DNA from: Gallionellaceae bacterium
Lineage (GTDB): Bacteria > Pseudomonadota > Gammaproteobacteria > Burkholderiales > Gallionellaceae
Length of the DNA: 37,464 bases
NCBI GenBank assembly: GCA_004297065.1
Contig: SCUU01000102.1
Location: 1 to 37,464, forward strand
Direction: 5' to 3'
The notes under the pieces are model-generated. The model saw nothing but the letters and a program-made list of their open reading frames with translations. It made no database searches and was not told the origin of the DNA. Positions 1-37,464 of this stretch are shown here, piece after piece; within the stretch, counting starts at the first letter, position 1; each line of letters opens with the position of its first letter. The translations under genes and the position numbers were made by a program.

Positions 1-378
1 GAGTAATGTCGGCGCCTCGCATATCGCATCCTGCTTTCGTTTTAATTCGTCTCCACCATTAACGTATGTCCCTTGGTTTTGTGGACACGCTTGGGGGATA
101 AATTCAACAAACTGTTAGAGGGGGTTTCGATTTTGACTGTAAGCCTTGCTGTACTTGGCTTTGGATAAAAACTAACCCCTCCCAGCCTCCCCTTGTCAGG
201 GGAGGAGGCTAGCGGTGTTCTGCTGGTTTTTGAATAAATCAGCGTCTCCTTAGCCATTCGTCTGCCGCGCATCCGCTTTGTGCCGTTTATCCTGTTCCAT
301 CATCCACTTGTCAGATGTCGGTGGTAATGTAAAAGTTGAAAACCTAATATCCGTCCAACCAAAAGAGGGGGTTTTGCC
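1..378. other. Non-coding stretch upstream of the pilus operon
   Basis: I see no convincing gene here. The only open frame of note is a 76-codon minus-strand frame with no recognisable domain, and it runs through a palindromic repeat (184-210). The last bases before 379 hold a purine-rich ribosome binding site (AGAGGGGG, about 8 nt before the ATG). I searched for a sigma-54 GG-N10-GC promoter, which often drives pilin genes, and for a good sigma-70 pair. I found neither with confidence. Confidence 0.5.
184..210. repeat. Small GC-rich palindromic repeat
   Basis: The sequence CCTCCCCT, a short loop, then AGGGGAGG forms an 8-bp hairpin. A close relative lies at 8629-8651, also in an intergenic gap, and C-rich sequence of the same style is found at 28500-28620. 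I infer a dispersed REP-like intergenic repeat. It has no T-tract and is not a typical terminator. Confidence 0.5.
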
Positions 379-825
379 ATGAAGCGTAATAAAGGGTTCA
401 GTTTGATCGAGTTGATGGTCGTTGTGGCGATTATCGGAATTTTGTCGGCGATTGCCGTGCCGATGTATGGCGACTACGTCATGCGTGGAAAGTTGACCGA
501 AGCATTTTCAACATTGGCCGATATGCGCGTGAGAATGGAGCAGTATTATCAGGATAACCGCAATTATGGTTCGACTGCCACCGCTTGCGGATTGGCGATG
601 CCGACCGCCCCCAATGTCAAATATTTTACCTACACTTGTAACTGGGGGGCAGGCGGAACCGCCAGCCAGTCTTACACGATCACGGCCACGGGCGTCGCAT
701 CGCAGGGGGCGGGCAGCTTTGTTTACACCGTCAATGAATCGAATGCGAAGGCAACAACCGGAACTCCGGCAGGCTGGACTGCCAACGCGGGGTGCTGGGT
801 AAGCAAGAAGGACGGATCGTGCTAA
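379..825 (+). CDS. pilE: Type IV pilin-like protein (PilE family)
   Basis: A 148-residue prepilin. The N-terminus MKRNKG/FSLIE is a short basic leader followed by the prepilin peptidase (PilD) site, with Gly at -1, Phe at +1 and Glu at +5, and then the long hydrophobic N-terminal helix. The rest is a small globular pilin head. Cys pairs near residues 70-85 and at the extreme C-terminus fit the disulfide-bounded D region. PilE-type proteins are minor pilins that help prime pilus assembly at the inner membrane and enter the fibre. It is the first gene of a tight pilus operon; its stop overlaps the start of fimT by 7 nt. In the well-known Pseudomonas cluster pilE comes last, so its leading position is a small oddity. 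It could instead be a major pilin copy, but the minor-pilin neighbourhood argues against that. Confidence 0.85.
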   Translation: MKRNKGFSLIELMVVVAIIGILSAIAVPMYGDYVMRGKLTEAFSTLADMRVRMEQYYQDNRNYGSTATACGLAMPTAPNVKYFTYTCNWGAGGTASQSYTITATGVASQGAGSFVYTVNESNAKATTGTPAGWTANAGCWVSKKDGSC

Positions 826-1379
826 TTGCTGGCCGACAATTCGGATTGTCCCTGGTGGAGATGATGGTTGCGGTCGTTATCCTCGGGATAATGATCGCTG
901 CCGCACTGCCGAGCTATCGCGGTTGGTCGGAAAATACGCAGATCCGCACTGCGGCCGAGTCCGTGCTGAGCGGTTTGCAGTTGGCGCGTGCGGAAGCCGC
1001 TCGGCGCAATACGAATGTGAGTTTCGCGGTCAACGGGAATAACTGGAGCGTCAATGTCCAGGCAACTGGCGCTGCGAGCGATGCGTTCTACACGCCCGCT
1101 GCCACCGTGCAAAGCAGGAATGGGACCGAAGGTACGCGGCATGCGCTGATTACGGCAACGCAGAATGCAATTACCTTCAACGGGTCGGGGCGCGTCACTC
1201 CCACCCCGGCAGCGAGCAGCGTTTTTGCAGTGACTAACCCTACGGGGGGCGCTTGCGCCACATCCGCAAATTTGAGTGGTATGCGCTGCCTGAATGTGGT
1301 GGTGGAGCCGGGAGGCAAAATCTGGATGTGCGATCCGGCATTGAACGGCAGCGGCAACCCTCAGGCGTGTGCCCCATGA
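819..1379 (+). CDS. fimT: Minor pilin FimT/FimU (GspH-type pseudopilin)
   Basis: The product is 186 residues from the GTG at 819. I prefer this to the upstream GTG at 792 because AAGAAGGA lies about 7-8 nt ahead of it, and it gives a normal prepilin leader (about 9 residues) ending in Gly before LSLVEMM. The hydrophobic helix follows, then a GspH/FimT-type beta-rich domain. A typical segment of this family, with LQLARAEAARRN near residues 50-60, is visible. FimT/FimU is a minor pilin of the assembly-priming complex, inserted in the inner membrane before pilus incorporation; some members bind DNA during transformation. It overlaps pilE upstream by 7 nt and pilV downstream by ATGA, implying translational coupling. 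Confidence 0.87.
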   Translation: MLIAGRQFGLSLVEMMVAVVILGIMIAAALPSYRGWSENTQIRTAAESVLSGLQLARAEAARRNTNVSFAVNGNNWSVNVQATGAASDAFYTPAATVQSRNGTEGTRHALITATQNAITFNGSGRVTPTPAASSVFAVTNPTGGACATSANLSGMRCLNVVVEPGGKIWMCDPALNGSGNPQACAP

Positions 1380-1837
1380 AGACTTCCCTATTGCATCGGC
1401 AGCAGGGCGCAATGCTTCTGGAAGCGTTGATGGGACTATTGATTTTCTCGATAGGCATTCTCGGTATGGTCGGCATGCAGGCGGCCTCGATTCAGAATAC
1501 CGCAGCCGCAAGCTACCGCACCGAAGCGAGTTACCTCACGAATCAGATAATCGGCACCATGTGGGCCGACAAAGCCAATCTGGCCGCGTACTCGTTGAAT
1601 GCGGGCGGCGCGCGTTGTGCGGCAGGCGCAAGCAACACGGCCAACCCGAGTTTGGCCGCTTGGTTGCAGAACGACGTGTCGCGTTTGCCCGGCAATGCCT
1701 CCGCTGCATCCGGCCTGCAGGGCTTGCAGCAGCAAATTGTGATCGGGGCAAACAATGTGGTTACAGTGACCTTGTGCTGGCAGGCGCCTAAAGATGCCAA
1801 CCCCCACAACTTTGTTGCCACGGCACAGATCAATTGA
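1376..1837 (+). CDS. pilV: Minor pilin PilV
   Basis: A 153-residue prepilin. The start at 1376 overlaps the fimT stop in an ATGA and gives a leader ending Gly before AMLLEALMGLLIF. Ala at +1 and Glu at +5 are acceptable to prepilin peptidase. The LLEALMGLLIFSIGILGMVGMQ helix is highly typical of PilV. The frame is open upstream to 1253, but that part overlaps fimT and gives no leader. PilV works with PilW, PilX and FimU in the complex that starts pilus polymerisation and carries PilY1. The downstream pilW begins 8 nt after the stop. Confidence 0.88.
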   Translation: MKTSLLHRQQGAMLLEALMGLLIFSIGILGMVGMQAASIQNTAAASYRTEASYLTNQIIGTMWADKANLAAYSLNAGGARCAAGASNTANPSLAAWLQNDVSRLPGNASAASGLQGLQQQIVIGANNVVTVTLCWQAPKDANPHNFVATAQIN

Positions 1838-1845
1838 GGCGCATC

Positions 1846-3078
1846 ATGGCGAACAGAACCGGCTACAAATGGATGCAGATGCGGGGGGCAGCCTCAGGTT
1901 TCAGTCTCGTGGAAATCATGGTGGGGATGGTGGTGGGCCTGATTACCATCATCGTCATCATGCAGTCTTTCGCTGCCTTTGAGGGGCAAAAGCGGACGAC
2001 CTCCTCCGGGTCGGACACGCAGGAGAACGGCTTGATCGCCCTGCAAGCAATAGAGGGGGATGCGCGCACCGCCGGGTATGGTTTGCTCACGCCTAAAGGT
2101 TTGGCTTGTACCTCAATGAATTATTACGAGGAGGGGGTAACTGCCGTGCCTGCGTCCGCTCCGGTTGCGCCTGTGGCGGTAGTCGACGGCGGTGCGGCAG
2201 GCGGCTCGGATACGCTGGTATTTACCGCCGCGACTTCACCCATTGCGGGCATGCCATCCAAGCTGAACGCCGATATGCAGACTGCACAGGCGGACGTTTA
2301 CATCGATAATTCTGTCGGATTCAATGTGGATAGGGATTTGTATTTGGTGGCCGCCCCCATTTTGTCTCCCGGAGTCGGGGCAGTAGAAACTCCCTGTTCC
2401 AGAATGGGCTATACCGAGAGGTGTCCTGCGGATACCGCGCTGCCGGAAGTGGCGTGTCCCGGAAAGGCTTTCCTTAGCGCGTCATCGCCCGTTGCGGTTT
2501 ACAACTCCTCGGATCCCAATTTTTTTCAGGCTGCGACATATCCGGCAAACAGCGGATTCGTAATCAATCTCGGTAGCGGGCTGAACGGTGCGGCAGGGTT
2601 TGCGCGCGCGCAGTACAGCGTGGTCAATACAGATTTGGTGGCGACAGATATGTCGCACATGGTCGCGCGAAATAGCGTAGTGCTGTCCGGCAATATTGTG
2701 AATATGCAGGTGCAGTATGGCGTAGCTCCCATCAATCCCCAGCCGGGAGCAAGCTCGCAGGCTGTCAATTGCTGGACGGATGCGCGGGGGAATGCCTGCA
2801 ATTCCGGCAGCGGCAACTGGGCCGCTCCGAATGCGTCCGACATCATGCGCATCAAGGCGATCCGCATTGCCATCGTGGCGCGTAGCTCATTGCGGGAAAG
2901 ACCTGCCACTCCCGGTGCCGCTTGCGACGCCACGACCGTTGCGCCGATTTCATGGGCGGGCGGCCCAACGATAGACCTGACCCCGAACGACACCGCTACC
3001 GACCAATGGCAATGCCATCGCTACCGCGTGTATCAGACCATCATCCCATTGAGGAACGTGATATGGGCAAATATCTAA
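1846..3078 (+). CDS. pilW: Minor pilin PilW
   Basis: A 410-residue prepilin starting at ATG 1846. GAGG lies 6 nt upstream; an in-frame TTG at 1834 would overlap pilV and lacks a good ribosome binding site. The leader is rather long (about 18 residues) and ends Gly before FSLVEIMVGMVVGL, the classical PilW helix, followed by a large mostly beta head. PilW is a core minor pilin that, with PilX, links PilV/FimU to PilY1. The length is at the upper end for the family. The stop overlaps the next gene, pilX, by 16 nt. Confidence 0.88.
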   Translation: MANRTGYKWMQMRGAASGFSLVEIMVGMVVGLITIIVIMQSFAAFEGQKRTTSSGSDTQENGLIALQAIEGDARTAGYGLLTPKGLACTSMNYYEEGVTAVPASAPVAPVAVVDGGAAGGSDTLVFTAATSPIAGMPSKLNADMQTAQADVYIDNSVGFNVDRDLYLVAAPILSPGVGAVETPCSRMGYTERCPADTALPEVACPGKAFLSASSPVAVYNSSDPNFFQAATYPANSGFVINLGSGLNGAAGFARAQYSVVNTDLVATDMSHMVARNSVVLSGNIVNMQVQYGVAPINPQPGASSQAVNCWTDARGNACNSGSGNWAAPNASDIMRIKAIRIAIVARSSLRERPATPGAACDATTVAPISWAGGPTIDLTPNDTATDQWQCHRYRVYQTIIPLRNVIWANI

Positions 3079-3722
3079 CCTCTATGCCTCCGGCAAAACG
3101 CCAGCGCGGCGTAGTGCTGTTTATCGCGCTTATCGCCTTGGTGGCGATGACCTTGGCGGGGCTTGCGCTGATGCGTTCGGTGGATACGGCAAACGTGATT
3201 GCGGGCAATTTCGCTTTCAAGGAATCGACCGTGCATGCCACAGATATCGGAACGGAGAATGCGGTAGCGGGCCTGGCCGCTATCGTTGGAGGGGCGGGCA
3301 ACGTTGCCAAAGCGTCTACCACCGCCTCGCCCATTCAATACTTTCCCGTGTGGCGGAACTTGAATGCGGCAGGGCAACCTATACCCGAACCGGTAAGCGC
3401 GCAAGGCTTGTCGCCTAACGTGGATTGGTCTGCCGTCAAAAAAGCGCCCATTAACGACCAGAGTGGCAACTACACCGGCAATGACGTCCAGACGGTTATT
3501 GAACGCATGTGCGATCCGATCCCGTCCAGCCCGAACGGGCCGGTACAGACCAACCGTAGCGACGTAACCGATTACTGTGTGACTGTGCCGCAATGCAGTC
3601 CGGGTGTTTCCATCAACACGCCGCCGTTCTGTGTGGCAGGGGATATCAATTACCGTATCACCACACGGGTGACGGGGCCGCGCGGCACGATTAGCGTCGT
3701 GCAGAGCGTCGTCACTATGTAG
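3063..3722 (+). CDS. pilX: Pilus assembly protein PilX
   Basis: 219 residues from ATG 3063, chosen because TTGAGGAACG lies just upstream; the open frame extends further 5' but inside pilW. The N-terminus has a basic stretch (PAKRQRG), then [34 protein letters not shown], the PilX N-terminal signature. This is a non-standard prepilin-like membrane anchor, often lacking the Glu-5 of normal pilins. PilX belongs to the minor-pilin complex and in several species influences adhesion and aggregation. It is followed after 14 nt by pilY1 with an AGGAGGT ribosome binding site. Confidence 0.85.
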
Positions 3723-3736
3723 CGCAGGAGGTCATT

Positions 3737-6700
3737 ATGAAGCTGAAACAATTTGTCCAGATGATCCTGTTGGCTAGCGTTGCTGCCAATGTGCAGGCGG
3801 TGACAATCTCGGACACGCCGATGGCGGTAAAGAATACCGCCAAATCCAACATCATGTTCACGGTAGATAACTCCGGCGGGATGGATGTGGACGTGTTGCT
3901 GACGACCTATAACTCCATGTATTACGAAACCGGTGTTACGCCGACCAATAATCCCTATAACCTCAACGGCAACTTTTATCTTTTGCCATCTGGATACCGC
4001 GAATCGCAGGGGTTGTCGGCGAGCGAGAAGCAGATGCTGGAAGGCGATTTGAATAGCCCCGACGCGAATCACTGGCGAGTGCGCAATTACCAATATAACG
4101 CGCAGTATTACAACCCTTTCAAGGTATATCAGCCTTGGCCGGGAACGAATATCAACGGCCTGCCTTTTCCCCAGGCAAACGAGACTCGCGCTCTTCTGAC
4201 TTCCCCCTTTATGGGAAGCGGGACGGCGATCGATCTAACGCAGACCATGACAAGTAATGTGGCGAGTAACTTTTATCAGAGCGGCGTCAGTGTTGCTTGG
4301 GTTCCGCCCCAAGCGCACACCTTTCTAAGCACAACAGGTGCAGATAGTACGTTTACAACGGGCGGACGCTTTTACGACAGCACCTGGTACCCGGCGGTCT
4401 ATTACAACTGGGTGGATGCGTCGCAATATGTATCCTCGATCACGGTACCTGCCGGTGGCGGGGGAAGCGGCTACACGTCGGCACCGACAGTAATAATCAA
4501 TGGGGGTGCCGCACCCGCCGGAGGTACCTTGGCGACGGCGACGGCGACCATCACAGGAGGTGTCGTTACGGCGATCACAGTGACCTCACCCGGATCGGGA
4601 TATGCCACGGCACCCGCAGTCGCTTTCTCGGGCGGCGGGGGGAGCGGTGCGACCGCAACGGCGAACGTGGGCGGCAACGGCGTCATGGACGTGGGGGAAG
4701 GAGTGCGTTACGAGATTAAAAATCCTGCTGTGTTTGGCGGGTGTACGCCGACGGATACTGCCGCGAAGATACCCGGTTGTGCTCCTGCCTGTGCGCTTGG
4801 CGTGAGCGCGCCATTTCCCGCCTGTCATCCGGCAACCTATCCGAACGGCAATACCTATGCGCAGGAGATTCAGAATTTCGCCAATTGGTTTCAGTATTAC
4901 CGTACCCCGCTGTTGTCCTTGCAGGGAGCATTGGGTAAACAGATAGAGACGCTGGGCGGTTCTAACGCGGGATTGATCAATTTGCAGTCGAAAATTGATT
5001 CGCCGTATTTGGCCATGCCCACTGGGGGATCGGGCTATCAATTTTTCGGTACGGTGGAAGACATGTCTGTGCCGGGCAACGTGACCCGGTTGCGCAATAA
5101 TTTGTATGCGATTCAGCCGAGTTTGTCCGACTGGCGTCAGCCTATTCATGAGCGCTTGCGCACCGTTTATGATTACTTCCGCGAAAGTACACCGCAAAAT
5201 GGCCATGCCGCGCCGCCGATCCAATACGCCTGCCAGCAGAATTTTCACGTGCTTGCAACGCCGGGGTTCCTGTTTGAGAATGGTCCGGGGGCGACAGGAT
5301 TCAAGAATTACTTTACCGGCCATACCCCCACCGGAATTCCGACAGCCAATTACGACGGAAACAAAGGGGTGCCCTATGCGGACGCCTATGACGATACTAT
5401 CGCGGATTGGGCGGGATATTTTTACAACCAGAACCTGCGTCCCGATATAGCGCCAGGCACCCCTCCGGCCACCCCTCTGGGACCGGTGCCGCTTACCCCA
5501 TCCGTACATGAAGACAATTCTTATCCGCACTTGACCCAGTATGTGATGGCACCGGGTGCGCAACCGACTTTGCAGAGCACCGGGCGCATGAACGGTACGG
5601 TTCTGGAGAAATTGAACCCGATGACCGTTGACCCATGGACAGTTACGCCTTCAATTACATGGCCGCAGCCGGTGTTTGTGGATCAAAGCACCGTGGATGA
5701 CTTATGGCATGCCACCGTCAACGGCAGGGGCAAGTTCGTGAATGACACCGATATTTATGGCGGGTTGAAGACGGTATTGAACGATATCTTCGGTCGCGTC
5801 GGTGCTTCTGCTGCGGTGGCGGTGAGCAATGCGAATATCAGTCCGGGAGACAATTTTTCTTACGCGTCGAGCTACAACTCGGGCAACTGGACGGGTGACC
5901 TGCAGTCCTATCCGATTGACTTGGCGACTGGCGCGGCGAGCTCCACCCCGCGTTGGATACCTTCGGCGCAACTCCAGTTGGACGCCTTGGTCCAGGCCAC
6001 CAGCCGCACGATAGCGACATACAACGGTACGAGCGGAATACCGTTCCGCTGGTCTTGTGCGGCACCTGCAACTTGTATCAACGCGACCATGCAGGCTTTA
6101 CTCAATTCACCCATGAGCCCCCCAGGCACGGCGGACGGTGCCGATGTGCTGGCGTTCCTGCGCGGCGATCGCCTATATGAAGGAATTCGCTACCGTACCC
6201 GCGGCCACATTTTGGGCGACATTGTCAATGCGGAACCGGTGATTTTGCGCGAACCCCAATTCGGATATGCCGATCCCGGATACACGAGTTACAAGACCAA
6301 CTACTCGCGGACCAACCCGCGCAAGAAAGTGGTGTTCCAGGCCGCCAATGACGGCATGATGCATGCCTTCGATGCGGGCAACGGTGCCGAGTTGTGGGCG
6401 TATGTTCCGGGCTTGCTGTTTAGTTCCCGCTTGGCGGCTTATCCGAGCACCAGCACTCTGGTCAATTTGAGTTTACGTACCGGCTTCTCGCATTTGTACA
6501 TGGTGGACGGCACGCCGGTGGCGGGAGACGCGGATTTCGACAATACGCGTTTCGGCACGAAAAGCAGCCCGGATTGGCGTGCGCTTCTGGTCGGCGGTTT
6601 GAACAAGGGCGGTTACGGCTACTACGCCTTGGACGTTACCGTGCCGGATAAAGCCAGCAACGCTTCGATTACCGCGTTGACCGAGGCGGAATTGGCGGCC

Positions 6701-7765
6701 AAGGTGTTGTGGGAATTTCCGAAGTTCGCATCGCCCAATCCCAATATCGGACGCAGCTACGGCAAACCCTACATCACCAAAACGAAGGCGGCGGGCTGGG
6801 TGGTATTGCTCACCTCCGGGTATAACAACGGAACCGATACCGGGGGGGACGGCAATGGTCATTTGTTTGTGCTGGACGCCAAGACGGGAGCGTTAATCAA
6901 AGACATTCCGACCACTGTGGCGGGTACGGCGGCGGGCACGTCAGCCGCCCCCAGCGGATTGGGGCAAATCGTCGGCTATTCGGATAATGCTTATCGGGAC
7001 AACACGGTCAAATTTGTTTACGGGGGCGACCTGCTGGGCAATGTGTGGCGTTTTGATTTGACCGGTGCCGCGATCTCCGACTGGAAAGTGGATTTGCTCA
7101 CACAACTGCTGGATGCGACCGGCACGCCGCAACCGATTACGACGACGCCGGCATTGGCGCTGGCAAACGGCAAACGCATGGTGTTTGTAGGGACGGGACA
7201 GTATCTGAGCGATGCCGATGTGACGAATACGCAGACGCAGAGTATGTACGGGCTGATTGATGCCTACGACCCGACGACTCCAGGTGTGTCGGCTACGATT
7301 GCGCCGCTGCGCAGCCAATTGAACCAGCAGCAGTTGGCGGCTACCAGCGCGACGTCGCGCACTATTACGCTGCAGACCGGGGTGGCTGCACCCAAAGGGT
7401 GGTATGTGGATTTCACCCTGACGAGCAAAGAGCGCGTAGTGACCGACCCGGCGATCGTGGTTAGCTCGCTGGTATTTACGACCAACATCCCCAGCAATGC
7501 AAACCCATGCAAGCCGGGCGGATCAAGCTGGTTTTACAGCATCGATTTCGCGACCGGGGGAATGATTGCCAACAGTACGGAAGCGGGCAAGTTCCTGGGG
7601 GATTCTCTTGCCAGCCGACCCATTCTGGTAAAGCTGCCGGACGGTAGCATTGAAGCCCTGGTGCGCCAGTCGGATGCAACAACAACTTCGCGAGGCGTTG
7701 TTGCGGGTGCGAGTTCCGGGGTCGCGCGGCGGGTTTCCTGGCGCGAAATCCGGCAGCAGCAGTGA
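3737..7765 (+). CDS. pilY1: Type IV pilus tip adhesin/assembly factor PilY1
   Basis: 1342 residues with a Sec signal peptide ([21 protein letters not shown]). The N-terminal part starts like the von Willebrand A region of PilY1, but its metal motif reads DNSGG instead of DxSxS, so a working MIDAS is doubtful. Around residues 235-315 sits a Gly/Ala/Thr-rich insert with two copies of a GSGYxxAPxV repeat. The C-terminal half (about 770-1340) is the conserved PilY1/PilC beta-propeller: [14 protein letters not shown], then [11 protein letters not shown], which resembles the EF-hand-like calcium loop known to control pilus retraction in this family, and the ending RRVSWREIR. PilY1 is secreted, caps the pilus tip and works with the minor pilins encoded just upstream. 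An AGGAGGT ribosome binding site precedes the ATG. Confidence 0.92.
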
Positions 7766-8026
7766 TGATGATGGCATGGGAATTGCGAATTGACGGGCGT
7801 AACTGGTCGCGTGACGATAAGTGCAATAGTTGCATGGCCGATGTAGTGGATTTTGTGATGGTTTGCCAGTGCGGCATGACGTAGATGGGCAGGCCGTGAC
7901 AGAATTGGTCAGGAGACTGGCCAAAAACAGGTGCTTGCGGCGAGTGGGGCCTGTTGTGATAGCAAGTGGTGTTTAGGCATCTCGCCTGATTGCAGTTGTT
8001 TATTAACTTTGGAATGGAGACGAATC

Positions 8027-8542
8027 ATGTTCAAAAAGAAAGCTATCTTAGTTGCAATGACAACCGCGTTGTTGATGTCCGGTACGGGCGCAACCCTCGC
8101 CGCAATTCAATCTGGTGGTGCGGGTAGCCCAACAGGTGGTGGCAGCCCAACAGGCGGCGGGACAACCGCTGGCGGGACGGCTACTTCCCCTGCTTCTCCC
8201 GGTAGCCTGAGCAAGAAAAAGGCATTGAAGGCCAGCTCTGCGGCTTGCCAGGAAGCCAAAAAGAAAGTGGATAACGACGTCAAGGAAGAAAGCGACAAGC
8301 GCGCCGAAGACGACACCAAGGTGGCAAAGAAAAAAGTGTTGGGCCACCACAGCCACGATGGTAAAAGTCGTCCAGACACCGGCAAGGACGACGACCGCCA
8401 TGCCAAGCACGCCAAGCATGTTGAGGAAAAACGTTCTGCCTGCGGCGACAACGATGCGGACGATGGCAAAGAAAACGACAAGAAGGACGACGAAACGAAG
8501 TCCAAAGAGCACGAAAAGAAACGCAGCGAATCCCGTGACTAA
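8027..8542 (+). CDS. Exported, extremely charged Lys/Asp/Glu-rich protein, function unknown
   Basis: 171 residues from ATG 8027, preceded by GGAATGGAGA; an upstream in-frame start at 7931 would bury the signal peptide. The N-terminus MFKKKAILVAMTTALLMSGTGATLAA is a clear Sec signal. A Gly/Ser/Thr/Pro spacer follows (SPTGGG repeated), then a polyampholyte of Lys, Asp, Glu and His with only two Cys (one in SAACQEA, one in SACGDN). I recognise no family. The composition suggests a disordered or coiled periplasmic or extracellular protein, conceivably binding cations or surfaces. It lies after pilY1 but is separated by about 260 nt and has its own terminator, so it is probably a separate unit. 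Confidence 0.75.
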   Translation: MFKKKAILVAMTTALLMSGTGATLAAIQSGGAGSPTGGGSPTGGGTTAGGTATSPASPGSLSKKKALKASSAACQEAKKKVDNDVKEESDKRAEDDTKVAKKKVLGHHSHDGKSRPDTGKDDDRHAKHAKHVEEKRSACGDNDADDGKENDKKDDETKSKEHEKKRSESRD

Positions 8543-8565
8543 GTTTTAGGGATCGCCGGTTAGAG

Positions 8566-8589
8566 CCCCCAGTTCGCTGGGGGTTTTTT
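8566..8589 (+). terminator. Rho-independent terminator
   Basis: A perfect 7-bp stem (CCCCCAG / CTGGGGG) with a TTCG loop is followed directly by six T residues. It lies 24 nt after the stop of the charged-protein gene and ends that transcript. Confidence 0.93.
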
Positions 8590-8628
8590 ATTCTTGAACC
8601 CAGATAGTTCATTAGAGCCGAGCCAGTT

Positions 8629-8651
8629 CCTTCCCCTTGCAGGGGGAGGGG
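8629..8651. repeat. Small GC-rich palindromic repeat
   Basis: CCTTCCCCTTGCAGGGGGAGGGG is an imperfect palindrome related to the repeat at 184-210. It is bounded by CATTAGA (8610-8616) and TCTAATG (8663-8669), a further short inverted pair. It is probably a dispersed intergenic repeat. Confidence 0.45.
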
Positions 8652-8707
8652 ATGCCGCAGTTTCTAATGGATTATCCGGGTTGAAATAAGTTTTCGTCGA
8701 GACAGCT

Positions 8708-11548
8708 ATGCCAACCAAATTCTTTTTCATTTTTATCCTGCTGCTTTCGGGATTGAGCGGGATTTCATACGAGATTTTGTATGGGCGCATTCTCGGCAGC
8801 ATATTGGGCGATCAATTCGCGGTCTCCGCTTCGGTACTGATAACCTTTTTGCTGGGGATCGGCATCGGGTCGAGATATGCGCATGCTTTCTGGCGCTGGC
8901 TGTGGCTGATTGAAGGCGCCATCGGCGCTTACGGGATTTTGTTTGCATTGAATCTGGAATCCATAGACCGGCTGATTTACAGCGGGGCTATCGTGTTTCC
9001 CGGGCTGGCCGGTTCAATTCTGCTGGGAACGTTGCTGCTGTTGTTGCCGGCCTTGCTGATCGGTTGCAGCGTACCGCTGTTTGCGGGTTATCTGGGGCGC
9101 ATGGATGGGGACAGGGTGTTCGCGCGCGTTTATGCTTTGTACAACATCGGCGCGGCGGCGACGGCGTTGTTGATCGAATTCTGGCTGATACGGCAATTCG
9201 GCATCACCGGCACGGTGATGGTGTTCGGTGCAGTGAATCTGTTGGCGGCAGCGTTGTTACTGATGATGACCCCATCTATTGCCACCCAAGCCCCGGAGAA
9301 ATCGGCGAGCACTCTGGCGCTGCCGCGCCGCCTGATGATCTCGTTGGTGCTGGCGAGCATGGCATCGGCGGTATTCCAGTTGTTCATGGTAAAAATCGTG
9401 GAGATGATGTTCGGCCCGTTCCGCGAGTCTTTCGCGCTGGTGCTGGCTATAGTCCTTTTTGGCATCGCCTCCGGTTCCTATCTGGTGCGGCGCATGCGTA
9501 TTTCCTATGCGGCGCTGTTGGCGGCTAACGTGGCGGGGCTGCTGCTGCTGTTGCTGCTTTATGAACCGCTCATGCTGTTGTATGCGGAGTTGTATGCGGT
9601 GGCGGCGGAGAACGGGAATTCAATCCTGTTCCTGAAGGGCTCCATCCTGTTCACGCTGATGGGTGTTCCCGCCGTCACTTTCGGCGCAACGATTCCAGCC
9701 TTGCTGAATGCTGGCGAAAAAAATGTGGCCGCCGAATCGGGGCGGCTGTTGTTTATCGCTTCGCTGGCGAATGTGGCCGGCTTCCTGCTGATGGCGCTCG
9801 TGCTGCACCAGTACCTAGATTACGGCGTGCAGTTGCTGGTGATCTCGGGTCTGGTAGTGCTGGCCTTGCTGGTCTATCAATGGGGACGCCATCTGGTTGC
9901 AGGGTTCGCCGTGGTGGTGCTGCTGGTTACTGTGGCCGTGCACCACTGGCGTTGGGACGAAAACCTGTTGTACTTGAGCTATACCTCGTTCCAGTCGTCG
10001 AAAGACTTGAAATCCGACCGCGAGAAGTTCAATTTCCCGGACAAGTTCAAAGGCTATCAGGACGTGTTTTCGATTAACTGGATTGATGGCCAGCCGTATT
10101 TTTTCATTAACGGCTACATCAGTTTCCCGATGAACAATCCGTCGGAAAAAATCGTGGGCACGCTAGCTTCGATGTTCGCGCCGCGCGCGCAGGAAGGGCT
10201 GGTGCTCGGGCTGGGTTCGGGCTCTACGGCCTCGGCAGTGGGCTTGCTGTTCGACCACACCGACGTGATCGAGATCAACCCGGTGGTGCGCGCGAATCAG
10301 GCGCGCATGGTGAAATGGAATTTTGACATCGAGCACAATCCCAAGGTGAACATCATCGTGGATGACGCGATCCACTACGCCAAATCCGGCACCGGGCAAT
10401 ACGACATGATCCTGAATACGGTGACCTCGCCGCTGTATTTCAGCTCGGCCAAACTGTACACCAAGGATTTTTTCGGCGTCATCAAGCGCAGGCTGCGCAA
10501 CGACGGCATCTATGTGACCTGGATGGACAGCCGCATCGGCAGCCACGGCACGGAAATCGTCATCAATACGCTCAAACAGAATTTCAGGCATTGCGCCATC
10601 CTGTTCATCAAGTCCGGTTACTTCCTGTTAATCGCTTCGGACGATCCGGTGCGCTTGCAGCATGCCAATCTGGCGGATCGCGGCATGGTCTTGAAAAAAG
10701 AATTGACCGGGGATCACGAGCGCGTTCCCCGCCTGTTGGCGTATAACCTGATGACGCGGGATGCGTTCGCGCTGGTTGACGATGCGGCCGCGCCGGTCAA
10801 CACCATAGACCGGCCCGAGCTGGAATTCGAGATCGCGCGGCTGAAAAAAGAAGGGCTGAAAGAATTCCGCGAGAAGCTGATTTCCGCTTTTGATTTCGAC
10901 GATGTGCGCGCGGCGATTGAGCCGGCCATGCCTTACGATCCGGCGCAGCATATTGCGCATGTGCGCCAATTGCTCGGCGATTCTGGCATCGGCGCTGGCT
11001 GGAACCAGTTGGGCGCCGTGTATATCCGCAATTTCGAACAACAAGTGGAAGATGCGGAATTGAAAATGCGGCGCGAGATAGTCGCCACGATGGATGACGC
11101 CAAAGCGCATCACGGTTTGGGTTTTGCCCTGATGGAACGCAAGCGTTATGACGAGGCGGTCGCGGAGTTCCGCAAGGCATTGCAACTGAATCCGCTACAC
11201 AAGAATTCGCAATTCAATATCGCAAGTTGCTACGAGCATCAGGAGAAGCACGGGGCGGCGATTGCCGCGTATACAATCGCGGGCGCGCAGAACCCGGATG
11301 ATGCCGAAGTGCCGTACCGGATTGCGGGTCTATATTTGAAAATTAAAAAACTCGACCTGGCGTTGGCGGAGATCGACAGGGCTCTGGCGATGCAGCCGGA
11401 CGAATATAGTTACCTGCGGCGCGGCAAAATTCTCGAAGCCATGGGGCGCAAGGACGAGGCGGTAGAGGCCTATTCCACGGCTTTCAACAGCAATCCGAAA
11501 AATGAAGAAGCGCAAGCGGCGCTTAACCGGCATCTGGCCAAATGGTAA
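8708..11548 (+). CDS. Polytopic membrane spermidine-synthase-like protein with C-terminal TPRs
   Basis: 946 residues in three parts. About residues 1-410 hold a dozen or so hydrophobic helices (an opening LLLSGLSGISYEILYGR motif is typical of fused MFS/spermidine-synthase proteins). About 430-690 is a Rossmann methyltransferase/aminopropyltransferase-like domain with GLGSGSTAS as glycine loop, VIEINP as the acidic loop and VDDAIHYA as the next acidic motif. About 790-940 contain tetratricopeptide repeats (for example AEFRKALQLNPLHKNSQFN). Spermidine synthases transfer aminopropyl groups, but many membrane-fused members have no proven activity and the substrate here is unknown. The stop overlaps the next gene by 7 nt, so the two are probably co-translated. 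The ATG at 8708 has only a weak ribosome binding site. Confidence 0.8.
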   Translation: MPTKFFFIFILLLSGLSGISYEILYGRILGSILGDQFAVSASVLITFLLGIGIGSRYAHAFWRWLWLIEGAIGAYGILFALNLESIDRLIYSGAIVFPGLAGSILLGTLLLLLPALLIGCSVPLFAGYLGRMDGDRVFARVYALYNIGAAATALLIEFWLIRQFGITGTVMVFGAVNLLAAALLLMMTPSIATQAPEKSASTLALPRRLMISLVLASMASAVFQLFMVKIVEMMFGPFRESFALVLAIVLFGIASGSYLVRRMRISYAALLAANVAGLLLLLLLYEPLMLLYAELYAVAAENGNSILFLKGSILFTLMGVPAVTFGATIPALLNAGEKNVAAESGRLLFIASLANVAGFLLMALVLHQYLDYGVQLLVISGLVVLALLVYQWGRHLVAGFAVVVLLVTVAVHHWRWDENLLYLSYTSFQSSKDLKSDREKFNFPDKFKGYQDVFSINWIDGQPYFFINGYISFPMNNPSEKIVGTLASMFAPRAQEGLVLGLGSGSTASAVGLLFDHTDVIEINPVVRANQARMVKWNFDIEHNPKVNIIVDDAIHYAKSGTGQYDMILNTVTSPLYFSSAKLYTKDFFGVIKRRLRNDGIYVTWMDSRIGSHGTEIVINTLKQNFRHCAILFIKSGYFLLIASDDPVRLQHANLADRGMVLKKELTGDHERVPRLLAYNLMTRDAFALVDDAAAPVNTIDRPELEFEIARLKKEGLKEFREKLISAFDFDDVRAAIEPAMPYDPAQHIAHVRQLLGDSGIGAGWNQLGAVYIRNFEQQVEDAELKMRREIVATMDDAKAHHGLGFALMERKRYDEAVAEFRKALQLNPLHKNSQFNIASCYEHQEKHGAAIAAYTIAGAQNPDDAEVPYRIAGLYLKIKKLDLALAEIDRALAMQPDEYSYLRRGKILEAMGRKDEAVEAYSTAFNSNPKNEEAQAALNRHLAKW

Positions 11549-12591
11549 AACCCCAGTCAAATAGCGATAGCCTGATAATCGGCGCGGGTGTAAACGGGTT
11601 GGTCACGGCTGAAGCTTTGCTTCTGCGCGGTGCCGCCGTTACCGTGTTGGAGCGCGGTGCGGCAGGGCAGGAATCCTCGTGGGCGGGCGGCGGCATTCTG
11701 TCGCCGTTGTGCCCGTGGGATTATCCCGATGCCGTGACGCGGCTCACCGCGCGCGGCGCGGCTTTGTTCGGCGCATGGGCGACCGAGCTGCATAGGGCCA
11801 CCGGTATCGACCCGGAATATGAGCCGAGCGGGATGTTGCTACTGCCGCCATTCGACCGGCAAATCGCCGAACAATGGTGTGCCGCACATCAGGTGAACTT
11901 TGCGGCGACGGACGACGGGATGTTGCTGCCGGATGTCGCGCAAGCGCGCAATCCGCGCTTGATGCAAGCCTTGCGTGCGCGGGTTGAGCAACTCGGCGGG
12001 CGCATTGTCGAACGATGCGCCGTGCAAGAAATCATTGCCGGGCGGGACACCATACACAAGCTGGTCACTACCTGCGGCGAGTTCGGCGCGGAGCGCTACA
12101 TCGTGACTGCCGGTGCCTGGAGCAAGGTGCTGCTCGGGGCGCACGCTTTAAGTGTGGATATCAAGCCGATACGCGGGCAGATGCTGTTGTTCAAGTTCGA
12201 TGCGCCGCCGCTGCCGCATATCGTGCTGCAAAAAGACATATACCTGATTCCTCGGCGCGATGGACACTTGCTGGTGGGCAGCACGCTGGAAGATGCCGGT
12301 TTCGACAAGGGCACTACCGGTGCGGCGCGCGAGATGTTGTTGCGGCGTGCCTCGGCATTGTTGCCGGTTTTGCGCGATATGCCGGTCATTCGGCAGTGGG
12401 CCGGGTTGCGCCCGGCCTCGCCCAATAACATTCCGACCATCGGGCGGCATCCGCATCTGGCAAACCTGTATATCAACAGCGGACACTTCCGCTACGGCGT
12501 GACGATGGCACCGGCCAGCGCGGAGATATTGCTGAACGGGATCAGCGGGGCGCCGCAACCGTTCGACGTTTCACCCTATCGCTGGGCATAG
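11542..12591 (+). CDS. thiO: FAD-dependent amine/glycine oxidase (ThiO-like)
   Basis: 349 residues. The N-terminal dinucleotide fold has IIGAGVNGL, and ESSWAGGGILSPL follows, a hallmark of ThiO/DAO-type flavoproteins. Near the C-terminus are a substrate-side WAGLRPASPN motif and SGHFRYGVTMAP, also typical. ThiO oxidises glycine to the imine (with hydrogen peroxide) for the thiazole ring of thiamine. The size fits the family (about 340-370). No thiS, thiG or thiE adjoins, and the upstream partner is the membrane spermidine-synthase-like gene, so another amine substrate is possible. The start ATG lies inside the upstream gene's end (7-nt overlap). Confidence 0.75.
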   Translation: MVKPQSNSDSLIIGAGVNGLVTAEALLLRGAAVTVLERGAAGQESSWAGGGILSPLCPWDYPDAVTRLTARGAALFGAWATELHRATGIDPEYEPSGMLLLPPFDRQIAEQWCAAHQVNFAATDDGMLLPDVAQARNPRLMQALRARVEQLGGRIVERCAVQEIIAGRDTIHKLVTTCGEFGAERYIVTAGAWSKVLLGAHALSVDIKPIRGQMLLFKFDAPPLPHIVLQKDIYLIPRRDGHLLVGSTLEDAGFDKGTTGAAREMLLRRASALLPVLRDMPVIRQWAGLRPASPNNIPTIGRHPHLANLYINSGHFRYGVTMAPASAEILLNGISGAPQPFDVSPYRWA

Positions 12592-12759
12592 GGCAATGCT
12601 GCCGCTCCCCGGTTCAATTCGGCGCGATAGATTTATTGCTGCGCACCGCTTAAGTCTCTTCGGGTCCAATTCCCGTAATGTTCCCTTCTCTCATGTCGCA
12701 CCCGCTTAAAAACACAAGGGGACATTTCTACTTTGCGTTTACATGGCGGTAGTCGCGTG

Positions 12760-12789
12760 TTGCCTCGACATTGTCAAGGCGCTTATAAT
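12760..12789 (+). promoter_or_regulatory. Sigma-70-type promoter for tRNA-Thr
   Basis: A perfect TATAAT lies at 12784-12789, with TTGCCT at 12760-12765 as the -35 at an 18-nt spacing. The -10 ends about 12 nt before the tRNA, as expected for a tRNA promoter with a very short leader. Confidence 0.75.
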
Positions 12790-12801
12790 TCGCGCCGGTA
12801 C

Positions 12802-12877
12802 GCCGATGTAGCTCAGTTGGTAGAGCAACGCACTCGTAACGCGTAGGTCGTCTGTTCGATTCAGATCATCGGCACCA
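12802..12877 (+). tRNA. tRNA-Thr (anticodon CGU)
   Basis: A 76-nt cloverleaf. Acceptor arm GCCGATG pairs with CATCGGC, the D arm is GCTC...GAGC, the anticodon loop is CTCGTAA with CGT as anticodon, the T arm is GTCTG-TTCGATT-CAGAT, and the CCA end is encoded. It reads ACG codons. The anticodon stem ACGCA/CGCGT pairs except at its loop-closing position 31-39, which is A opposite C rather than a Watson-Crick pair. It closely resembles the enteric tRNA-Thr(CGU) elsewhere, so I regard it as functional. The efflux genes start 40 nt downstream and could be cotranscribed. Confidence 0.95.
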
Positions 12878-12917
12878 TCCTTCCCATCGTCTCGGCAGCG
12901 AGCAGTCAGGAGCCGCA

Positions 12918-14092
12918 ATGACTTTCCCGCAATTCGGCAAGCTCCCTTCCTTTTATAAAAAACTCGTGGTCGTTGCGCTCGTCGCTATCGCACTGGCAAG
13001 TGCCGTTAGTTATTTAACCCGCAGCAAACCCTTGTCGGTCATCTTGAAACAAGTGGATCGTGGCAATGTCGAGGCTGCGGTAAGCAATACGCGGGCGGGG
13101 ACAGTCAAAGCCTGCCGCCGCGCCAAGTTGTCGCCCCCGGCAGGCGGGCAGATTTCGAAAATGCGCGTGAAAAAAGGCCAGCGTGTGGTCGCCGGGCAGG
13201 TATTGCTGGAATTGTGGGATGAGGATATGCACGCGCAGGAACAATTGGCGCAAGACCAGTTGAGAACGTCGGAAATGCGCACGCGCGAGGTGTGCGCCAT
13301 GGCCGAAGCGGCGCAGCGCGATGCGGAGCGTTCCAAAGAACTAAGGGAGAAGGGCTTCATTTCCCCGCAACAACTCGACCGCGCCTTGACCGACGCCAAG
13401 TCGCGGCAAGCCTCGTGCGACGGCGCGCGCAACGACATCCAGCAATCCAGGTCGCGCATCGAAGTGGTGAAGACGGGACTGGAACGCATGCTGCTGCGCG
13501 CGCCGTTTTCGGGCGTGGTGGCCGACATCAGCGGCGAACTGGGCGAATATGCCACCCCATCGCCTCCCGGCATTTTGACTTTGCCCGCCGTGGATCTGAT
13601 CGACGATAGCTGCCTGTTCGTGAGTGCGCCCATCGACGAAGTGGACGCGGCCAAGGTGAAAGTGGGGCAAAGCGGCCGCATTACGCTGGACGCGATCAAG
13701 GGGCGCACTTTCGCCGGCAAAGTAAAACGCGTTGCGCCTTACGTGCTGGAGCTGGAGAAGCAGGCGCGCACGGTGGAAGTCGAAGTGGAATTCACCGGGT
13801 TGCCGAAGACGGAAAACTTGCTGGTGGGCTACAGCGCCGATGTGGAGATTGTGCATGAGGTACACGATAAAGTGCTGCGCATCCCGACGCAGACGTTGCT
13901 GGAGGGCAAACGTGTGTTGCTCTACCAGAATGGCAAGCTGGTGGAGCGTGGCATTGTCACCGGCTTGGCGAATTGGGAATACACCGAGATCGAAGCCGGA
14001 TTGAACGAGGGCGACCAGATCGTTTTTTCTTTGGACAGGCCGGGAGTCAAGGCAGGCGCGGTCGTCCAGCCCGAAGCGACACCCGCCGCAAA

Positions 14093-14096
<4 letters not shown>
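12918..14096 (+). CDS. Periplasmic adaptor (membrane fusion) protein, MacA/HlyD-like
   Basis: 392 residues. An N-terminal signal-anchor (about residues 17-36) is followed by a biotinyl/lipoyl half-motif (LSPPAGGQISKMRVKKGQRVVAGQVLLEL), a coiled-coil hairpin (about 95-195, rich in Glu, Arg, Ala and Gln), the returning lipoyl half (LRAPFSGVVADISGELGEY) and beta-barrel domains. Such adaptors bridge an inner-membrane ABC pump and a TolC-like outer-membrane channel. The start has CAGGAG upstream. The stop forms an ATGA with the ATPase gene, and two permeases follow, so this is the first gene of a MacAB-type export operon. No TolC gene is visible. The substrate is unknown. Confidence 0.88.
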
Positions 14097-14769
<673 letters not shown>

Positions 14770-14773
<4 letters not shown>

Positions 14774-15978
14774 GGCTCACCGACACCGTGCAGTTTGCCT
14801 CCGGCAGCCTGCGCGGCAGCCCCACGCGCACGCTGTTGATGATGCTGGCGATGTCCATCGGCGTCGCCGCCGTGGTGGTGCTCACCGCGTTGGGAGAAGG
14901 GGCACGCCGCTATGTGGTCAAGCAGTTTTCCTCGCTCGGCACCAACCTCGTCATTGTTCTGCCGGGGCGCACCGAGACGGCGGGCGTGGGGCCCGGCATG
15001 ATGACCGGGCAGACGCCGCGGGACATCACGCTGGACGATGCCGAGGCACTGTTGCGCAGCACCGCAGTCAAGCGCATCGCGCCGCTGACCGTCGGATCCG
15101 CGACGCTGTCGCTCAATGCGTTGAACCGCGATGTGGTCGTCCTGGGCTCCACCGCCAGCTTGCTGGAAGTGCGCCACATGAGCATGGGGATGGGGCGCTT
15201 CCTTCCGGGGGGAGGCATCCACGAAAGCGCCTCTGTCTGTGTGCTGGGCATAAAGATAAAACAGGAGCTGTTCGGCAACGCGCAGGCGGTGGGGCAATGG
15301 GTGCGGCTGGGCGACCGGCGCTTCCGTGTCGTCGGCGTGATGGCGTCGCAGGGCGAATCCATGGGGTTCAATACCGATGAGGTCGTCATCGTGCCGGTCG
15401 CTTCGGCACACCAGTTGTTCAATACTTCCGGACTGTTCCGCGTACTTATCGAGGCCAAGAATCGCGACGTCATCGGGCAGGTGAAGCGCGATGCCGAGGA
15501 GATCATGGCGCAACGGCATGCAGGCGAAAAAGACGTCACCGTCATCACGCAGGATGCCGTGCTCGCCACCTTCGACCGCATACTCACCGCATTGACCATG
15601 GCCGTGGGCGGCATCGCCGCGATCAGCCTCGCCGTGGCGGGTGTGCTCATCATGAATGTGATGCTCATCGCCGTGGCGCAACGCATCAAAGAGATCGGCT
15701 TGCTCAAGGCGCTGGGCGCACCGGGCAGACAGATACGCAATCTGTTCTTCGCCGAAGCGGCCTTGCTTTCCGGCATCGGCAGTCTGGCCGGGTTGGTGCT
15801 GGGCTATGCGGGCAGCATGATTATCGGGCACATCTATCCCAGCTTGCCGGTCAGCCCGCCCTGGTGGGCGGTGCTGGCTGCCTGCGGCACCGCATTGAGT
15901 ACTGGGATTTTGTTCAGCGTGTGGCCCGCGCGGCGCGCGGCGCGGCTCGATCCGGTAGCCGCTTTGTCGGGGAGGTAG
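14770..15978 (+). CDS. MacB/FtsX-type ABC permease 1
   Basis: 402 residues from ATG 14770 (ATGA overlap with the ATPase gene). The topology is typical of MacB permeases: one N-terminal membrane helix (about 20-42, near TLLMMLAMSIGVAAVVVL), a large periplasmic domain (about 50-270), then three C-terminal helices carrying the FtsX domain, with the conserved segment RIKEIGLLKALGAPGRQIRNLFFAEAALL. The end, PARRAARLDPVAAL, is a hallmark of the family. It should form the membrane part of the exporter with the second permease as homo- or heterodimers. Confidence 0.9.
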
Positions 15979-15982
15979 CGCC

Positions 15983-17182
15983 ATGTTATTCGGCGACATG
16001 CTTGCCCTGACGTCCTCCAGCTTCCTCACCTACCGGATGCGCAGCTTCCTCACCGGCCTCGGTATCGCCATCGGTATCGCCGCCGTGATCCTGCTCACCT
16101 CCATCGGCGAGGGCTTGCACCAGTTCATGCTGTCCGAATTTTCGCAGTTCGGCACCAACATTATCAGCGTACAGCCCGGCAAGACGCAGACGCAGGGCCT
16201 CAATGTCGGCATTTTCGGTTCGGTGCGCCCGCTCACGCTGGAGGATGCCGATGCCTTGCGCCGCCTGCCTTACGTGGAGTATGTCATCCCCGGTGTGGCC
16301 GGGACTGCGGAACTGCGCGCCAACGGCAGGGCGCGGCGCACCATGGTGCTGGGCGAGGGGCGCGACTTCGGCAAGGCCTTCACCATGAAGGTGCGGAGCG
16401 GCAGCTTCTGGACGGATGAAGACAACGAGCAGGCGCGTGCGCAGGCAGTGATCGGCGCCAAAATCCAGCAGGAGCTTTTTGCCGGAACGAACCCGCTGGG
16501 ACAGTACCTGCGCGTCGGCGGGCAACGCTATCGCGTCATCGGCGTGATGGAATCGAAAGGCCAAATCCTCGGCATGGACATGGACGACGCCGTGTTTATT
16601 CCCGCCGCCCGCGCGATGGAGATGTTCAACCGCCCCGGCCTGATGGAAGTCAACGTGAGTTACCGCGCCGATGTCGATGCCGATACCGTCATCCGCATCC
16701 TCACCGAGCGCCTCAAAGAGCGGCACGGGCGCGAAGACTTCACCCTCATCTCGCAGGAGCAGGCGCTCGAAGTTTTGAGCTCCGTGCTCGACATTCTCAC
16801 CTTCGCCGTCGGCGCGCTGGGCGGCATCTCGCTCTTGGTCGGCGCGGTCGGCATCCTCACCATCATGACCATGGCCGTCACCGAACGCACCGCCGAGATC
16901 GGCCTGCTGCGCGCGCTGGGCGCGCAGGAAAAACAAGTGCTGACGCTGTTCTTGGGTGAAGCGATCCTGCTTTCCGCATTGGGCGGCATCATGGGCTTGG
17001 CTGTCGGTATAGGCATCGCGCAGACCGTGCATTTCTTCGCCCCCTCGTTCCCGGTGCATACCCCGTGGTTGTATGTCTTCCTAGCCGAACTCACCGCCGT
17101 TACCATCGGGCTTGCGGCGGGTGTTGCACCTGCGCTGCGCGCGGCACGGCTTGATCCGGTAGAGGCGTTGCATGCGGAGTGA
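15983..17182 (+). CDS. MacB/FtsX-type ABC permease 2
   Basis: 399 residues, 4 nt after the first permease with GGGAGGTAG as ribosome binding site. It has the same layout: an N-terminal helix (RSFLTGLGIAIGIAAVILL), a periplasmic domain, then three helices with ERTAEIGLLRALGAQEKQVLTLFLGEAILL and the ending ALRAARLDPVEAL. It is clearly paralogous to the previous gene but well diverged, which suggests a heterodimeric permease served by one ATPase. It is the last gene of the export operon; base composition drops immediately downstream. Confidence 0.9.
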   Translation: MLFGDMLALTSSSFLTYRMRSFLTGLGIAIGIAAVILLTSIGEGLHQFMLSEFSQFGTNIISVQPGKTQTQGLNVGIFGSVRPLTLEDADALRRLPYVEYVIPGVAGTAELRANGRARRTMVLGEGRDFGKAFTMKVRSGSFWTDEDNEQARAQAVIGAKIQQELFAGTNPLGQYLRVGGQRYRVIGVMESKGQILGMDMDDAVFIPAARAMEMFNRPGLMEVNVSYRADVDADTVIRILTERLKERHGREDFTLISQEQALEVLSSVLDILTFAVGALGGISLLVGAVGILTIMTMAVTERTAEIGLLRALGAQEKQVLTLFLGEAILLSALGGIMGLAVGIGIAQTVHFFAPSFPVHTPWLYVFLAELTAVTIGLAAGVAPALRAARLDPVEALHAE

Positions 17183-17303
17183 TGGCGATTATTCTTTTTC
17201 TGATGTTTTTGCCAAGCGATTTGAATAGGCGATTCGTGAGTTTCACTATGGGCGTAGAATAATACCCTCGCAGAATTGTGCTAACGCATAAGTGGGGGCT
17301 GTA

Positions 17304-17723
17304 GTGCTGACACAACAAGAAGCTGATGAATTGCTAGCCAAAGCAAAAGAGGCTACGCGCAAGGAAATTTTAAGTTGGGAAAAAACATCGCGGCACGTTG
17401 AGCCTGTGATCGCAGTGGGTGAGCCTGATTTGCAGTTTGTGTTGTCCTTGACGCGTAATCCGTTTGAAATAAAGGCGCACTTTCGTACCAAGAGTAAAAA
17501 TGTTCAATTGGCGCGCATTGATACTCAAGCACAACATATAAACCCTGATGGGCAACGTATTCTGGGCCCGCACTTGCATTGGTATCGCGAAGGATATGAT
17601 CACCTTGAGTGGGCTGAGGGGATTGACTGGTACGATGCCAACAAGCCCCTTGATACGCTATTTACCTTTCTTAATTTGATAAAAACAAGATTTCCACTAA
17701 GTGTGCAAGAGGTTTTGCTATGA
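17304..17723 (+). CDS. Conserved hypothetical protein paired with a DUF1828-type gene
   Basis: 139 residues from GTG 17304. I chose this over the GTG at 17292 because a GGGGG tract then lies about 5 nt upstream. It is soluble, with no signal or membrane helix. The N-terminal half is helical and charged (LTQQEADELLAKAKEATRKE), followed by a central beta-rich segment and a conspicuous aromatic/His stretch, GPHLHWYREGYDHLEWAEG (about residues 90-108). I think it resembles a small family seen next to DUF1828 proteins, but cannot confirm the name. Its stop overlaps the DUF1828 gene by ATGA. The region is more AT-rich than both flanks, which points to acquisition. A two-gene toxin-antitoxin or anti-phage unit is possible but only inferred. 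Confidence 0.65.
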   Translation: MLTQQEADELLAKAKEATRKEILSWEKTSRHVEPVIAVGEPDLQFVLSLTRNPFEIKAHFRTKSKNVQLARIDTQAQHINPDGQRILGPHLHWYREGYDHLEWAEGIDWYDANKPLDTLFTFLNLIKTRFPLSVQEVLL

Positions 17724-18535
17724 ACACGCAGGCAATGCAAGACTTATCGACCGAGTATCTTCATTGGCTTAAAAGCAATCTTATTGTTTTCGAGCGGGGA
17801 GGGTCGCAGGTGTTAAGCACGCCATTTATTGACCCATTCAACGATGGTATAGAAATTTTGCTGGACACTGCTGGTGGCGAGATGGTGCTGCATGATGGGG
17901 GAAGGACACTCGATACCTTGATGGACATGGGGGTTCACATCGAAAAATCGGAGAGGCGGCAGGCCATCATTCAAAATGCCATAGCTGGGTGCGGAGTACG
18001 TATGAATAATGGGCGGCTCGAAACAGTTGTAACGCATGTAAATCGAGCGCAACGGGTGCATTTTCTGACTACAGCGATTCTGCGATTGAATGATTTATGG
18101 ATGACGGCATCGCCTCGTACTATTACTGATTTTTTTGAAATCGTGAAAGAGTACTTTGACGAACATGAAATTCTCTATACGGCAAACAAGAGCATTACTG
18201 GAAGAACAGTTGAACATCCAATTGACTTCATCATCCCTTTGCCTAAAGGCCGAGATCGTTTAATTAAACTGGTTTCAAGACCTAGCGTGCAAGCAGCAAA
18301 GGTGGCATCGTTTACATGGATTGATCTGAAGGATGCGCAGCCTGATGCCGAGCGTGTTGTGTTTATAAATGATATGGCATTTGAAGAAGATGCGCCGGAT
18401 GATGTAACGAAAAAAACAAAGAATGTAAATGACAACATCATTTCAATTCTCAAGGGATATAGCGATAAAATTTATCCTTGGAGTGTTGCAATGAACGAAC
18501 CTACATTTGTACAGCAAATAAGATCAACACGCTGA
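17720..18535 (+). CDS. DUF1828/DUF1829-like protein
   Basis: 271 residues, starting inside the stop of the previous gene. About residues 20-110 match my picture of the DUF1828 domain: STPFIDPFNDGIEILLD, then GEMVLHDGGRTLDTLMDMGV, where an early beta sheet ends in a D-G-G-R-T-L turn. The C-terminal part (about 145-265) would be the DUF1829 domain, with HPIDFIIPLPKGRDRLIKL and a Lys/Asp-rich end. No catalytic motif is evident and the molecular role of these domains is unknown. The gene is AT-richer than its neighbours and is followed by 74 nt of non-coding sequence before the flavin reductase gene, which belongs to a different compositional background. Confidence 0.7.
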   Translation: MNTQAMQDLSTEYLHWLKSNLIVFERGGSQVLSTPFIDPFNDGIEILLDTAGGEMVLHDGGRTLDTLMDMGVHIEKSERRQAIIQNAIAGCGVRMNNGRLETVVTHVNRAQRVHFLTTAILRLNDLWMTASPRTITDFFEIVKEYFDEHEILYTANKSITGRTVEHPIDFIIPLPKGRDRLIKLVSRPSVQAAKVASFTWIDLKDAQPDAERVVFINDMAFEEDAPDDVTKKTKNVNDNIISILKGYSDKIYPWSVAMNEPTFVQQIRSTR

Positions 18536-18609
18536 CGTGAATGAGATAGGCATTGATCCGAGCCAATTATTAGTAAGGCGCTTCGGATTCTCTAACGAAA
18601 GTGAGTGTG

Positions 18610-19146
18610 ATGACGAAAAAATCTTTTCCGCTATCCCGCGTTTACCAATTGTTGGAATCCGGACCTGTCGTGCTGGTGACAACTTCCCACAAAGGCAGCG
18701 CCAACATCATGACCCAATCGTGGCACACGATGATGGAGTTTGAGCCGCCGCTGGTGGGATGTGTGATTAGCGGGCGCAATTACAGTTTCGATGCGCTGCG
18801 CAAAACCAAGGAGTGCGTGCTGAATATTCCGTCCGCCGAGCTGGCGAAGCAGGTGGTGGGTGTTGGCAACTGCTCGGGTAACGAGGTGGATAAATTCAAG
18901 AAGTTCAAGCTGATGGCGCTGCCTGCCTCGCAGGTGGCAGCGCCGCTCATCGACGAGTGTTACGCCAATCTCGAATGCAAGGTGGTCGATACGCGGATGG
19001 TGAACAGGTACAATTTTTTTGTGCTGGAGGTGGTCAAGGCTTGGGTTGATCCCGCGCAAAAGAATCCGCGCACGCTGCATCATCAAGGCAAAGGTGTGTT
19101 CATGGTGGCGGGCGACACGATTAAATTACCGTCCAAGATGGCGTGA
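18610..19146 (+). CDS. Flavin reductase family protein (FMN-binding split barrel)
   Basis: 178 residues from ATG 18610; a GTG at 18601 is an alternative, and neither has a strong ribosome binding site. The split-barrel fold is indicated by PVVLVTTSHKGSANIMTQSWHTMMEFEPPLVGCVIS, then FDALRKTKECVLNIPSAELA, the typical flavin reductase domain (PF01613-like). Members reduce FMN or FAD with NAD(P)H or carry FMN themselves, often supporting a monooxygenase. No partner monooxygenase lies nearby, so the role is open. The stop overlaps the next gene's ATG by one base, suggesting an operon with the membrane protein and MFS transporter. Confidence 0.85.
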   Translation: MTKKSFPLSRVYQLLESGPVVLVTTSHKGSANIMTQSWHTMMEFEPPLVGCVISGRNYSFDALRKTKECVLNIPSAELAKQVVGVGNCSGNEVDKFKKFKLMALPASQVAAPLIDECYANLECKVVDTRMVNRYNFFVLEVVKAWVDPAQKNPRTLHHQGKGVFMVAGDTIKLPSKMA

Positions 19147-19550
19147 TGAAGCTGCGCTATCTGTATGCATGGTTTGTGTTGTTGCTGGTCGCCATCGTCA
19201 ATGGCGGTTTGCGCGATCTCACTTATGGCAAGCATGTTTCCGAATTGCTCGCGCATCAGATTTCCTGCGTGATAGGTATCGCGCTGTTTGCCGTGGTGAT
19301 CTCCCAACATGTGCGGCGCTGGCCGCCTGCTTCGGCGCGGGAGGCGTGGTTCGTCGGGGTGTTCTGGATGGCGCTGACGGTGGCGTTTGAGTTTTTGTTT
19401 TTCCATTACGTCGGCGGTCATTCGTGGGAGGCGCTATTGGCGAACTACGATATGGCGAGAGGGCGCTTGTGGCCGTTGATTCTGTTGTGGGTGCTGGTTG
19501 CGCCGTATTTTTTCTATCGAATCCTCAATAAAAAATTAGACAATGAATAA
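19146..19550 (+). CDS. Small four-helix membrane protein, unknown function
   Basis: 134 residues. Four hydrophobic stretches are visible: about 5-20 (YAWFVLLLVAIVNG), 36-54 (ISCVIGIALFAVVIS), 70-90 (FVGVFWMALTVAFEFLFFHYVG) and 108-125 (LWPLILLWVLVAPYFF). I do not recognise the family. ATG 19146 shares its A with the upstream TGA; an in-frame GTG lies 3 nt before. The gene overlaps the following MFS gene by 8 nt. The tight coupling to flavin reductase and MFS genes suggests a common operon. Confidence 0.75.
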   Translation: MKLRYLYAWFVLLLVAIVNGGLRDLTYGKHVSELLAHQISCVIGIALFAVVISQHVRRWPPASAREAWFVGVFWMALTVAFEFLFFHYVGGHSWEALLANYDMARGRLWPLILLWVLVAPYFFYRILNKKLDNE

Positions 19551-20739
19551 AGCCGCCAACGATGCCCTGAGCCAAATCCCCCGTGGTGTATGGATGCTGG
19601 GCTTCGTCAGCCTGCTGATGGATGTCTCGTCCGAGATGATCCACAGCTTGCTGCCGCTGTTCATGGTGACGGTGTTGGGCGCGAGTGCGCTGATGGTGGG
19701 GGTGATCGAGGGCATCGCGGAATCGACGGCGTTGCTGGTGAAAGTGTTCTCCGGCGCGTTGAGCGATTATCTGGGCAAGCGCAAAGGGCTGGCGCTGTTC
19801 GGCTATGCCTTGGGGGCGTTCACCAAGCCGGTGTTCGCGCTGGCGTCGGGTGTGGGTATGGTGTTGGCGGCGCGCTTCCTCGACCGGATAGGCAAGGGCG
19901 TGCGCGGCGCGCCCCGCGACGCCTTGGTGGCCGACATCGCGCCGCCCGAGATACGCGGTGCGGCATTCGGTCTGCGCCAGTCGCTGGATACGGTGGGCGC
20001 GTTCCTCGGGCCGTTGCTGGCGGTGGGGTTGATGCTGTTGTGGGCCAACGATTTTCGCGCGGTGTTCTGGGTGGCGGTGATACCCGGTTTGCTGGCGGTG
20101 GCGTTGCTGCTGTTCGGTGTGCGGGAACCGGAAAAGCAGGAGGCACACACGCCCGTTAACCCGATCAGCCGCGCCAATCTGCAGCGCTTGGGTGCGGCGT
20201 ATTGGTGGGTGGTCGGCATCGGCGCGGTGTTCACGCTGGCGCGATTCAGCGAAGCCTTTCTCGTGCTGCGCGCCGCGCAGGGCGGCATCGCCGTTGCGCT
20301 GGTGCCTCTGGTGATGGTGGCGATGAATCTGATCTATGCAGCTTCTGCGTATCCGTTCGGCAAGCTCTCCGACAGCATGAGCCATGCCAAACTGTTGGCG
20401 CTGGGTCTGGTGGTGTTGATCGCTGCCGATCTGGTGTTGGCGACCGACGATCATTGGACGACGGTGCTGCTCGGCGTCGCGCTGTGGGGCATCCACATGG
20501 GTATCACGCAGGGCTTGCTGGCGCGCATGGTGGCCGACACCGCGCCCGCCGACCTGCGCGGTACGGCGTATGGCTTCTTCAATCTGGTGAGCGGATTGGC
20601 GATGCTGGTGGCCAGCGTCACGGCGGGGCTGCTGTGGGACAAGCTCGGTGCGTCATTCACCTTCTATGCGGGCGCGGCGTTTTGCGTGGTGACGCTGGCC
20701 GGGTTGCTGGTGCGGGCGGGGCGGTTGCATATGCAATGA
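19543..20739 (+). CDS. MFS transporter
   Basis: 398 residues with about 12 membrane helices. MFS motif A appears after helix 2 as GALSDYLGKRKG, and a DRIGKGVRGAPRDALVADIAP segment follows helix 4, characteristic of a subfamily of small-molecule exporters annotated only as MFS. The two halves are joined by a short loop near residues 195-215. The substrate cannot be told from sequence. The start lies 8 nt inside the upstream membrane-protein gene. Directly downstream there is no further intact gene but a decayed HD-GYP tail. Confidence 0.88.
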   Translation: MNKAANDALSQIPRGVWMLGFVSLLMDVSSEMIHSLLPLFMVTVLGASALMVGVIEGIAESTALLVKVFSGALSDYLGKRKGLALFGYALGAFTKPVFALASGVGMVLAARFLDRIGKGVRGAPRDALVADIAPPEIRGAAFGLRQSLDTVGAFLGPLLAVGLMLLWANDFRAVFWVAVIPGLLAVALLLFGVREPEKQEAHTPVNPISRANLQRLGAAYWWVVGIGAVFTLARFSEAFLVLRAAQGGIAVALVPLVMVAMNLIYAASAYPFGKLSDSMSHAKLLALGLVVLIAADLVLATDDHWTTVLLGVALWGIHMGITQGLLARMVADTAPADLRGTAYGFFNLVSGLAMLVASVTAGLLWDKLGASFTFYAGAAFCVVTLAGLLVRAGRLHMQ

Positions 20740-21010
20740 AAAAGCTCACGCGCAAGGCGGTGCGGGCGAGATGGTTGAGATATTCATCAAAGTGTTGGTC
20801 GCCTATCCGCCGGGCTCCTTCGTCAGATTGAAAAATGGCGAACAGGCCACCGTCATCCGGCGCAACCTTGGTGCGGCCATCGCCCCCAGAGTTAAAACGT
20901 GTTCGACGTGCTGGGGATGCCGTTGGTGGCACCCGTCAGCCGCGATACTACAAGACCGGTTTATACGATTTGCGATGGCATTCCGCGCAACAATATGTTT
21001 CGGATAAATT
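20738..21010 (+). pseudogene. 3' remnant of an HD-GYP-type gene, frameshifted
   Basis: One frame (from about 20738, immediately after the MFS stop) encodes VLVAYPPGSFVRLKNGEQATVIRRN, the characteristic tail that follows HD-GYP phosphodiesterase domains. Near 20893-20896 (a run of A) the reading frame shifts, and the neighbouring frame continues VFDVLGMPLVAPVSRDT, which completes the same tail. Adding one A to the run would rejoin them. The catalytic HD-GYP part is absent, so this is a fragment left by a deletion. It fills most of the 373-nt gap between the MFS and TPR/barrel genes; the rest (about 21010-21112) shows nothing I recognise. Confidence 0.7.
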
Positions 21011-21112
21011 CCCACTTGCCGTGGGGCTATCGGGCGGTATACGGGTTAGAATCAATCCGTTGCGCGCCGGCAAAAAATATTCGGGAAAATAATTCCAACC
21101 GGTTGATGTGCC

Positions 21113-22516
21113 GTGCAGTGCAAATCGAGAGCGCCTATCTTGGAAACAGCTTCAGGAAATATTCGAAAAACAATCTCCGGATGCGGCGTGCATTCCTGCC
21201 TTCGCATGTTCGCGGCGGCCATCGTTTTTCAGATGTGCGCGTCACCCGTTTTTGCCGCAGGCGATTCGCCGAGTCTGGATGAGGCGCGGCGTCTGCTGGA
21301 TGAAGGCAGGGCCGAACAGTCGGCGGCGATTCTGGAACGCGACCTGCTGGAGCTTGCCGGAAATGCGGATTACGACTACCTGCTCGGTCTGGCTTGGTAC
21401 AAATCCGGTCAGAAGGCGAAGGCGATGTTCGCTTTCGAGCGCGTACTGATGGTCGCTCCCTCTAATGTCGATGCGCGGCTCAAGGCGGCGCAGATCAGCG
21501 TCGGGCGCGACGATGCGGCGTATGCGCGCGACTTGCTGGAGCCATTGTCGGTGCAGACGCTCGACGCCAGGCAGCAGCAGGAGCTGGCGCAGATACGCAG
21601 CGCGATCTCGGCGGCCTCCTCCAATAAGCCGCTCGCGGTGCGCGGCTACCTGCTGGGCGGTATCGGTTGGGACGACAACGTGACCAGCGGGCCGAACCAG
21701 ACCGCACTGCTCATCCCCGGACTCGGCCCGACGGCGACGGCACTGGGCACGGCGACGCGCGACAAAGACATGGCCGGTTTCGCGGAGGCCGGTGCGGTCA
21801 TGCAACAGGCCGTCGGCGAGGACACTTGGTTGACGGGCGATGGCAGCTTGCATCAAGGCTTCAACCGCCGGCGCAACGATGTGACCGACAGTTATGCCAA
21901 CCTCAATCTCGGCGTGCTCGAACGCAGCGGCGGCGAATATTTCGGCGCGGCGCTGATGGGGCAAAACTACCGGATCAGGAACACGACCTATCGCGACACG
22001 GTGGGCGGGCGTTTGAACTGGGTGCATCCGGTCGGCGGCGAGTCGCTGCTGACCACATATATCCAGCGACTCGATTTTACCTATCCGCTCAGTTCGGTGG
22101 ACAACGCCGCGCGCAGCATCCTCGGCATGATGTACGAATCGGCACTGGGCGGGGGCGGGGCGTTGCAGTGCGGTGCCTACGGCGGCAGGGAGGCGGCGAG
22201 CAGTGCGCACTCCAGTTATCGCCTGAGCGGCGCCAGTTTGGGCGGCAGCACCATGTTGGGCAAGGATATCGCACTCTCCGCCGGTGCGCTGTACGAGCGG
22301 CGCAACTACGATGCGGTGGACGCCCTGTATCTCTACACGCGAAAAGATTCCGCATACAGTTTCGGGCTCGCCGCCGACTATCAGATGGGTGAGCGCTGGC
22401 ATCTGATCCCGCGCTACACCCACACGCGCAACATCTCCAACATGGAGCTGTACGACTACACCCGCAACGCTTTCATGCTCCAACTCAGATGGGACTTCGA
22501 TAATGAAAAAGACTGA
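21113..22516 (+). CDS. Outer-membrane protein: N-terminal TPR plus C-terminal beta-barrel (Slam-like layout)
   Basis: 467 residues from GTG 21113; the true start may be further in (GTG 21188 gives a cleaner signal peptide ending PVFA/AGD). About residues 50-170 are helical TPR units (DEARRLLDEGRAEQSAAILERDLL, then YLLGLAWYKSGQKAKAMFAFERVL). From about 185 to the end, alternating amphipathic strands begin with RGYLLGGIGWDDNVTSG and finish with a strand ending in RWDF just before the C-terminus, consistent with an outer-membrane barrel. TPR plus about 280-residue barrel is the plan of the DUF560/Slam proteins that bring lipoproteins to the surface, but identity with Slam is inference. The last 14 nt overlap the FecR gene. 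Confidence 0.75.
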   Translation: MQCKSRAPILETASGNIRKTISGCGVHSCLRMFAAAIVFQMCASPVFAAGDSPSLDEARRLLDEGRAEQSAAILERDLLELAGNADYDYLLGLAWYKSGQKAKAMFAFERVLMVAPSNVDARLKAAQISVGRDDAAYARDLLEPLSVQTLDARQQQELAQIRSAISAASSNKPLAVRGYLLGGIGWDDNVTSGPNQTALLIPGLGPTATALGTATRDKDMAGFAEAGAVMQQAVGEDTWLTGDGSLHQGFNRRRNDVTDSYANLNLGVLERSGGEYFGAALMGQNYRIRNTTYRDTVGGRLNWVHPVGGESLLTTYIQRLDFTYPLSSVDNAARSILGMMYESALGGGGALQCGAYGGREAASSAHSSYRLSGASLGGSTMLGKDIALSAGALYERRNYDAVDALYLYTRKDSAYSFGLAADYQMGERWHLIPRYTHTRNISNMELYDYTRNAFMLQLRWDFDNEKD

Positions 22517-23351
22517 TTCGATCCTGGGACTGCCGGCTTTCGCGCGGCAGTTATTCGCAGTCGCGCTGCTCTGCATGGCGCTGCATCCCGCGTTGGCGGA
22601 GGAGACGGCGGGCGTGATATTGGCCTACACCGGCGAGGTGGCGATACAGCGCGGTGAAGAGAAACGCCCGGGCGCGAAACATGCCGATCTGTTCAGCGGC
22701 GATACTATTGTCACCGGGGAAGGTCAGGTGCAGATACGCTTCGTCGACGGCACTATGCTCACCCTGTATCGCGATACCAGGTTCGCCGTGGACGATTACC
22801 GCTACGGCAAAGGCAACGGTGACCGGGCGCAGTTCAGCCTGCTCAACGGCGTGATGCACACCCTCACCGGCGAGATCGACAAGAAGAACTATCTGCTCAA
22901 AACGCGCCTCGCCAATCTCGGCGTGCGCGGTACGGAGTATTCGGTGCAGCTCGATAATGCGATGCATGTGAGTGTGGATCAGGGCCGTGTCGAACTTGTC
23001 AACGCGGGCGGCACGGTGCAGATCGGGGCGGGGCAAAGCGCCATCATCACCGGGCCCAATGTGATGCCCAAGCCGTCGATGGGCGGCAAGATCAATCTGC
23101 GTTTGCACGGTCCCGGTGCGGGCATGGGACGTAGGGGTGAGCCGCAGCCCGGGTCTGCGCCCGGCGGCATGCGGCCACCCGGCGGAGGGATGCCGCCACA
23201 TGGAGGCGGCGGCACGGCAGGTGGAGCGACCCCGCCTCCGCCGCCGCCAGCAGGGACGCGGAATCTGTCGCGCCAGCAAGGCGGACAGCAAACCCCGGGC
23301 GGAGGATTGCCCCCGCCGGGCGGTTTGCCGCCGCCTCCTCCGGGGCCATGA
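22503..23351 (+). CDS. FecR-domain protein with Pro/Gly-rich tail
   Basis: 282 residues. A long signal peptide (about 1-32, ending ALHPALA) is followed by a FecR domain at about 45-185: GDTIVTGEGQVQIRFVDGTMLTLYRDTRF, then LLKTRLANLGVRGTEYSVQ, both hallmark segments. Unlike classic FecR it has no N-terminal cytoplasmic segment for a sigma factor, so it is an exported single-domain version. Residues about 205-282 are nearly all Pro, Gly and a few Arg/Gln, probably disordered and perhaps spanning the periplasm or peptidoglycan. Neighbours are an outer-membrane barrel upstream (14-nt overlap) and a CHASE2 cyclase 22 nt downstream. Confidence 0.85.
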   Translation: MKKTDSILGLPAFARQLFAVALLCMALHPALAEETAGVILAYTGEVAIQRGEEKRPGAKHADLFSGDTIVTGEGQVQIRFVDGTMLTLYRDTRFAVDDYRYGKGNGDRAQFSLLNGVMHTLTGEIDKKNYLLKTRLANLGVRGTEYSVQLDNAMHVSVDQGRVELVNAGGTVQIGAGQSAIITGPNVMPKPSMGGKINLRLHGPGAGMGRRGEPQPGSAPGGMRPPGGGMPPHGGGGTAGGATPPPPPPAGTRNLSRQQGGQQTPGGGLPPPGGLPPPPPGP

Positions 23352-23373
23352 GGTCATTCGAAGTTGACCGGGT

Positions 23374-25551
23374 ATGACTGACACACCGCCCAATCAGCAA
23401 CGCCGGTCGCGCTTTGCCGCGTTTGCGTTGCGCGTGCTGCTCCCGGCTACCGTAATCGCGCTGGCTCTGCTCGTCCAGTTCACCGACCCGCAGTTCCGCG
23501 CGCGCATACGCGAGAACGCTTTCGACCAGTTGCAGTCGTTCGCGCCTTTGCCGTATCGCGACGAGTTGCCCGTCCGGGCGGTCGCCATCGACGACGCGAG
23601 TCTGGGCGGCATCGGGCAGTGGCCGTGGCCGCGCACTGTGCTGGCCGACCTCATCGACCGCCTCACCGCGATGGGCGCGCGCGTGGTGGCGCTCGACATG
23701 GTGCTGGCGGAGCCGGATCGCACCTCGCCCGAACAGGTGGCCGCGTTCTGGCCCAAACAGCGCGCCTTGCAGGACACGCTCAGACACATCCCCCCGCACG
23801 ACCAGGTGCTGGCACAGAGTTTTGCGCGCAGCCGCATCGCCATCGGTTTCCCCATCGAGCCCGTCGCTGTCAGCGCGACGCTGCCGCCCGCCAAAGCGCG
23901 CTTTCTCGGTTACGGCGGCGATGCCGGAGCGTGGCTGCCGCATTACGGTGGCGGCCTCGCCAGCCTGCCGCAGCTCACTGCCGCAGCGGCGGGCAGCGGC
24001 GCGATCTCGCTGGAACCGGGCAGCGATGGCGTGCTGCGTGCGGTGCCGCTGTTGTATCAAGTGCGCGATACGCTTTATCCCGGCTTGGGGCTGGAGGCGC
24101 TGCGCCTGTTCGGCGGTTTCGACAATCTCGCGCTGCAAGTCGCCGCGCCTGCCACCGGCAAAGTGCCCGGCATCGTCGGTGTCGGTTTGGGTGAGAATGC
24201 CTTTCTGCCCACCACGCCCGACGGGCAGGTCTGGCTGCATTTCCGTCCGCTGGCAGCGGAACGTTATGTGTCGGCGCAAGATGTGCTCGCGGGCAAGGTC
24301 GATGCGGGCAAGATCAAAGACCATATCGTATTCGTCGGCGCGACCGCCAAGGGTTTGGGCGATAACATCTACAGCCCGCTCGGCGAACTTATTCCCGGCA
24401 TCGAAGGCCATGTGCAACTGGTGGAGCAGTTGCTGACCGGAGACACGCTGCTGCGCCCCGCATGGGAGAACGATCTGGTGGCGGCGACGCTGCTGCTCAC
24501 CTGGCTGGCGCTGTGGTGGCTGCTGGCGCGCTTGCGTCCGGTGTGGTCTGTATTGCTCACAGTGGCGGTGGCGGCGGGCTTGCTCGGCTTATCCGTGTGG
24601 CTGTTCGCGGCGCGGCAATTGCTGTTCGATCCGTTCTATCCCGCGCTGGCGGTGAGCGCCCTGTTCCTCGTGCTGATGGTGCCGCGCTATCTGCAAACCG
24701 AATGGGAGCAGCGCTGGATACGCGATGCTTTCTCGCGCTATGTCTCGCCCAACCGCGTCAAGCATCTGCAAGAGAACCCGCAGGAGTTGGCATTGGGCGC
24801 GGTGTGCCGCGAGTGCTCGTTCGTGATGACGGATTTGGAGGGCTTCACGCCGCTCATGGAAAAATACGCGCCGGATATGCTGGCAAACCTGCTCAACGAA
24901 TATCTGGAAGGCATGATCCAGATCGCCTTCCGCCACGACGGCACGCTGGATCGTATCGTGGGCGATGCGGTGGTGGTGATGTTTTCGGCACCCCTGGTGC
25001 AGCCCGACCATGCGGCGCGCGCCCTGGCCTGCGCCCTGGAGATGGATGCGTTCGCGCGCGATTGCGCGCGCCGCCAGCGCGAACAGGGCATCCCGTTCGG
25101 GCGCACGCGCATCGGCGTCAACACCGGCAACGTGCTCATCGGCAATTTTGGCGGCAAGACCATGCTCGACTACCGCGCGCTGGGCGACCCCATCAACACC
25201 GCCGCGCGTTTGGAATCCATCAACAAACAGCTCGGCACGCACATCTGCGTGAGCGGCGCGACCGTGGCACAGTGCGCGGGATTCGCCGGCAGGCCGTCCG
25301 GGCGTCTGGTGCTGAAAGGCAAGACCGCAGCCATTGCCACCTACGAGCCGCTCACGCCGGAGCAGATGGGGCATCCGAACATCGTCGAATATCTGGACGC
25401 CTATGCGTTGATGGAAGCCGCATCGTCCGGTGCAGCGGAGGCGTTCCGGCAATTGGCGGAACGCTATCCGGACGATCCGCTCGCTGCCTACCATGCGAAA
25501 AGACTGGCGGCGGGAGAGCGGGGCAGCACCGTGGTGATGACGAGTAAGTAG
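23374..25551 (+). CDS. CHASE2 sensor / class III nucleotidyl cyclase
   Basis: 725 residues. TM1 is at about 20-33; a large extracytoplasmic CHASE2 domain follows (about 45-350, with VRAVAIDDASLGGIGQWPWPRTVLADLIDRL, ARVVALDMVLAEPD and DHIVFVGATAKGLGD). Three membrane helices (about 365-432) lead to a cytoplasmic class III cyclase domain at about 475-650. Metal-binding Asp487 (MTDLEGFT) and Asp531 (VGDAVVVMF) are present, as are the transition-state Asn and Arg in DPINTAARLES. The lysine that usually reads adenine (DKxxGD) is Arg527. CHASE2 senses an unknown periplasmic cue; the cyclase would make cAMP (or less likely cGMP). It is the last gene of the barrel-FecR-cyclase cluster. Confidence 0.92.
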   Translation: MTDTPPNQQRRSRFAAFALRVLLPATVIALALLVQFTDPQFRARIRENAFDQLQSFAPLPYRDELPVRAVAIDDASLGGIGQWPWPRTVLADLIDRLTAMGARVVALDMVLAEPDRTSPEQVAAFWPKQRALQDTLRHIPPHDQVLAQSFARSRIAIGFPIEPVAVSATLPPAKARFLGYGGDAGAWLPHYGGGLASLPQLTAAAAGSGAISLEPGSDGVLRAVPLLYQVRDTLYPGLGLEALRLFGGFDNLALQVAAPATGKVPGIVGVGLGENAFLPTTPDGQVWLHFRPLAAERYVSAQDVLAGKVDAGKIKDHIVFVGATAKGLGDNIYSPLGELIPGIEGHVQLVEQLLTGDTLLRPAWENDLVAATLLLTWLALWWLLARLRPVWSVLLTVAVAAGLLGLSVWLFAARQLLFDPFYPALAVSALFLVLMVPRYLQTEWEQRWIRDAFSRYVSPNRVKHLQENPQELALGAVCRECSFVMTDLEGFTPLMEKYAPDMLANLLNEYLEGMIQIAFRHDGTLDRIVGDAVVVMFSAPLVQPDHAARALACALEMDAFARDCARRQREQGIPFGRTRIGVNTGNVLIGNFGGKTMLDYRALGDPINTAARLESINKQLGTHICVSGATVAQCAGFAGRPSGRLVLKGKTAAIATYEPLTPEQMGHPNIVEYLDAYALMEAASSGAAEAFRQLAERYPDDPLAAYHAKRLAAGERGSTVVMTSK

Positions 25552-25608
25552 GAGCGCGAGTTGTCGCATATACTACCGTCCGAGATTTGAAAACGAGAGG
25601 AGATGATC

Positions 25609-26076
25609 TTGTCAGATACACCCGTTGAACTCACCCTTGAATATGCCGCCAAAACCGTCAAGCAACTCATGCGCGAACGCGACACCAAGATACTCGCCGA
25701 CATGCAATGGATGAGCGGCAACATGCAGCCGACCGAGAGCGAAGCGGCAGCGCTCGCCAAAGAGCGCGACAGCAAGATCGCGCACCGCAATCAGGTGCTG
25801 TATTGCGTGGGCATGCTGGACAAAGACGAGTTCAGATATTCGGACATCGAAGCGCTCATCCGCCAGCGCTTTCCCCAAACCAACCAAGGGACGGTGCTGA
25901 ACGTGGCGCATGCCATGTCGGAACTGGCGAGCGACACGGCAGGCATTTTGAAGCGCACGCCCAAGGGCGACGGCTACATGCTGAAAGACCCGGTGTTCCG
26001 CACCGCCATCGGCAATTTGCTGCGTTGCGCGGACGATAGCGAGACAGTGGAAAAAGTCGGCGGCGGCGGTAACTGA
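25609..26076 (+). CDS. Conserved hypothetical protein
   Basis: 155 residues from TTG 25609. I prefer this to ATG 25603 because GAGGAG (25597-25602) then sits 6 nt upstream, whereas it abuts the ATG. The protein is soluble and mainly helical; the first half is highly charged (KTVKQLMRERDTKILADMQWMSG), and the second half contains a winged-helix-like stretch (YSDIEALIRQRFPQTNQGTVLNVAHAMSELA, then GILKRTPKGDGYMLKD), where a short basic beta wing seems to follow helices. DNA binding is therefore possible, but I do not recognise a named family. It is not overlapped with the cyclase gene (57-nt gap) and a MITE-like element lies just downstream. Confidence 0.6.
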   Translation: MSDTPVELTLEYAAKTVKQLMRERDTKILADMQWMSGNMQPTESEAAALAKERDSKIAHRNQVLYCVGMLDKDEFRYSDIEALIRQRFPQTNQGTVLNVAHAMSELASDTAGILKRTPKGDGYMLKDPVFRTAIGNLLRCADDSETVEKVGGGGN

Positions 26077-26126
26077 AAATAAAAGGGGCCGCATTTGCAG
26101 CCCTCCTCGTTTCCAGAGCATCAGCC

Positions 26127-26294
26127 TTAAGGGCGCTTCTAAAAATGCAGATTTCCCCCGGATGCGAGGCGCGGAAAAAAATTTCGGGCATCTGTTGCGC
26201 GGCTTGCCCGCTTACCCCGCTGCCCCAACGCGGCATAACCGGCTAGTTGTTTCATCAGTTGGGATGAAATATGGATTTTTAGAAGCGCCCTTAA
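26127..26294. mobile_element. MITE-like element with perfect 20-bp terminal inverted repeats
   Basis: The left end is TTAAGGGCGCTTCTAAAAAT (26127-26146) and the right end is its exact reverse complement (26275-26294), enclosing about 128 bp with no coding capacity. Total length is 168 bp. The terminal TTAA may include a duplicated TA or TTAA target. The element has no transposase and would have to be moved in trans. Its right end supplies the TAA stop of the GGDEF gene on the minus strand. Confidence 0.8.
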
Positions 26295-27235
26295 TACTTT
26301 ACGCAGTTACGCCCCCCGGATTTCGCGCGATACAGTTGCGCATCGGCAGCGGCGATCAGCGACTGTGCCGTGACACCCGGCCGGTTCATCGCCAGCCCGA
26401 CGGAGATGGTGATGCCGGGTAGCTCGGCACCCTCGCTGGAACATATCTTCTTCTGTGCCGTGTTCTGGCGTATGCGCTCCGCCGCCACGATGGCCTCTTC
26501 CTTGTTTGTGTTCGGCAATATCACCAGAAACTCTTCGCCGCCGTAACGCGTGGCGAAATCGTAAGGGCGCACCGTCGTCTTGAGCACATTGCCCATCGCG
26601 ATGAGCGCCTGGTCGCCGCCCAAATGTCCCTGCGTGTCGTTGTATTTTTTAAAGTGATCCACGTCGATCAGCAAGATGCACAAAGGTTGCTCGCCTTTGT
26701 CCGCCTGCTCCAGCAGACGTGCCAGCGCGTTATCCAGCCAGCGGCGGTTGTAGAGCCCCGTCAGCGCATCCACGTTGGCGTGGTCGGTCAGCTCCCAAAT
26801 CTGCATACGGTCTTTCACGATGCGCTGCGTATTCGCCCGCATCCACTGCGTCATCAAGCGCAGCAGATTGCCCGCGACCGGGCTGGTGCTGGCGACGAGG
26901 TCGTGCAGCAGATCGCGGTGGATGGGGAACACGCGGCTGTTCTTCCGAGCGATAACATAAGCGGAAGGCGGCGTGCCGTCGATGATGGAAATTTCCCCGA
27001 CCGAAACGCCCTTGTTCAGTTCGCGTATCGGCGGTGTATCGAGCGAGCCGAAATGCACATCGAGCGTGCCCGAGAGCAACAGATAGAGATGATGATTCTC
27101 TTTGTCCGGCGAGAGCAATATGTCTCCTGCGAGCAACTCCATCGGGTCGGATTGCGCCATCACCAGATGGACGATTTCTTCCGGCACATCGCGGAACAAT
27201 TCGGACTGCGCCAGTTCTTGAGCCAAAGCACTCAT
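26291..27235 (-). CDS. Diguanylate cyclase with N-terminal cNMP-binding-fold domain
   Basis: 314 residues. About 10-125 form a CRP-like beta-roll (GEISIIDGTPPSAY as the phosphate-binding cassette), and about 150-314 a GGDEF domain: DALTGLYNRRWLD, DVDHFKKYNDTQGH, and the active site GGEEF at 232-236. An allosteric I-site RPYD (R223-D226) lies five residues ahead, so an active, feedback-inhibited diguanylate cyclase is expected. The beta-roll lacks the Arg that holds the cyclic phosphate in CRP (Pro-Pro-Ser instead), so it may bind another ligand or none. A ribosome binding site (AAGGGA) precedes the ATG. The stop codon falls in the terminal repeat of the adjacent MITE, so the natural C-terminus may have been altered there. 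Confidence 0.9.
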   Translation of the reverse strand: MSALAQELAQSELFRDVPEEIVHLVMAQSDPMELLAGDILLSPDKENHHLYLLLSGTLDVHFGSLDTPPIRELNKGVSVGEISIIDGTPPSAYVIARKNSRVFPIHRDLLHDLVASTSPVAGNLLRLMTQWMRANTQRIVKDRMQIWELTDHANVDALTGLYNRRWLDNALARLLEQADKGEQPLCILLIDVDHFKKYNDTQGHLGGDQALIAMGNVLKTTVRPYDFATRYGGEEFLVILPNTNKEEAIVAAERIRQNTAQKKICSSEGAELPGITISVGLAMNRPGVTAQSLIAAADAQLYRAKSGGRNCVKY

Positions 27236-27326
27236 GGGTATCCCTTATGGTCTTTTACCGGGCGAACCTTAATTGATTGGGGGTTTTAGTTCAATAGAGG
27301 CGAGGGTCTAGATATTTCGGTGCAAC

Positions 27327-27363
27327 AAATGAAAACGACATCGCGAGGGTGTCGTTTTCATTT
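27327..27363. terminator. Perfect 14-bp hairpin, possible terminator
   Basis: AAATGAAAACGACA (27327-27340) and TGTCGTTTTCATTT (27350-27363) are exact inverted copies with a 9-nt loop. It lies beyond the island edge, next to the tmRNA-like repeat, and downstream of the minus-strand antitoxin-like gene. It could be a bidirectional terminator or the former ssrA terminator; neither strand has a long pure T-tract after it. Confidence 0.55.
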
Positions 27364-27385
27364 GGCGGCGGGAGTTGAACACGCG
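27364..27385. repeat. Candidate att site (degenerate ssrA 3'-end copy)
   Basis: GGCGGCGGGAGTTGAACACG and the next two bases match the ssrA segment at 33062-33083 in 20 of 22 positions. The similarity covers the T-stem and loop but not the terminal TCCACCA, so this copy could not serve as a tmRNA end. An alternative is a decayed tRNA 3' end, since T-arms look alike. Confidence 0.5.
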
Positions 27386-27414
27386 ACCCGCAAGCGTGAA
27401 ACCAGCGCAGCCTG

Positions 27415-27738
27415 CTATGCCAATTCAACCGTATAAACTTCAATTCCCACCTTCAGGCGCGCACGGACAGCACCAAAAATAGCAGCGAGGTTATCCATGC
27501 TGGGGTTGCCTTTGGGCGACAACATGCGGTGCAGGCTTTTGCTGGGTTTGTCAGTCAGCACGGCCAGTTGTTCAAATCCCACTGTGGCATTCACGAGATC
27601 ACGCAGGATGAGGCGCGCCGTTTCCGGTTCGTCACTCAAAAACAAGGTTGCCGCTTCATCAAGCAGTGCTTTCGCAAACTCGGGATTGCGTTCCACGCGC
27701 TCGATGACTGTCTGTTTGAAATTTCGGGTTAGTGCCAT
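27415..27738 (-). CDS. HigA/HI1420-type antitoxin-like DNA-binding protein, no partner toxin
   Basis: 107 residues with a good ribosome binding site (AGAGGTGAT). The sequence MALTRNFKQTV, EFAKALLDEAATLFLSDEPETARLILRDLVNATVGFEQLA and KSLHRMLSPKGNPSMDNLAAIF is characteristic of the probable addiction-module antidote/HI1420 family, with a Cro-like helix-turn-helix in the second half. Such proteins usually follow a RelE-like toxin gene. Here the upstream side (27739-27863) holds only non-coding sequence and a transposase remnant, so it is an orphan. The stop codon lies 29 nt from the candidate att site, at the island edge. Confidence 0.85.
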   Translation of the reverse strand: MALTRNFKQTVIERVERNPEFAKALLDEAATLFLSDEPETARLILRDLVNATVGFEQLAVLTDKPSKSLHRMLSPKGNPSMDNLAAIFGAVRARLKVGIEVYTVELA

Positions 27739-27863
27739 GTGATCACCTCTTTGTTTTTTCAGTTTTGCTGGCAGCAGACTTGGCTTTTTTTTGCGAGCAG
27801 CCTTTTCAAGGCTTGCCTGCTTACCCCACTTCGCACCTTATTGATCCGGCACTCATCAAAGTA

Positions 27864-28160
27864 TCACGCCGCGTAAGCGACACGAGGGTCTCCGAAATGG
27901 GAGCGCGCCCGCTCTGGAGTTTGCTCAAGCTTGTTCATGTATTTGCTTGCCGCCTCTTTCAGTTTCGCCTTTGTGCGAACCGGCACTTTACTGCTGATCT
28001 CGTGCTTCAAGCCGGCATTCAACTGTTCGTCTGGATTCAGTTCCGGGCTGTAGCTTGGCAAATAAAACACCTCGATCCTTTGCTTGTGTTCTTCCAGCCA
28101 TTTCTTGACCGGCTTTGAGCTCATTACGTGGCTGGTTATCAAGTAACATTGAGCCAGCGG
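27864..28160 (-). pseudogene. C-terminal remnant of an IS630-family transposase
   Basis: About 95 residues remain. KPVKKWLEEHKQRIEVFYLPSYSPELNPDE is the strongly conserved third-acidic-residue region of IS630 DDE transposases, and the end FGDPRVAYAA is also typical. The preceding catalytic Asp-Asn motif is disrupted: a DN appears only in a neighbouring frame near 28125-28140, and the N-terminal two-thirds is gone, replaced by the antitoxin-like gene on the other strand. No intact inverted repeat could be assigned. Confidence 0.8.
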
Positions 28161-28211
28161 GAATATTGCGGATTGAATATCGCCATCGTGTGAACCTGAA
28201 GGAGAGAGGTA

Positions 28212-28415
28212 ATGAACAACATCATTGAAGCAATTGACAAAGAAGCCAGCACATTGCCGCCGGAGTTCCAGCGGGAAGTGCTCGACTTCATCGGTTATTT
28301 GCATACCAAGAGTGAACGCAAATCTGATCCGGCGTGGCTGGAACGGGCTTGGGGCGCTGTACCCGATTTTCCGGACAGGCCGCAATCGCTTCCGGTATTT
28401 GCGGGCGTTTTCTGA
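28212..28415 (+). CDS. DUF2281/VapB-like antitoxin, probably 3'-truncated
   Basis: 67 residues with a clear ribosome binding site (AAGGAGAGAG). MNNIIEAIDKEASTLPPEFQREVLDFIGYLHTK is typical of the small DUF2281 antitoxins that pair with PIN-domain toxins: an amphipathic helix around LPPEFQREVLDFI, then a toxin-wrapping tail with WGAVPDFPDRP. The last residues (QSLPVFAGVF) do not fit the family. In the neighbouring frame from about 28380, sequence of a restriction-modification gene begins, so the original 3' end and the toxin gene seem to have been lost at this junction. Confidence 0.7.
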   Translation: MNNIIEAIDKEASTLPPEFQREVLDFIGYLHTKSERKSDPAWLERAWGAVPDFPDRPQSLPVFAGVF

Positions 28416-28890
28416 TTACATGAAGCAAGTGCCAATCCCCAACGCAACCAATTCGCAAAAGGGAATTGTCAGCAACTTGGCGGATGCCGTGCTAGCCCTG
28501 ACAGCCCTCACCCCCAGCCCCTCTGATGGAACTACTAGCCATTCGACTAGGCTGTCCAACAACGCCAGCCAAGTCGCTGGTTATCCCGCTTGCGGGGAGA
28601 GCGTAGCGAGGGGGGCGAAGCCGGAGTTTCTTCCACGTTTCGAGCAACTCATCAACGGCCTCGTCTTCGAGCTGTTCTTCCCCGACGACCTGCACCGCGC
28701 CAACATCCGCCTGTTCGATGCTTGCGAAAAGGCTGGCATCGCCAAACTCGCCACTTTCAAGGGCAAGGCTCTAACGGATGCCGCCAACGATTTAGCTACC
28801 TGCATTTTCGCCAACGACCATCCAATCTATGGCATGTTATTTGACCTGCAAGGGCTGGATGTGGTGCGCATCGTCGAGGGGCGTGAATGA
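28380..28890 (+). pseudogene. 3' remnant of a Eco57I/TaqI-like or related restriction-modification gene
   Basis: The frame reading YLRAFSDYMKQVPIPNATNSQKGIVSNLADAVLA and, further on, PRFEQLINGLVFELFFPDDLHRANIRLFD matches the last part of adenine-specific methyltransferases/type IIG enzymes, where a PIP motif is followed by a helical stretch and an (I)DxLVYELY-like end. The catalytic methylase part is absent. Between these blocks, about 28500-28620 is repeat-like DNA, translated in frame as about 40 foreign residues. The end overlaps the ABC ATPase gene by ATGA, so the two genes were once coupled. An ATG at 28420 could still start a short protein of 156 residues. The exact parent family is uncertain. 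Confidence 0.6.
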
Positions 28891-30455
28891 CCGTGCAGCT
28901 CAAGCCGCTGCGCATCAAGAGCCTGACGCTCACCGACTTCCGTGCCTTCCCCGGTCCCGCTCCGGCGCATTTCGATCTCGACGGCAAGAACCTGCTGGTC
29001 TATGGCGAGAACGGTTCCGGCAAATCATCTCTCTTTCACGCCTTGCGGGAGTTCTTTTCCCTCAAGCCCGCTAAGCCGCTTGCTCACTATCGAAACGTGT
29101 TCTCTGCTCAGCCGGAGGCGGTTTGTAAAGTCGGTATCGAGTATGTTGGTGATGCCGTTGCAGTTGAGTGGACGATGGCTAAACATCCTTGTGAATATGA
29201 CTTTGGTACGCCAGTAACAGGTTGGTACGATTACTTTTTTAGAGGTTCCGATAGCCGAACAAGATCGGTGGCCATGCGCTGCGCCTGTTTGGATTACCGG
29301 GCGTTGCTCGATACCAATTATCTGCATGGTGACGGTGACATCAATCTGTTTGACATCGCACTCAAACGCCTGCTGGCGGACTATCCGATTACCGTGGCGG
29401 GTGGTCAGCAAAAATCGCTCATGCAATTGTGGGCAAGCGTGGAAGACGCATCGCTGGCGAAGCCGCCCGCCCCACAAACAGTGGCTACTCCAAGCGCTGA
29501 GTTTCAAGGCGTGCTGGCTGCCTGCGCCGAATTCAACAGTGGCTTCCGCCAGGCGCTCGATGCCCTGCATCCGCATGTCGGCGTGCTTCTCGGTGAATTG
29601 ATCGGGGCAGACGTGGTGGTGGCGCCATTCAGTTTCGCGGGGCTGACTTATTCGGCAGGTCGCTTAAAACGTGACCGCGAGGTGGTGGGTCGTGAGCTTA
29701 AGCTTGACGTTTCGTTTCGCAACCATAGCCCGAGCCGTCCGCAAGACTTTTTGAATGAAGCGCGCCTCTCGGCACTCGCTCTAGCGATCTATCTGGCAGG
29801 GCGCTTGGCCTGCACGTCCACCGCGACACAGGATGCGCTGAAACTGCTGGTGCTCGATGATGTGCTGATCGGCCTTGACCACTCCAACCGCCTGCCGGTG
29901 CTGGATGTGCTGCATACCCACTTCGCGGATTGGCAGGTGGTGTTGCTCACCCATGATAAGACCTGGTTCGATTTGGCGCGCGAGCGTTTGCCAGAGAATG
30001 ATTGGGCTTGTTGTGAAGTCTATGAAGGCGACACTGCCACAGCCGCACCGATGCCCATCGTTCGCCCGACTTTGAATAAACCAGCGCGGGCGCTTCTTCA
30101 AAAAGCAGATGATTTGTTGAAACTGGGCTATGTTGAAGCGGCTGCAAATTATGCAAGACAGGCGTTTGAATTCGGTTTGCGAATCGCTTGTGAACTAAAA
30201 AATATCAAACTGAACTATCTGCAAGATTCGACAGATCATAAAGTGCAAGATTTGTTAGATGCATTGAAAGGGTGGACGGGTTCAGCAAAAGTGCCGAAAA
30301 CTGAGTGGGATGCAGCCATTCATCGCCTTGAGTTGTTGAAAAACGTGGTGATGAACCCATACTCCCATCCGAGTTCGCCGAACATTCCCAAACAGGAAGT
30401 CACGGATGCCATCGCGGCGGTGACGGCTTTTCTTGATCTGGTCGCTAAGAAGTGA
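28887..30455 (+). CDS. SMC-like ABC ATPase with HEPN-like C-terminal domain (defence-type)
   Basis: 522 residues. About 7-60 open with LRIKSLTLTDFRAF and Walker A GENGSGKSS, the RecF/SMC pattern. A middle region follows without a long coiled coil. The ABC signature is a variant (NEARLSALALAIYLAG, about 290-305), then Walker B LLVLDDVLIGLD (about 318-329) and an H-loop in VVLLTHD. From about 395, RALLQKADDLLKLGYVEAAANYARQAFEFGLRIACEL and, near the end, LKNVVMNPYSH look like a four-helix HEPN-type domain; the usual R-x4-6-H nuclease motif is not clear. ABC ATPases with nuclease or HEPN tails are common in anti-phage systems. The partner was probably the restriction-modification gene whose tail overlaps by ATGA. 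Confidence 0.75.
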   Translation: MTVQLKPLRIKSLTLTDFRAFPGPAPAHFDLDGKNLLVYGENGSGKSSLFHALREFFSLKPAKPLAHYRNVFSAQPEAVCKVGIEYVGDAVAVEWTMAKHPCEYDFGTPVTGWYDYFFRGSDSRTRSVAMRCACLDYRALLDTNYLHGDGDINLFDIALKRLLADYPITVAGGQQKSLMQLWASVEDASLAKPPAPQTVATPSAEFQGVLAACAEFNSGFRQALDALHPHVGVLLGELIGADVVVAPFSFAGLTYSAGRLKRDREVVGRELKLDVSFRNHSPSRPQDFLNEARLSALALAIYLAGRLACTSTATQDALKLLVLDDVLIGLDHSNRLPVLDVLHTHFADWQVVLLTHDKTWFDLARERLPENDWACCEVYEGDTATAAPMPIVRPTLNKPARALLQKADDLLKLGYVEAAANYARQAFEFGLRIACELKNIKLNYLQDSTDHKVQDLLDALKGWTGSAKVPKTEWDAAIHRLELLKNVVMNPYSHPSSPNIPKQEVTDAIAAVTAFLDLVAKK

Positions 30456-30468
30456 AATGGAGGGAAAT

Positions 30469-30753
30469 ATGAGTAATGAAGAAAAATCAAAACTCGCCTT
30501 GTTCGAAGGTCGTGAAATACGAAAAGCCTTTCACGATGGTGAATGGTGGTTCTCGATCATCGATGTGGTCGAGACATTGGTGGGCGGAGAGCGGCCTCGC
30601 AAGTGTTGGAGCGATCTCAAGAAGAAGCTCATCGCTGAAGGCTATTTTGAAGTGTCCGAAAAAATCGGACAGTTGAAAATGGTTGCGCCTAATGGGAAGC
30701 AGCGGCTGACTGACTGCGCCAATACTGAAACCATTTTTCGCGTTATTCAGTAA
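30469..30753 (+). CDS. BRO-N domain fragment, paralogous to the following DinD-like gene
   Basis: 94 residues from ATG 30469 with GGAGGG upstream. The whole protein is one BRO-N domain: FEGREIRKAFHDGEWWFSIIDVVETL, then KMVAPNGKQRLTDCANTETIFRVIQ. It is collinear with the first about 95 residues of the next gene and stops exactly where that protein continues (FRLIQ followed by SIPSP). It is therefore either a degraded tandem duplicate or a genuine stand-alone BRO-N protein. BRO-N domains occur in phage antirepressors and viral DNA-binding proteins. Confidence 0.7.
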   Translation: MSNEEKSKLALFEGREIRKAFHDGEWWFSIIDVVETLVGGERPRKCWSDLKKKLIAEGYFEVSEKIGQLKMVAPNGKQRLTDCANTETIFRVIQ

Positions 30754-30776
30754 CAGATAAAAAGGAAATACACGTC

Positions 30777-31640
30777 ATGAGCAAGATAGAAAAAGCCAAC
30801 GACCCCGCCGCTCATATCGCCGTTTTTCAGGAAAAAACCATCCGCCGTGCATGGCATAACGAGGAATGGTGGTTTTCTGTAGTTGATGTTTGTGGTGTGC
30901 TTACCGAAAGTCCCGATGCGGGTGCATATTGGCGCAAGCTCAAACAACGTCTGGGTGCGGAGGGCGGCGAACCCGTGACATTTTGTCACGGGTTGAAACT
31001 TGAAGCTCCTGACGGTAAGCAGCGTGTCACCGATTGTGCCAACACTGAAGGCTTGTTCCGTCTCATCCAATCCATCCCTTCGCCCAAAGCAGAGCCATTC
31101 AAGCACTGGCTGGCGCAAGTGGGTTACGAGCGGGTAAAGGAAATCGAGAATCCAGAACTAGCCATGGGACGGATGCAGGATTTGTACGAAAAGAAGGGCT
31201 ATCCGAAGGAGTGGATCGACAAGCGACTGCGGGGTATCGCGGTACGCCAGGACTTGACCGATGAATGGCAAGAACGCGGCGTGGCATCCAGTAAGGAATT
31301 CGCCATCCTCACCAACGAGATCATGCAGGGCGCTTTTGATCTGAAGGTAGACGAATACAAGCAGGTGAAGTCGCTGGCACGGGAAAATCTGCGCGACCAC
31401 ATGACCGACATCGAACTTATCCTGACTATGCTGGCCGAGGCGACAACCACGAAGCTGCACCGTGACCGCGATTCACAAGGCATGGAACCGCTGAAAAAAG
31501 ATGCGAAAGATGGCGGCGCGGTGGCTGGCAGGACGCGCAAGGATATTGAACACCAGACCGGCAAGCCGGTAATCTCGAAGGAAAACTTCAAGCAGTTGAC
31601 CGGTGCCCGTCCCAAGAGGCTGGAAAGAGATCGTGACTGA
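30777..31640 (+). CDS. DinD-like BRO-N protein (DNA-damage-inducible type)
   Basis: 287 residues. An N-terminal BRO-N domain (about 15-100: WHNEEWWFSVVDVCGVL, then DGKQRVTDCANTEGLFRLIQ) is followed by the DinD-type C-terminal part: ENPELAMGRMQDLYEKKGYPKEWIDKRLRGIAVRQDLTDEWQERGV, then ENLRDHMTDIELILTMLAEATTT. Escherichia coli DinD is SOS-induced and inhibits RecA strand exchange. Relatives frequently sit in restriction-modification and phage-like islands, as here. No LexA box was evident upstream. It is 23 nt after the BRO-N fragment and is the last plus-strand gene of the island. Confidence 0.85.
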   Translation: MSKIEKANDPAAHIAVFQEKTIRRAWHNEEWWFSVVDVCGVLTESPDAGAYWRKLKQRLGAEGGEPVTFCHGLKLEAPDGKQRVTDCANTEGLFRLIQSIPSPKAEPFKHWLAQVGYERVKEIENPELAMGRMQDLYEKKGYPKEWIDKRLRGIAVRQDLTDEWQERGVASSKEFAILTNEIMQGAFDLKVDEYKQVKSLARENLRDHMTDIELILTMLAEATTTKLHRDRDSQGMEPLKKDAKDGGAVAGRTRKDIEHQTGKPVISKENFKQLTGARPKRLERDRD

Positions 31641-31735
31641 AATATGCAGGATGCCGTGGCCCATGGCAAAGCCTCCGCTTCGCCAACAGGCTGGGGGTAA
31701 TCTTAAAAGTTTACCGCAAACCGTACAAACAGACA

Positions 31736-32906
31736 TCACGCCGCTTTGGTCTTTAGCGGTATAACCGTTGCCCCGCGTTGTGCGGCGGCAAGTTGCTTCC
31801 CCCACCACTGAAACAGTTTTACCCGCTCATCAAACCGTTCGCCCCGGTCATAGGCGCGCGCGACTTCGTTGTCGTGGGCATGGTCTAGGGCAAGCTCCAC
31901 CACGTCGCGCGCAGTGCCGTTGCCGCGCGCCAGCGTGGAAAATGAACTGCGCCAGCCGTGGGGCGAATGTTTTCCATCCAGCCCCAAGGTTACGCGGTAC
32001 ACCTTTTCGATGGCTTCGCGTCCGATGTGTTTCCCCCCGGCAGGAGAAGGGAACACATAGCCTTTGCCGCCGAACACGTTTTGCCATTGGCGCAACTCGG
32101 CGGCGATTTCCGGGCACAGGGGGATGCGGTGGTCTATGGGGCGGGAAGTGACTTTCATTTTTGCGCGCGGCACGATCCAGACGGGTTGGTCGTCGTTCAG
32201 GTGAAACTCTTTCCACACGGCATTGACCACGTTGCCGATGCGCATGGACGTAAAGGCGCACAGGCGATGCGCCATGCGCACGGCTGGGGACAGCCGCGCC
32301 ATATCCGCACGGCGCAGCACATCGCCCAGCGCGGCATAGCCCCTTGGCTTGGGCGTAGCGAAAAACGCCGTTCAGGTGCTGGAGGATGCGGGTGGCGGTT
32401 TCGAGTACGTCGCGCTTGTGGATGTCTTCAATGGCTTTTGCCACGATGGCGGGGGTGATGCTGGCGATGGGCAGCTTGCCGATGGCCGGGTAGATGTCGC
32501 GCTCGAATGCCCGCGCGGACTTGGTGTAATGGCCTGCGCTCCATTCCTTTTGCTTCATCGCCAGCCATACGTCCGCGACGGCCTCGAAGGTGTTATCGCT
32601 GGATGCGCTGGTTTCCGCCCGGTTGATGCGGCGCTGGGTGACGGGGTCTTTGTTTTCCCGGAGTAGCGCTTTGACCTCGCCCAACTCGATACGCGCCGCC
32701 GCCAAGGAAATGCCGGGGCAAGTGCCGATGGAATAAATCTTCTCCTTGCCGTCAATCCGGTACTGGATGCGCCAGTTGGCTCCCCCGGCAGGCGTGATAA
32801 AGAGATACATCCCCCCACCGTCTGGAAGCTTTTTTCCATGCGCTTTTCGAGCAACGAAGGCTTTGCAAGCCTTGCCCTTCAACCTTCCGCCGATACCCCC
32901 AGACAT
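31736..32906 (-). pseudogene. P4-type tyrosine integrase, broken by deletion/frameshift
   Basis: The 5' part (from ATG 32906, with a GGAGGA ribosome binding site) encodes the DUF4102 arm-binding domain (LPDGGGMYLFITPAGGANWRIQYRIDG) and the core-binding domain to FRYAQAKG. The 3' part, in another frame (downstream of about 32340), encodes the catalytic domain: Arg in FTSMRIGNVV, HGWR in SPHGWRSSFSTLA, then LDHAHDNEVARAY with the nucleophilic Tyr. At the junction about 25-30 residues expected between the two domains are missing and the frame changes, so a full-length enzyme cannot be made. The gene lies about 150 nt from the ssrA 3' end, as usual for site-specific island integrases. Confidence 0.82.
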
Positions 32907-33011
32907 GATTTTTCCTCCGGTTCAATTTTGTTTGATACCCCCATCGCGCTAGGATGCAACCGGATTTTGCAGGACAGCAACGGATAATGAATACGCGGAA
33001 ACACAAAGAAA

Positions 33012-33034
33012 AACGCCGTCTCTAGGACGGCGTT
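33012..33034 (-). terminator. Rho-independent terminator of ssrA
   Basis: AACGCCGTC and GACGGCGTT form a perfect 9-bp stem with a TCTAG loop. Read on the minus strand it is followed by TTTCTTTGTG. It lies 20 nt beyond the tmRNA 3' CCA. Confidence 0.88.
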
Positions 33035-33054
33035 GAAACCCGTTGGGGTATTGT

Positions 33055-33423
33055 TGGTGGAGGCGGCGGGAATTGAACCCGCGTCCGCGAGCACTCTACA
33101 AGTAGTTCTACATACTTAGTCTGGTTATTTGATTTTATCCCGCAGACGCCAACCGACAGGCTGCTACAGGACGAGTCACCTTGGTTTTAGCTTCGTACAA
33201 AGTAACCCTGCACGACACGATTCTGTGTAATGACCTCACTCATCGCGGCATTGCGGCCTTGAGCCCCTCCACAGACAGCAGGGTGTGAGGTCTAACCGGT
33301 TAAGCGGCTAGAGCGTACTTTTCGTCGTTTGCGACTATTGGTTTTCCAGCTGATTTACGAGGTTGCGGGTCCTCGGTATGCCCTACGTTGCTTTGCAACC
33401 CACGTCGAAGCCAGGTCGCCCCC
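33055..33423 (-). ncRNA. ssrA: Transfer-messenger RNA (tmRNA, one-piece)
   Basis: The RNA is about 369 nt. The 5' end GGGGGCG-ACCTGGCTTCGACG pairs with CGCCTCC before the encoded ACCA end, with a G3-U70 wobble pair (the alanine identity element). The T-arm is CGGG-TTCAATT-CCCG. The tag reading frame on the minus strand (33332 down to 33300) is GCA AAC GAC GAA AAG TAC GCT CTA GCC GCT TAA, giving ANDEKYALAA, whose LAA end is a degron for ClpXP. With SmpB it rescues stalled ribosomes. A TACAAT -10 element lies upstream (33451-33456), implying a 5' leader removed by processing. Its 3' end is the likely island target. Confidence 0.97.
33062..33083. repeat. Candidate att site within ssrA
   Basis: GGCGGCGGGAATTGAACCCG plus two bases is the reverse complement of the tmRNA T-arm. 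It is repeated with two mismatches at 27364-27385. The integrase gene is adjacent. Confidence 0.5.
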
Positions 33424-33477
33424 GGTTCTGGTTGGTACTAAGCGGGGCGGATTGTAACAGGTGGCGGAAGGCTCGTG

Positions 33478-34866
33478 TTAGGCGGCTTTGTTGTTTTGCA
33501 GGAAGCGCGTTACGTGGCGGTCGGCTTTGGTGGAATGGGAGGAGAACCAGTCGAGCAGGAGTAGCCCGATGCGGAACGAGAGGTAGCGCGGATCGTCGAT
33601 GCCGGCCAAGGTCTTTTTTTCCAGTTCCTGGAAGTTTTCGATGAAGCGCTTATGTTCTTGCAAGTGGCTTTCGGTGAAGGGGTAATGGTGTTGTTGCATC
33701 AGCTCTTCTTCGATGCGGAAGATGTTTTGGGTGTGCTCGGTGAGGAAGGAAAAGATGTCGCGAAAGCTGGCGGTGTTGCCTTGTTTGACCTGCGAGGTGA
33801 AGACGTTGATCTGGTCGAACAGTTTGCGGTGTGCGTCGTCGAGCGGAGCGAGACCGGTGAGGAATTCGTCTTTCCAGACCAGGCCGATGTCGAGTTCGCC
33901 CGTGCTCAGGTGGTGTCCGGTGGCTTGGTATTCGTAGCAACGTTCGAGATAGATGAGGGCGGGGAAGTCGTTCGGCGCCATTTCTACGCATTTCTTGAGC
34001 AGCCCGATGGCGCGCGGGATGTCTTGCAGGTGGTAGAAGGCGATGGCCTCATCGAATAAGGGTTGGCAGGCCAGTTTGCTGTTGCGCAGTTCCGCCGGGT
34101 CGTTGTCGAATACTTCGTAAATGGAGAGCGGTTGCGCTTTGCCTTTGACGCGGATGCGGTCGAGGAAGCGGATGTGGTACCGCTCCGGGTGGGCAAGGTC
34201 GTACAGGGTGTTCTGGCTGATGATGAGCGGCGCGTGGTAGGTTTTGGTGGCTTCTTCCAGCCGCGCGGTCAGGTTGACTGCGTCGCCGATCACGGTACTG
34301 TCCATGCGGTTGGTGCCGCCTACGGTACCTATCATCACCATGCCGGTATTCAGACCGATGCCGATCTGGATGGGGATGTAACCGGCGCGAACGCGCCCCG
34401 CGTTGTAGAAACTCAGGCGTTCCAGCATGGCGACGGCACCGCTCACCGCATCGTCCGCGCCGTGGGCGAACAGCGCCATGATGGCATCTCCGATGTATTT
34501 GTCGATGATGCCGCGATGTTTGCTGATGACCGGCTCCATCTGGCTGAGATAGGAGTTGATGAACTCGAAATTCTCGGTCGGGGTCATCGACTCGGACAAT
34601 GGCGTGAAGTCGCGGATGTCGGAGAACATGATGGTCATCTTGCGCTCGACCTGGTCGCCGAGCTTTACGTCGACGATGCTCTTGACCTCGAGCAGGTTGA
34701 GCAACTGGTGAGGGACCAGACGGCCATAAGCGATCTCGGTTTGCTGGAGCAGGGTCAATGCTTGCTGATGCGCGTAAATGACTTTGTGGAGTATTTCCTG
34801 AAGGCTGTCCGGAGTGGGCGCAACGGGAGCTTGGTCCTTCCCCGCTTGTTGGCTCTCGTCGTTCAT
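33478..34866 (-). CDS. Class III nucleotidyl cyclase fused to a hemerythrin-like domain
   Basis: 462 residues from ATG 34866 (GGAGCGGAGC upstream); the frame is open further 5' but into gph. The cyclase domain lies at about 75-250: Asp83 (MFSDIRDF), Lys123 and Asp127 (DKYIGD), Thr191 in TVIGDAVNLTARLE, Asn198 and Arg202, all consistent with an active adenylate cyclase. A TPR-like stretch (about 268-312) leads to a bacteriohemerythrin domain at about 325-457: His346, Glu386, His401, His405, His444 and Asp449 fit the diiron ligand spacing, but the expected second His is Ile382, with His378 one helical turn earlier. There is no membrane helix, so it is cytosolic. It may couple oxygen, redox or nitric oxide to cAMP. 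It is the third gene after ubiG and gph (50-nt gap). Confidence 0.88.
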   Translation of the reverse strand: MNDESQQAGKDQAPVAPTPDSLQEILHKVIYAHQQALTLLQQTEIAYGRLVPHQLLNLLEVKSIVDVKLGDQVERKMTIMFSDIRDFTPLSESMTPTENFEFINSYLSQMEPVISKHRGIIDKYIGDAIMALFAHGADDAVSGAVAMLERLSFYNAGRVRAGYIPIQIGIGLNTGMVMIGTVGGTNRMDSTVIGDAVNLTARLEEATKTYHAPLIISQNTLYDLAHPERYHIRFLDRIRVKGKAQPLSIYEVFDNDPAELRNSKLACQPLFDEAIAFYHLQDIPRAIGLLKKCVEMAPNDFPALIYLERCYEYQATGHHLSTGELDIGLVWKDEFLTGLAPLDDAHRKLFDQINVFTSQVKQGNTASFRDIFSFLTEHTQNIFRIEEELMQQHHYPFTESHLQEHKRFIENFQELEKKTLAGIDDPRYLSFRIGLLLLDWFSSHSTKADRHVTRFLQNNKAA

Positions 34867-34916
34867 GCTCCGCTCCAGAAATATTTTCTTGTTGTGGCAA
34901 AAATGGTACCGCCCGA

Positions 34917-35570
34917 TTACGCTTCCATGTAACGCAACAATTCGAGCGGGGTCCGCACGGCTCCTGCCGCCCGCCAGGTGGAAAGCTCGGCTTGCGGGTC
35001 GATGTAGCCATATCGGGCGATGATACCGCGCATATTGGCCGCATTGGCGGCTTCCATGTCGCGTTTGTCGTCGCCCAGATACAGGCAATGTTCGGGGGTT
35101 ACGCCTATCGCTCGGGCCGCATGCAACATGGGCAGCGGATGCGGCTTGGCGTGGGCGCAGGTGTCGCCGCTGACCAGACAGGCGGCACGCTCGGCATAAC
35201 CCAGTGCCTGCATCAGCATCACGGTGAAGCGATGCGGCTTGTTGGTGACGATGCCCCAAGGCAGGCCGCGCTGCTCGATGGCGCTGACCAGTTCGGTCAT
35301 ACCCGCGAACAAAGTGGTGTGGACGCAGATATTGGCGGTGTAGTGCGCGAGGAATTCGAGGCGCAACGCATCGAAGCCGGGGTCTTCCGGCGTGATGCCG
35401 AAAGCCAGGCCCAGCAACCCGGCTGAGCCGTGCGAAGCTTGCGGGCGGATGCTTTCCGGCGGCAACGGCGGCTTGCCGTGCAGTGCAAGCACATGGTTGA
35501 GGGCGGCACCGAGGTCGGGCGCGGTGTCGGCGAAGGTGCCGTCGAGGTCGAACAGGACTGCTTTAATCAC
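34917..35570 (-). CDS. gph: HAD-family phosphoglycolate phosphatase
   Basis: 217 residues. HAD motif I is [12 protein letters not shown] (Asp nucleophile and Asp acid), motif II includes Thr in IVTNKPHR, motif III is Lys in AKPHPLPML, and motif IV is [12 protein letters not shown] helical cap sits between motifs I and II. Gph hydrolyses 2-phosphoglycolate formed during DNA repair or oxygenase activity. The start is GTG 35570, overlapping the ubiG stop by 8 nt, the usual ubiG-gph arrangement of many betaproteobacteria. Typical length. Confidence 0.92.
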
Positions 35571-36258
35571 GGCGACAAGCGATCATGTAATTCACGTCGG
35601 TGTCTTTACCCAGCGAGTAGATTTTGCTGATCGGGTTGTAGCTCATGCCCGTGATGTCGCCGACGCTCAGCCCGACATTGCGGCCCCATTGCGCCAGTTC
35701 GGAAGGTTTGATGAACTTGGCGTAATCGTGCGTGCCGCGCGGCAGCATGTTCAGCACGTATTCCGCACCGATCACGGCCAGCAGATAAGACTTCGCATTG
35801 CGGTTAAGCGTGGAGAAGAACACATGGCCGCCGGGGCGCACGAGCCGGGCGCAGGCGCGCACCACGCTCTGCGGATCGGGCACATGCTCCAGCATCTCCA
35901 TGCAGGTGATCACGTCGAAAGAGGCCGGGCGCTCGGCGGCGAAATCCTCCACCGCGATCTTGCGGTACTCCACCTGCTTGCCGCTTTCCAGCAGATGCAG
36001 CTTGGCGACCTGCAAAGGCTTCTCGCCCAAGTCGATGCCCGTGACCTGCGCGCCCAGTCCGGCCATGCTTTCCGACAAGATGCCGCCGCCGCAGCCCACA
36101 TCCAGCACCGTCTTGCCCGCCAGCGGCGCGATGCGGTCGATGTAGTCCAGACGCAGCGGGTTAATCTCGTGCAACGGCTTGAATTCGCTGTTGGCATCCC
36201 ACCAGCGATGCGCGAGCTGGCTGAATTTTTCGATCTCTATCGGGTCGGCGTTGGACAT
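35563..36258 (-). CDS. ubiG: Ubiquinone biosynthesis O-methyltransferase UbiG
   Basis: 231 residues. It opens [33 protein letters not shown], a strong UbiG signature. The SAM-binding loop is [28 protein letters not shown] is the next acidic motif; [11 protein letters not shown] and [25 protein letters not shown] follow, as expected. The enzyme makes both O-methylations of the ubiquinone ring at the membrane face. It is the first gene of the minus-strand operon with gph and the hemerythrin cyclase. Confidence 0.96.
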
Positions 36259-36317
36259 GAGGTTATTTCGGGAAAGTTAAGAGTGCGCGAATGTAACAAA
36301 ACGCGGGGTAATTAAAA

Positions 36318-36338
36318 AGCCCGTCACGAGGACGGGCT
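36318..36338 (-). terminator. Rho-independent terminator
   Basis: AGCCCGTC and GACGGGCT form a perfect 8-bp stem with loop ACGAG. On the minus strand the stem is followed by TTTTAATTA, so it terminates the Sel1-like gene upstream of ubiG. On the plus strand only GATTTT follows. Confidence 0.88.
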
Positions 36339-36362
36339 GATTTTAATGGTTGCTGCGGTGAT

Positions 36363-37464
36363 TTAGCAGGGGCTCCAGCTTGAAGCATCTTCCCAAATAA
36401 CAGCACCATTCTGGTAAACGGTTTCACCATCCACGCGATCCGTGTTGCCCAAATTATTGCCTCTACCGTCAAATTTCTGGATTCCGCCGATTCGAACTTG
36501 AATCTTGTTGCCATTTGCGCCTTCTGTAAATCCGCGCATCTTGAATGTTCTGGATTCGGCGGCACCGTAGATGTTCTTGCCTGCGTAGTTGTCGACACCA
36601 ATCACACGTTTCTCTGTTCCTGAAAATGAAGTACAAACCGCCTGACCGACTTCTTTAACTTGAGCGAGTTTTCTTGCCTGCTGTTGACGCTCTCGCATTA
36701 ACTGATCGGCTTTGCGGTTGCGTTCGGAAATCAAGTCGTTTAACGCGGCTTGCGCTGCAATGCTGCCTCCTTGAGCGCTTTTTTTCCATAACCGCTCGGC
36801 CTCTGTTTCATTGCTGTAATGATCTTTCTGAAACGCACCAAGTTTGAATAAAGCATCGGCACTTCCAGCTATAGCAGCTTTTTCAAACCATTTTTCTGCA
36901 TCCGTATTAAAGCCGGCTACACCCAAATAAAACAAGCCGCGCTGATATTTTGCATTGGCGTCACCCAGTTCGGCCTGTTGATCGGCGGCCATTTTTTCTT
37001 GTTCGATTTTTTGGCGTATTGCTGCGCCTTTTTGGCGTATTGCTTCGGCCTCCTGCGTTGCCGCTTGCCGGTCTTGCTCGATCATTGTGATTAGTCCGCT
37101 GGACTGAACAATGCTCGACAGGTACTCAGTATCTACTCCGCTGCCTGATAGTCGGAATGAATATTGACCAACAACTAAATTGATTGCCGCAAATGGACTG
37201 GTAAGGGCGTTGGCGACTGTTGCTGTTTTCTTAAATTCAGAGTTGCATAAACCGTAGCCATCTTTTTCACGGCTTCCGGCAACATGAACAAAACAAATAC
37301 CATTGCGATCTCGTCCATCCCTAGCGTCCAAGTAGATGGTATGACCGACCACAGAAACTTGCTCCACATTATCATCCAAAGTATTGCTTGTTTTTGATGC
37401 TTTCCATTGCCCATTATTTTTGATGAGGTAATAAATGGGGCCGCCGCTGCCAATGCTTTCCGAA
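36363..37464 (-). CDS. Sel1-repeat-like protein, 5' end beyond the window
   Basis: At least 366 residues; the reading frame stays open to the window edge, so the true start is outside. The visible N-terminal part contains IYYLIKNNGQWK and VGHTIYLDARDGRDRNGICFVHVAG, a beta-rich domain I do not recognise. A charged helical stretch (about EQDRQAATQEAEAIRQKGAAIRQKIEQEK) leads into two or three Sel1-type repeats (AKYQRGLFYLGVAGFNTDAEKWFEKAAIAGSADALFKLG). A Lys/Arg/Gln-rich helix follows, then a C-terminal beta domain (VCTSFSGTEKRVIGVDNYAGKN to the end WSPC). Sel1 repeats mediate protein interactions, often at the envelope. The gene is AT-richer than ubiG and may be of separate origin. Confidence 0.75.
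   Translation of the reverse strand, partial: SESIGSGGPIYYLIKNNGQWKASKTSNTLDDNVEQVSVVGHTIYLDARDGRDRNGICFVHVAGSREKDGYGLCNSEFKKTATVANALTSPFAAINLVVGQYSFRLSGSGVDTEYLSSIVQSSGLITMIEQDRQAATQEAEAIRQKGAAIRQKIEQEKMAADQQAELGDANAKYQRGLFYLGVAGFNTDAEKWFEKAAIAGSADALFKLGAFQKDHYSNETEAERLWKKSAQGGSIAAQAALNDLISERNRKADQLMRERQQQARKLAQVKEVGQAVCTSFSGTEKRVIGVDNYAGKNIYGAAESRTFKMRGFTEGANGNKIQVRIGGIQKFDGRGNNLGNTDRVDGETVYQNGAVIWEDASSWSPC

Follow-up and report, generated by a model that had tools for sequence, protein, structure and literature searches.

Three adjoining genes of a Gallionellaceae bacterium, encoding a putative outer-membrane barrel protein with TPR-like helices, an exported FecR-domain protein and a CHASE2-class III cyclase, form a recurrent unit that is found more often than expected by chance. 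By taking into account the genes, their order, domains and conservation, the Arg/Arg clade to which the cyclase belongs and the linkage of this clade to cNMP-binding genes, all read from sequence, we estimate at about one in two the probability that the three proteins work as an NsrA-CyaK-like relay across the envelope, in which the receptor is divided between two proteins and the cyclase product is read by a neighbouring cNMP-GGDEF protein leading to c-di-GMP. We infer all protein contacts, the direction of signalling, the identity of the nucleotide and the response of the cNMP-GGDEF protein. The TPR barrel would reside in the outer membrane, where its periplasmic TPR domain would dock the exported FecR protein, which would touch the periplasmic CHASE2 domain; a change in the barrel would pass through FecR to CHASE2 and switch the cytosolic cyclase, the product of which, not necessarily cAMP, would be read by the cNMP-GGDEF protein and converted into a c-di-GMP output. 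To our knowledge, routes that lead from an event at the outer membrane to an enzyme making a second messenger have seldom been described. If correct, the proposal would describe a compact split system, with receptor, periplasmic relay, cyclase and effector as separate, individually testable genes.

Genes and domain organization

The window (the whole stretch of DNA analysed, 37,464 nucleotides) contains the following features.

21113..22516, + strand: TPR and SlipAM-like outer-membrane barrel protein (Pfam SlipAM 35.3 bits, weak TPR; TPR-like helices predicted)
21269..21622, + strand: predicted periplasmic TPR-like helical region, mature residues 6-123 (AlphaFold2 model, blocks with pLDDT 63-94)
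22503..23351, + strand: exported FecR-domain protein, overlapping the barrel stop by 14 bp (PF04773, 55.5 bits)
22701..22994, + strand: FecR domain (PF04773 domain match)
23151..23348, + strand: Pro/Gly-rich tail, 64% P+G (composition)
23374..25551, + strand: CHASE2-class III cyclase, with CHASE2 preceded by a single hydrophobic segment and followed by three (PF05226, 185.9 bits; PF00211, 62.8 bits)
23458..24525, + strand: CHASE2 domain (PF05226)
24811..25329, + strand: class III cyclase domain (PF00211)
24952..24954, + strand: Arg527, where most CHASE2 cyclases have Lys (alignments)
25174..25176, + strand: Arg601, where most CHASE2 cyclases have Thr or Ser (alignments)
26291..27235, - strand: cNMP-binding and GGDEF protein, proposed cyclic-nucleotide reader (PF00027, 42.1 bits; PF00990, 158.3 bits; linkage, co-occurrence)

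The tight spacing of the three genes, pointed out in the preliminary description, is borne out by the 14 bp overlap of the barrel and FecR genes and the 22 bp gap between the FecR and cyclase genes, all on the + strand, and the predicted locations of the products are consistent with a set spanning the envelope. That description did not include the Arg residues at the base-specifying positions, the cNMP-GGDEF neighbour and the frequent barrel-FecR pairs without CHASE2.

The three genes that it named, the TPR barrel among them, were confirmed at its coordinates. The SlipAM (PF04575) match exceeds the Pfam cut-off (35.3 bits, cut-off 22) and AlphaFold2 predicts helical TPR-like hairpins in the first 120 mature residues (block pLDDT 63-94), but the TPR_2 match (22.1 bits) lies under its own cut-off of 27. 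For the barrel half, only a low-confidence model (block pLDDT 21-42), and no fold, was obtained. Translation probably starts downstream of the GTG at 21113, as the signal peptide suggests a start at approximately 21188 or 21209. With the barrel protein as query, a PDB sequence search returned TPR designs only, and a search of plasmids gave no match.

The FecR protein was correctly described as exported and bearing a long Pro/Gly tail: it has an N-terminal signal-like hydrophobic segment (residues 6-27), FecR is its sole Pfam domain match, and no lipobox was seen by eye. Among the orthologous trios, all 5 FecR proteins of full length, that of the window being one of them, have the tail (28-68 residues, 57-67% P+G); the FecR protein of the remaining trio (L063) is truncated at a contig end. 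The structure model has a mean pLDDT of 34.6, and the PDB sequence search gave one weak match, to an antifreeze protein (E 0.0077).

The hydrophobic segments of the cyclase protein span residues 12-37, 367-387, 388-414 and 416-436. The alignment shows that the catalytic set (two metal-binding Asp, Asn and Arg) is kept, which agrees with the cyclic-nucleotide output predicted earlier; the PDB sequence search matched the cyclase domain alone.

Relation to NsrA-CyaK and similar clusters

For CyaK, a CHASE2 cyclase of Sinorhizobium, NsrA has been reported to act as receptor in the outer membrane (available passages of PMC7529298). In NsrA, encoded directly upstream of CyaK on S. meliloti pSymB, FecR and TPR belong to one protein so that, with the barrel described in the same passages, the domains found upstream of the CHASE2 class III cyclase are those of the window. 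They differ in that NsrA is a single protein of 1,219 residues with the order FecR-TPR-barrel, whereas in the window the same domains are distributed over two proteins. Our barrel profile does not match NsrA, and no relation between the two barrels was detected by it. A cluster of CHASE2-cyclase, FecR, TPR and phosphodiesterase genes in Campylobacterota has also been proposed to form one pathway (available passages of PMC9239204); by that description it resembles the window, with a phosphodiesterase where the latter has a cNMP-GGDEF protein. Thus, the idea of a relay from the outer membrane to a cyclase is already known, in fused form, from NsrA-CyaK of a plant-root symbiont and is not new, and the earlier remark that no characterized three-part relay was known to its author was too strong, given that NsrA-CyaK is a characterized two-protein relay and that the Campylobacterota cluster had been put forward as one pathway. 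Two S. meliloti proteins, SMc02177 (FecR) and SMb20495 (TPR), have been examined for a part in signal perception and, according to the passages available, are dispensable for it.

Occurrence of the three genes and alternative readings

The conservation of the trio across genomes, which the preliminary description had brought up, holds as far as the unit recurs, within and outside the family, and is patchy. The orthologous trio is found in the same gene order in 6/158 family genomes (in G432 it is split over two contigs). Looser trios are present in other Pseudomonadota (L148, L154, L158, L161, L162, L169, L190, L200 and L216; broken in L152), with gene order and strand as in the window in L162, L169 and L200. 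Outside the family, the SlipAM barrel was confirmed with Pfam in L216 only (66.6 bits); L148, L154, L158, L161, L162 and L200 have TPRs but no Pfam barrel model, and the barrels of L190, L169 and L156 are labelled by our own profiles alone. Labels in the fetched loci derive from profiles built from the same loci and checked in part with Pfam, gene calls are mechanical, and contig ends truncate several of the loci.

In a phylum sample limited to the 60 best-scoring CHASE2 places among those listed (after removal of three G000 rows and of a G049 place already represented by L147), FecR lies within 5 kb at 17/60 loci versus approximately 0.9 expected, a Poisson value calculated from the FecR density of the window genome only. 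FecR alone is too common to serve as a probe (123/300 order genomes). It is because of the orthologous trio in the six family genomes and of this enrichment near CHASE2 that the trio is regarded as more than a chance association. That the genes are chance neighbours, or merely co-transcribed with no joint function, would agree with the small number of family genomes with the orthologous trio and with the absence of FecR from the short flanks of the family's other CHASE2 cyclases (0/24 loci); however, the reading is made very improbable by the conservation of the trio in the same order, the trios in other families and the FecR enrichment, and NsrA also speaks against it.

Barrel-FecR pairs are far commoner in the family than trios, with an adjacent FecR at 57/63 of the barrel ORFs fetched, mostly without CHASE2. 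Therefore, the pair may serve another purpose, for example export, and the main rival to the relay is that a Slam-like TPR barrel carries FecR proteins to the surface, the cyclase only monitoring or regulating the process. The abundance of the pairs, the SlipAM matches in the window and L216, the spread in size of the FecR partners (about 226 to 1,822 residues) and a gene of the ShlB/POTRA_2 two-partner-secretion kind before FecR in L149 are consistent with export, which we regard as possible but doubtful given that the Slam N-terminal TPR model (PF24575) has no match in the window barrel at E 0.1, that the FecR protein lacks a visible lipobox and that NsrA is reported as a receptor. Matches to PF24575 in L216 and L161 are both below cut-off. 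The passenger would be the Pro/Gly tail or longer C-terminal parts. Plain membership of the Slam/type XI secretion family was rejected: the SlipAM match and the TPR-like helices near the N-terminus recall these systems, but the barrel model alone is matched. A classical Fec sigma system was also rejected. As in FecI-FecR-FecA, the FecR domain would have a barrel in the outer membrane on one side and an inner output on the other, but the window protein has a signal-like N-terminus and a FecR match only; no ECF sigma factor was seen among the neighbouring ORFs (by eye, with partial Pfam coverage), and Pfam lists no TonB-receptor family in the barrel, which matches SlipAM instead. No open PMC paper was found that names SlipAM together with FecR.

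FecR also adjoins CHASE2 with no barrel match in L145, L149, L155, L157 and several loci of the phylum survey, and OmpA-domain partners accompany FecR-CHASE2 in L193 and L213. These loci would fit an unlikely alternative, namely that FecR-CHASE2 itself senses the periplasm or the cell wall, with the barrel as an accessory or anchor that conveys no outside signal. A precedent would be the BiofilmReg operon of Burkholderia, in which a periplasmic LysM-FecR protein adjoins a CHASE2 receptor as in the window, the output being a histidine kinase with a response regulator (PMC5192318, the available text of which names neither TPR nor barrel). The overlap of the barrel and FecR genes and the union of FecR, TPR and barrel in NsrA argue against it.

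The Arg/Arg cyclases and the cNMP-GGDEF protein

As a rule, the two base-specifying positions of adenylate cyclases are occupied by Lys and by Thr/Ser or Asp. With Arg at both, the window cyclase falls outside this rule and also differs from CyaK (Lys/Ser). A tree places it in an Arg/Arg clade of 15/95 CHASE2 cyclase sequences with a support of 0.994, and its product may be a nucleotide other than cAMP. As judged from open PMC papers, both this clade and its linkage to cNMP-binding genes appear to be new. The clade provides a defined set of cyclases for which the product calls for direct measurement, not for a presumption of cAMP; as for a pyrimidine-cyclase reading, the available passages of one paper give no assignment for Arg/Arg.

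The cNMP-GGDEF gene lies 739 bp downstream of the cyclase gene on the opposite strand. Its orthologs occur in 7/158 family genomes, all 6 trio genomes and one other (P 3.6e-10, hypergeometric, relatedness ignored). A cNMP ORF is found within 5 kb at 8/15 Arg/Arg loci versus 3/50 loci of other CHASE2 cyclases; 5 of these 8 are close orthologs, and only 3 of the 8 distant loci have one. Besides the window, four loci have the cyclase linked to a cNMP-GGDEF gene (L021/L062, L026, L065 and L022). The last, from a Comamonadaceae MAG, has a cyclase 75% identical to that of the window, and neither barrel nor FecR was seen on the 9.4 kb covered. In G361 and G365 the cNMP-GGDEF gene is elsewhere in the genome, away from the trio; G379 carries the gene but gave no match to the cyclase. 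By eye, the window cNMP domain has a Pro at the position usually taken by a phosphate-binding Arg.

A comparable linkage, of the genes for a class III cyclase and a cNMP-GGDEF protein, is known from XC_0250/XC_0249 of Xanthomonas campestris, in which cGMP raises c-di-GMP synthesis (PMC3770947). The cyclase domain of XC_0250 comprises residues 1-220, and CHASE2 is nowhere mentioned in the text of the paper. Orthology with the window cyclase was rejected because the active-site residues differ: XC_0250 has Ala150, Leu157 and Ala161, and the window cyclase retains the catalytic Asn and Arg and carries Arg601.

The relay is thus favoured by the overlapping or near-overlapping genes, the trios within the family and elsewhere, the FecR enrichment, NsrA-CyaK, the Campylobacterota cluster, the cNMP-GGDEF co-occurrence, the cNMP ORFs near Arg/Arg loci (cNMP-kinase and cNMP-patatin included) and the XC_0250/XC_0249 precedent. 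To be set against these are the barrel-FecR pairs without CHASE2, L022, G361/G365/G379, the 0/24 short-flank loci and the close-ortholog counts, as well as the Pro of the cNMP domain, the barrel profile missing NsrA, the lack of plasmid matches and the dispensability of SMc02177/SMb20495.

More tentatively, the Arg/Arg CHASE2 cyclases could be a separate class with a private messenger other than cAMP and exchangeable FecR/outer-membrane receptors and cNMP effectors, which in Gallionellaceae would connect the outer membrane, through a cyclic nucleotide, to c-di-GMP. Varied outer-membrane partners beside FecR-CHASE2 would make this pair a general adaptor. The receptor-side partners would be the TPR barrel, OmpA-domain and two-partner-secretion-type proteins, and the effectors cNMP-domain proteins with a GGDEF, protein kinase (cNMP-kinase) or patatin lipase (cNMP-patatin) module, all three of which are found near Arg/Arg cyclases.

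The barrel-FecR-CHASE2 cyclase trio and its recurrence

The trio and the neighbouring gene are organized as follows.
21113-22516, + strand: TPR barrel gene; Pfam SlipAM, 35.3 bits (cut-off 22)
22503-23351, + strand: FecR gene; Pfam FecR, 55.5 bits
23374-25551, + strand: CHASE2-class III cyclase gene; Pfam CHASE2, 185.9 bits, class III cyclase, 62.8 bits
26291-27235, − strand: gene of a protein with cNMP-binding and GGDEF domains (cNMP-GGDEF), ending 739 bp past the cyclase gene

The preliminary description of these three genes as a real, tightly spaced unit is confirmed by the 14 bp overlap between the barrel and FecR genes, the 22 bp from the FecR stop to the cyclase start, the Pfam domains and recurrence elsewhere. 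Structure prediction yielded helical TPR-like hairpins at the start of the barrel protein, and no usable fold for its barrel half (from a two-row alignment) or for the FecR protein, which carries a hydrophobic N-terminal segment and a Pro/Gly tail. In the cyclase protein, CHASE2 is preceded by a single hydrophobic segment and followed by three. The source genome (3.1 Mb draft, 343 contigs) contains five CHASE2 and five FecR matches. A 157-residue ORF without Pfam match (25603-26076, +) separates the cyclase and cNMP-GGDEF genes; at another family locus, L062, the gap is only approximately 240 bp and lacks a counterpart of this ORF.

Conservation across genomes, proposed earlier as a check, was found in part: the trio is a real and recurrent unit, present in family, class and phylum samples, but a patchy one. 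The cyclase is found at 69% identity or more in only 6/158 Gallionellaceae genomes, the window's included (next best, approx. 31-32%), and in all six the best FecR and barrel matches adjoin it in the same order, the trio being divided over two contigs in G432. Among named relatives, the closest one encountered was a MAG of Sideroxydans (L021, probably the same as G440), with a 91% identical cyclase. FecR was seen in 0/24 loci of other family CHASE2 cyclases (L029-L052, flanks of approx. 1.2-1.4 kb); it directly precedes a CHASE2 cyclase in L145 (genome G364).

In the class search, 12 of 369 genomes, the window's included, passed the cyclase cut-off of E 1e-85, and all 12 places outside the window locus were read with our own profiles. 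FecR lies at most one gene from the cyclase in L147, L148, L149, L152, L154, L155, L157 and L158, and 2.8 kb away in L156; none was seen by profile in L150, L151 and L153. A barrel-profile match accompanies FecR and cyclase in L148, L152, L154, L156 and L158. In L152 (4420-8387) all three genes are in pieces, probably a decaying copy. In the phylum sample CHASE2 occurs in 104/160 genomes; among the 60 best-scoring loci of the matches listed, FecR lies within 5 kb in 17, versus approximately 0.9 expected at the density of the window's genome (5 per 3.1 Mb). A barrel match is also present in six of these (L161, L162, L169, L190, L200, L216), with the order barrel, FecR, CHASE2 on one strand in L162, L169 and L200; in L169 CHASE2 and cyclase occupy separate frames. 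GAF + HD_5 proteins adjoin two trios (L162, 11308-12969, −; L169, 4100-5803) and may be relatives of the phosphodiesterase in a published Campylobacterota cluster of CHASE2-cyclase, FecR, TPR and phosphodiesterase genes.

The outer-membrane partner varies. A ShlB/POTRA_2 protein gene precedes FecR in L149, FecR and cyclase are separated by an OmpA-domain gene in L193 and L213, and another such gene stands two genes before the cyclase in L147. This variety fits FecR-CHASE2 as a constant core, the outer-membrane part of which may be exchangeable.

Relay or export

On S. meliloti pSymB (L121), a gene that overlaps the 5' end of a CHASE2 cyclase gene encodes a 1,219-residue protein matching FecR (57.2 bits) and TPR models; an nsrA-annotated protein in CP140934.1 is 99.8% identical to this protein. 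In work by Garnerone in 2018, nsrA reportedly lies just upstream of cyaK, a position that matches the DNA of L121. NsrA combines in one protein the FecR and TPR parts, whereas barrel and FecR are separate genes in the window. According to two papers, a protein signal is received by NsrA in the outer membrane, with CyaK as the cognate cyclase of the inner membrane (PMC7529298; PMC13001267), the first placing the barrel portion at residues 600-1200. A Burkholderia operon encoding LysM-FecR and a CHASE2 histidine kinase is presented in another (PMC5192318). As a point against a simple reading, the S. meliloti proteins SMc02177 (FecR) and SMb20495 (TPR) proved dispensable for signal perception. 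By likeness to NsrA-CyaK, on which this reading rests, the trio would act as a signalling relay.

The main rival, that barrel and FecR form an export pair, is raised because such pairs mostly occur without CHASE2 and because of the SlipAM match. At family loci found by barrel similarity, a same-strand FecR lies within 300 bp of 57/63 barrel ORFs, several of the other six being near contig ends. CHASE2 appears there only in the orthologous trios, in a convergent trio (L105) and in L086 (contig C85 of the window's genome), where the barrel is 4 kb away and has no FecR. The varying size of the FecR partners (about 226 to 1,822 residues) also favours export. The relay and export readings would be joined if, in some lineages, CHASE2 cyclases had recruited a unit of the outer membrane made up of TPR barrel and FecR.

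Very long FecR proteins (approx. 1,330-1,822 residues) directly follow TPR/SlipAM-like barrels at three loci.
L108, 70-5535, − strand: very long FecR protein, in which Pfam finds the FecR domain only
L103, 8637-12641: very long FecR protein
L120, 1075-5235, − strand: very long FecR protein

They are possibly surface proteins exported by the barrel. At six loci (L068-L073), barrel-FecR pairs without CHASE2 are followed by a third gene, for a protein of approximately 720 residues that by eye looks TPR-like (in L070, for example, at 8238-10409).

The Arg/Arg cyclases and cNMP-linked effectors

By alignment, the window cyclase retains its catalytic residues (Asp, Asp, Asn and Arg), and Arg527 and Arg601 occupy the two positions that set base choice in class III cyclases. 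In a FastTree tree of 95 CHASE2 cyclases from the loci studied here, the 15 Arg/Arg sequences, L193 and L213 among them, form one clade (support, 0.994), the others being Lys/Thr (68), Lys/Ser (9), Arg/Thr (2) and Arg/Ser (1). Both Arg/Arg and Lys/Thr cyclases are found in trios, and the nucleotide substrate is not readable from the sequence.

A cNMP ORF lies within 5 kb of 8/15 Arg/Arg loci versus 3/50 others (Fisher P 1.5e-4, relatedness ignored); five of the eight are close orthologs, distant Arg/Arg loci giving 3/8 (L147, L148, L168). According to Pfam the partner is a cNMP-patatin in L147 and a cNMP-protein kinase in L148, the label in L168 coming from our own profile alone. cNMP-GGDEF adjoins the cyclase in L021/L062 (G440), L026 (G432), L065 (G317) and L022, where the two genes are divergent and barrel and FecR were not found at the locus. 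Orthologs of at least 61% identity occur in 7/158 family genomes (next best, 41%), namely the six trio genomes, a 6/6 that overstates independence because G361 and G365 are close relatives, and G379, without a cyclase match at E 1e-20. In G361 and G365 the gene lies elsewhere, away from the cyclase. The alignment conserves GGEEF and the RxxD motif; by eye, Pro occupies the position at which such domains usually have an Arg in contact with the phosphate. cNMP-GGDEF is likely the reader of the cyclase's nucleotide, and XC_0250/XC_0249 (PMC3770947) is a precedent for the pairing. What is new here, and open to testing, is the Arg/Arg clade together with its link to cNMP effectors; no paper on either was found in the open PMC literature searched.

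Other features of the window

33484-35562, − strand: second class III cyclase (cyclase domain, 63.3 bits, then hemerythrin domain, 35.8 bits)
33055-33423, − strand: tmRNA gene
31848-32906, − strand: integrase-looking ORF, by eye
379-825, 1834-3078 and 3737-7765: prepilin-like and pilus-assembly-like ORFs (within 379-7765), by eye only

The region 31848-33423, where the tmRNA gene lies beside the integrase-looking ORF, is likely a mobile-element insertion site. The hemerythrin cyclase, with Lys and Thr by eye at the base-specifying positions, is possibly oxygen- or iron-responsive.
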